A stretch of DNA of 64,000 nt from Antedon mediterranea (lineage: Eukaryota; Echinodermata; Crinoidea; Comatulida; Antedonidae). Under the pieces are notes generated by a model. That model saw only the letters and a list, made by a program, of their open reading frames with translations. It did no database searches and was not told where the DNA came from. The position numbers were made by a program, and so were the translations under genes. The DNA lies in assembly GCF_964355755.1 (NCBI RefSeq), contig NC_092671.1:13620501-13684500 (forward strand), given 5' to 3'. This document shows, piece by piece, positions 1 to 64,000 of this stretch; the first letter of the stretch is position 1; each line of letters begins with the position of its first letter.

Positions 1-543
1 ATGCCCAAGCATCTCACAGTATAGTATACGAACAATGTACTCCTTGATCTTGTGCTAAAAAATAAATGAAATTATATAATCCTAACAAAGAAAAAAATTA
101 AATAAATCACATTGAACTTTTTGAAACTCTCTAAGTTGAAGGTCTGCTTTTAAACACTAAAATGAATTAACAATTATTCATTTACCACTCCATTGTCTGG
201 TTGAGACAGTTTCTTTTTCAAAAGATCAATTTGCTTTTCAATAATTCTGTCAACTTCCTGCAAAAAGAAAAACATCATCACAAATATACAGACTTAATAA
301 TTTCAATTCAACTTTATTTAAACATTGAGGCCCTGATAAATGCATGTTTGTTCTTTTCTTGGGCTATATTACAGGAAAATAAATTAGGCTTTTCTAGAAG
401 CAGACACTAACCACTTTTCCCGATCGCTTGACTGTTTGCAATAATTGATCAAAACCTGGTGAAATATCCAAATTTCGTGGACCAAAATTTCCAGTGAAAA
501 AGTTTGACACAGAATTTAAAGTTTTCTCCATTATATCCGACAT
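1..543 (-). CDS. AP4E1: AP-4 complex subunit epsilon, N-terminal exons (partial)
   Basis: Large epsilon subunit of the AP-4 adaptor, which sorts cargo at the trans-Golgi network; only the first 86 residues are in the window. Exons on the minus strand are 412-543 (ATG at 543-541), 186-257 and 1-54, all phase 0, with donors GTTAGT and GTAAAT and acceptors ..TGCAG and ..TTTAG. The product starts MSDIMEKTLN, and exon 3 reads KIKEYIVRILYCEMLGH. As I recall the vertebrate epsilon subunit, it starts MSDIVEKTL and has a matching (M)VRLIYCEMLGY segment at the start of its adaptin helical repeats. The middle (residues 45-68, rich in E, K and Q) matches the family's variable linker. A read-through of exon 2 would stop at once, so splicing at 186 is preferred. 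The gene continues past the left edge. Confidence 0.85.
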
Positions 544-1367
544 GCCGATTACTACTCGCTAGGCCTACTCACAATCACCGCAATCATTGCATGGCTAAAA
601 AATAATGTAAGCCGAGGCCTAGGCTCAGTTCTTAGTATATATTAACTGCTCTTTTCCCTGCGTGCACTGCCACGCTGTTAATGTGCACTCTGGCAGCCTA
701 TCGTGCGTGTAGGCCCTCTCTATTCTAACTAGGCTAGGCTAGCTAGCCTAGCTGCCTAGGCTTAGATTACAGTAGTGAGACGGACGTTCGTATAATAAAT
801 TGTCACTTTCAAAGTTCATTGTTAAGTACAATCCATTGGAGAAGCAGTAATACATAATTAGCAATATTTAGCTATTTTTACATTCTACTACTACTCTTCT
901 ATCTAGGCTTTAGGCAACTAGGCCTACATCAGGTTGTTATTTCCGCAGATTCCCCGCGGACCAAAACAAACAAAACAACCTCTCCGTTCCAATGGAGAGA
1001 GAGGGCGGTGTGCATGTTTGTGTGAGAAACGAAGTATCTCCATCTGAATAATAAGTTTATTTTTGTCAATATTTGAGCTACTTCAGCATATCAAAGCAGA
1101 TAATAACCAAGGTTTTTATATTCTTCATCAATTTCTTGTATTAATTATAGGTATATGTTATGTTCTAGTACTGAATGAATGTCGATTTACTAGTTCATTC
1201 TATGCTAAGCTAGGATAATTGAATGCATAAAAAGAGAAAAGGCCATCTACAAGCCTTCAGCCACACATTGAGAGTCATTTCGCACCCAATATGCAATAGC
1301 AATAACAAACTGGGCTTATTGAAATGGTGTATAGATTAGTAGTAACTTAAAGACATTTTTTATTTAG
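544..1367. promoter_or_regulatory. Shared head-to-head intergenic region AP4E1 / GTF2E2
   Basis: About 820 bp separate the two divergent start codons. The segment holds several TAGGCCTA-type palindromes (near 560-620 and 700-760) and a more GC-rich patch near 950-1020. A splice acceptor (TTTATTTAG) lies directly before the GTF2E2 ATG, so GTF2E2 probably has a non-coding first exon inside this region. A bidirectional promoter is inferred from the layout; no TATA box or factor site was identified with confidence. Confidence 0.45.
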
Positions 1368-3774
1368 ATGGATCAGTCATTGATTAGTCAACGAGAAGCT
1401 TTTCAAAAGAGAGCATTGGCTGTTCCTGTAATTGAAAAGAGAAAACCTAAAACAGAAACAAACTCACAACCTCCTAAAAAGAAAAGGAGACCTCTTCCAG
1501 GTAAGTCTTGCCTTGAATTAATTAAAGTCCTTAAAATGAGTTCATTGCTGAATCCTTCATGAGTATTTAATTCTTTCTCCACTTGACTGGCCCTTTTAAA
1601 TTGTTTATGAAATAGTTATATAATATTAATTTAAATATAATCTAATAATTGTTTTTATTTTTGTAGATTTTAAAAATGAGAAGGCAAACAAAAATCAAAT
1701 TGGAATCTTTAATAATAAAATGTTTCAAGGAACGTCAAAGAACAAATTTAGAATTTTAGCAAACATTGTCAACTTTATGAGAGATCGGTTTAAAAAGGGA
1801 GATAACTACAGTCTGACTGTAGATGAAATACTGGATGAGACGAACATGATGGATATTTCAACGGCTAATAAAGCCTGGTTGACAAATGATGTAAGGCTTT
1901 TTCCTTCAGCTCTGTCTACAAAACATGTGATGTACCCATATATGGACATGATGATGTCATATCACTACCATATTTGGGCACATCACTACCATATTTGAGC
2001 ATGTAATAATTTTTTTTTGGTCAAACTTTGATAGTAGACAGAGCTTTACATATCTACATTCTATTACTATTAGCTTATTTTTGTGTTCAATTCTACTTAT
2101 CTACTCTATGTTATCTTTATGTTTTCTCAACAATTTTCTTTGGTTCTTGCAGCTCAAACGAAGCTGTATTGAATGCATATGAAACCTGATAGGCCCCATA
2201 ACTGCTGTAACATCAAAAATTGAACAAGATATGGCCTGAGTTATTATAAAGTACACACTCTATATGTATACAAGGGAGCCTCAAACTCTTTTTCCTATCA
2301 ATCTTTTCAGCAATTTAACCCTCCTTTAAGAGTTTACACGCCACCTCTTCACCATAGCACATTTTCAATCAATATTCTAACTTCTTTTTCAGGCATTACC
2401 AAATAATCCTAAGATTGCAGCTGAAGATGGAAGATATAAATACAAACCAAAATTTAATATTCGAGGGAGGAAAGAATTACTACGACTTTTAGACAATTAC
2501 GATCAACATGGTAAAGGAGGGATCTTATTTGACGATGTAGTTGACAGCCTACCACATGCAGAGAAAAAAATAGAAGTGAGGCTGCCCTCTTTGTTGAACA
2601 TTATTATTTTAATGTACTTTGAATTTTAACAGTAAAGAAACTCAAAGCAGTAATGCTTAAAAAATAAAAGAAATATGAAACGTTAAAGACAAGAAATTAG
2701 AAAGTGAAAAAAGTAAAAGAGAAAAGCAACACAGGTACTTAACACCTGTAAAAAAAACATAAATAATTTCTTTTATCGCTATTAAATATTACTACAATTT
2801 TTTAACATAATTTTGATAAGTACAGTGACACAAACTATTAAAATAAAATTTATTCTGACTTTCAGGAATTAAAAGATCGGGTAATCATAGTTACACGGCC
2901 AATAGATAAGAAGAAAGTATTATTTTACAATGACAAAGGATGTCAGTTTACTGTTGAAGAAGGTACAGTATAGAAAAAAAAAGGGGGTGGAGTACTTTCA
3001 AGTCAAGAGGATAAGGCCAGAAGAGAAAACAGACATAAAACATGTGTGATATACAATCATCTGAAAAGGCATGTATTTGCCGAAATGCATACTAGAGGTT
3101 GTTTGCTTTATTGTGACTTGTTTTCTATTCCAGAATTCAGGAAACTTTGGCGAGGTGCAGCAGTGGATGCAATAGATGAAAACAAAATTGATGAATATCT
3201 AAAGAAGCAGGGAATCACGTCTATGCAAGATTCAGGTGTTAAGAAATTTGTAAGTAAATTGATTTTAAGATGCACCTTCACTAGCAGTGTAGTAAAGACA
3301 ATTCTCTAGTGTCGCTTGTGTATTACTTTATAATGAGTAATCCAGTCTCTTTGTTTTTATGATAAAATCTAAAGCTCTGTATACACCATATTTGGGCATA
3401 TCATTACCATATTTGGGCATATCATTACCATATTTGAACACATCACACTTTTTTTGTCAAACTAGTTTGATAGTGTAGACTGAAATTATGATATTAAATA
3501 GTATATTATGGTAACCAGAGTGACATTTGCAAAATGCTAACAATACACCGTTATTATTCACTTGGATTACTCAGCGCTCTCGTACCATCTAGTAAAAACA
3601 ATTTATATTAATTGGTGTATACTGTACATTTATACAGTGTATTTATTTACTTTACTTATATATTTTTAGACCCCAGTACAAAAGAGAAGAAAAGGTGGAA
3701 AGAGAAGAAATAAGCCACTATTGAATGAGCATGTGGCAGATCAGTTGAAAGACTATACAGAAGGAAACAATTGA
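1368..3774 (+). CDS. GTF2E2: Transcription initiation factor IIE subunit beta
   Basis: Small subunit of general transcription factor TFIIE. In the nucleus it helps recruit and stimulate TFIIH in the RNA polymerase II pre-initiation complex. Six exons: 1368-1500, 1667-1890, 2393-2575, 2866-2962, 3134-3249, 3670-3774 (TGA), 858 nt, 285 aa, close to the ~290 aa of the human protein. Phases join cleanly (1,0,0,1,0). The protein opens [20 protein letters not shown], then a basic KKKRR segment. The winged-helix core contains [46 protein letters not shown] and a [11 protein letters not shown] strand. After it come EFRKLWR, the EYLKKQGI(T)SMQ helix and a basic C-terminus. Introns 2 and 5 each carry a copy of one MITE family. 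AATAAA motifs near 4166 and 4203 are candidate polyadenylation signals. Confidence 0.96.
1908..2045. mobile_element. MITE copy 1 in GTF2E2 intron 2
   Basis: Ends are inverted: AGCTCTGTCTAC at 1908-1919 and GTAGACAGAGCT at 2034-2045. The interior has a short tandem repeat of about 22 bp around ACCATATTTGGGCA. No coding capacity. A second, more diverged copy lies in intron 5 of the same gene. The transposase family is not identified. Confidence 0.7.
3371..3483. mobile_element. MITE copy 2 in GTF2E2 intron 5
   Basis: Related to the copy at 1908-2045: left end AAAGCTCTGTATAC, right end TTTGATAGTGTAGACT, and an interior of about three ACCATATTTGGGCATATCATT-like units. The terminal repeats have diverged by a few bases. 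Confidence 0.6.
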
Positions 3775-4874
3775 CATTGATAATCTTGATCAACACATGA
3801 ACATATGCACTAATGATACACAATAGAACACAAATGCTGCTGGGCCATCATAATTCACAGTGGAATCTCCAAATCCATGGATTGCCTCTAGCCCTACTAG
3901 ATCTATGCCTGACACTTCAACTAAAATAAAAGCAATGAATGTGTGATATAGTATTACATAAAAAAACATCAAGAAGTTTATTGATATTTTTAAAGGCTTA
4001 ATTTCATGTATATTTTGTAAATACAGTAAAAGATGGAATACCTTGTTCTTTTTATCTTTATTTATTATTGCTTGTGTATGGTGATAATTTAAGTACCATT
4101 GCATCAGGGAGCGAGAGTCAGAGAAGTAAACATCTGACCAATCAATGATGTACCAATGACGATTGATTATTGCCCAATAAATCTGTAAACGTACAGACTG
4201 CTAATAAATAAAAAATAGACAATAAGATGCCGCGTTAAAAGGTTAAGAAAGTATTGCATCATTTTAGATGAATGAACTTGGCAATACTAGCCACTACCCA
4301 CATTTTAATTGGTTACTGGATGCTGTTGATAGACATTAACTTGTACCCAGTAAACTTACAATGTACCCATAAACAACAGATTAATTGTAGGTTCTATATT
4401 TCCCATCAATTGTTATGAATAGCCTGTACAAAATGACTAACCGTTTGTCAGACAGGGATGTGACGTATCGATACTCGGACAGGGAAATACCAAGGCGACC
4501 TTTGTTTGTTATTTGGATTTTCCTAAAAGCAAGTCATTAACTTATATTCAAGATAATCATTTATGTAGTACTTTACATGGTATTAGTAAATTACGTGAGA
4601 GAAACACTCAATTAAGCTAAAGAAGACTTTCTCCATTTAATCAGAATATTTTAAGAACGTCACATAAATGGGTTGGTATTTTAAAGGCTACATCACAATA
4701 ACTAGATTATTTCTATTGAGATCCAGCAACTGATTCGTACAGCATTGTCATTTTTAGTAATTTGCCATTATATTGATTATAATCTTTAAAATACATAATA
4801 ATTATTATTATTGAATGTATAGCGGTCAACATTAATTTACGTGCACTGGTTCGAGGTAAATGAGTAATAACTGT

Positions 4875-5100
4875 ATTACGGTATCGACACGTCATAAACG
4901 GATCAAGACACATCGTAAATGGATCGCGGAACGTCGTAAAGGGACCAGCGACACGTCATAAAATGACCTCGACACGTCCTAAACGGATCTCGACACATCA
5001 TAAACGGATAGCGCTACGTCTCAAAATGACCATCGACACGTCTAAAACAGACCTCTAAACGACCTCTACACGTCGTAAACGGATCTCGACAAGTCGTATT
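4875..5100. repeat. Degenerate ~20-bp tandem repeat (CGACACGTC motif)
   Basis: About ten imperfect copies of a unit near CGACACGTCGTAAACGGATC. Unit borders drift, and single units are reduced to CGACAAGTC or CTACACGTC. The ACGT core and the AAACGGAT half are the best conserved parts. No coding role is visible. Confidence 0.75.
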
Positions 5101-6019
5101 AGCTCAGCGTCAACTAAATTCGAAAGAATGGTAGTTTCTCTTCTATCGATACCGATACCTTTTTGAGTATTGAACGTAAAATGTAACTCAAGACAAACCA
5201 AGTTACTTAGAATAAACATACAGTTTGATTAGCAATTGCCTAATCACGTTCATTGTTTTCGGTTTATTTTACATCACTTTGTATTGAGAAGGAAACAATT
5301 GGAAACAAGTGATCCATTATGTCGGCGACAAGGGAAGTATTCCAAATGGTGATATAGGAAATCAATTTCACAAGTGTACCAAATTTAACTTTCCAGAAAT
5401 GGTAATAAACTTGGCGGTTTCATATACAAGATTGTTCACGGAACACTACGTGTATGAAATTCTGAAATCGAAATTGAATGAGTATCTATGGCACACTGAT
5501 GCTTATCTCTAACGTGCGCACTTAAAGTTGGGAAAGTTCTGGAGATACCCCTTTTACAATATACTTTTGATTTAAGACTCAGTGAAGTTATAATGGAATA
5601 GAGACTAGAATAGTATAACATAGAATAATCAACATAATCATAGGGCTTATAGATATTATTATTTTCTATAATTTAAAATTGTTAGCTTATTTTGGTCTAT
5701 GTGAATTGTGTTATTGTGTTTTCGTAATCTTGTGTCACATCCGGGCCTTTTCAATGCTATTATTTCCCTTTGATTAATCGTTTAAAACAGTTTTCACAGG
5801 AACTGATGTTTCTAATTTCAAGTAAACCGTGATTAAATCGATAATTTAATTTTCTACCGGAATAAAAATAAAATGTTACTTTATATTTACTGCGTTAAAA
5901 CTATCTAGGTCTAGTACGGTAATATCCAGAAACACAAACCATTGTAGGCTACTTAAAACCGCTGTATCACAGGTCTGGTAATTAATCTCAAAGCAGTGTT
6001 CATTAATTCTGCCCGAGAT

Positions 6020-6115
6020 ATGCATGGCTGCAGTCACGTGCGCAAATTTGAGTTAGTGTTTCCCGACCGACCGACCGACATAGTGAGCTGTAGAGTCGCG
6101 TTTGCACGCGAGTAA
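6020..6115 (+). mobile_element. Miniature ACCG-microsatellite element with 3' hairpin (family D, internally deleted)
   Basis: A 5' segment (ATGGCTGCAGTCACGTGC) is followed by CCGACCGACCGACCGACATAG, then AGCTGTAGAGTCGCG and a terminal hairpin whose arms are CTCGCGTGCA and its near complement. The same ends bound the large copies at 44264-46132 and 50084-50922. Here almost all the interior is missing. Confidence 0.6.
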
Positions 6116-6523
6116 AATATCGTGTACCGGTAGACATTTCATATAAACTTCAGATCTATCATTTATTTTATTCAATGTAAACACGCATTATAATGTATAA
6201 TGGTAATTTAATAGCATTAAATATCAATTTTCTCATTATATTTATTATGGAGCTGTTATTTGAAATTGTATTAGGTCTATAAACTAAAACAAAACGATAC
6301 ACTTCTGACAATCAAAATGTTATCTGTAATGAAACCTTGTGAAGTGGAAGTTCTTAAAACTTTGTTTAAAAAACACATCGAGTAAAAACGACGCACAAGA
6401 AAAAGAAGCTGGACTGTTCCAATTTTTAATTATCATAATTTTATAACAAAGAACTCATAAAACACAGAATAAACACTAATATAAGCCTGCGTTTTCTATA
6501 CATATAAATTATTATATTGCAAA

Positions 6524-9444
6524 TTATTTATCAAGAGTAAAATATTTAGGAAGACGATCATCGTCGCGACGTGCTTCAGGAATGTTTTCTCCAAGTGATT
6601 GGTACTCTGACGACGTCTCAGAAAAACATGCACCAACCACTTCTTTCTCTTCGTCAGATTTCTCCAGTAACTGATAATGATGCTGTTCCTTGTCTTTAGT
6701 CGTATTTAATTGAAAATAAACCGGTAATGGAGTTGTATTGGGAAGTGTGTCCGAATTGGACGCATTTGGAAGAGTTTCAGCTTGAGTTTGATCCGTTGGT
6801 ATCTTATCATTAATTTTCATATAGGTGTGTGAAGGATCTCGTTTGTTGTCATCTCCCTGCTGCAGCACTCTTTCTGGAAGGACTTCCTGCGCTTCAAAAT
6901 ATACACGTTCGCTTAAGTTTTCTTGTTGGCTTTTATCTTGATTTCTTTTTAGACCAGTGTATATTGTTGGTCGGTCAATACGATGTAGGCCGTGATTTGT
7001 GTTTTTAGCTCGCGCATTATGTCCATGGAAGCCACTGTAGACCGATGGTCTGTCCGTTTTGTAGAAGGCATAACCACTCGTAGGATCGACTACTTTTTCC
7101 ATGACGTCTGGAAGACTACAATGTGAAAGCCGGCTGTCCAACATTTCGTCGTCAACTTCAGCGTAACAAGCACCTGGTGGGACGGACGTGCGAAGGGTTG
7201 ACGCAGAAGTTGAAAAGAAACCTCCACGCAGACTATCTTTCCCGTCGTAAGCTTCATTCCCAACCATGGCAATTGAACCTAAATAGTATAGTAATATAAA
7301 TATAGTTGAATTAATTGTCAATGTAATTCCAATACTCCGCATCTATGAATTTAGGACAAACTTGTTTTTATTGTTACCATATTTTAAAATATTAATATCA
7401 CAACCTTGGTATTTAGAGGAGGTATACTTATTTGTTTTTTTTTCTACAGGTATCGACTTTCTTTGTCTGAAATAAAGTATTACAAAACTACACAATGGGA
7501 CTGGCTATACGTAGGCTTACAGCGACGGTACGTACAGCAATCGTAAATCTTTAGGTACAGGCCTACAACTTTGATGATTAACCGACATTAATAGACGGCA
7601 CCAAAAGTAAAATTAACCCGTTAGGTTCACTTACCGTCTTTTTCGTATCTTTTTTCATAACTTTCTATGATCTCTCTACGCATTCTCTCGTTCTTTGAAT
7701 AGCAGACGTAACACGTGATAGACGTTGCAATGACTACAATGCCGACAGCAAGAGCTCCTGTAATCATCCCGATTATAAAATCCTTACTAAAAACTCTATC
7801 TTCTTCATCATTCATTGTATTGTTTCTTGAAAGCTGGTTATTCTTTTTTAAATCTGGAACTACGTCAAAGAAATTAATGATTTTAAAAAATCTAATTATT
7901 AAATTACATAAAATCATAATTTGTCTGTTAGGGCCTACTACTCTACTGTTTTTCAAGATGATGATCGTAAATAATTATATAGACTTTATTTTAAAATCAA
8001 ACAACTCTGAGAATTGTACGATTGACTTTATAAATCAAATATTTCGTAACATTTTAATGCATTTTCAGAGACCATAAAATCGGAAGCCACGCCACACATC
8101 CTGTTTTTCGTTTCCTAAACCTTGTTAAACTATGGTAAAATTAAGATAACAACAAGAAGCCTTTGTTTACTTGATGTTAGTGGCTTTTCACTTGGTTGTG
8201 TGACGATACCGCTAAAACCTGTAGTTGGTCTTGCACTAGGAATGTCAGTGGTTATTGGTAGGCTTCTTGTTAGTCCTTTACCTGATGTAGATACTGGTAG
8301 GTGGTATGTTGTTGGGAGATTGGTTGATGTACTCTCTATAGTAGTACTACCTATGTTATTGTCTTGGGTCGTTTTCGGCGAACAAACGCATTTTGTACAC
8401 GTCTTCATCTTCTTCAGACAACACTTTTCGCAATCTTTCTCTAAAAAAAATTGCCATGAACGATGTTTTTTATTGTTGAATTTAGAATAAAGTTTTTTTT
8501 TAGTGAATTCATTCATAAGAGAAGTGTGTTGTTAATTATGTCTACTACAATAAAAGTAATTAATCCAAATGACATACCGTTACCCGAAGAACCACTTTTC
8601 TTTGGCGAATCACAGTTCCCTCCTCCTCTAACAAAATATAAGAACATTATTATCAATATAATAGCAATGCAGTTAAATTATGATTAAAAGCATTATTTTT
8701 ACAAAAATAAGTGGGCCTAACTAATTTGTGTTTAAAGGTCTAATATTTTAGTTTTTAATTCTAGCGATAATGTAGGCGTCACTGAACCTTAAATCCACAT
8801 TTAATTCGTCATAAAACATTTGCATTTCCTGTTATTGTAATGCGATCATATTATGTTTATTACAAACATGGAAGAAACATTTTTACTTCCATAACAAAGC
8901 AATATCATTAAAAAAAATCCATCAGCAATCACACATGCTTTTTCAAGAGTAAGACTAAATACAATACGTCTCGTTTTTCGGAACATAAAAGATGCAGTCT
9001 CTATATTATATGAATGGCCAATTATGTAGGCCTACTTTCCATACGACTCATTTGCGTCAGTGTATTGCAGAATGGATGGAGAGTACATATTGGAGAGACA
9101 CACCTTACCGGTGACAGCGTTTTATTTAATGCTTTTGTCTTTCCTCGGCCTCGTGTCTTGTATTTCATATATATATTTCTATGTTTTTTTTTGTAATTAT
9201 TATTTTATGTTTATTGCCGAAATGAATAAAATAAATAAATAAATAAATGAAACGTAATAAAAGTAATGTAAAAATATACTATTATCACAAGTAACTAATT
9301 ATAAATACCTAAAGCTATAAATACAAGAACGTCTACTTACTCACAAGTTGGTACCGATATAGGACCTGCCATACAAAATACATCAAGTGATAAACAGGTT
9401 ACAGCAATTATAACAAAACAAAATCCACATTTTGTTTTTGTCAT
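6524..9444 (-). CDS. Unrecognised single-pass membrane protein with YxxL-rich cytoplasmic tail
   Basis: Five minus-strand exons: 9341-9444, 8578-8627, 8171-8440, 7635-7853, 6524-7278; 1398 nt, 465 aa. Phases run 2,1,1,1. The small 50-nt exon is needed: joining exon 1 directly to exon 3 gives an immediate stop. Residues 1-26 look like a signal peptide. Residues 34-71 are Cys-rich (CEKCC, CTKCVC). Residues ~75-145 are Ser/Thr/Pro-rich and mucin-like. Residues ~167-192 form one transmembrane helix, followed by a basic stop-transfer and a ~270-residue tail. The tail has two DRPxxYxG boxes (DRPSVYSG, DRPTIYTG), YMKI, and four YxxL motifs (YFQL, YQLL, YQSL, YFTL), the last three residues being LDK. 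I do not recognise the family. The layout suggests a surface receptor or adaptor signalling through phosphotyrosine or endocytic motifs; this is inference. Confidence 0.75.
9131..9250 (+). repeat. LINE-like 3' end with (TAAA)n tail, low confidence
   Basis: A T-rich stretch ends in GCCGAAATGAATAAAATAAATAAATAAAT. This resembles the 3' tails of CR1/L2-type LINEs in marine invertebrates. It lies in the intergenic side of exon 1-2 of the flanking single-pass membrane gene. No coding part is preserved. Confidence 0.35.
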
Positions 9445-11594
9445 TATTATTTACTACTACTTTTAACACACCGCCACAACCTGGTATCACGATTTAAACA
9501 CAAGAACTAATTCACTGTGTACATGTAATCTTCTTTTAAAGCATTTGCTGCTGCCAAACCACACAGCGGACTTCCGGTATAATATGCGCGTTTGTTATTG
9601 GCACTTGAAATACTTCATAAAAAAAGAGGTAATCATCAGCTTTAATCGTAGCAATCTTCAATCCGTGAAAAATACACGCAATTGTGTTTATAGCTCTGTA
9701 AGTGTTTGATGAATAGACAAAGATTAGTCATTATGTAGAATGCTTTGCGATAAACAGTTTTTTAAATATAATATTTAAAAAAACGTTCATTATTTTAAAC
9801 ACCACGTGTTAATTGATATCGAACCAGTCATACTGGTTATAACCCGGGGAGGTAGATACATACACATAATGCATAATTTACGTATTTGTTATGGCTAACA
9901 AAAAAAGGTAGTACAAATGATTGACAACATTGTTACACTAGATTAAATCTAACCATACCTCCATGATGATCTGACTATAAAACCCCAAAACAAGGATAGC
10001 TGGAGATCATTGTACTTAAAGATCAATGCAATAAATATATGTCGCCTACTGTAGGCCTACTCCATTTGTATTTCTGTATCATTATTAGGCCTACAAATGA
10101 TGATGATTTTATAAATACAAATTTAGATACAGAGATGAGAGATGTTCACGCTAACAATCACACCCATAAAGTACGTTAATGTGTAATATGTGTTATTATT
10201 AACATTACGTATGCGAAAACGTACCTGACCCGTCCTGACTGATCAAGATAAGCGTATCGGCACTGTCAAATTACTAGGAAATTAATATAGGCCTACAAAA
10301 AATAATACGCTTAAATATGATTATATTAAAATGAATATGCTAAAATATGATTACGTTAAGAAATTAATTTGCTAAAATTATGATCTATGTTAAGAAATGA
10401 ATTTGTTAAGAATATGAATGTGTTAAGAATACGTTAAGAAATGAATATATTAAGATATCAAGATTATTATATTTTAGTTATAAAAGAAAAAAAATCTGTC
10501 AAATTAGCACGGTACTCAGTGACGAATAGGCCTAAGCAATTCTACGTAAATGTAACAACCATTTTCCGAGAATTCTAGGTTCCTAATAATTCAGAACTAA
10601 AACAAATGTTTAGAACTGAAACATATAAAGTAGTCATAATTTGTTTGAAAGTGCAGTTTAAAAACAAAACAAGAACATTTACGCTGGAATTTGCAGTGTA
10701 GACCATAGACCTAGGTCCATCCGGGTACACCGAAGTCAAAAAAGTTAACTGCCCGATATTGGCGGCGAAACGCAAGCAAAGCATGAACACCCCGTAATGA
10801 CTTATTATTGCTAAAACATTACCTAGTGTTAGTATTAATTACAACATTAAATGCAATTGGACTAAGTGCAGAGTTTATTGACCGAAATAATGTTTTATTT
10901 CTCGATTACTTTACCGGGTTCTCATCGTCTACTTTAACCACAATCGAATCCTGTTTGGGTGTACATATTTCCTCTCAAACAAAATGGAGATACACGCAAC
11001 TTCCACAAAACAAATTAAACGTTTTTATAGAAAATGTAAGAGAACGTTTTATTCTAATACTGATTAAAAGTTCCATTATTTAATACAATATTTTACCTAC
11101 AATTTGCAGCCTTGAAATCTATTTTACAATTGATATAAAATTAATAGAAATCAATCAAACATGATTATGGTCCGAATTACTGTTTCTACATCATTTTATT
11201 TTTTCTTCCCAATCTTTATTATCGTTATACTTTAGAGAAGATATCAAAATCTTGCCACCCTGAAGAAACAGCTTCATATTCACAGATGGTCCTTATGACT
11301 GGGTGCTGCTTGTCGCCCTCTTTTTGCTCAATGCATGCATGTTTTTTTTAAAAACAGTTAAACATAACTTTTAATCTATTTTAACTATAGAAGATGTATC
11401 TTTATCAAATGAAAATACCGTAGATTTTAACATTTTTGCTTTGTTTTGTAAGCCAAAAAAAAAATATGACATGTTTGAACTTCCCATATTTTTCCCTTCC
11501 CGATAACATCCAACCTCATCCCAATATCCAACCAACCCCTTTTCATACTTAATACCCACATCACTCAATCCAATCCAACCACACTTCAGCTGTA
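9445..11594. other. Intergenic region with AT-rich degenerate repeat
   Basis: No exon is supported. About 10310-10465 is a degenerate minisatellite built on variants of ATGAATATGTTAAGAA. TAGGCCTA-type palindromes occur near 10043, 10087, 10282 and 10527. Confidence 0.45.
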
Positions 11595-14382
11595 CTACTT
11601 TTCAGCATCAGGTTTTATTTGAAATCTGACGGCGCTGTCTATAATATCAGGGATCCAATCACGTAAAAGAACCAAAGGTTTCATGGAGAAAGGAAAATAA
11701 ATTTCACGTTGTCTAGTAACCGTACCTTTGATGATTGCCAAAGCAGTGTCACTTGCAGATGTTTTAAATAAAAATTCAGTGTTTAAAACATCCTTGGAAA
11801 ATTCTACAGCGTTTGTTGTGTTAATACTCCCTGTTTAAAGGAAAAATAAGATGAATGCAATGATGTCATCATTTATGGTGTGTGACATCACAGTATTGAG
11901 GGCTAATGCTTAAATATACACATATACAAAGCATGCTTGTTGAGTTTGTGCACTCTTTGTGTTCATAACAGTGTACGATGTCCCGCATAACTCACTCATC
12001 CTATATATTATGCAAGTTCTGGGGTACATATTATTTTGAAACCTGAGCTGCACCGACGAGATCTAATAAGATTGAAACAGCACTGTCTGCAGATTGGATT
12101 ATATATACATATATAAGTTACATACCAATAATACATAATGTTATGGACACATCTTGTTCTTTAAAGATCAGTTCCTGCCGCAAAGCACCAAAAAAGCCAC
12201 CAAGAGCAAACTTGGAGGCACTGTAGGATGCCGAGTATGGTATGCCTACTTTTCCTGAAGAAAGAAAAAATGGAAAAAAAGAAAAAATTGAAAAAGGAAA
12301 AAAGGAAGGAAAGAAAGGAATAATCCAACATTATTGTTCCTGTAAAAATTCAGTATGATATTCATATCCTGGTATTAATAACTGCAAATTTAGAGTATAC
12401 TTACTATACAATAGTATAATATATTAGAATAATATCCTTAATAAATTTACAGTATTTACTATTTGTATCCTACTCAACGCATTCAACAGTATTATAGAGG
12501 GGGCTATTACAAAATTATTTTATCTCTATTAATAAATACTGGTTAAGAGAATTCTCATAATATAGATATGAAACAGTATCTACAGCAACTACGTTACCTG
12601 CAAAAGATGAAACCACTGCAATAGATCCATTACTAGCATCTAACATTGGTAACGCTTCTGTTGCAAGACTGACATATGCATTAAAATTTATGTTGATGAC
12701 ATCATTCAATCTCTCCATATCACCTTTCCATGTTGTCAAGTAGTTTGACGTTATATGGTTTAGTATGAGATAGTCTAGGCCACCAAACATATTTTTAGCT
12801 TCTTGTATAAGCTGTTTGGTGTGGTTCATATTTGCCATGTCGAGTGGGAGATAGAAGGCCTCTTCTGCGCCTAATTCTTTACACTTTGCTACGACCTATA
12901 AAGCAAAAAATATCTACCATAAAAAACCATGAAATAAAGTTATAATTATAAAACAACCTTTCACATACACATTTAGGAACGGTTAATTTGTCTATACAAT
13001 GTTACTTTTTACTTGAGTTCTATAGCTAATTACTTATTATTTCCTATATATATATTTACATATTAATATATATCCACAACCAACACAGACTGTTTTTTTA
13101 ATGGAAAAAGCATATTCCGGAAAAGACTTAAATCCAAGGTTTCAGCCAAAGGAATCAAGTCATTTATATAGAATCAACCAAGATAGCAAAAACCAGATGT
13201 GTTACCTTTTGTAGCACTGCCTCCCTCCGTGCAGTTACAATAATTTTAGCTCCGAATCGTGCATAATGGTAGGCGATCTGCTCACCAATACCAGTGCTTG
13301 CTCCTGTTATCACAACTCGTTTCCCCTTAACCGATTCTATATCGGTAGAAATAGAACACAGATTTTTTGGTGGTTATGCAAAATGGATAATGTATTGCAT
13401 CCACTTCAGTACTCAGGGTGACAAGTTGGAATAGTTGGTTCATGCATAATATTGCCTCACACGTTTTTAAAAAATGGACAATTGAAATGCTACAAAAATT
13501 ATCAGTATATATGCACGGCTTTGTTTATTACATTAAGAAGCAAATTGTACTGTATGCCTCACTTGTATTTGTTATGTACAGTACAGTAGAGTATGTCACA
13601 CCAGACACCTTTTTATTTACAATTTATGGGTGTATGGGCTGTTTTGCATCTTCTACTCATGTTTGCGGGTCTTTATTGTGACCAAAACCAATAAAGGGTG
13701 CTATAACATATCCAAAGTGAAGAAATAATTAAAAATTGTCATGCAATTTTTAAAAGTCGACAATAAATGGTTATTAATTCATACAAAATTACATATTTAA
13801 ACAGCAGCAGCAATTTCAATTTATTAGAAATATATTTTGTTTAATACAAAAAATTGACATTAAAATAAAAGGCCTAAATGAAAAAATACAACAGTCATTC
13901 AAAACTATCAATTTAATAATAGTTAATCCAAGTATACTGTGGGTATAGTGTAGCCTGGGGTATAGTGTAGCCTAGCTAGTCTAGCACATACCTACAATCT
14001 AGGGCCTGGCCTACCTATAGAAAGGTAGAGCTAGGCCTCTAGCTACTAGTACTACTCTAGACCAGTACTAGTAGAAGTGGCATAACTGTGGGCATAGACT
14101 AGTAGTGTTGCTAATACCACTACTTGGAAAGCTGGAGTGGTAAGGGGCCGGAGCCTATAGACTAGTAGGCTAAACTTTTTTTTCTCCTCTACCTCTCTCT
14201 ATAGGCTACGCCTCTAGCTAGCACCGATTGAGGAGTAGGCCTAGGCCTAGCCTAGGGGTATAGCCTACTGGCAGATTATTTGCACATTTCTACAAACCTT
14301 CATCAAATCCATCATACATAAAATAGGCAACTGCAACCATTAAACAAAGTACATACAACACATTCTTGGTAAGGAACGCCAT
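11595..14382 (-). CDS. HSD11B1L: 11-beta-hydroxysteroid dehydrogenase 1-like short-chain dehydrogenase
   Basis: NAD(P)-dependent short-chain dehydrogenase of the HSD11B1/HSD11B1L group, expected in the ER membrane. The natural substrate in invertebrates is not known from sequence. Exons: 14298-14382, 13206-13336, 12598-12895, 12126-12254, 11595-11830 (stop TAG); 879 nt, 292 aa, the same length as human HSD11B1. A hydrophobic N-terminal anchor is residues ~5-25. The cofactor motif TGASTGIG is at 39-46, NH at 118-119 in LILNHIT, and the catalytic Ser in VVSSFAG is at ~169. YSASK is at 182-186 (Tyr182, Lys186), one residue off the human numbering. All four intron phases agree (1,0,1,1). Every catalytic residue is present, so the enzyme is probably active. 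Confidence 0.93.
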
Positions 14383-15457
14383 AGCTATATTATTGACCTT
14401 GACCACCTAATAAACTACATGAATGAATGAATAGCATTTCATAACTAAACACATGCTGTGTGTTCGATTCAGTCGGTCACATGACTTTATATCCAGGGAC
14501 GTGTGTTACGTAACTACGGTATTTATTTCACATTACGTAATCGGAATGCGTATGGGCAGTGAAGAGGCCCACTTTTTGACTCCGGACTACAGTATAAAAA
14601 AGACAAGCTTTTTGTACAGATATTCAATCATGTTTTTAAAGAATAAAAGATGCTATATTTTCCCCAATTTTGTATCTGACAACCACCATAGTCGATAAGT
14701 GACAAAGTATGCAACCACAGATAAAAAAAGAATTGTACAAATAAAGTGATAGAATTTGCTCTTTTCTTTAATGATCCACTGAAAGTAATGTGAAATGTAA
14801 ACTAAACGATCTTCATCAAATTCATATATTAATTGAATAATTTTGCTCATTATATTATATAATTGAAAAAACTATTTATAAATGCACAGTTATTCCGAAT
14901 CAATGTTTTTTTCAAATCTGCTACATATTTCAAGAATTTATTCTTAAAATCCATTTAGAAATTATTATAAAACAATCTTTATCGAATTTTAATCTATCAA
15001 TCACGTCTTGTATTAAGACATAATGTACATAATTGTTAATAAATATATAATCCAACATATATACATCACATTAATATAGCAGAGATGTCAACTAAAAGTA
15101 ATATTCATCCCCCTTTGCTGCTACAATTAACATATCTAGCTCCCTCTATAATTACCATATAATTACCACATCTAGCAATCTGCAGTTGTTAACGTGAGTA
15201 GGTTATAATGTTTATATCTCCCTCTGGTTTAATGTTGAGCTTTGTATTACTAACAAATAGGAAGCGATTAATATATTTCATTTATTGATAAATGCTGGTA
15301 GATGTTGGAACATTTCGTACCATTGAATTAAAAACAGAATTTAATTATGCTAAGTTTGTACTACATAAACATTATTTGGATAAAGAGCTATAAAAAGTTT
15401 AGGATGATATGATTGTCTTGACCAACTCTGTTCTTAATCTCCAGTTGAGTCTCTAAA
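14383..15457. other. Intergenic region between the SDR gene and the EGF receptor gene
   Basis: About 1.1 kb containing the SDR upstream region and the 3' flank of the EGF receptor. The sequence is AT-rich; short open frames on both strands have no splice sites or recognisable domain. I see no gene. Confidence 0.5.
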
Positions 15458-18400
15458 TCACCTATTTAGTGATCCATAGTTATTGCCTGTTGGAAAGACA
15501 GCCTTCCCAACTCTTACTGATTTTGGACCAAATTCAAGCTCATTATATCCATCTTGGACTTTGTTTTCCTTTTGTAGTCTGCCATAATTGCTGTTATTTC
15601 CATTGAGCTTACTCCCTTCTGAACTAATTCGTTTCCGCCTCTTGGCACTGTGACCTAACAAGTCATATTCATTCTTTTTACTTTTAACAACAGGACCTAA
15701 TGTATGATGTCGCATCAATGGGTTTGTCACTTCTTCGTATGTGTCAGAGACTTCAAATGATTTTGACGGATCCGACACATTAATGGTGATATCCTCATAG
15801 TTATTAGGAACGGGTAAACATTTATCGGTTTCTCCATCACTGATGCTATCGTAATCATCATCTTCATTTTCTGGTACCATTGGTTCCAGAACGTAATACT
15901 GATGCTGCGACGACATAGGTTTTGGTTCGTCAGTTTGAGCTTCGTTAAGGAAATCATAACAATTATTTTCAGAATTGTCTATTTTACCAGAATCTTTTCT
16001 CTCTATTGATGAATAAGCTTCATCGTAAAAATCCGCATTGCTATCTGTTGGTTTATCTGGTGTTTCGCATGTGTTTTGTGCCGGTAGCGCTGGCGGAGTT
16101 GCATATGTGTACTCGTTAAAGCTGCTTGTTGAGTGACACATGTTAATCTCAACCTCTGTGTAACTGTTATCATCAAGATCAATTGGACAAGAAGTTGAGT
16201 TGCTCGCTATAATATCTGGTGTGTCGCCTTCTTTATGTAAGCGAGTAGTGAATTCACATACGCCGCTGTCACCAGATGAAGTGAATGTCTGTATTGTAGT
16301 CCTCGTGTTGTAAGGTCTATCAGTACCTTAGATACAAACAAATGTAAACAAAAATAATAATGTGGGTGCATAATAACTATTCATTAACGTTATGTGGATA
16401 GGAAAGGGAATTTTAAGAAGAGTCAAACTTTAAGAATAAGAATACAGTACATATAATAGATCAGTTGCCTCTTCCAATCTTCACTTTTCTCACTCTGCTT
16501 CAACATAAAGTATAACCACATTCACATTGCCAAGCAAAACTACACACACCAGGGTGTCCAGATTTCTATGAAAAGCTCATAATCAGCGCCTTTTCTTTAA
16601 TTTGTAGGATTGTTAGCTTAACATTACTAGAAGTAATAAATGATATAGAGATAGATTAATACAGGCTGTTTTGCGTATAATGGGTGATGTTGGCCATCCC
16701 CTAAATGATCAATTTATTCAAACCCGAAGTGGTAGGCTCTGTGTCCCTAAGACAAGAACAAACCGATCCCGTTTACGGCAAAAAAGATAGGATACTGTAG
16801 AGTTAACGTATCATTGTGCAATTCTTCCTTTTTAATATTGTATTTTTAATAGTTTTAATAATTTTATGATAAAAGCTTTTAATCTGTATGTATTATAACC
16901 TAGCTTTTGATGTATTTTTGTGTATTATATTGTAATCTTCTGAATTTGTATAGTATATCTTTTTTTTATATTTTATGCCAGTTTCAAATGTATTTCCATT
17001 TTATATTACTATGGACAATAAAATAATATCAGTACTAGCATGTATACTGTGAGCTACATTCCGTATAGAAAGTAATAACAGAAAACATGTCTTGTATGTA
17101 AAAACGTTAAAACTTTGCTTTGTTCCATATCAATTCATTATTCACTACTGTAATTATGTTTTTATTGCTTAATTATACTTGTCCAAACAGAATTCAACAA
17201 AGTAAAAGTTGAAATATTGAATCAATGTTCATTGTTCTTCTTGCATACATTTTCTTGAAAGAATATTTGGATGCCAAACGGCTGAAATTTCCCACTTGTG
17301 GTGCCGATAAAGTATACAAAAAATCATAAGTTATTCATTGAACATCCCGAGGGAATCCCTAAAATCTCTGTTTGAAATACTGTATATAAAAAAATTTGAC
17401 CTATATGCTGTCATTTAATATGTGTAGTCAAATTCATTATTTTATATTCATGAAATAAATAAATAATGTAAGTTAAAAAACATCAGGAATTAGTTTGCAT
17501 CCCATGGAAATTCATAAGAATCTTTGTTTAAAATTTACTGTGTATGGAATTTATAAACTTGTCCTATTAGTTTATCATAAAATATAGTCTACTTCATTCT
17601 GTTTGATTTGTTAGAGTTTTCAGCATTACCATGTATACAATGTGTTTCATTAACAACATAACCTGAATACATACCATTTGAAGAGTTAATAGACACGACA
17701 TCATTCATATTTTTAGACCTTGACCCATGTTTGTACCTATTAATATAAAAGAGAGAACACATAATCACTATCTAACTGTTGAAGATTAAATCATACTTTG
17801 AATAGGTTATTTTGTAGTTTTAAATTGAATCACTTGCATAAAATTAAACAAATATTTTCACTTATAAAATCAACCAAAAACTATAAGACTTTTTTTAAGG
17901 TAAATAATTTGGGTTTCTTTCGATCCAATTTTTGGTCAACGTGGATAACTAGTATGTGACATAATACTTTAAAGTGATTTTAAACCAGATTTGAATCATC
18001 ATGGACCATGACTTGTCCGTACATACATACATATACACACTTGTTTGGTAACCCTCTTAGCTACTTTTCAAGATGTATATCTCATTATATTTTATTTCAC
18101 ATATTTCTTTGTAACAACAATTCATGCTTAAGCAATTATTCATAATGTTTAGTTGCTGCAATGTTACTGCATTCCAGACATTTAATATTCTACTCATGTC
18201 CAAGGAATAAATGCATAATGTTCTCTAATTTCATAATTTCGTAATTCAATTACAACATGATGTATTTCATATTTTGAAATGATTTGGAATGTTTAAACCA
18301 ATTTTACTGAATATCACATCAACAGATTTCAATAGTGGATTGTAAGTTTATGATGCCACTGTATATTAGTGGCTAAGTATATCAAACAGTGGTAAAGAAA

Positions 18401-21400
18401 GGGGGGAGGGGGAGACAGACAATCTTTTATTTAATGGGGTTTAAGGACAAGCACTCACATACATTGATGTACTAGAGTCAGATACTGGTATGCAGAGAGA
18501 AGAACTGGCTGTCACAATGGCAGATAGGAAATTATGGAGGAATCTAGTCATATAAATTTGGGTATGTCCCGGAATAAGTACTTAAGTAAAGGACACTAGT
18601 GTAAGGACGACAGATGGGAAAGAAGACTACTTTATAATAATTATAATTATAATTTAATGGATTGTGTGGGAATACAGTACAGTATGTCTACAAACTTTTC
18701 TTGTAATGCAAATTAAATGCTATGAAAAGTTTATTGCGAAATGTCACTAAGCAATTGTACATTTTTGGAATTAAATGCATTGCGGATACAGACTAATAAA
18801 TGTAATCGGAAAATTAGTTATGTGAATTGCATAGAATAATTGCATATTAGATTGAAAGATATGCTATACATCAAACATGCCAAATTTTGCCTGGTTAGGT
18901 TCTTTGATAATGGCCACATGATTTTGGATATCGGCCAAAATGATACTAACTTTTGAAATATTGTATTTTAACTAAATGATGTATTATACTAAATGACCAA
19001 GTGATTGTGTTGAATAAGGCAATTTATATGGCACCTAAATAAATTTCATTTGATTCGACGACTGTGGGTCACTTAACATGAAATAGTATGTACTGTTATG
19101 TAATAGTACTTTTTTCAGCATGAAATCCAATAGCAACATTTCTTCACGACGCAACTCTCCTTCACAACAACAAGATCAGAACAATGGCAATGACAAGAAT
19201 TTACTTAGATGTTATATAAAACAAATAGTGAATATTTTTATATTCTTAGATGGTAGAAATAATTTCATTTGGTGTAATATGAAATTCTATTTTCACTCGG
19301 GCTTCACCTCATGAAAATCAAATTTCATTTTTCACTGATTGAAATTATTTTTATTGCACTCATAAACATTCATTATTTGCAAGGAGTGACCATGTGTTTT
19401 AAACTTTTACTAATAGTCAGCTAAAACTTTCTGAGATGTCGGGTTTATGTTTATTGAAAGTAATCAAATATAATGTACCACCATATATTTGACTTCTATT
19501 TTCTTAATTGTTTGATAAACTCATATTCTGATGATGTGTATATTCTTTTACTATTGAATGTAGTGATTCTAATCAATGATTGAGTTGAATTAATATCATG
19601 GTTGATTGGAAGTGTCTTGTCTTTTCCTTTTATAAAAAGATTTTAAACTTTGATAACCCAGATACAATATACTGTATAAATCATTATCTCTTTTTTTATG
19701 TATTTTCTCATTGTGGTATTTCTAGATAAAAGAATTGAACTTTGATAAGACTGGTTTTATTTTATATCTTTCTAAGAGGATATTTGACAGTATCCTTGAA
19801 ATCACAGATCTTTTTACGATCTAATTCAATAAAAGTTCAGTCAATCAATTTTTATGGTCAACCTCCATATAATCAGGCAAAAGAAATAATAAATTTCCCA
19901 ACATTTCAAATTTTCAGAAAACGTAAAGTGTGGTTAGTGGAATTGCATATACCGGTAAACCTATTTTAGTATTGGGAAATTATACATATTTTCCTAAAGA
20001 GAAATAGTCTGTTTTTTTATTTTATAATACACTGTCAAAAAAGATTTATACGATTACGAGAGGCTATCAAAAATCATTGTGTGCATTCAATTCTCAAATA
20101 GGCTCCAGAGATTCTATAATGTTTATTACATTGAATATCACAAGACACAGAAGCATTGTTTATGGCATGTTGTAAATTGCTTGGCAAGAACAAAATTATA
20201 AAAATAATAAAATCAATTTTTATATAATCTCTAGGCTCTACTTTTTAACAATATAATTTATAAGCGTCATTCATTTTTTTTGTCAATTTGTCTTCAATTT
20301 CGAAAAGCCTAAAATGATCTATTATTTCTTTTTGCAGTCTAAGTAACATTTGTGCAGGCAAAGTAACACTAGAGTTATAGCATTATAAATAAATAATATC
20401 GCAATAATCATGGATTATTGTCATCCAGACTATGATAGAAATATGAACATTTTTGGTTTTCCTTTGATAACAATATACTAATTTCCATCACAATTATAAC
20501 ATAAATGATATTACAATTTATCAAAATTTCACAGGCAGTGGTTCCCTCCGACTTTAGGGAGGGGAATATTAAAATTAACAGCTATGAGGGGCCAACTCAT
20601 CTAAAATAACCATGCAGAATTTATTAATATCAATAAGTTTTGTTGGCTATAATGGATTCCCACTCCTTCAGTTTTTTCAACAGGGCCCAGATTTTGTTAA
20701 CCCTCTACTCTTCCAAATGATGCACTGGGTAAATAATTGACAGTAAATAAATGTTAAATATTAATACAAACCCTTTCTGATAGATCCTTCTACCAATGAG
20801 AATGATTAACATAAAAATTAGAAGAAAACTAAGTGTTGATGCTGAGATGATGATAAACAACGGAAAATCACTATCTCTTTCTTCAAGTACATAATTCATA
20901 ACAATTGTAGAAGGACCTGAAATGAACAAAATAAACATCAGTATATATTAGATTAATATTGCATAAAAGCATCGCAATATAAAAAGTTATGTTATTTATG
21001 TTAAATATTGATATATAGAGAAATAGCGGATTCATGATTTTTAAAGAACAGGAGGTGCGGGGGTGAGAGGAAGGACAAAAATGCTGACCCTACTGGTCTA
21101 TCTTTTACTTAAGCGTGGTTCCCACTAGAATGTAACGCAAGGACGTAAACGCAACGCAAGCGTTTTAACCAATGACAAGCAAAGTTATAAACAGTTAGCA
21201 ATCAAAAGCGAATAAGCCATCGCTTGTGATTGGTCAGTTCACTTGCGTTGCGTTACGTCCTTGCGTTGCGTCGCTAGTGAGAACCACGCTTAAGTATCTA
21301 CAAAATGTAAATGAAGACAGGCCAGAATCCCCCAAACTTCAACAGTTTAAGTATACTGTACACCAAAGAGCATAATGTATGTATTGACACTGGGAATACA

Positions 21401-24400
21401 CTAAAGTGTATTTACAAGGCCAGTAAAAAACTTAAATTAGATATAATAATAATAATATAATAATCAGGGAAGAGTGAATCTTCCCTGATAAAAACATAAT
21501 ACAATCATTTTTCCAAACTAATTTAAGATTTAGCATCAAGGGACCAATAGAAAACAACTGTTGAGTTAAATACATACATACTATATAATAGTAAAATTGT
21601 TATAGTCAGACAGGCAATGGTTAAATTTGAATCTCTGGAGACATTAGTTAATACATTTTGATTGTTGGCCATAAACTGTCTACTTATTCATCTTTCATAA
21701 AATACTTCAAACACACTATTAGTATATACAGAGTTTGAGAAAGTATTTTGATTTTGTTTAGTAACCACCCCTCCTCTGAACCTCCATACCCTCTCTAATG
21801 AATAAAAACACACCAAATGGTTAGCTGACGTAATTTCCACAAACATAAATCAAGATGTTTACCACTAATACACAACATAGGTTTTTAAAAGAAGTTACAA
21901 ACAGGTGTTATAATTAATCAAAGTAATTAATTTGATAAATACACTAACACCAAGGGGTATACTAATATATCACAAATACACTAACATCAAGGGGTATACT
22001 AATATATCACAAATACACTAACAGTAAGGGGTATACTAATATATCACAAATACACTAACACCAAGGGATATACTAATATATCACAAATACACTAACACCA
22101 AGGGGTATACTAATATATCACAAATACACTAACAGCAAGGGGTATACTAATATATCACAAATACACTAACATCAAGGGGTATACTAATATATCACAAATA
22201 CACTAACACCAAGGGGTATACTAATATATCACAAATACACTAATATATCACAAATACACTAACATCCAGGGGTATACTAATACATCACAAATACACTAAT
22301 ATATCACAAATACACTAACACCAAGGGATATACTAATATATCACAAATACACTAACACCAAGGGGTATACTAATATATCACAAATACACTAATATATCAC
22401 AAATACACTAACATAAAGGGGTGCACACTAAAAAATCACAAATACACTAATATTATCACAAATACACTAACATCAAGGGATGTACATTAATATATCACAA
22501 ATTACACTAATGTCAAGGTTTACACTATCACAAATACACCAACATCAAGGTGTACACTAATATATGAAGGGGTACACTAATATATTAAGAATTCCATTAG
22601 TAGTATTATAACATCTTGAGTAGCACCCGCTAGGCTTGATCTCCTCCATTAGTTGTAAAATGAATAGCGGCTGGTTTTTAAGGTTTTACAATATAGAATG
22701 ATTGATATCGTCAATATTCCTAACTAACGTCATACAAGATGTCGCTTACCGTACTAAAACCTTACTTTGGAGATTAATCTGATATACAGCATGCAATATA
22801 AAAGTCACTAGTACTAATACTAAGTTATAGTTTATAACCAAAAACTAAATGCAATAACACCAACTTAACATCAATAATCAAATCTCTTTAGTACAACTAT
22901 AGTTTCTTTATAATTGTAGTTGTTGTGAAATCATCATTGATCTAACTAGTATTTTATGATGGATTGGTAGCAAGAGGTATGAAAAAGGAAATTTTTTTAA
23001 TTAAAATGTGATTTCATTGGTCAGTTGGTTGGTTGTGTTTCTCTGTTCCTTTCTGTTTTCACAACATATTCACAAAACAGTACTATCAATTAGTAGTACA
23101 GCTAATAATTGTGAGAGGGAGCCACTGCCTGTGTCACTTTGACAAGTAATATCGTTTTGTGTTAAAATGATTGTTTAATAAAATATAAATAATTTAAGTA
23201 TGATGACTTAAATGAGACTGTCTGCTCCATTAGGCAAATGGGTGCCATGAGATCAAGTATTATATAATATATACACATTTATCATTAGATTTTAGGAAAT
23301 TTAATACTCTAACAGCAGACTATTTGACGCATAATATACTGTTTAATAACACTAAAAATATAGGTCTCATTTCCATATGCTTAAAAATGGATAAAAGGAT
23401 ACATTTAATTTATCGAAGTAACACTATCATTATCATTAAAAACAGAGTGAAAAAATTTATATGTGCATATTATATCTGAGATAGGATATTATGCTGATGA
23501 TGTTTTTTTATATTTTACATGATGGGGAAGTTTGGATGACAGTAATTATCATAAATAAAGTTATATATAGTTTTAAAACTATCTTTTTGAAAGTTCCTAA
23601 ATAATTGATTACAGTATTTTTAAATTGTTAAATTACTTGTATTGTTACAAACAAGAAAAATAACTTTATTCTTTGGAATAATTGAAAAAAAAAAAACCAA
23701 ATAAATACAGATTAAATGAGTACCTTTAGCTCGTCAATAGTACAATTATACTAAAAAAGTAGAAGTAACATTAATTTTTGAGTACAATAATAATGTATTC
23801 TCTACAGTAGGCCTACAAAAACCTCAGTTACTTTGCAAGGCTTATCAGAATTAGCAATGACTCAATATTCGCATTTTCTCGTTTTATGAAATCCCATGAC
23901 TACAAAATGTGGCTTACGTCTAGTATAAATGATTCATTGTATGTATGGTTGCGTCTTATTTAGGGATATGTATTGATATTTGTATATTACGATTTTAATA
24001 ACATGTGTAAAGAATTTCTCGATGTTTAGCTATTGTATGTTCTTTATTTTTTTGGAACATTTTAGACTCAAACTGCTCTTAGTATCATCCTCCTACACGG
24101 TTTATTTATTGTACACACAAAATAAAAACAATAAAGATCTATAGGTGTCTTAATCTTTGTTTGAAAAAAAAACCATATTTCAGCCTCACAAACATGATGC
24201 ATTTAGAATCCATTGACGCTGTCTGTACAAAATATAACACAGCCACTTGATATTAAATAGCTTGTATACTGCAATATAGTTTGCAATATTTCTGTTTTAA
24301 CAATTGTACTGTAGATGCGGTAATTACGCAGAGTATATTGAATTTCCAGTCAGGAATGATTAATTGAATACATTAGTGCTTGTTGTTGATGTGATATCGC

Positions 24401-27400
24401 AACATAAACACATTAATGAAACATGGGAATTTTAATATGTATTTGATATCAAATATTCAAGGTTAAAATAGATTCTATATGGAAATTGATATACTGGTGA
24501 AATGAGGATGTTAATTAAGTTAATAAACAATTTTTATAGATTATTATAAATATTGGTCCCTTCTGGGACTGGAGCTGATGAAACATTATTACTACCTAGA
24601 AACTAGCTTTATGAAAACTAATTGATAGCCAACACTGCTTCATCAAATTTAAACAAATACGGGACAGTCATGCAGCTCATGTTTAAAAACACTGCGTAAA
24701 GTTTGAAAAAAAAAAGCTGTAATATTCTATAGCAAATACAGTATGCACTTTTAAAGACTTACTTTGGGAATATGGTAAAGGACAGGCACCATTGATGGGG
24801 TTACACATCCCATGATTACATGTACATGTATGCAAACAACTTGGGCCAAAGAATCCTCTTGGACAAGAAACATTACATCTGAGAATTAAAAAAAATATAT
24901 ATGAAGATACAAGATAATGTCTATTGCCTTTTCCAATGTTCTGTATGAGATCGTAAAACTGGTTCATATGAGAAAATAATAATTACTGTAGGCCTACTGC
25001 CTTATATTCCAATCTCCAAAATTAGAATTCTTTAAGTAATGATCAATGTGAAGGTATAAGGTTTACTGAGTCAGACATACAATTATTTAAAAGATGATGG
25101 TTTCACTTTGATTTGGATGACAGTGTGCTACTTTAAGTGAAACAATGAGTCATGCAGATATTAAATGATATACAGTAGTCTACAGGTAGAAGAGTACTGT
25201 ATTACTCGCATGTTTAAATATAATTAGTTATTTAATCATTTATAGTAATCATTTATGAATAATAAGAGTGTTTCTACTTTAAAAAAACATGGAAAAGCCT
25301 GTGTTTATTTCAAAACAGAAATAAAGTATCAAACCGGATATGTTAATAATAATTGCAGATAGAACATTTTTCGAGAAGTTACATCAAATAAATATAACAT
25401 AAACATTGCATAGATTAAATATGATAAACTGTTTGTGATGACTTGTGCTTTTAATAGCAGACCGCTCATTAAATACTATTTCTATATGATGAGTTATAAA
25501 TGGACTAAACTGATGGTGTTATGATGAGGTTTCACCCGACACATTAACAGCAGTATGCTTGGTGCCATTTAAGGAAATGTATCTAGAAAACATTTTGAAT
25601 GTTTCAAACATGCTATGCTTTAAATATAAATTATATGATATCAGAAGCGGTAGAGAACATGATAATTATATACAGTAAGTGTATTATTTTAGGGAAAAAA
25701 ATTGTACAAAACTTGATTAAATTGCAATATTTCTTTGATTTTCTTTTGAATTTGTTGAATTTCCTAAACTGAGCACCATTTATTTACTATTGTATAAAGT
25801 GTAACATTGTGTAGTCCAAAAGATCTATTTTGCACTACAGTATGCAAGTGCTATTAAACATTTGTGCAGGGCATGGTAAACTGGTAAAGGTACAAATACT
25901 TCGTTTGGTATACTCAATATCAAATATTCTCACTAATTTGTATTTGTAAATATCTTAGCCTAAGTAAAAAGATTGATAAACTAAAGTACTTTAAAACAAA
26001 ACAAAATCTTACCTTTCACCTTTAAATCCCGATTCACACACATCACACGACCCATTGACGTGGAAGCATACATTGAGTCTTGGACATTTTGGACATGTTA
26101 AACTACAAGCAGGACCAAACAATCCAGGAGTACACATTGCTTCACATTCAGCTCCACTCCAACCAGGTTCACAGTTACATTTACCAGAAACTGCATCACA
26201 TGTTTCATTACCACGGCAGTTGCATTTATTTAAACAGCTTGGCCCGTAGTAGCCTTCAGGGCATGGTAGTATGCAGGTTGGTCCTGAATAGCCAGCCGGA
26301 CAAACACATTCATCGTAATCATCATGGCATATAAGTGGACCTTCGCACAAGCATTGCTCACAGTTGATCCCGCCTCTAGAAGACCGACACATCTCTTCAC
26401 AGTCTTTACCCTGGTAACCTGCATCACACAAACATGTGCCTGTTTCTGGATTACATTGTGCACCGTTCTGACAAGTACATTTTTGTGCGCATTTATACCC
26501 GTACGTACCCTTCAAACATGGTTGACGACAATCTTCCCCTCCCCATCCTACCAGACACTCATTTAAACACTGACCTGTGACATGATGGCATGGCAATCCT
26601 TTACAGTTGCATTCCTCGCTGCATCCTATCCCATAATAATCACTATCGCAAGGAGAATTACATGATCTACCTGTCCAACCATTTGTACAATCACATTGTC
26701 TCATTTTTGTATCACACATTGCATCATTTGCGCATAGAGTACTATCGCAGTCCGGTATACATTTATTAGGATGAATACTTGGATCGCAAATCTCACAGTG
26801 CTTGCCAGTATATCCTACAGAACAGCTACATTGTTTTACAATTGTGTCGCACACACCTCCATTTATGCATATTGCATTACAATAATCAAAACACTGCATT
26901 GTTGTTGATGCAGGTAAACATATCTCGCATCTTTCTCCACTAAATCCAAGAGGTTCACACATGCAGATCCCATTAACACTGCTGCAATCTGCGCCATTAA
27001 GACAGTCACACTCTTCTCTGCAGTACCTTCCAAAAGTTCCACGTGGACACTGTCTTTCACAAGTGTTGCCGATGAATCCAGGAAGACATACACAGTCACC
27101 GTTGACAGGTTCGCAGTCAGCACCGTTAATGCAATTGCATTCGTACATACAGTCTTGACCATATCTACCAATATTACACGGGAGCTCGCACTTAGTGCCC
27201 TCCCATCCTGGAGGACATAGGCACTTCCCTGTGTTCATATTACAATTCCCACGAGAACAATGAAGCTCATTTGAACATTCTAAAACAAATTAATAAATAT
27301 TTATTAATAAGATATATTATTTAGACACGGTAAAACCTTTCATAACATGACATTGGCTCAACTTGGTCAATTACAAAAACATTATCATTATCTTTATTAT

Positions 27401-28155
27401 CTTTTTGCTTTTTAATTTAAAATGAAACATACTCCATACAACACACATGTTCCCAACTTGATCGTACCCATTACAACAAAACCAGAATCCGGTCCTAAAA
27501 AAGACAAAATTCATACAGTATTATAATTATACAAATAATGAATGTTGAAACACTTTATAAACGTTTACAGTATGTACAGTATGTATAAAATGAGCATGTA
27601 ATAAACCAAATGTACATGAATATAACAAATTTAATGCAATGTAAAGCTATAGTTATTAATGTCATTGGCATGTGTTCTATATTCCTTCAATCAAAGGGTC
27701 TCTTCTACTTAGGCCGTGTTCCCACAGCCACAAATTAACCAATAATTAACAGATAAACTGCCCTGTGGAAACGGTTTAACCGATTCCACTCAAGAAAAAT
27801 TAAATAGTAATTATCTATTGCTGCGCTGTGATTGGGCATCTGGTTGTTTGGTAATGACTGATCATGCGCACTATATTGGTTAAAAAATTAACCGACATTT
27901 TTTTTTGGCTGCGGAAACACGGCCTTATACATATATTCTCAGTAACCTGAGATTAGTGAAAGCGTTTTTATTTATTCTAAAGTACATACTTAAGCCACAG
28001 TAAGTCTGTGTAACAATCTTTTATAAATAATCGTTTAATTTGTTTACTTACTCTTCATCTTGACATGCGTTTGGTACATATGATGACAATTGTGCACTGA
28101 TGATTCTTGCTTCCATGACAACCATAAACAAAACACAACATGTGAACAGTGCCAT
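15458..28155 (-). CDS. Draper/MEGF10-like EGF-repeat receptor
   Basis: Predicted single-pass engulfment or scavenger receptor. Seven exons: 28052-28155, 27433-27494, 26013-27279, 24763-24878, 20772-20916, 17675-17736, 15458-16326; 2625 nt, 874 aa; phases 2,1,2,1,2,1 all join. Residues 1-~25 are a signal peptide. Next comes a short Cys segment FCCNGYDQVGNMCVV, matching the CCxGY box that ends EMI/NIM domains; the rest of a normal EMI domain is absent. Eleven EGF-like repeats of the Draper/MEGF type follow (C-x-C-x2-G..C..GxC.C.pGw.G..C), most in one large exon. The TM helix is ~536-557. The 317-residue tail has many tyrosine motifs (CYDFL, YYVL, NYEDI, TYEEV, EYDLL, NYGRL, GYNEL, NYGSL). In this family such motifs recruit SH2 kinases and adaptors to drive phagocytosis. 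No NPxY motif is seen. PEAR1, MEGF11 and SCARF-like receptors are alternatives. Confidence 0.85.
16661..17035 (+). repeat. Possible LINE 3' fragment in receptor intron 6
   Basis: Around 16719-16790 one frame reads QTRSGRLCVPKTRTNRSRL, like the C-terminal tail of some non-LTR retrotransposon ORF2 proteins. A T/A-rich stretch that ends ..GGACAATAAAATAATATC follows. Only a short part is recognisable. Confidence 0.3.
19037..19390. repeat. Dispersed repeat fragment shared with 33463-33590
   Basis: Both places contain CATTTGATT(C/G)GACGA followed by TGTGGGTCAC, and further on a CACTCATAAACATTCAT string. The family is not identified and no ends were resolved. Confidence 0.4.
21113..21289. mobile_element. 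177-bp MITE in receptor intron 4
   Basis: Ends are inverted: GCGTGGTTCCCACTAG and CTAGTGAGAACCACGC. The subterminal parts are also inverted (AACGCAAGGACGTAA and its complement). TTAA flanks both sides (21109-21112 and 21290-21293). This suggests a TTAA-targeting superfamily such as piggyBac or Kolobok, although a TTA target cannot be excluded. A diverged relative lies near 30328-30434. Confidence 0.75.
21935..22580. repeat. ~37-bp minisatellite in receptor intron 4
   Basis: About sixteen units of roughly ACACTAACACCAAGGGGTAT followed by ACTAATATATCACAAAT. Some units are shortened to the TATATCACAAATACACTAA half. Copies decay towards the 22400-22580 end. No open frame is maintained. Confidence 0.9.
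27712..27924. mobile_element. 213-bp Harbinger-like MITE in receptor intron 1
   Basis: Terminal repeats are GGCCGTGTTCCCACAGCC at the left and the inverse of GGCCGTGTTTCCGCAGCC at the right. TTA flanks both sides (27709-27711, 27925-27927). A TTA/TWA duplication with GGCC..TGTT-type ends is typical of PIF/Harbinger. The interior is non-coding and itself partly inverted (AATTAACC / GGTTAATT). Confidence 0.75.
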
Positions 28156-29165
28156 TACTATGTGCTATTTATAGAATGTCCAGTTCCTCTCCAAACATTA
28201 TTGATCTGGAATGTAACCAAAGTAATTATTCAAATGTACATGTAATGTAAAAATACATATGCAAATTTTAAATAGTATGCAAATTTATTTATTTTTTCTT
28301 CATTAAAGTGGCAAATGACACCTTTAAAAAAAATGTTGGGCATGCCAAAATACCAGTCTTTATCATGATGTACTTATCATTTATTTTAGTAGCATTTCAT
28401 TTGAAATATAGTATACAGTAATTATACAACAAAACAAATTGCTAGATACTGTAGATAGCTCATTATTTTTTATAATATATGGATTATACTTCTACCTGTC
28501 AAATAAACTAATCCGCAGATTACCACTCAGTTTGATTCATCTAGATAAAATGCTTGAAACAGATTCTTAAATTAGCATACCATACCTGAGGTAAGCATAG
28601 ATAGACTAGGCCTAAAGGTTCTAGCCATCTCTATAATCCATTCATAAAATGTCAATTGACAATTTTACACTTTACCTTTTGAACTGTCAATGTCGATTGA
28701 ATTAAAATATTTTATGTATATCAGTTTTGGATTACTAATATTTGATTATAAAAAGACTTATTTATTAATGTCAAAAAATACTGATACCGTTAAGTGGCTT
28801 ATATTAATTATACAGTACTTTATCTATATACTGTAGAGAATACGGATGTATTCTTTATGAAACATATGATAATCTGAAACATAATTAACAATATTTGATA
28901 CAGCATAGAGGATAATGAATTAACAAAATATTATATTATCTACTACCAGTTCAACATGCTTATTATTGTTATACCTTTTTTTAGAATAATGCAAAACAGT
29001 ACGTTTAGGAAAAATAAAAATAGTTTTCAATTAAGTATGTTTATAATCCCCAAAAAATTGGAAATTAGAAAGTTTCGAAACCAGTCACTAATTTAAAATT
29101 GCAGATAAATGGAAAGTTCATTCATAAATTTGTTCAACTGTACTCTACTGTAGGTGAAACACTGA

Positions 29166-29775
29166 GGTATGTTCTGACTCACAGCGTTAAGGTGGCGTTA
29201 TGTAAGTAAGCGGCGTACATAATTTTGTGTCTGAACTATGCCGCGGATTAGCGTTAGGGAGCTGTTACGCTGTGCCAGTGGCTATAATAACCCTAGCAAG
29301 CGAGGGTAGATTTAATAACGCTAATCCAGTGATGCATCAGTGATTTTACCCTTAACCAATGAAAAGACACGACCACGATTAGCAGACAGCAACTTTATAC
29401 CTGTACCTGTATACGACAGTGAAATAGCTATGTCAAATGTATTTTCAGGTTTTCAATTTTAAAAAACAGTAAAGTTGGCGTCAGTGATATCATATTTTCA
29501 TAAGTTAAATCAATTAATCAGATAATTGTCCGTGTAATAATTACGTTTTAAATTATTTTGAATAAAAATGCAATTCTACAAGTAGTAAGAACAAATCAAA
29601 ATATTTGAAGGTAACATTATGTAAATAAAAGTAACAAAAAAACAATTTTACGATAAAACTTTCACATACTGTATATTTCTATCTGCTTTGACCTGATCAG
29701 AGTGTTTTAAACGCACAGATTACCGTACGACTTGCGTAGATAACGCTACCTCAACGCCGTTAGTCTGAACATACC
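29166..29775. mobile_element. 610-bp MITE-like inverted-repeat element
   Basis: Left end GGTATGTTCTGACTCACAGC and right end (reverse) GGTATGTTCAGACTAACGGC. The inverted similarity continues for about 40 bp through GTTRAGGTRGCGTTAT. No target-site duplication is clear and there is no coding frame. The superfamily is not assigned. Confidence 0.7.
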
Positions 29776-30327
29776 CTTGAGATAAATTACAGAATACTAT
29801 AATATTCCCACTACTCATGTATGGAATATCTTTATCCCCATGACCTTTATTTATACTCTTTCCATGCCTTTAAAATCAAAATAATATTTATTGTTAAAAC
29901 TCTACAACAGATGTTGTACTGTAATCAAGTTCTTTCCTCATTTCTTGTGACCATTGATCACCACCATGGGATGTCTTGTCTTTATCTGTTAATCTGTGGT
30001 CACTGAACCAGAAATATATTGTGTGGATATGCATAAGGCTGAATTCCATGAGTTAAGCTACCTTTTCCCATTTCCTGTGGTTACTACATCATTTCAACAT
30101 GTGTTTTAAACTTTCATTTTGTCATGTAACTTTTATTCAACACACTATTACATGTATATTGAACACTCCAATGTAGTGTGGTTGTAAATCTGAATTATAA
30201 CTTGGAATATTGTAATAACATTTTCCGCCATGAATCCAACCCTTCTCTACAAAATTTAACTTGAGATGAGAAAGGCGTACAACATTGTATCGTCAAAATG
30301 CTGATAACATCCAATTGGTTCCTGTTT

Positions 30328-30434
30328 GGAAGCAATGCAAAGGACGTAATGTGACCATTCATGACACGAACTGTAGCTTGTGATTGGTCAACTCACTTGC
30401 GTTGCATATATGTTGTTGCATTGTGTCCAAGCTT
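30328..30434. mobile_element. Diverged relative of the 21113 MITE
   Basis: Shares GCAATGCAAAGGACGTAA at the left and GTGATTGGTCAACTCACTTG at the right with the element at 21113-21289. The outer ends are lost. Confidence 0.5.
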
Positions 30435-33400
30435 TTAGACAAATTGCGAAAACAAACTACAAATGAATACAGGGCAATATGGGAGAATCTCAGAAGTCAA
30501 TTCATTTCCAAATATACTTTTGTATTTGCGGTATAAAAATTAATTTATACCGTGTACACAAACTATATTGAATGTATTTTTATCATATACAACCATCTTT
30601 ATAGGCCTAACTGACAGATATACCTTTTATAGTGGAGCTATTGTCTGGGTACAATTACTTTTAGCAATCTCATCAAATATCTTATTCATATCCAATTTCT
30701 TCCCTGTACTTGGAACAATTACAATTAATGGAATTTAGGTAAATTTAAACCACTGCATGTGTCAATGAATTAGATCTGCTGTACCCAACAGGAATTTGTT
30801 TACAACCAAAGATACAGATTTAAAGGTATTTGACAACTACTTGTTAAATTCTTGAGAAATTTTGGTTTTATCAAAATGACATCATCTTTACATCGTTATT
30901 TATGCTCCATTTAACCAGTTAAAAAGTAAAGTATATGGCAAATCTTTACCATTTTTTACCTATTCTGTGTATTTATAATCAAATAAATAATTCATTGGTT
31001 AATTTTCGCCAAATATAACAGGCCTTCCTTAGTAGAGTACTAACAAAATCAAACAATTTTGATATACTGTAGTAGAAATGATTAATTGGATTTTACTTTT
31101 ACTATTAACTCAAACATGGAGTTTGAGAAAAAATTAATTCCTGATAAAACTTCAATTGAAACAGAAAATGAAGAAAAAAAACATTATGCCAAAGGGGAAA
31201 CTGTCAAAAAATGCTAAAAAGGAAAACTATAGGCTTAAAAAGTGTAAATTAAGTCATTTTATCTTGCATAATTGCCTCTCATTTTATGAATACACCTTAG
31301 GCAAGTAGTTGTAGATAACTTGAAACATACAAATTGAAACTTAATAAATAATAATGGGTCAATTTATTCTCCAGGGAAGCTCTATCAACAATCACAATTC
31401 AAGTGACTCATTTTTTTCATGCATGTGTCTACTAAAATGCTAGAAAAAGAAAATACTGTTTTGTATTCCAACACCTTGAGTTTAGAAATCTACCAAATGA
31501 GTCATTATTTGATTTTTCCATAACAGAATTGGGATACAGTTCAACATCTAGATTCTTTTTTGCAAAATTCAAGGTCATGAACGTTTGGCATATAAAATGG
31601 TTATTATTGGAACATCAGGTAAAATAGCCTATTTTATGAACTGAGTGATCGTTTGGTATATATAACAAAAACTGATTTTTTTTTCCAAACAAATACTGTA
31701 TTATGTTTCAATATTTAAAGTTATTTATGCATAAATATTTTGTGGTCATCACTTGAGTCATGAATCTAATGTTCATAGTAGTTCCACTGGGCAACAAAAA
31801 GTCATTGACCTCAAAATCATCTTTGTTTGTTGTAAGCTGGGAGGTAGTTGTAAGTAATGATTATTTTGTGGTTACTGATCTTTTAGTTATTAGGCCACTA
31901 TTCAAGTACTACCTAGGTATACATATTTACTAAACCACATAATTCAGGACATTGTTAAATAAATATATCCACAAACATTATAAGCATTTTTATACAGTAG
32001 TATAATAATAATAATAATAATTTATTTGGAGATTACACTTTTACAACAATGGCACTCGACCAAATGGAAGGTGCATCCAAAAGAAATGTACACAAAAAAA
32101 CAACATGATATAGAAAATAACAATTAGGCCTACAATAAAAAGTCGACGTAGGTCAAAATGTCAAAACAATTCAACTACAGTAACTACAATACCATTGGTA
32201 ATTAACACTACAGCAGCAGGAAACCCACTGACACCTAAAAATACAAAATTACAAGAAATAAACAATAATAGAATAGGTAGGAACTGTACAATATAAAATG
32301 AATTGGGCAACAACAATGTAGACCTAACACTATAATGAGATAGATATCAATCATTTAGTTTGATTGATATGAACATTACTCGCCTAGAACATTATGTTTG
32401 TGACAAATCACAATCAATGTTAACTACATACACACATATAATATAGTAGTCATAGACTAGTACAACATGTTCAGTACATACTTACATTAAGTGAATACTT
32501 TGGTGATCACATCCTAAAGCCACTATCCAAAATAATACTTGCTGTAGAAAAATGGGACCAGTGTTTAGAAATCAATTATTTCCTGAACATGGCAATGCGT
32601 TCATATAGCACACAATGAACACACACCGACTGTCACGTTCCACTGACTGAACGTAAATAAATATATCTACACTTTCTTATGATAAAACCTCATGAATGAG
32701 TGTGGTCTGTTATCCCATGGCTTTATACGCAAGACATGGTCATGGGTCACTGATCTCAAATTAACCAATCACCACTTGCATTGAGTTGAAGATATATGAA
32801 GGCTTGAAATGTTTAAAGTATAAAACTAAACTCTAGAGATTGTATACTGACATTTATGAATTGCTACAAAACCAAACCATCTACAATGTCATGTTTATTA
32901 CAGTATTTTTGTTATCATTGACTAGACCCATGTTTGATCATTGTTCTGTTTCTGCCCCATGCATATCATGTGTTATTTGCCATTTATGTTTGTTGGCAAT
33001 AAAGTGAAATGTCAGCTTATCAAATAGTGTACATTTCCAATGATTTTTCTAGTTTTTAAATTGGGTAAGAGAAAAAAGAACACTAGATTTTCACCAGTAT
33101 TTGATTGTCAATTACTTGACTCAACTCAATTTCAACAATAAAACGTTATTTATTTTCGTTTGCATTTGTCATTCACAGTCCAAAATCTTCCTATAAATTC
33201 TTCACCAATACGCCCACCATATTGGTATAATTGAACCAATATGCGAAACGCACCCACCATAGGGTGAAGAACCACCTGTGTGATTGAAAGAAACACTACC
33301 TTTCAAAGACAACTATAATGTCAAGGTTAGAATGTATACAATAATAGGGCTGGAAACAATTTGGCAGGATGAGAAGGTATGACTTTTAATGGTTTTACAC

Positions 33401-34023
33401 ATTAACTTCACATTATTCAGTATCTATTATATAACACCTGAATATTAATTAAAATTCCTGTCATTTGATTGGACGATTGTGGGTCACATGACAGGCACTA
33501 GTACGCACTATTTAACGATTGCTAAAGCCAATCCTTACATTATGCCATTATTGTACCATTCCACTCATAAACATTCATACAGTATACTGTATACAGTCAC
33601 TTATCCTAAGCAATGCTTTAATTGATTTTTTAATCTTGTTAAAAAGCACTGAATTAAATAAAGAGCCCGTTAAACAATGCTGCAAGTTAAAAGAACAATA
33701 AAAAAGAACCAGTTCATGATAGATTCAAATTAGGGTACACAAGGCATCAGGCATAATTAAATGTATGAAATACCCGAGGCTGAAGCCTATACATTACAAC
33801 CCATGGTAGATAATAATATTTATTGGTTACTCTCCTTTAAAACGGAGGAACACTCTCGTAACAGGAGGTTTGACCCATACAAAATGTTTACAAAATAAGG
33901 TCATACAGTTATTACAATATATATATATATATATATATATACAGGTACAAAAAGTTAATAATGGTTCACAATTACATAATATCAAGCAGCACAAATTCTA
34001 CTGACTAAAAAAAATAAATCATA

Positions 34024-34345
34024 TTACAGGGTAGAAATGTTTTTCAATACTTCAGTCCTATGTGACATAGCTTTAATTAAAATTGATTTACTTTTATTGT
34101 CAAAAATGGAGCAAATTGATTTATCTTGGTACAAGTTATATATGTCGTCTAGTAATAAGTAATGCTTAAATTCTGTTGAACCATTAACAAAAATGTCCCA
34201 ATAATATTCATTAATTGTATATAAGTTACTTTTCAATTCATTATATGGAGGATAAACTTACACACAATCAAGCAAGAAATGATCAACTGTTTCTATTGAA
34301 TTACTTTTACAAATGAGACAATGATAAAGATGGAATTTAATCAGA
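34024..34345 (-). pseudogene. LINE ORF2 C-terminal fragment
   Basis: On the minus strand a frame reads CLICKSNSIETVDHFLLDC, followed by one stop and then ELKSNLYTINEYY..LLLDDIYNLY..HRTEVL. The CxxC...DHFLLDC zinc-knuckle and the terminal helix are typical of CR1/Jockey-type reverse-transcriptase proteins. It is inactive: a stop codon lies inside and the domains upstream of the knuckle are missing. Confidence 0.65.
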
Positions 34346-37300
34346 AATTAGAAATATTACAAAAACTAAATACATTAAGCATGCATTACAAAAAGGGTTT
34401 ACTACGAAGCAATCTTGTTTTTTTAAAGAAAATATTCTGTGGTTTTAGAACAATTCGTCGTCGTCGTGTCTATATATAGTTTTAGCAGGAAGTTCTCACA
34501 ATGATCAATGAGTGACCAAAAGATTTAAATAGTGAATTATATTATGTACCATTTTGTTAGATAGATAGATAGATAGATAGATAGACCGGATACAGCAACT
34601 TGTCAAAAAGTATGTGAATTTAAAAAGAATAAACAAACTGTGCTTAGATTCATGTTCACAGACAAGGAAGGAAGGAATATGTTGTCCGTAACAATATCAC
34701 ATACTATGGAATATAACAAAACATGATTAGTTTGGATCCGTTTTTAATAGTGAGAGGGACGTATAAAAATGAAATACTTTGCAAGCGAAGCAACATTAGG
34801 CTGGGGGCAGTCGGGGTTATACATATATTTTAAGTTAAGGGTGTCACAGATCAAAGCTTTGCTTGCTTGTGGTAATCCTGTTTTTCACAATTTATAGTAC
34901 TTTTACTTTTTTTAATATTTATTGTTATGATTTTTGTGTGAAAAATAAAGAATACTCAATACAAATAAAAATTAATGAATTACTTATTGACACATACATC
35001 AAACATAAAAGGAATGGCTGGACAATCATTATAGGAGCGCAATTGATGAATTACTTATTGACACATACATCAAAAATAAAAGGAATGGCTGGACAATCAT
35101 TATAGGAGCGCAATTAATGAATTACTTATTGACACATACATCAAACATAAAAGGAATGGCTGGACAATCATTATAGGAGCGCAATTGATGAATTACTTAT
35201 TGACACATACATCAAACATAAAAGGAATGGCTGGACAATCATTATAGGAGCGCAATTGATGAATTACTTATTGACAAATACACCAAACATAAAAGGAATG
35301 GCTGGATAATCATTATAGGAGCGCAATTAATGAATTACTTATTGGCACATACATCAAACATAAAAGGAGTGGCTGGACAATCATTATAGGAGCGCAATTG
35401 ATGAATTACTTATTGACACATACATCAAACATAAAAGGAATGGCTGGACAATCATTATAGGAGTGCAATTAATGAATTACTTATTGACACATACATCAAA
35501 CATAAAAGAAATGGCTGGACAATCATTATAGGAGCGCAATTGATGAATTACTTATTGACACATACATCAAACATAAAAGGAATGGCTGGACAATCATTAT
35601 AGGAGCGCAATTGATGAATTACTTATTGACACATACATCAAACATAAAAGGAATGGCTGGACAATCATTATAGGAGCGCAATTGATGAATTACTTATTGA
35701 CACATACATCAAACATAAAAGGAATGGCTGGACAATCATTATAGGAGCGCAATTGATGAATTACTTATTGACACATACATCAAACATAAAAGGAATGGCT
35801 GGACAATCATTATAGGAGCGCAATTAATGAATTACTTATTGACACATACATCAAACATAAAAGGAATGGCTGGACAATCATTATAGGAGCGCAATTGATG
35901 AATTACTTATTGACACATACATCAAACATAAAAGGAATGGCTGGACAATCATTATAGGAGCGCAATTGAAGAATTACTTATTGACACATACATCAAACAT
36001 AAAAGGAATGGCTGGACAATCATTATAGGAGCGCAATTGATGAATTACTTATTGACACATACATCAAACATAAAAGGAATGGCTGGACAATCATTATAGG
36101 AGCGCAATTGATGAATTACTTATTGACACATACATCAAACATAAAAGGAATGGCTGGACAATCATTATAGGAGCGCAATTAATGAATTACTTATTGACAC
36201 ATACATCAAACATAAAAGGAATGGCTGGAAAATCATTATAGGAGCGCAATTAATGAATTACTTATTGACACATACACCAAACATAAAAGGAATGGCTGGA
36301 CAATCATTATAGGAGCGCAATTGATGAATTACTTATTGACACATACATCAAACATAAAAGGAATGGCTGGACAATCATTATAGGAGCGCAATTGATGAAT
36401 TACTTATTGACACATACATAAAAAATAAAAGGAATGGCTGGACAATCATTATAGGAGCGCAATTGATGAATTACTTATTGACACATACATCAAAAATAAA
36501 AGGAATGGCTGGACAATCATTATAGGAGCGCAATTGATGAATTACTTATTGACACATACATAAAAAATAAAAGGAATGGCTGGACAATCATTATAGGAGC
36601 GCAATTGATGAATTACTTATTGACACATACATCAAAAATAAAAGGAATGGCTGGACAATCATTATAGGAGCGCAATTGATGAATTACTTATTGACACATA
36701 CATAAAAAATAAAAGGAATGGCTGGACAATCATTATAGGAGCGCAATTGATGAATTACTTATTGACACATACATCAAAAATAAAAGGAATGGCTGGGCAA
36801 TCATTATAGGAGCGCAATTAATGAATTACTTATTGACACATACATCAAATATAAAAGGAATGGCTGGACAATCATTATAGGAGCGCAATTGATGAATTAC
36901 TTATTGACACATACATAAAACATAAAAGGAATGGCTGGACAATCATTATAGGAGCGCAATTGATGAATTACTTATTGACACATACATCAAACATAAAAGG
37001 AATGGCTGGACAATCATTATAGGAGCGCAATTGATGAATTACTTATTGACACATACACCAAACATAAAAGGAATGGCTGGACAATCATTATAGGAGCGCA
37101 ATTGATGAATTACTTATTGACACATACATCAAACATAAAAAGAATGGCTGGACAATCATTATAGGAGCGCAATTGATGAATTACTTATTGACACATACAC
37201 CAAACATAAAAGGAATGGCTGGACAATCATTATAGGAGCGCAATTAATGAATTACTTATTGACACATACATCAAACATAAAAGGAATGGCTGGACAATCA

Positions 37301-37430
37301 TTATAGGAGCGCAATTGATGAATTACTTATTGACACATACATCAAACATAAAAAGAATGGCTGGACAATCATTATAGGAGCGCAATTGATGAATTACTTA
37401 TTGACACATACACCAAACATAAAAGGAATG

Positions 37431-38499
37431 CAGGCCCGTAGCCAGGGGGGTTTTTTATGGTTCGGGCGAACCCCCCCTTTACAGCGAACCCCCCTTAACC
37501 GACTGCGAACCCCCATCCCCGACATGCCCAATACATCACCCTCATCTCCGAAAATCGTCCAAATACGTGCCCCACAGTACAAAAAGTTGTTCGTAAATTA
37601 AAAAATTCGTAAACTCGTTCGGAATAACTCATACAGTACCTTCTTCCCTGTATGAGCGTACTTCGAGTGATATAGTCTGTAAAGAGTTGCAAATGAATGG
37701 CCGATTTTAACCTGAAAAATAAATGTTTGGTCCCTGCATGTAACATGATATTGACGCGTCTCACAGCGAGCTGGGGGACGAACGATTCGTACAAAGGACA
37801 CCGCCAGACAACTGCGTACCAATTGTTTAGATCACTGGCAGTCAGGCAGCATGCATAAAGTATATAGCCTTCCGACATACATCAGTATTTATGTGTGGCT
37901 ATGAAGTATAATGTATCATAGAGGATTATAGTGAATATTAATATTTTACACTATAATATCTGTGGTATCATGTACTGTAGTTCGCATTATGGCATCCGAT
38001 TATTTTTTTCTAGACCACCAGCCGATACGTACTCAAATGTATCAATATCACCTATCTACATTGGCATATTTAATTTCCTCAACAAATTGCTGTAAATAAA
38101 TATTATAGATAGAGCTATAATAAGAATTGCATTTGCCTTCACCCAGTGTGCTTTTTTCGGGGCTTCTCCTAGACGTACGTTCGCATTGAACTTGAACGCA
38201 AAACAAAATATCGAGTAAATGATCAAACAATCGGCGGTTCCGCACAGAGCACGCGCATCTAACATACGGCAACAAATGTTATCGTTTAAAAAGTCCACGA
38301 GTCCAAGTATGATCGTTTTGCTCATTGGTAGCATGATGCATGAGAGTGTCTTTTCCGGCCATCTAGGGGTGTCATTTAACAAAATTTGTTTCGCTTCAGG
38401 CCCCACCCCAGGGAGGGGGGAGGGGGTAGGTATGGGGGTGGGGTGACCCAAATACTTAGTGTGCGAACCCCCCCTTGACAGATCCTGGCTACGGCCCTG
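37431..38499. mobile_element. 1,069-bp TIR element (CAGGGCCGTAGCCAGG type) in the satellite
   Basis: Left end CAGGCCCGTAGCCAGGGGGG, right end (reverse) CAGGGCCGTAGCCAGGATCT. Behind each end are CGAACCCCCCC tracts in inverted orientation. The 5-bp target GAATG is duplicated (37426-37430 and 38500-38504) and the satellite unit resumes in register. No transposase is recognisable, so it is non-autonomous. The CAGGG-type ends resemble several DNA transposon groups; superfamily is open. Confidence 0.85.
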
Positions 38500-39170
38500 G
38501 AATGGCTGGACAATCATTATAGGAGCGCAATTGATGAATTACTTATTGACACATACATCAAACATAAAAGGAATGGCTGGACAATCATTATAGGAGCGCA
38601 ATTGATGAATTACTTATTGACACATACATCAAACATAAAAGGAATGGCTGGACAATCATTATAGGAGCGCAATTGAGGAATTACTTATTGACACATACAT
38701 CAAACATAATAGGAATGGCTGGACAATCATTATAGGAGCGCAATTAATGAATTACTTATTGACACATACACCAAACATAAAAGGAATGGCTGGACAATCA
38801 TTATAGGAGCGCAATTAATGAATTACTTATTGACACATACATAAAAATAAAAGGAATGGCTGGACAATCATTATAGGAGCGCAATTAATGAATTACTTAT
38901 TGACACATACATCAAACATAAAAGGAATGGCTGGACAATCATTATAGGAGCGCAATTGATGAATTACTTATTGACACATACATCAAACATAAAAGGAATG
39001 GCTGGACAATCATTGTAGGAGCGCAATTAATGAATTACTTATTGACACATACACCAAACATAAAAGGAATGGCTTGACAATCATTATAGGAGCGCAATTA
39101 ATGAATTACTTATTGACACATACATAAAAAATAAAAGGAATGGCTGGACAATCATTATAGGAGCGCAATT

Positions 39171-41038
39171 TTTTTTTTTCTCTTTTGTGGTTAACCACCA
39201 CCTTTATTCATTCTTTCATACAAATTTCGTTCACATTTCATTTTCATACATTAAATTTCTGTTTTCTACTTTTTTCGTTATTTTCTGATTTTTACTCTTT
39301 TAACCTTTATACATATAGTGGTTTGATTATATGCATACAAAAACTGTACATCTTAAAATACAAAAATGGATGCCACTTATAAGTTACAACATGCCTAGTG
39401 TATTCATATCTTTTAAAATATATTTAAACTGAATCCAGGGATTCTGGCATACAGGTTTTTTAAGTTCAGTTTTAATTTTAATTATGTATATGACGTACAC
39501 AGCTATTGAATACAATTGGTTTTTTAATTGACATTTACTTCCTAACAGGAGTTCTTTGAACGAGCTACTGCTGTTATTTAGCTTTTTAAATATATTGTCA
39601 ATTTTTTCCCATAGTATTTGATTACGTCTACAGTAATAAAACATATGTTTTTCGTCTTCAATGACTCCACAATTGTTACATATGTTATTATTTTTCAGTT
39701 TCCAGTTATACAGTTTTAGATTTGTAGGTACAACTCTATTTAGTAATTTGTAATTCAATTGGGCAAATTTCTTAATTTTTTCGTTTTTCACTTTTCTTTT
39801 CCAGACATCACACCACTTGATATCTTCATTAAATATGTTATTCCATTTAAGTATGCTTTTCGGGGGAATAAAAACATTATTAACAAAGTTAGAATAAACA
39901 TCTTTTGTTGTCATCTTAATTATATTGTTGATATTGTATTCCAGATTCACATTCATATATTGGTTCATATTTGGCATATTATGTTTAATTATACTTAACC
40001 ACTCTTTTGGAATAGCTCTGGTTAGAGAAACATATTCAGCTATCCAGTTTTTCTTAATACGTAATTGTTTAATTATTTCTATAGGTTTCATTAGACGATT
40101 GAAAATAATTATATCTCCAATTTGATTAAAACCTGCATCTATCCAGTTCTTAAAGAATAGTGGTTTGTTTCTATATTTAATATCATTGTTACCCCATAAG
40201 TTTTGCTTTATCACTTCTTCATACTCGTTAATTGTACCTTCATTATTCATATTATTAAATTCAACACAACACTTTAGAACATTATAATAAAAAGATGGTA
40301 TAGTATCTAAGCCCATGTTATTTTGAAAATTGATATTTGACATACTTAAAATTAGTTGTTCGGTTCCAAATTTATTAAAATAGTATAGTGGTAAGATTTT
40401 CCATCTTACGTGTTTTCTACACAGTAATTTTCTTGCCCATATCATTTTCAGAGAGTTTATGTGTAATGCGAAATCAGGCATACCTATGCCCCCTTTAATC
40501 ATCCTACCGATTAAAGTTTTTCTTTTTATTTTTTCTGTTTTTCCATTCCATAAAAAGTTATATATCAATTTATTTATTTTAAAAATAACATCATCTGGTA
40601 CATCAATTATACATGCATTGTATGTTAGTTTAGACAAAGCTAAACTTTTTAAAATGGTAACTTTGCCAAAACAGGTTAGGTTTCTTCCTTTCCATCTATT
40701 GAGTAGCATTTCTAAGTTTGCCACCTTACTATCCCAATTTAATTCACTGCATTTGTTCTCATTATATCCCACATAAATACCCAAAATCTTAATTGGTTCA
40801 TTAACCCAATTTAGACTGCATGGTTTTTGAATTTTGTTTACATTTTTGCCAATCCATATAGCGTTGGTTTTTTTTTTATTTAAAGTCATACCAGACACTT
40901 TACCAAACTTATTAACAATGTTTAAACCAATCTCTATACTTTTTTCATTTCCCACAAAGAGTACAGTGTCATCTGCCAGCTGCGCAATGCGAACTTCCTC
41001 ACCATTATCATTGTTAGGTAAAGATATTCCTTTATAGC
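39171..41038 (-). mobile_element. 5'-truncated LINE (L1/Tx1-like) inserted in the satellite
   Basis: The minus-strand open frame runs from the left part of the element (stop at 39384) into satellite sequence at its N-terminus; about 550 residues belong to the element. It starts inside the reverse-transcriptase palm (QLADDTVLFVG), followed by SGMTLNKKKTNAIWIG and ILGIYVGYN. It ends with a zinc-knuckle CNNCGVIEDEKHMFYYC. A T-run at 39171-39179 is the poly(A) tail on the minus strand. The 14-bp target ATAGGAGCGCAATT is duplicated (39157-39170, 41039-41052). The frame is intact, so the insertion is probably young, but it lacks endonuclease and most of the RT. Confidence 0.88.
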
Positions 41039-41428
41039 ATAGGAGCGCAATTAATGAATTACTTATTGACACATACATCAAACATAAAAGGAATGGCTGG
41101 ACAATCATTATAGGAGCGCAATTATTGCACATTCTAAAAATAATTTATATTTTAGTGTTTAATGCATTTTTTCAAATTGATGGAACATTGGCCCTTAATG
41201 GAACCAATCCTTACATTATGGGTTATATAACGCCTAGTTTAGATAAAAGTGTCTATTCAAACATTTGGCAAATAATTGTTACATTTTCTTGATTTAGTAA
41301 CTTGGCTATCTTTCAGCTCTTTGTAAACCCAGCGACCATTCAGATATCGAGGGACTCGAGTCAAATAGAAAATGGATAGCATTGCATTTGTCTTTGAATT
41401 CAAGTCTGTCAAATGTATCTTATATTTG

Positions 41429-41825
41429 TTATTATTTTGTACTCAAATAAAAAAATGAAATACTGTACTACATTTAAAAAAAAATTGTTTATTCAACTGT
41501 GTATCATATTATACATCTGTGTATCATTAGTATTATGTGTGGGTGGTACATAGTAAACACACAATCTATTACATAAGAATACATTCTCTGGGTAAATAAA
41601 AGAAGTGGCTCCTTTAATCAACAAATTTGTTATTATTTTGTATTCACATAACAAAATGAAATACTGTACTACATTAAAAAAAAATTGTTAATTCATCTGT
41701 GTATTATACATCTGTGTATCATATAGTATTATATGTGGGTACATAGTAAACACTCAATCTATTTCATAAGTATACATTTTCTGGGTACATAAAATAAGTA
41801 GGCCCCTTAATCAACAAATATCAAA
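41429..41825. repeat. ~200-bp direct tandem duplication
   Basis: Copies at about 41429-41626 and 41628-41825 share AAATGAAATACTGTACTACAT, TACATCTGTGTATCAT, TACATAGTAAACAC and TTAATCAACAAAT in the same order, with small indels. Non-coding, between the satellite and the adhesion GPCR 3' end. Confidence 0.8.
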
Positions 41826-42380
41826 ATAAACAACCTCAATCACCAACGAAATCCTGTATACTTTCTGCTGAAATAAGTTATGTCTCCATGCCTAAACTAA
41901 TAATATTTCATAATTATATTCAATCAAAACTGTAAAAGTCAACATTATTTATAAAATGAATTAAAAAAAACAATTAAGGGCCTAAAACAATAAATGAACT
42001 TATGTCTAATGGTTCCTTTGATTCTGATCATATATATTGTTGATTCAACACACTAACATTTGGTGTGGCCATTGTTTGATGCTCATATGGTTTAAAATCT
42101 ACACTGATCAGACAGAAAATGTTAAAGTCAATATGCACATGGGATCTATCAATTGGTACTGTGGTACCATACATTGAATATAAGCTAACCTAATATAAGC
42201 AATTCAAGAGGGCATTTTGTTTTGTTTTTCTCAGGGAGTGAGGGCGCAGGAAGTGAGCAAGAAATACCAATTGTACAGTACAGACCACTGATGGATAAAA
42301 CTCACTCACCACATTCATTAGATTAGTTCTAAATGAGTGAGAAATTTCATTATTTCTCAATATACTCACCTGACACTAGT

Positions 42381-45300
42381 CTAAGCATGTCTGGCTTGGC
42401 TACTTGACGGGATACTGCCAAGTTCTAGGCTACCCTGAGAAGTGGAAGGAATCTCACTTGTCCCAGTAGTTATGTTTATAAAAATACCTTTCCAGTAATT
42501 TCTAACTTCTTTATTTCTAACACAATACATCACAAAAATGAGAAAGCCCTGAAGGGTGTTAAAGATACAGAATAATAAGTTGTTGATTCTGGAAGCCTCT
42601 CCAATCGCAAAGAACCCAAAAAGCCATGTTAAGCCCATTACCAAGGTGATACTAATTGCATTTTGCAGCATCCGGATTCCATCATTTTTCTTTTGCCTTT
42701 GAAACTTTCCATGTTGGAACAAGCTATGCATCACCAGAATAAACACCATTGCGTTGAACAGCAGTGCAATAGCCACAGGAACAGCAACACTTACATACAT
42801 TCGACTCAAGGCCAAAAAACAACTGGGAAGAGAGATAATCCATTTATATACTTTGAGCAAAAATAAGTTCAATACAAACAAATCAATTCCAACACTTGAT
42901 TTAGCAAAATTAGTTATTTATAAACATGTTTGCCGCAATATGATTCATTTTGTCATAATTTACATTTTTTTACTTTTGATCAACATTTCGGAACCATTTT
43001 TTAAATTTGACTAATAATAAATTATATAATATTACTGTATTTTTGTAAAATTATGGTGCATTACTTACTGGTTATTTTCATCTACATATTCATCAACATC
43101 CACAAAGATTGTGGCCAAAACAATAACAGCTGGTGTACCTGTAAGAGACCATTTTTATTTCAAGACTCAAAACACACTACTGTGACTATTTCTTACTGTA
43201 TGTTTTGTGAATGATATAGCAAGTTTATTTACCTGATTGAAAGTAAATATTTAAACTCACCCCATCCAAAAAGAATGGATTTAAAAAGAAAATTGGAAAC
43301 ATGGGAATTCAACACTTTCACAAACAGGTAATACATCATTACAGCTTGTACGGTCATCCAGAAAATTGAAGAAAGCAGAAAGTAATGCAATATCGCCCCC
43401 ACAGCAGTACACCCATATTCATTGCGCTTGTTTTGGTCAATTCCTGCAAGGAACACGATGTACAGACACAGCAATGAGGCACATAAATTACACAGGATTT
43501 TCTTTGGTTCAGGTTTTCTTAAATTTCTAAAATGAATGGTACAAAAATCATATTTAGAAAAAAAAATGTAAACATTATAAATCCAACAATATAGGCATAT
43601 TAATAAGTTTATTAATAAAAATGATAAATCAATAAAAATAATATAGAGCTGCTGGTAATTATTTTGATGATTACTATGACAAGTAGACATGGGTCTAGCT
43701 TAATACATAAATATTTATTTTTCAAAGGATATCTCATATACTTACCTATTAGTTGCGAAAGTTAACAATGTGAGACTAAGCCCTGTGATTGATAGAGCTA
43801 AACCTATTTTGGTAATTATTTCAAGAACTGGATCATCATCTTGAGGGTAAAAATCCTATAAAGACAGTAAATTGGCTTTCTTAAGATAACTTTAAAACAT
43901 AACAAACACGGTTCTATGTTCTGTTATTTATAAAATGTTATTTATAAGAATAGAAAATAGAATAGAAAGCTATAAACATTTTATATATACATTAATTAAA
44001 TTATTGTACCATAAGAACAGCAAAATTAGTGAGATGATCGCAATTACAGTACTGTCTATCTCTACCATCAGGGGATCCACTAATTAGAACACATCCCTCA
44101 CTTGACCACCCTCCAATACCATTCTCCAATGCAAAATCCCAAAACACACATTCAGTGTTATCGTTTTCCTCAGTTATCTACAAAAGGAGAATGCAAACAT
44201 TATATTTACAGTGTTATCCTGAAGCAGGGATGCAGAGATTTGCCAGACTAAAATTGGTAATAACAAGGCCATATAGATGGCTGCAGTCGCGTGCTCATTG
44301 GTGTTTACCGACCGACCGACCAACCTACCAACTGACCGAAATTACTGAACATGTTTAAAAATGTTGAAATGTTTAAAAACATTATATTTTTTTAATTTAC
44401 ACGTGCGTAGCCTGTCACTTTTGACGTGCTCGTATAACGTAATTTCGAGTTGAAAAGTAAGTCAAGACTAGATTTGAACTCGTCACTAAGGACGAGTTAG
44501 GTTATCCGCATCGCAAACGCCACGTGCACGTCATACGTTAGAATATTGCGCGCAGAAAAACGATTAAGCCATTGAAAAAAATGTTAGTGCGCTCTCTATT
44601 TTGTGTTACGTCTAAGTATATACAGTATACACTATACTGTATACGTACTACATACAGTGCAGAATAGGTGAAAATAAGTGACCAAAGTTATTGACGCTTT
44701 TTCACATGATGACGTCATAAACATTTTAAAAATGGTAAATCATGCGAAAGATATTTGATTGACCTAGACAATAAAAAAAAATGGGGGAAAATGGAAAACG
44801 GATAAGTGGAGATGCGCTCTATTAAATGTGGTGCGCTATGACGAAAGAGACAAAAATCCTATATTTTATATTCGAGTAGCCATACGATGACGTCACAATG
44901 TCCGGTTAGCCATATTAATGCATGATTCGGTAAATACAACTCATCAACTTCCAGAATATGTAATTAAAAAAAAGTTCACCACGTAGTTTAGAATTTATGA
45001 CTGTTTAAAAAAAGGCATAATTTTGACGAATTTTTGAACTTTTTCATCAAAAACGCGCGCAAATTGTCAAATTCTACGTGGTTATATGACGTGATATTAA
45101 GTCAAAATTGTTTAAAAATTGGTAAAATTACTAGAAAAGGCTGGAAAAACAAAAATAACGCAAAAAAATATGTTTTTTGTGCTACGTGCTCAAAATGACA
45201 TGAAAGGCGTAGAAAGTTGATTAGAAATTAATTTTTCGCATCTTGAAATTTTAAACGCGCGTGCGCGCGTAACTTTCTATAAAACATGCCATTTTTAATC

Positions 45301-47383
45301 CATATAAAATTTGCGCTTGATATGACTTAAATTTTCACCAAGTGTCAATACAAAATGACTTCTAGTTTTTAATCTATGATCAATCATTGAAATTCATAAA
45401 ATCGCGCGTAACTTACGCTGCGCGACTCAACATTCATAAAAAAAAGTTTCTTGCACATCTACAGTTCAATCTTATGACAAAGTTATACAATCTTATGTTG
45501 GCCAGAATTAGAGATACGCTGCGAACAAAATTCCGGGAAAGAAAGAAGAATAAAGAAAAAAAAAAAGAAAAAAAAAAAGATCGTGACAATAACAAGGGGT
45601 TATCCGCCAAGTGCGGATAACCAAAAACAGAAATCGGGCAAAAGGAGTGCGCAATAACATTTAACACGCAGTGCGCGCGCAAAAATCTGCGCACTCATGG
45701 CAATTTTGTAAACGCTTAAAATTGCCTGAAACGTACTCTTATTTCATCGAAAATAAATTTTGAAAATTGTAAGCGCTCGTACGCATGCGTCAGATGCGCT
45801 ACGCACGTAATTGTATTGCTATATGATGATTTATGCCCTGAAATTTATGAGTACCAAATTTTATTTAATTGGTTGTGAAGATATGATTACAAACATGATT
45901 TCGTTAAATCCTGCGTAGACCGCGTAATTTTTTATTGCGCACCGTGAAAACATAACCACATTGATTCCTGGCCATAAGGAATATACTGTGAAAAATTGAC
46001 TTAGCTAATTAAACTGATATCAAGATAAGGTCAGAAAGCGATAAAACACATAGTGATACCAGACCGACAGACAGACCGACCGACCGACCGACCGACATAG
46101 TGAACTATAGAGTCGCGTCCACGCGACTAAAAATGGTGCAAGAAAATTGTGTAAGAAAATTATAGGCCCTACATAAAATAAACACTCATCTAGTAGTGAT
46201 AAGTTAAGCCATTAAAAACATAGACCAAGAGCAATCAAAGATTTTATTTTGTCAATTGGATAGAAAAGGACAATATTATTTAAATTTTTTTGTATTTAGT
46301 AGATTTTACATCTTATATAGTACATCAGTAATTCGGTACTTCACTTAATTTTTCAAACTCGATTTCTATATCGGGAGAACATTGTTTATAAAATTCCATT
46401 AAAATATACAGTATACTCTAATTATTGATCTTAATAGGTCTATGATTTTAGATGTGTTTAAATTGTATGAGTTGCATGTGCTTAAATTTATTTCCGATTT
46501 ATTTTATTCTAGATTACCTCATCATATTATACTATACTTTAACTATGTAAACCATCCATTTAACACCCGATTTAATGACCCGTTTAATCTCTCGATCCCC
46601 TTTTGCCGTACGACTCTATCTCAAACCAATATAACATACCAAGGTCCTAAACTCTGGAATAAACTCCCAGTAAATATTAAGTCAATTTCATTTAGAACAC
46701 AATTTGCCATCAAAGTCAAAGAACATTTAATAACCTTATATGATGCTTAGTTTTTTTTTCTAGTTTTTTCTATTTAAAAAACAAACAAAAAATGTGTATA
46801 ATACTCTTCTATTACTTATTTCATATTCATATTGATAATGCCAGTGAGTTATTAATTTTCATTTATGTAATTAATTTTCTTCAGATTTTTCTTTTTCAGA
46901 AATGATATACGTTCTAGTTTAAGTTTTGTTTATTTTAAAAGGCCAAAACTCGATAAGCGAAAGCTTTTTTTTTTGGTCTTTTGTCTTTAGTTTGATTTTA
47001 TGTATGTGAAAAAGAACAAGAAAGAAAGACAATAAAGATTATTATATACTATATGACAATTAACACCTTGGTTAGGGGTTACTTTCTCTTGAGCAAGGAG
47101 AAAAGAAGGTAATATTTGAACTTTGAAATATTTAAGTTTCATGAGTTTTCATGAGCTATGTAAAATAACATTGAATGATTTTTAACAAAAAACAACACCC
47201 AAACCCACCTGTGTATGCCTAAACTTTAAAAGTCAGAAATGGATTCCTAATTTAATCAGTTTAAATAAGAAAGATTTAGATCTTCACCAGTCCCTTTTTT
47301 AGTCCGACTCATTAATGATGAATATTGAATAGGCTGGCACTATTTTAACTTACAGGTGGACCAATTTTAATGTGGTAAATTAT

Positions 47384-47427
<44 letters not shown>

Positions 47428-50400
47428 AGTTTTACCTTTTATACATAATGTATTTATATATTTTTATCAAATTTTGTAAAATACTACTTTTCAGCCTTTT
47501 GGCTGCCGTTGTATTTTGATGTCTTTTTATGAATAAATATACCTAAATGAAATGAAATAATACTTTAAGCATTATATTTTTTCTAGTAATAATACTAAAA
47601 TTTACCTCTGCTGGAATGAACGTGGTTGTGAGTGGCTCAGATAAAGAAATTGAATCTGGTTTGTCTGGTACTGAGAATGAAATAACTGGACCATTGGGTC
47701 TCCGCTTCGAACTGTCATATTGAGGTGATTGAAATAGCCTACTATTTCTGTATGCAATCACAACAACCCGAAAATTATCACTGCCTAAATTGAATAATAA
47801 CAGATACGTTGAGCCAAAAAATATCAAAATAAATTAATGAAACATACTGACCATGTAATTATGAAGATACAAACACTGACCATTTTTATTCATAATTTCT
47901 GATGTGATACTCGGTGGTAATTGAATAGAAACTTGGACATCATCAGGCACCATATTTCCTTGTAAAGTTGTGACATCTTCCAGACCGTTTAAACCATCTG
48001 TTGACCCATATGCTAATCCAGTGCTGCTTACATCATCAGTATTTAACATCTGTCCGAGCACTGCAACATTCACCATACTTTCTTTGTAAACACCATCTTG
48101 TAGTCCAACTTGCCCAATCTGTTCTTCTAGTGACACAAGAATGTTTGTTGGTGCTTGCGACATCATTTGACTTTCCATCACAATATCTTCATCTATTTTA
48201 AACATGTTATTTACTGAACCAACCATTGATGATGCCACCTAATATTGATTTTTAACAAAGAAATGTATTTAGTTTTCTAGCCTTATGTCACTTTTCCATT
48301 ACTGAACTGCAGTACAACGACATAATGAGGATTTTAAATTGTACTACGGAAGCATATGTTCTATAAGATTCTTTATCACAAATTTGTGTATTGACAAAAG
48401 CTTTAATGTTACTTCAAAGTTGTAGTAGGAAAACAGGGAAGACAAGATACGTTTTCTTCATTATTTTTTAATTGGTTGTTAACTAATTTTATAACTACAA
48501 AAAACTAACCAATGTAGAGTTAGAATTAACAGACACAATATCCTGCAGAATAACAGCTGTACTTTCTAGTGCACTGCTGGTGATTTCATCAGTTCTCAAT
48601 GTTATGTTGTAGACTGCGACACTTACTTCCTCAACATTATTTTCTGTTACATTAATCTAGATAAAAATTTCTTTTAATCATCAATTCAATTAAGGTGTTA
48701 AACAATTTTAAAATAACACTGCTAGAGAATGTAAACACTATGAACTTACAGCTATTATTCTTGCAAGTATATCTTCTGCAGTTGCAATTCCACTGCAATT
48801 TGATATTTCAGGTATAGAATACCACATAGCTGTACTTAACCAATCACCAATACAAGTCCAATAAGCCGCTGGCTCACCATCTAAAACAAGAAGTTTACAT
48901 TGGAACAACCAGGACCTAAAACTGTGATGTACACAGGGTGTGCATAGCTCAATAGACAATTCAAAATAAGGCATAAATATTTCTTACTTTAAGACAAATA
49001 TTGCTTAACACATTGCCTAAACAATGTTAAATGTGAAGAGTATTGCTACAGTATTTGCATCAAAATGCAAAAACAAACACTGTAAAAGAAATAAAACTAA
49101 GGGATAATATTTTCTTACAATCTTTTTTTGTTACATCACACTTTTCTTCTGACCCAGTAGTGTGCCCAACTAATGTATCAGGAAATGTATAACCATTATA
49201 TACAACTTCAAAGCACATTTCTGTGAAGACAAGTCATCATTCTTACTTTTTAACATGCTAAATGTGTAGATATTGGAATTGTTAAACATTTTAGTTTAAA
49301 TTAGATATAGTCACTTTGTGATGAAATTCTCAAATGGTCAGTAGATAATACAATAACAACTGCTATAGAAACTAGAATTTAATTCGTCACTTTGACGAAT
49401 TATAGGTGATCATTTTTATCATTTGAAGGAAATTAAAATTTAAAAAAAAAACCACAAAGATAGCAATTTCTGAAGAAAATTATCTCAGCAACAACATATT
49501 AACGTGTAGAAGAAATTTAAATACGTGAAATATTAATGCGCGCTCTTAATGAATTATGACGCAAAAGATGAAAATACGACTTTTTTTATTTAACTGGCCA
49601 TATGATGACGTCACCACATCCGATTTGCAAAATATTTACATGATTTCGTATCTAAAATCCAATAGCTTCCAGAAAACGTTTTAATCGTGATTATCACATT
49701 TTATTCTTACGAGCTATAACAGATTAAAATTTACTGTAAAGATGAAATTAATGCCATTTGTAATTTAAATTTTTAGGCATGATGACGTCAAAAGAATTAA
49801 AATATTTTTAACTCATGCGAAAGATAGTTGATTGACCTAGACAATATCTAAATCGGGGTGAAAATGGAAAATGGATAAGTGAAGATGCGCTCTATTAAAT
49901 GTGATGACCTATTACGAAAGATACAAAAATCCTAAATTTTATATTCGCGTGGCCATACGATGACATCACAATGTCCGGTTAGCCATATTAATACATTATT
50001 CGATATCTACAAATCATCAACTTCCAGAATATGTAATAAAAACAACTTTCACCGTTTAGTTTAGAAACTACGACTGTTTAAAACAAGGCCAACAGCCATT
50101 AAGTCGCGTGCTACAATGCATAGTGATACCGGACCGACAGACAGACCGACAGACCGACAGACAGACCGACAGACAGACCGACAGACCGACAGACAGACAG
50201 ACCGACCGACCGACATAGTGAACTATACTGACCGAAATTACTGAACATGTTTAAAAATCTTGAAATGTTTAAAAACATTTATATTTTTTTAATTTACACG
50301 TGCGTAGCCTGTCACTTTTGACGTGCTCGTATAACGTAATTTCGAGTTGAAAAGTAAGTCAAGAAAACAGAAATCGGGCAAAAAGAGTGCGCAATAACAT

Positions 50401-53400
50401 TTAACGCGCAGTGCGCGCCCAAAAATATGCGCACTCATGGCAATTTTGTAAACGCTTAAAATTGCCTGAAACGTACTCTTATTTCATCGAAAATAAATTT
50501 TGAAAATTTTAAGCGCGCGTACGCATGCGTTACATGCGCTACGCACGTAATTGTATTGCCATATGATGATTTATGCCCTGAAATTTATGAGTACCAAATT
50601 TTATTTAATTGTGATTCATGGTTGTGAAGATATGATTACAAACGTGATTTCGTTAAATCGTGCGTAGACCGCGTAATTTTTTATTGCGCACCGTGAAAAC
50701 ATAACCACATTGATTCCTGGCCATAAGGAATATACTGTGAAAAATTGACCTAGCTAGATTAAACTGATATCAAGATAAGGTCAGAAAGCGATAAAACGCA
50801 TAGTGATACCGGACCGACAGACCGACAGACAGACAGACCGACAGACAGACCGACAGACAGACAGACAGACCGACCAACCGACCGACATAGTGAACTATAG
50901 AGTCGCTTCCACGCGACTAAAAAGGCATAATTTTGACAAATTTTTGAACTTTTTCATCAAAAACGCTCGCAAATTGTTCAGTTCGACGTGCTCGTATGAC
51001 GTGATTTTAAGTCGAAATTGTAACGTAAACATTTGCGGGCGCGTGGAAATTTTTGACATGCTCAAAATGTCATGATCAGCGTAGAAAGTTGATTAGAAAT
51101 TAATTTTGCGCATTTTGAAATTTTAAAAGCGCGTGCGCGCGTAACTTGTAAAACATGCCATTTTAAGTGCACTAAAAGTTTGCCCTTGATATGACTTAAA
51201 TTTTCATAAAGGGTAAAAAAAAAATTACGCTTGGTTTTTAAGCTATGATCAATCATTAAAAATCATAAAATCGCGCGTAAGTCACGTTGCGCAACTCTGA
51301 CGTCATTCAAAATAGGAGGTGCACAACTTCATGTAAATGCCCACATGTTGTCAAAGTTATGAAATGTTATGTTTACACATTTTAGAGAAACGTGACTCAC
51401 AAAAACACGGGAAAGAAATAAGAACTAGATTTGAACTCGTCACTTTGACGAGTTAGTTATCCGCACGACAAACGCCACGCGCACATCATACGTGGGAATT
51501 TTGCACACGGAAAAAGATTATGGCATTATGACCTGAACTGAAGAATATCATATGCTGTTATTGCTGAATTCTGTAAATTTTGTGTCATATAGTATATACA
51601 GTGCAAACGGTATAATCTGTATACATGTTACATACAGTGTAGAATAGGTGAAATTACGGGTTTATTCCTATTTTTAACATGGCGACGGTATCAAAATGAA
51701 ACACTAAGATAGTAATTTCGGAAGGACATTATCTCAGCAACCACACATTAACGGGTAGAAGAAATTTGAATACGTAAAATATAGATGCGCACCCTTTTAA
51801 ATGTGATGAACTATTACGCAAAATATGAAAATACGACTTTTTTTATTCAACTGGCCATATGATGACGTCACAACATCCGATTGGCAAAATGTTTACATGA
51901 ATTCGTATCTACAATCCAATAGCTTCCAGAAAACGTTTAATCATGATTATCACGTTTTATTCTGACGAGCTATAACAGATTAAAATTTACTGTAAAGATG
52001 AAAATAAGTGACCCACGTTATTTTCATTTTTAGACATGATGACGTCATAAAAATTAAAATATTTTTAACTCATGCGAAATATAATTGATTGACCTAGACA
52101 ATATTAAAATCTTGGAGAAAATGGAAAACAGATAATTGGAGATGCGCTCTATTAAATGTGATGAGCTATGATGGAAGATACAAAAATCCTATATTTTATA
52201 TTCGCGTGGCCATACGATGACGATGATTGATTCGCCATATCAATGCATGATTCCATATCTACAACTCATCAACTTCCAGAATATGTAATAAAAACAACTT
52301 TCACTGTAGGAATTACGACTGTTTAAAAAAAGGCATAATTTTGAAGAATTTTTTAACTTTTTCATCAAAAACGTGGGCAAATTATCCAATTCTACGTGCT
52401 CGTATGACATGATTTTAAGTCGAAATTGTTTAAAAATTGGTAAAATGACTAGAAAAGGCTGAAAAAACATAAATCATGAGAAAAAATATGCTTTCTCCGC
52501 TACGTGCGCGCGCGCGCGTAAAAAATTGCTCGCGCTCGGGAATTTTTTTAATGCTTAAAATGACATGAAACGCATAGAAAGTTGATTTTTCGCATTTTCA
52601 AATTTTAAATGCACGTGCGCGCGTAACTTTCTGTGAAACATGCCATTTTCTTTCTACATACAGTTAACGCAAGATATAAATTAAACTTTTGCTAAGTTTC
52701 AATTTAAATTGTTGTATGGTTTTCGATCTATGTTAAAACGCGAAATTCATAAAAACGCGCGTAAGTCACGTTGCGCAACTCTGACGTCATTCAAAAATAG
52801 GAGGTGCACAACTTCACGTGAATGCCCATTATGTCGACAAAGTTATGAAATGTTATGTTAACACGTTTAAGAGATACGCTCTGCACAAAAAGTGAGAGAG
52901 AAAGACCGAAGAATAATGTGAAAAAAAAGAAACGGGACAGTTACAAGGAGCTATCCGCTGAATGCGGATAACTAATAATACAGAAAAAAAAAATATTGAT
53001 CCACTACAATCACAAGGAGTTATCCGCTACTAAGCGGATAACTAAAAAGATGATGAAACAGGACAGTTACAAGGAGTTATCCGCTGAATGCGGATAACTA
53101 ATAAAAAGATGATGTTGATGATGATTTCGTACAATCACATGGGTTATCCAGCAACTTCGTTGCGGATAACCAAATAAAGATTTCATACAATAACAATAGG
53201 TGATCATTTTATTCTAAATGATCACCTAATAACAGTACAGTAATGATTCAACTTAGACTCATTTTGTGGGCTATTTAGAGACTGGATGATGAGTGAAACA
53301 TGCTTTTGCTACTAAACAAAACCATTTATTGTCATTTACTTTACTAGCAGTTTTAATATTGATACTGTTCACGTCAAAATATCCATTTGAATTTGTTCCA

Positions 53401-56400
53401 ACTTGCACAAGTGATTCCATTAAAATATCAATATAATCTTTTGGTGAAACATCTAACATGTACACATAGAAGTTGAAATCAGCAATGACACCTGCTTGCA
53501 AACTTCTCACTTGTATGTAAGGATCATTTGGCAATGACGAGTCATTCAACTAAAAATTAGACATAGTTTGTATCATTGTATTGGGGTTTATGTGGAACTT
53601 TTTCATTTTTTTTTCTAAGGGGTGGGTAGAAAAAAAAAAAATTTTATTGTTAAATGACTAATATGGGAATGTGAACACAAATTTAGAATGCCAGGGTATG
53701 GGAAAGGTTTCCTAATGATAATTTAAACTGTAATGGCACATTGAACACATTTATCTTCAAAATTCCTTGCCTGCTTTTATTATATTATAACTATATATTC
53801 CTTTGTTTCTTTGCGATCTACTTCACAGTCTCTACCCGCTCATTCCATCCATCCGTCCACAAAGCATTATGGTTTTCGTACCTTTTCTTGGGCCTCTGTC
53901 GCCCTTCGGAACGGTTTACCAATCTTTATACGTAAGGCTACTACAATCGCTTATTTTAAGGCTGCTCTGAAAACTCACCTTTTTAACTACTAGTATTATT
54001 TGTTCTTAGCATTGATCCTTTGCATGATGCACTCTATAAGCCCCATTTATTATTATTATTATTGAAATCATTATAGGAGATGAGTTTAAATTGTATTACA
54101 GTATTTGTATTTTTAAGTCATCAAAATGTAAACGATAATAACTTACAAATGCTGTGATAGTGGAAGATATCTCTTGATAATCAATGCTAGATGGATTCTG
54201 CAAACTTTCAGTAAATTCCAATTCTTGAAATATCAAAGTGACCTGAAAAGTTGACACTCCTAAAGACGATATAGCAATTAATAACCTAAAGTTCAATTAC
54301 TGTTATTGTATTATAACAAATAAAATGTATCCATAGATAAAACCCAGAGAAACCCAAAAAATGCAAATGATAATAACAGATGGATGATGTTTTCCACTAA
54401 TAAATGAATGACTCACCGATAATAGTTTGAGCAGCTTTAAAAGAGGTGCTGATAATGCTGGAATGCGGACCAACACCTGAGCCACTACACCAGTAATAAC
54501 CCAGTGCATCAAACGTCATTATTATTGAAAGCATTTCTTTATTTATAGAATCAGTAATAGGAACATCATCTTTGAACCATTGCCAATCAACAGAATTGTT
54601 AATCTTACAATAGAGAGACACTGTAGTATACAAAGTCACTCTATTTGAAAGTGGAAATCTTGAAACATAAGGAGGATCTGTAAACCAAAATAAAAGTGTT
54701 ACTACTTTGTTTCACTAACTAGTCTTATGTGTAGCTCTATATGTAGTCAACAAGAAAAAAATCTCACTTGATTGAATTTCACAGAACATTCCTTCAAATC
54801 CAGGTAGACACACACACACATCACAAGATGATTGACGACAGGTTCCACGATTCTGACATTGATCACAGGTATTGTTACTCGAAACTGAAATTAAAATCCA
54901 TTGTACAGCTACAGCACATTATGCTTAATTATTGTTAGTAGCAAAACACAGAAAAACTATATGTGGTTATACAGTATTCAAATTCAAATTCTTTATTCAT
55001 CCCGCATGGGGCAATTTCATCAAGGACTGAAATAATAAATTTAAAAAAATACATAGTAATAATCAATTAAAAAATACAAAAATCCATCACATTTAAACGT
55101 AACATCTTAAATCTAAAAGATCCTTTTCATATGTGATAAAAAGTTACTTCTATATGATCCAATATAGTGTCAAGTTTGTAAGATGATATCGGTACTTACA
55201 TTGGATCATATAGAAGTAACTTTTTATCACATTACATTATCAGATCCAAATGAACTTATTTAATAATCCTTTTCATAATTCTTAATACTAAATGGCCCAT
55301 GAACAAATTTATTTGGAACTTTTATTGAACCGTCTAATACTAGTTGCAAAAAAGAATTTAGTTTATGTTTTGTCCTACACATAGGACTCCTGTTTTAAGT
55401 TTATATTTACATTTAGCAAAAATTTCTTTATTACAGAAAGATAAAATATTTCGCAATGAGCATTCGGTACATACATTTAAAATGTTCACTAATCCAGATC
55501 GATCTTTAAGGTTTAAATTGTAGAACCAACATATAAAGGAAAAGGTCACGCTTTCCACAAATGAGTTATAAAACATTTTTAAAATACACTTATTTAATTT
55601 AAATTCATTTAGCTTCCTTAAACTACGGTTTCCCTTTTTTATTAAAGTTTCAGTATTTAATCCCCAGCTGAGACAAGGGACCTACAGTATAAGAGTTAAC
55701 AATCTCAACTGGTTCGTTATTTAAAATTGTGACCTCAGGGCTATCTTTCACGCCAAAAATCGATAATCATATCCTTCGTCTTAGAAATATTCAGCTTAAA
55801 ATACGAGTCAACAGAAAAATTATCAAAAGCATTCAAAACAGGACCATGACTATTATTTCCATCCTTAAGAAGTGTAGACCTAAAGTAAAACTGAATCGTC
55901 CTGCGTACTACGGCAATCGTCAGTATATAAAATATAAAGTAATGGGGATAAGACACAGCCCTGATAGTCCAGTTCCCTATGTGCAGACATGTGGAAAGCG
56001 TAAACATTGTGTTTTATGAATATGAAGCATGCTGGTTATAAAAACCCATGTTGTCAAATTTCTAAAAGTCATCTTTGACCTCTGACCTCAATGTGAATGT
56101 TTTGACCCATTGAAAATAAAATAGTAATATCTTTGCTTAGATTAAATGAAATAATTCTAGTGCCAAATTATTTGGGAGATGCATATATTCGTTCTAATGG
56201 AAAAGTTTGTCCAAAAAAGGTTTTATTTTTGTGAAATTTTTCGAAATATTTACATTTATATGTTGTATAATAACTACATTTTACAAAAATAAAAATACAC
56301 TTTTTTTCCTGTACCTAATTAAGTTTTCATCAAAATAATTTTAAAATGGTCTTGTTTGATAGGCCTACATAATAACATTTTCTTTATATAAAAAAAACAA

Positions 56401-59400
56401 AAAACTTTATATTATATATATACTCATAAAACACAAGGTTTACACTTTCCCCATGATTTTCACACACACGAAAATAATAGTTAACTGTTTAGTTGCTTAG
56501 TACTATTGTTTTTGGGTACTGGAATTATAGTGGATTTTTTCCATAGTTTCGTTATCATGCATAAATTTAGACCAACACAGAGTTGGTCCGAACAAAAAAA
56601 TTACGTTTTACCCTCAACTTGATCAGGACCATATAACTCTTATTAAAATTTATTTTTCTTAAAAGGGTTTTTATGTTATTTTTTTTCAATATTAATCTTT
56701 CTATATTATTTTTAATATCAATATTTTGTAGAACTTGATCCTGTCTTATTTCATTATTTATTAACACCTGATTTTCAACTCTTGAATGAAAATCATCAAG
56801 CTCACAGTTACAATATCAAGATGTATTTCTTGCCTAACTCTATTTTTAGAATTTATAGAAGCCATTGTTATACCTTGCCAAGCATTTCTTAAGCTCCAGT
56901 TTACAAAGAGTGCTTCTATTTTACTCCTATAATTTGCTTTAGCTACACAAATATCTCAATCCCCTGTTTATTTCATTTTCACACCGGCACAGATCCTGGG
57001 AAGTGGGGGGGGGGGGGGTGTGGTGGCGTAGGGACATGTCCCATATTTTTTACTGGGGGATTGTCGCCTTCACTTTTCAAGAGCAAAATCATTAATTGTT
57101 AAAAATGAAATAGAAAGTAAGACTTCTATGACAAGCATGATGTATCGTATGTAATTTCAGAAAATACAGTATCTAAGACTAGATTTTGCGTTCGCATCAG
57201 GAGCAGTGCCTAAAAAGTGAGTAACCCAAAATAATTGTCTTCTTCCAGGCGGAATTTTTATGTGCTCAGAAATCGATTGAAACGACCCCTGGACCCCCAG
57301 GGGTCCTTGGCGGCACCCTGGCTCTCAGCCTAATGTTTTCATTTTTATACAGTTTCCCCCACTATTAAAAACGGATCTGCGCCGTTTCATTTTCATATTT
57401 ACTTCCGGTAAAAAATAAACGTTTCTTTATTAATAATTTCCGTTTTAGTGATCCATGGCTTGTTGTTGGAAAATACCATTATTTGTCTGAATTACTTCTT
57501 CAACACACTTATTAATATACGCGGTAATTACTTCTATGATTTCATCCAGATCCAGCGACGAATTGTAACAAACTTGCCAATCAGTGCAGTCAAAACACCC
57601 TCTTAGGGTTTCAATACTATCTTCTGTCCAAATTTTAACTGTATTAACCACTGTATTTGCTCGTTGAACTAGAGGGAACTTAGAAAATAACCGTATGGAA
57701 TTGTGGTTCGACGCTCCAAGAGGCGGGAGAGCAATTGGTGTATACATATCACGAATAGTACCATAGCAAAGATTTACCTTGCGAGTTGGACATATATTAT
57801 TGTGTTATATATTGCTGGTATGCCCTAAAAGTCCTAGAAAATTTGTGTTGATTAAAATCACCGATGAACAAAGTTTGGTGCGTCGGGAGACAAGGCTTCT
57901 ATATTTTGGATGGTGTTTGAGAGCGTTTCAGATGCTCTACTCGTCTTGGCAATTGGGGAATACATCACACACTCAAATAGTCGTAACAATGCGCAAAATA
58001 TTTCAATGTCAGGATTGCATACCTTCTCCCTCACAACAACGGTGTTGCACCATTGTTGGTTATAATAATTTTTCTGAATGTAATGTCCTATCTGCATGTA
58101 TGAGTTGAAAACCATCAATATCCATGCATAAATCAGAAACATTCTCGTTCCGCCAGGTTTCCATTAAACAAAAAGTTTGTTTCTTCCTTTCCTACCTCGC
58201 TTTTTTTTCTTGACTTGTCCGTATGTCCGTAAAAATCATCTGGTAATTGTGTAGATCTGGTACCAAGGCGGGTGTGTTTGATCGAAGATTCAACAGAAAT
58301 TCCTTGCTGTACGTTAATCTGACTATATGTTGGTTATCGCCTAAGTTCAAGCCTGTTGCCAAAACACTTAATTACCTCGTAAATACCACATAGAAAATCA
58401 CCATAACCACACACTGTTTAGAAAACATCATGCAAACTAACAAGCACAAAAAATCCACACAAATAGTAATTTACACAAAAGTATCACATCAAATATCCCA
58501 CGAACAAAAATTTCAGTCCTGGTCGCCACTGGGTACTCGGACGTTTTGCCGAATGCCATTTCGCCGACCAGAAATTTCGTCTACATGATTTTGGGCAAAA
58601 CTGGACATTGGGCCAACTGGACATTGGGCCAACTGGACATTGGGCCAACTGGACATTGGGCCAACTGAACATACAGTATGACCGACAGGACTTTTTGTCG
58701 ACAGCACATCACGCCAAAACTTCTTCTTTATTTCGTCAGGTACGGTATCACTACACTCATTTTCAATAACCGCACTATTAGACTGCACGTCTCGTTTTCA
58801 CATGTCAGTTTTTTTATACGGAAATTATCTAATCGACAAAGTGTCCTGTCGGCCAATTGTTCTGTCAATGAAATGTCCTGTTGACAAAATGACCGGTTGG
58901 CGAAATGTCCGGTCAACGAAATGTCAAGTGAGTTAAAGGTCTGGTGGCCAAGTAGCCTGTCGACCACTTTCTGTCTGTTTATATTGTGTCCGTCCATAGA
59001 AACATATCATAATTAAATAAACAGAAGTATTATTTAGTATTATGTTTATATTATTTTTTTAGTTATATTATTAAGTATTAAAGACATTAAAATTACACAA
59101 AGACCCAAGAGAAAAACTTACATAATAGTGTATTGTAAATTGTAAATAGAATTCCATCTGCTTTTAAACTTACATGTTTCACAGAACTGTCCAGTGTAGC
59201 AAGACGGACAGGTACACGTGTATGCAGTACAGGAACCAGAATCCTGGACACAATCAGCTCCATTTTGACAAGCATTATTGGAACAAGCATTTAATACTGA
59301 AATAGCAAATAAATTATATTTTAATTTCTCTTTAATTACTTGATACGTGAATAGAATTCCATCTCCTTTTAAACTTACATGTTTCACAGAACTGTCCAGT

Positions 59401-62400
59401 GTAGCAGGATGGACAGCTACACGTGTATGAAGTACAAGAACCAGAAACCTGGACACAACCAGCTCCATTTTGACAAGCATTATTGGAACAAGCATTTAAT
59501 ACTGAAATAGCAAATAAATTATATTTTAATTTCTCTTTAATTACTTGATACGTGAATAGAATTCCATCTCCTTTTAAACTTACATGTTTCACAGAACTGT
59601 CCAGTGTAGCAGGATGGACAGCTACACGTGTATGCAGTACAGGAACCAGAAACCTGGACACAAGCAGCTCCATTTTGACAAGAATTATTAGTACAAGCAT
59701 TTAATACTGAAATATTAAATAAATTAAAATTTACTTTCTCTTGATATAGCTGGTTCTTAAATACTATTTCATCTACATTTTGTGCTGTTTTTAAACTTAC
59801 ATGTTTCACAGAATGTTCCAGTGTAGCATGCAGCACATCTACACGTGTATGCAGTACACAAACCAGAAACCTGGACACAAGCAGCTCCATTTTGACAAGC
59901 ATTATTGGAACAAGCATTTAATACTGAAATAGGAAATAAATTATATTTTAATTTCTCTTGAATTACTTGATACGTGAATAGAATTCCATCTGCTTTTAAA
60001 CTTACATGTTTCACAGAACTGTCCAGTGTAGCAAAATGGACAGCTACACGTGTAAGCAGTACAGGAACCAGCAACCTGGACACAACCAGCTCCATTTTGA
60101 CAAGCATTATTAGTACAAGCATTTAATACTGAAATATTAAATAAATTACAATTTACTTTCTATTGATTTACTTGGTATGTGAATAGAATTCCATCTGCTC
60201 TTTGTGCTGCCTTTAAACTTACATGTTTCAGAGAACTGTCCAGTGTAGCAAGACGAATTTGTCTTTATAATATAGACTAATGGATAAAGGGGAATTAAAA
60301 GATGCTCCAGCTCAAACAGGGATACTATCGGACTTGCGGTTTCGGAGGAGATAGAGGAGCAAATTTTGCTTGGTACGTGAATAAAATGTCATCTGCTTTT
60401 TGTGCTGCTTTTAAACTTACATGTTTCACAGAACTGTCCAGTGTAGCAGGATGGACAGCTACACGTGTAAGCAGTACAGGAACCAGAAACCTGGACACAA
60501 GCAGCTCCATTCTGACAGGCATTATTGGAACAAGCATTTAATACTGAAATATTAAATAAATTATATTTTACTTTCCCCTGATTTACTTGGCACTTGAATA
60601 GAATTTCATCTGCTGCCCATGGCACTCTTCAATTTTCACCTATTGTATTGCATCCTTGATCGATTTTGGTAGTGGGGAAATGCAAAGGATTGCCAAACGC
60701 AATGTTAGGCAGTTGCAAAGAAATTGGTTTAAAAAACACACTTTCGTACAAATTTGACTTTATAATATAGACTATAATGGATAAAGGGTTTAAAAGGTGC
60801 CCCAGCTCGAACAGGGGTACTATCGGACTTGTGGTTTGGGAGGAGATAGAGGAACAAATTTTGGCTTAGTGCTATTATAATATAGATTTTACTGTCCCTT
60901 GATTTACTTGGTACGTGAATAGAATTCCATCTGCTCTTTGTGCTGCTTTTAAACTTACATGTTTCAGAGAACTGTCCAGTGTAGCAAGACGAATTTGTCT
61001 TTATAATATAGACTAATGGATAAAGGGGAATTAAAAGATGCTCCAGCTCAAACAGGGATACTATCGGACTTGCGGTTTCGGAGGAGATAGAGGAACAAAT
61101 TTTGGCTTAGTGCTATTATAATATAGATTTTACTGTCCCTTGATTTACTTGGTACGTGAATAAAATGTCATCTGCTTTTTGTGCTGCTTTTAAACTTACA
61201 TGTTTCACAGAACTGTCCAGTGTAGCAGGATGGACAGCTACACGTGTAAGCAGTACAGGAACCAGAAACCTGGACACAAGTAGCTCCATTCTGACAGGCA
61301 TTATTGGAACAAGCATTTAATACTGAAATATTAAATAAATTATATTTTACTTTCCCCTGATTTACTTGGCACTTGAATAGAATTTCATCTGCTGCCCATG
61401 GCACTCTTCAATTTTCACATATTGTATTGCATCCTTGATCGATTTTGGTAGTGGGGAAATGCAAAGGATTGCCAAACGCAATGTTAGGCAGTTGCAAAGA
61501 AATTGGTTTAAAAAACACACTTTCGTACAAATTTGACTTTATAATATAGACTATAATGGATAAAGGGGAATTAAAAGGTGCCCCAGCTCGAACAGGGGTA
61601 CTATCGGACTTGTGGTTTGAGAGGAGATAGAGGAACAAATTTTGGCTTAGTGCTATTATAATATAGATTTTACTGTCCCTTGATTTACTTGGTACGTGAA
61701 TAAAATGTCATCTGCTTTTTGTGCTGTTTTTAAACTTACATGTTTCACAGAACTGTCCAGTGTAGCAGGATGGACAGCTACACGTGTAAGCAGTACAGGA
61801 ACCAGAAACCTGGACACAAGCAGCTCCATTCTGACAAGCATTATTAGTACAAGCATTTAATACTGAAATATTAAATAAATTAAAATTTACTTTCTCTTGA
61901 TATAGCTGGTTCTTAAATACTATTTCATCTACATTTTGTGCTGTTTTTAAACTTACATGTTTCACAGAATGTTCCAGTGTAGCATGTAGCACAGCTACAC
62001 GTGTATGCAGTACACGAACCAGAAACCTGGACACAAGCAGCTCCATTTTGACAAGCATTATTGGAACAAGCATTTAATACTGAAATAGGAAATAAATTAT
62101 ATTTTAATTTCTCTTGAATTACTTGATACGTGAATAGAATTCCATCTGCTTTTAAACTTACATGTTTCACAGAACTGTCCAGTGTAGCAAAATGGACAGC
62201 TACACGTGTAAGCAGTACAGGAACCAGCAACCTGGACACAACCAGCTCCATTTTGACAAGCATTATTAGTACAAGCATTTAATACTGAAATATTAAATAA
62301 ATTACAATTTACTTTCTATTGATTTACTTGGTATGTGAATAGAATTCCATCTGCTCTTTGTGCTGCCTTTAAACTTACATGTTTCAGAGAACTGTCCAGT

Positions 62401-64000
62401 GTAGCAAGACGAATTTGTCTTTATAATATAGACTAATGGATAAAGGGGAATTAAAAGATGCTCCAGCTCAAACAGGGATACTATCGGACTTGCGGTTTCG
62501 GAGGAGATAGAGGAGCAAATTTTGCTTGGTACGTGAATAAAATGTCATCTGCTTTTTGTGCTGCTTTTAAACTTACATGTTTCACAGAACTGTCCAGTGT
62601 AGCAGGATGGACAGCTACACGTGTAAGCAGTACAGGAACCAGAAACCTGGACACAAGCAGCTCCATTCTGACAGGCATTATTGGAACAAGCATTTAATAC
62701 TGAAATATTAAATAAATTATATTTTACTTTCCCCTGATTTACTTGGCACTTGAATAGAATTTCATCTGCTGCCCATGGCACTCTTCAATTTTCACCTTTT
62801 GTATTGCATCCTTGATCGATTTTGGTAGTGGGGAAATGCAAAGGATTGCCAAACGCAATGTTAGGCAGTTGCAAAGAAATTGGTTTAAAAAACACACTTT
62901 CGTACAAATTTGACTTTATAATATAGACTATAATGGATAAAGGGATTAAAAGGTGCCCCAGCTCGAACAGGGGTACTATCGGACTTGTGGTTTGGGAGGA
63001 GATAGAGGAACAAATTTTGGCTTAGTGCTATTATAATATAGATTTTACTGTCCCTTGATTTACTTGGTACGTGAATAAAATGTCATCTGCTTTTTGTGCT
63101 GCTTTTAAACTTACATGTTTCACAGAACTGTCCAGTGTAGCAGGATGGACAGCTACACGTGTAAGCAGTACAGGAACCAGAAACCTGGACACAAGCAGCT
63201 CCATTCTGACAGGCATTATTGGAACAAGCATTTAATACTGAAATATTAAATAAATTATATTTTACTTTCCCCTGATTTATTTGGCACTTGAATAGAATTT
63301 CATCTGCTGGCCATGGCACTCTTCAATTTTCACCTATTGTATTGCATCCTTGATCGATTTTGGTAGCGGGGAAATGCAAAGGATTGCCAAACGCAATGTT
63401 AGGCAGTTGCAAAGAAATTGGTCTAAAAAACACACTTTCGTACAAATTTGACTTTATAATATAGACTAATGGATAAAGGGGAATTAAAAGGTGCCCCAGC
63501 TCGAACAGGGGTACTATCGGACTTGCGGTTTGGGAGGAGATAGAAGGATAAATTTTGGCTTATTGCTATTATAATATAGATTTTACTGTTCCTTGATTTA
63601 CTTGGTACGTGAATAAAATGTAATCTGCTTTTTCTGCTGCTTTCAAACTTACATGTTTCACAGAACTGTCCAGTGTAGCAGGATGGACAGCTACACGTGT
63701 AAGCAGTACAGGAACCAGAAACCTGGACACAAGCAGCTCCATTCTGACAGGCATTATTGGAACAAGCATTTAATACTGAAATATTAAATAAATTATATTT
63801 TACTTTCCCCTGATTGACCTGGCACTTGAATAGAATTTCATCTGCTGCCCATGGCACTCTTCAATTTTCACCTATTGTATTGCATCCTTGATCGATTTTG
63901 GTAGCGGGGAAATGCAAAGGATTGCCAAACGCAATGTTAGGCAGTTGCAAAGGAATTGGTCTAAAAAACACACTTTCGTACAAATTTGACTTTATAATAT
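42381..64000 (-). CDS. Adhesion GPCR with EGF array, Ig, SEA, HormR, GAIN/GPS and 7TM (5' end outside window)
   Basis: Surface receptor, self-cleaved at the GPS. C-terminal exons: 54768-54884 (EGF), 54417-54677 (Ig, YCK..DWQWF..YYWCSG), 54147-54259 and 53345-53549 (SEA-like), 49119-49220 and 48750-48880 (hormone-receptor domain, CFEVV..TCIGDW..NC), 48510-48656, 47848-48238 and 47606-47784 (GAIN), 44010-44177 (GPS, CNCDHLTNFAVLM, cleavage expected between L and T), 43746-43855 (TM1), 43261-43526 (TM2-4), 43069-43138, 42381-42822 (TM5-7, GLTWLFGF, NTLQGFLIFVMYCVRN; stop TAG). Twelve 123-bp EGF exons lie upstream at 59174-63775. All phases join; EGF and Ig exons are class 1-1. About 1,390 residues are visible. 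The C-terminal tail is short. Nearest recognisable relatives are B2 (adhesion) GPCRs, possibly the ADGRF-like group with SEA domains. Linking the EGF array to the receptor rests on matching phase, strand and order. Confidence 0.85.
44264..46132 (+). mobile_element. Family D element copy 1 (nested host of element C)
   Basis: 5' end CAAGGCCATATAGATGGCTG then CAGTCGCGTGC, followed by an ACCG tract. The 3' part has GTGATACCAGACCGACAGAC, an (ACCG)n tract, ACATAGTGAACTATAGAGTC and a terminal hairpin GTCGCGT-CC-ACGCGAC followed by TAAAA. The left arm of the terminal hairpin is repeated at the 5' end. Element C sits inside at 44468-45624. It lies in the intron between the GPS exon and the preceding GAIN exon. 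Non-coding. Confidence 0.75.
44468..45624 (+). mobile_element. Hairpin-ended element C, nested in family D copy 1
   Basis: Starts CTAGATTTG, then a hairpin with arms AACTCGTC and GACGAGTT, then AGGTTATCCGCA. Ends with hairpin GGTTATCCGC-CAAG-GCGGATAACC after a purine-rich tract. The copy of the host element near 50366 lacks this insertion (GTCAAG directly joined to AAAACAG), which fixes the borders to within the A-run. About 1.16 kb, no open frame of note. Confidence 0.8.
46442..47045 (+). pseudogene. LINE ORF2 C-terminus and 3' UTR fragment
   Basis: The frame ends ..NTRFNDPFNLSIPFCRTTL, then ITYQGPKLWNKLPVNIKSIS and FKVKEHLI-like residues before a stop at 46750. This is the usual C-terminal signature of RTE/CR1-type LINE proteins (GPKLWNxLP). 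An AT-rich 3' part ending in GACAATAAAGATTATTAT follows. Upstream reverse-transcriptase sequence is absent. Confidence 0.7.
47386..47560 (+). repeat. Poly-T tract (~35 T) and LINE-like 3' tail
   Basis: About 35 consecutive T residues near 47388-47422 are followed by a TTGGCTGCCGTTGTATTTTG segment and GAATAAATATACCTAAATGAAATGAAAT, like the 3' end of a short-tailed LINE. It lies just outside the GAIN exon that starts at 47784. Confidence 0.4.
50084..50922 (+). mobile_element. Family D element copy 2
   Basis: Begins CAAGGCCAACAGCC..AAGTCGCGTGC and ends with the hairpin GTCGCTT-CC-ACGCGAC then TAAAA. It carries two (ACCG/ACAG)n tracts, near 50133-50213 and 50812-50885. It splits element A in a TTTAAAA-AAAGGC context that is uninterrupted in elements B and C. 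Its interior is the uninserted allele of the sequence that surrounds element C. Confidence 0.75.
51425..52974 (+). mobile_element. Hairpin-ended element B nested in element A
   Basis: Starts CTAGATTTG, then a perfect hairpin with 9-bp arms AACTCGTCA and TGACGAGTT, then AGTTATCCGCAC. Ends near 52974 with hairpin CTATCCGC-TGAAT-GCGGATAA. The interior repeats much of element A and C (for example ATTCGCGTGGCCATACGATGA). No coding frame. Confidence 0.7.
53790..54064 (+). pseudogene. CR1/L2-like LINE 3' fragment with (TTA)n tail
   Basis: A decayed frame reads HYGFRTFSWASVALRNGLPI, then FIRKATTIAYFKAALKTHLF before the stop, like the C-terminus of CR1/L2 reverse-transcriptase proteins (FKxxLKTHLF). 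A (TAT)n tail follows. It sits in the intron between the two SEA exons of the adhesion GPCR. Confidence 0.6.
55132..55231. repeat. Near-perfect 32-bp inverted repeat with 36-bp spacer
   Basis: Arm 1 is 55132-55163 (begins TGTGATAAAAAGTTACTTCT) and arm 2 is 55200-55231, its reverse complement. The spacer has GTACTTACA and no coding potential. It lies next to the decayed LINE at 55250. Confidence 0.8.
55250..58142 (-). pseudogene. Decayed LINE copy (endonuclease, linker, RT C-terminus)
   Basis: Minus-strand pieces occur in the order of a LINE ORF2. They are: 57858-58142 (NTVVVREKVCNPDIEIFCAL.., endonuclease part), 57445-57747 (VKIWTEDSIETLRGCFDCTDW, DLDEIIEVITAYINKCV, linker), 55741-55860 (YFKLNISKTKDMIIDFWRE, RT palm/thumb) and 55358-55576 (FYNSFVESVTFSFICWFYNL, C-terminal part). 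Stops and frameshifts separate them and the RT core is missing. One copy or several of the same family cannot be told apart. All lie in the intron before the EGF array. Confidence 0.7.
58591..58935. repeat. 16-bp tandem repeat and degenerate AAATGTCC repeats
   Basis: 58600-58671 has about four to five copies of CTGGACATTGGGCCAA. From 58820 to 58935 a looser repeat of the type GAAATGTCCGGTCAAC follows, with variants such as TGTCCTGTTGACAAA. Non-coding. Confidence 0.8.
60223..60256 (-). pseudogene. Truncated EGF exon
   Basis: Only the 3' third of an EGF exon is left (SCYTGQFSET), with an intact donor GTAAGT but no acceptor. The last Cys of the motif is changed to Ser. The same remnant recurs at 60959-60992 and 62379-62412. 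It is unlikely to be spliced into the message. Confidence 0.75.
60630..60900. repeat. ~270-bp spacer repeated between EGF exons
   Basis: Marked by CATCCTTGATCGATTTTGGT, GGATTGCCAAACGCAATGTT and GGTGCCCCAGCTCGAACAGG. Further copies are at about 61408-61680, 62787-63058, 63326-63598 and 63863-64000. No open frame is conserved. It travels with the EGF exons as part of a larger duplicating unit. Confidence 0.85.
60959..60992 (-). pseudogene. Truncated EGF exon, second remnant
   Basis: Identical in form to the remnant at 60223-60256, with the same break point AAGACGAATTTG and the same Cys-to-Ser change. It therefore descends from one deletion event that was later duplicated. Confidence 0.7.
62379..62412 (-). 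pseudogene. Truncated EGF exon, third remnant
   Basis: Copy of the 60223-60256 remnant carried along by the 2,156-bp-offset duplication. Confidence 0.75.

Follow-up and report, generated by a model that had tools for sequence, protein, structure and literature searches.

What are the repeats whose two ends carry matching tags in this 64,000-nucleotide stretch of Antedon mediterranea DNA (hereafter the window), and how do their ends stay matched? Three of them, A, B and C, have a CTAGA(A/T)TT terminus followed by a hairpin and a short tag that recurs as one arm of a distant palindrome. Judging from their sequences, they very probably belong to the Helentron/Helitron2 group of rolling-circle transposons, as non-autonomous members (HINEs) with minus-strand polarity and located within T runs. 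Here, we demonstrate their anatomy, the genome-wide pairing of the types of their 5' and 3' asymmetric terminal inverted repeats (ATIRs), the existence of an autonomous Helentron with the same (C-type) ends and their insertion without multi-base duplication.

Layout and polarity of the elements

The CTAGA(A/T)TT starts of A (49372), B (51425) and C (44468) were found where the sequence-only reading had placed them, and their common plan, i.e. a terminal hairpin, a tag and a far palindrome whose arm equals the tag, was borne out. The stems covary as described, being AACTCGTCA and TGACGAGTT in B, TAATTCGTCA and TGACGAATTA in A, and AACTCGTC and GACGAGTT in C. The equality of tag and arm holds for all three elements. 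However, the tags of B and C, which had been given as identical, are not quite the same: their first bases differ (A versus G), and this single-base difference is mirrored at both ends of each element. Furthermore, head-to-tail A copies elsewhere in the genome correct the end of A from 53230 to 53229. The features are listed below by position in the window.

44468..45624, minus strand: element C (probable HINE, GGTTATCCGC ATIR), within repeat X1
44477..44498, no strand: 3'-terminal hairpin of C, AACTCGTC-ACTAAG-GACGAGTT (reading and fold)
44500..44509, minus strand: 3' ATIR of C, GGTTATCCGC
45598..45622, no strand: palindromic 5' ATIR of C, GGTTATCCGC-CAAGT-GCGGATAACC (reading and fold)
49372..53229, minus strand (true Helitron2 polarity): element A (probable HINE, A-type ATIR), with X2 and B inserted within and extra palindromes near the 5' end
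49380..49402, no strand: 3'-terminal hairpin of A, TAATTCGTCA-CTT-TGACGAATTA, lying 8 nt in from CTAG; the true 3' end is 49372
49403..49416, minus strand: 3' ATIR of A (the former tag), TAGGTGATCATTTT
50269..50430, plus strand: paralogous site in X2, empty of C; the insertion point is a run of A, and there is no multi-base duplication
51425..53101, minus strand: element B (probable HINE, AGTTATCCGC ATIR), inserted within element A, in its A-rich tract
51434..51454, no strand: 3'-terminal hairpin of B, AACTCGTCA-CTT-TGACGAGTT (reading and fold)
51455..51464, minus strand: 3' ATIR of B, AGTTATCCGC
52949..52973, no strand: B-like palindrome, left arm with one changed base (AGCTATCCGC...GCGGATAACT), an extra 5' terminus
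53018..53043, no strand: palindromic 5' ATIR of B (reading and fold)
53075..53099, no strand: second palindromic 5' ATIR of B (reading)
53142..53171, no strand: E-like imperfect palindrome GGTTATCCAGCAACTTCGTTGCGGATAACC, a further 5' terminus
53197..53228, no strand: palindromic 5' ATIR of A, TAGGTGATCATTTTATTCTAAATGATCACCTA (reading, genome counts and fold)

The 5' end of B is either the palindrome 53018-53043 or the palindrome 53075-53099. A palindrome almost identical to GGTTATCCAGCAACTTCGTTGCGGATAACC closes an E-type unit at another locus (L084).

Our analysis reverses the orientation given by the sequence-only reading: CTAG, hairpin and tag form the true 3' end, and what had been taken for a 3' hairpin is the 5' ATIR, which is palindromic. 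Read along the minus strand, the elements run T^TT, palindromic 5' ATIR ... 3' ATIR, hairpin, CTAG^T (^ marks a boundary). For instance, C reads TTGGTTATCCGC-ACTTG-GCGGATAACC ... GCGGATAACC-T-AACTCGTC-CTTAGT-GACGAGTT-CAAATCTAG, with T flanking both sides. Its palindromic repeat lies 2 nt from the 5' terminus, and the inverted copy of the ATIR lies about 31 nt from the 3' terminus, followed by the hairpin and CTAG. This is the organization of Helitron2: Bao & Jurka (2013, PMC3627910) place the 5' ATIR 0-2 bp from the 5' terminus, where it forms a 5' hairpin, and the 3' ATIR ahead of the 3' hairpin, at ~20-30 bp from the 3' terminus. The 5' terminus consists of TT and the palindrome in C and B, and of TT and the A-type palindrome in A; the 3' hairpin sits about 9 nt inside the CTAG terminus. 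The 5'-TC end without 5' hairpin of canonical Helitrons (Helitron1) was not found at these 5' ends, which are TT plus palindrome.

It is unlikely that the same Helentrons run the other way, with CTAGA as the 5' end and a tag repeating the left arm of a 3'-terminal hairpin. The RepHel ORF does point in that direction and is thus antisense to the minus-strand polarity of the ends, but only the minus strand agrees with published elements in the order and spacing of the terminal features, in the CTAG end with its hairpin ~9 nt inside and in the TT insertion. Moreover, antisense RepHel ORFs are already documented in Helitron-1_DR, Helitron-2_CRe, Helentron-Da-40 and FoHeli4/5, i.e. in some, a minority, of the Helitron2/Helentron elements (PMC3627910, PMC4067079, PMC5148889).

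In the minus-strand orientation, the matched end tag is the already described inverted repeat (ATIR) viewed from the opposite strand. The tag/arm match, which had been put forward as a device by which the two ends are recognised as a pair, is not new: it is the ATIR or subTIR of Helitron2, Helentrons and FoHeli (PMC3627910, PMC4067079, PMC5148889). Compared with dinucleotide shuffles, the single-strand DNA folds of the element ends lie lower by 3.1 to 7.6 sd, and the proposal that the hairpins are functional is probably correct.

Matching of ends across the genome

Elements of this plan number thousands of copies in the 354 Mb searched. The exact start motifs occur 1,228 (CTAGATTTGAACTCGTCA), 604 (CTAGAATTTAATTCGTCA, A-type), 568 (F type) and 779 (CTAGACATGTAACTCGTCA) times, and the palindromes 531 (A-type) and 2,100 (GTTATCCGC, one strand) times. 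Since all reversed-pattern controls gave 0, chance is excluded for these ends.

Tags were surveyed in the genome with a 35-place pattern and in the sequence of fetched loci; a second pattern demanding H at one tag position found only 9 sites. Further tag types were F (AGGTTATATGC), D (CGGGTTATCCGC), E (TGGTTATCCGCC) and G (GACTATCGCC). The palindrome predicted blindly from the F tag, AGGTTATATGC-N-GCATATAACCT, has 550 matches genome-wide (reversed control: 0). The palindrome predicted from the G tag GACTATCGCC, seen at locus L008, was found neither in the genome nor in the fetched stretches up to ~3.1 kb downstream; this tag is regarded here as an exception or a relic.

The claim that the tag always equals the hairpin arm was checked on contig C1, where copies were typed by the first surveyed palindrome within 2 kb. 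All 47 typed copies (47/47) are concordant, without any cross-match: A starts lead to A palindromes (7/7), F starts to F palindromes (16/16), and C/D (14/14) and B/E (10/10) starts to GTTATCC palindromes, whose subtypes are not separated by this typing. Direct reading of a few copies assigns AGTTATCCGC palindromes to B starts and GGTTATCCGC palindromes to C and H starts. On the same contig, an A palindrome lies 0.3-4 kb downstream of 18 of the 40 A starts and upstream of none (0), and an F palindrome never does; conversely, 26 of the 41 F starts have an F palindrome downstream and 2 have one upstream, and none has an A palindrome. Such a palindrome is met from a random point of this contig in 0.4-0.5% of cases. 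Many copies are without a perfect palindrome within 2 kb; presumably, they are mutated, nested or longer.

Two other features of the palindromes were observed. F-type palindromes with a GAAAA/TTTTC loop recur at C1:10007833-10991983, with no F-type CTAGA start listed nearby, and probably form a subfamily with a different 3' end. At locus L058, two adjoining perfect hairpins with arms of 31 and 30 bp lie inside an A-type copy, ~0.65-0.78 kb downstream of its start.

Insertion sites, arrays and the autonomous partner

C is inserted within X1, whereas the X2 copy (50084-50920) lacks C: the empty site reads GTCAAG-AAAA-CAGAAATC and the filled one GTCAAGA^CTAGA...AACCAA^AAA-CAGAAATC. Likewise, X2 breaks A at an A run that is unbroken in the paralogue 44989-45030. 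The announced absence of multi-base target duplications is therefore confirmed at two paralogous empty sites (C and X2), where the A/T run hides 0-1 bp. With this ambiguity, both sites display the TT insertion without target duplication that characterizes Helentrons and HINEs. Being short, numerous, non-coding and equipped with inverted repeats, the elements could also be taken for MITE-like derivatives of a cut-and-paste (DDE) transposon. However, the elements have no symmetric TIRs, no multi-base target duplication was found at the two empty sites, and the same ends occur on an element encoding a rolling-circle enzyme, which contradicts this reading and makes it extremely improbable.

In arrays, a new copy either follows immediately on a palindrome (GCGGATAACCAA^CTAGA) or lies slightly inward of it, within the A-rich tract. 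These arrays comprise 10 or more units, and adjoining units can differ in ATIR type. Insertion at these two places explains both the spacing of starts (1.15-1.6 kb) and the palindromes found side by side. The nesting results from successive insertions next to the T-rich 5' end or within it. The window contains five palindromes (B-like, B, B, E-like, A) but no more than two CTAGA starts, those of A and B. FoHeli elements have multiple 5' termini, for which an origin in two steps has been proposed, first self-insertion and then transposition from an outer 5' end (PMC5148889); such a process would fit the five palindromes. Regular arrays of this size might also be satellite-type tandem DNA that was amplified by recombination and whose transposon ends are superficial. 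This is very unlikely, since numerous copies stand alone at dispersed places, where their ends are precise and their flanks unrelated, empty sites exist, and one array holds adjoining units of unlike ATIR types; secondary amplification of some arrays is possible.

The window harbors other repeats. X1 (44264-46130) and X2 (50084-50920) belong to a second family that has the same plan with other ends, i.e. a CAAGGCCAT/ATGGC hairpin, the tag AGTCGCGTG and the far palindrome AGTCGCGT-CC-ACGCGACT; internally, it contains a (GACC/GACA)n microsatellite. The start of this family is found 1,334 times in the genome at <=2 mismatches (control: 0), and this family is probably another HINE lineage. A tandem array with a 71-bp unit occupies 34970-37430 (~35 copies) and 38499-39170 (~9.5 copies), with a 96-97% match. 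It adjoins a 582-aa ORF (39384-41132, minus strand) that resembles, by eye, a reverse-transcriptase C-terminus. Finally, 59118-63857 contains repeated EGF-like exon units of ~205-217 bp, by eye an apparent exon duplication array.

The suggestion that the elements are of non-autonomous Helitron/Helentron type and have a RepHel-encoding partner with the same ends is supported by autonomous copies that carry C-type ends. Helitron_like_N has 87 matches in the genome, most of them in an open frame of ~3,000 aa, and many adjoin CTAGATTT arrays. Two copies (C1:11513307-11522636 and C7:12084818-12094099) were fully read. Each is a single ORF of ~3,100 aa encoding a Herpes_teg_N-type DUB, OTU, DUF6570, Helitron_like_N (PF14214), PIF1 (PF05970) and, C-terminal to PIF1, an AP-type endonuclease (Exo_endo_phos, PF03372; 3e-9 and 6e-11 in the two copies). 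The Rep motifs of the C1 copy are PHVHM (HVH) and YVIGY (YxxxY), as in a Rep of the HUH, Y2 type joined to PIF1. Since Rep, PIF1 helicase and AP-type endonuclease are encoded by one ORF, the partner is a Helentron. The C1 copy has a C-type end at C1:11509089, with the start CTAGATTTGAACTCGTCACTACGGACGAGTTAGGTTATCCGC upstream of the ORF, and is interrupted at its palindrome end. The C7 copy finishes in C-type palindromes GGTTATCCGCCAAGTGCGGATAACC (C7:12097943-12098095), and its CTAG end was not recognised in the stretch fetched. The ends of the autonomous element are thus pieced from two copies, and those common to non-autonomous and coding elements are C-type ends only.

Hairpins at both ends and the lack of target duplication would also suit other HUH-type transposons that move as single strands (IS200/IS605-like or Replitron-like), in which hairpins are recognised at both ends. 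The enzyme with the same ends is, however, a Rep-helicase-endonuclease Helentron protein with a two-tyrosine motif; the partner thus contradicts this possibility, whose probability we consider negligible. Hence, membership in the Helentron/Helitron2 group, the very probable reading, is based on a minus-strand anatomy that matches Helitron2 point by point, the 47/47 concordance, the unmixed A and F ends, the F prediction, the partner ORF and the empty sites.

An exchange of ATIRs under a single enzyme was also considered and dropped. Over 266 aa, RepHel regions with A-type flanking ends and those with F-type ones share 99.6-100% identity. Read to the first palindrome (on the palindrome-proximal side only for the A-flanked region), they prove to be the same H-type element, with palindrome GGTTATCCGCTTGAGGCGGATAACC, nested in both A-flanked and F-flanked arrays. 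A separate RepHel lineage at loci L009-L015 (PF14214 matches on C1, C2, C3, C4, C5 and C7) shares ~22-29% identity with that of the Helentron, as judged from the copies compared, all from this genome. Upstream of the C7 Helentron ORF, C7:12079099-12083250 holds a tandem array of ~343-bp units, to which one homologous stretch corresponds at the C1 copy.

Proposed mechanism and comparison with known systems

By analogy with the Helitron2 literature, Rep (HUH/Y2) would nick at the TT-flanked 5' palindrome, the helicase would peel the strand away and replication would stop on reaching the 3' ATIR and hairpin. The single-stranded 5' and 3' ATIRs would then base-pair at the cost of the 5' palindrome, defining the end, and the circle or strand would insert at another TT. 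The circle junction would read ...CTAG^TTGGTTATCC.... Where new copies land next to the T-rich 5' end of an older one, or slightly within it, nested head-to-tail arrays with clustered 5' palindromes would result.

We propose only tentatively, and with more doubt than confidence, that ATIR base-pairing rather than protein recognition of sequence sets the partnership between the 3' and 5' ends. What points to it is that ATIR lineages coexist and are mutually nested, yet mismatched pairs are absent (0 in 47 typed copies) despite the many unlike ends that nesting should make available by read-through. Sequence alone and a blind prediction indicate that the ATIRs of Helentron-type elements remain matched across diverging lineages in one genome. 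This supports the 2013 proposal (PMC3627910) whereby pairing of the ATIRs disrupts the 5' hairpin and determines where replication ends. The genome is also an instance of long head-to-tail arrays formed by nested Helentrons and the elements derived from them. No new kind of element is revealed; the findings are useful as a clean body of natural data on how ATIRs match.

Helentrons with both VTD and OTU were already known (PMC9741609, in the part considered), in which a tegument-like DUB (VTD) and OTU are likewise encoded by one Helentron ORF together with an AP-type endonuclease; the termini are read here, whereas that part does not describe them. FoHeli from Fusarium (Chellapan et al. 2016, PMC5148889) are similar in several respects: the ATIR itself belongs to a hairpin, each end has a hairpin, self-insertion accounts for the multiple 5' termini, and reversed ORFs occur. 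These fungal elements have other terminal sequences and are devoid of the endonuclease domain, and no long arrays were reported.

Helentrons, HINE and DINE-1 have palindromic subTIRs 2-4 nt from the 5' end, a 3' palindrome and TT insertion (Thomas et al. 2014, PMC4067079). These features are all found here, as are microsatellites in some copies and a partner with RepHel and endonuclease. They differ in that the 3' ATIR lies ~31 nt from the 3' end here versus 38-60 nt, and that the RepHel ORF is antisense to the ends, which that study reported for Helentron-Da-40. Finally, the elements resemble Helitron2 (PMC3627910) by the position of the 5' ATIR hairpin, the 3' ATIR just before the 3' hairpin and compensatory changes, which were described for two related elements, Helitron-1N1_CQu and -1N2_CQu. 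Unlike Helitron2, they have a CTAG-like 3' end and a partner with endonuclease, which places them in the Helentron branch, and more ATIR types coexist in one genome than in the parts of that study considered here.
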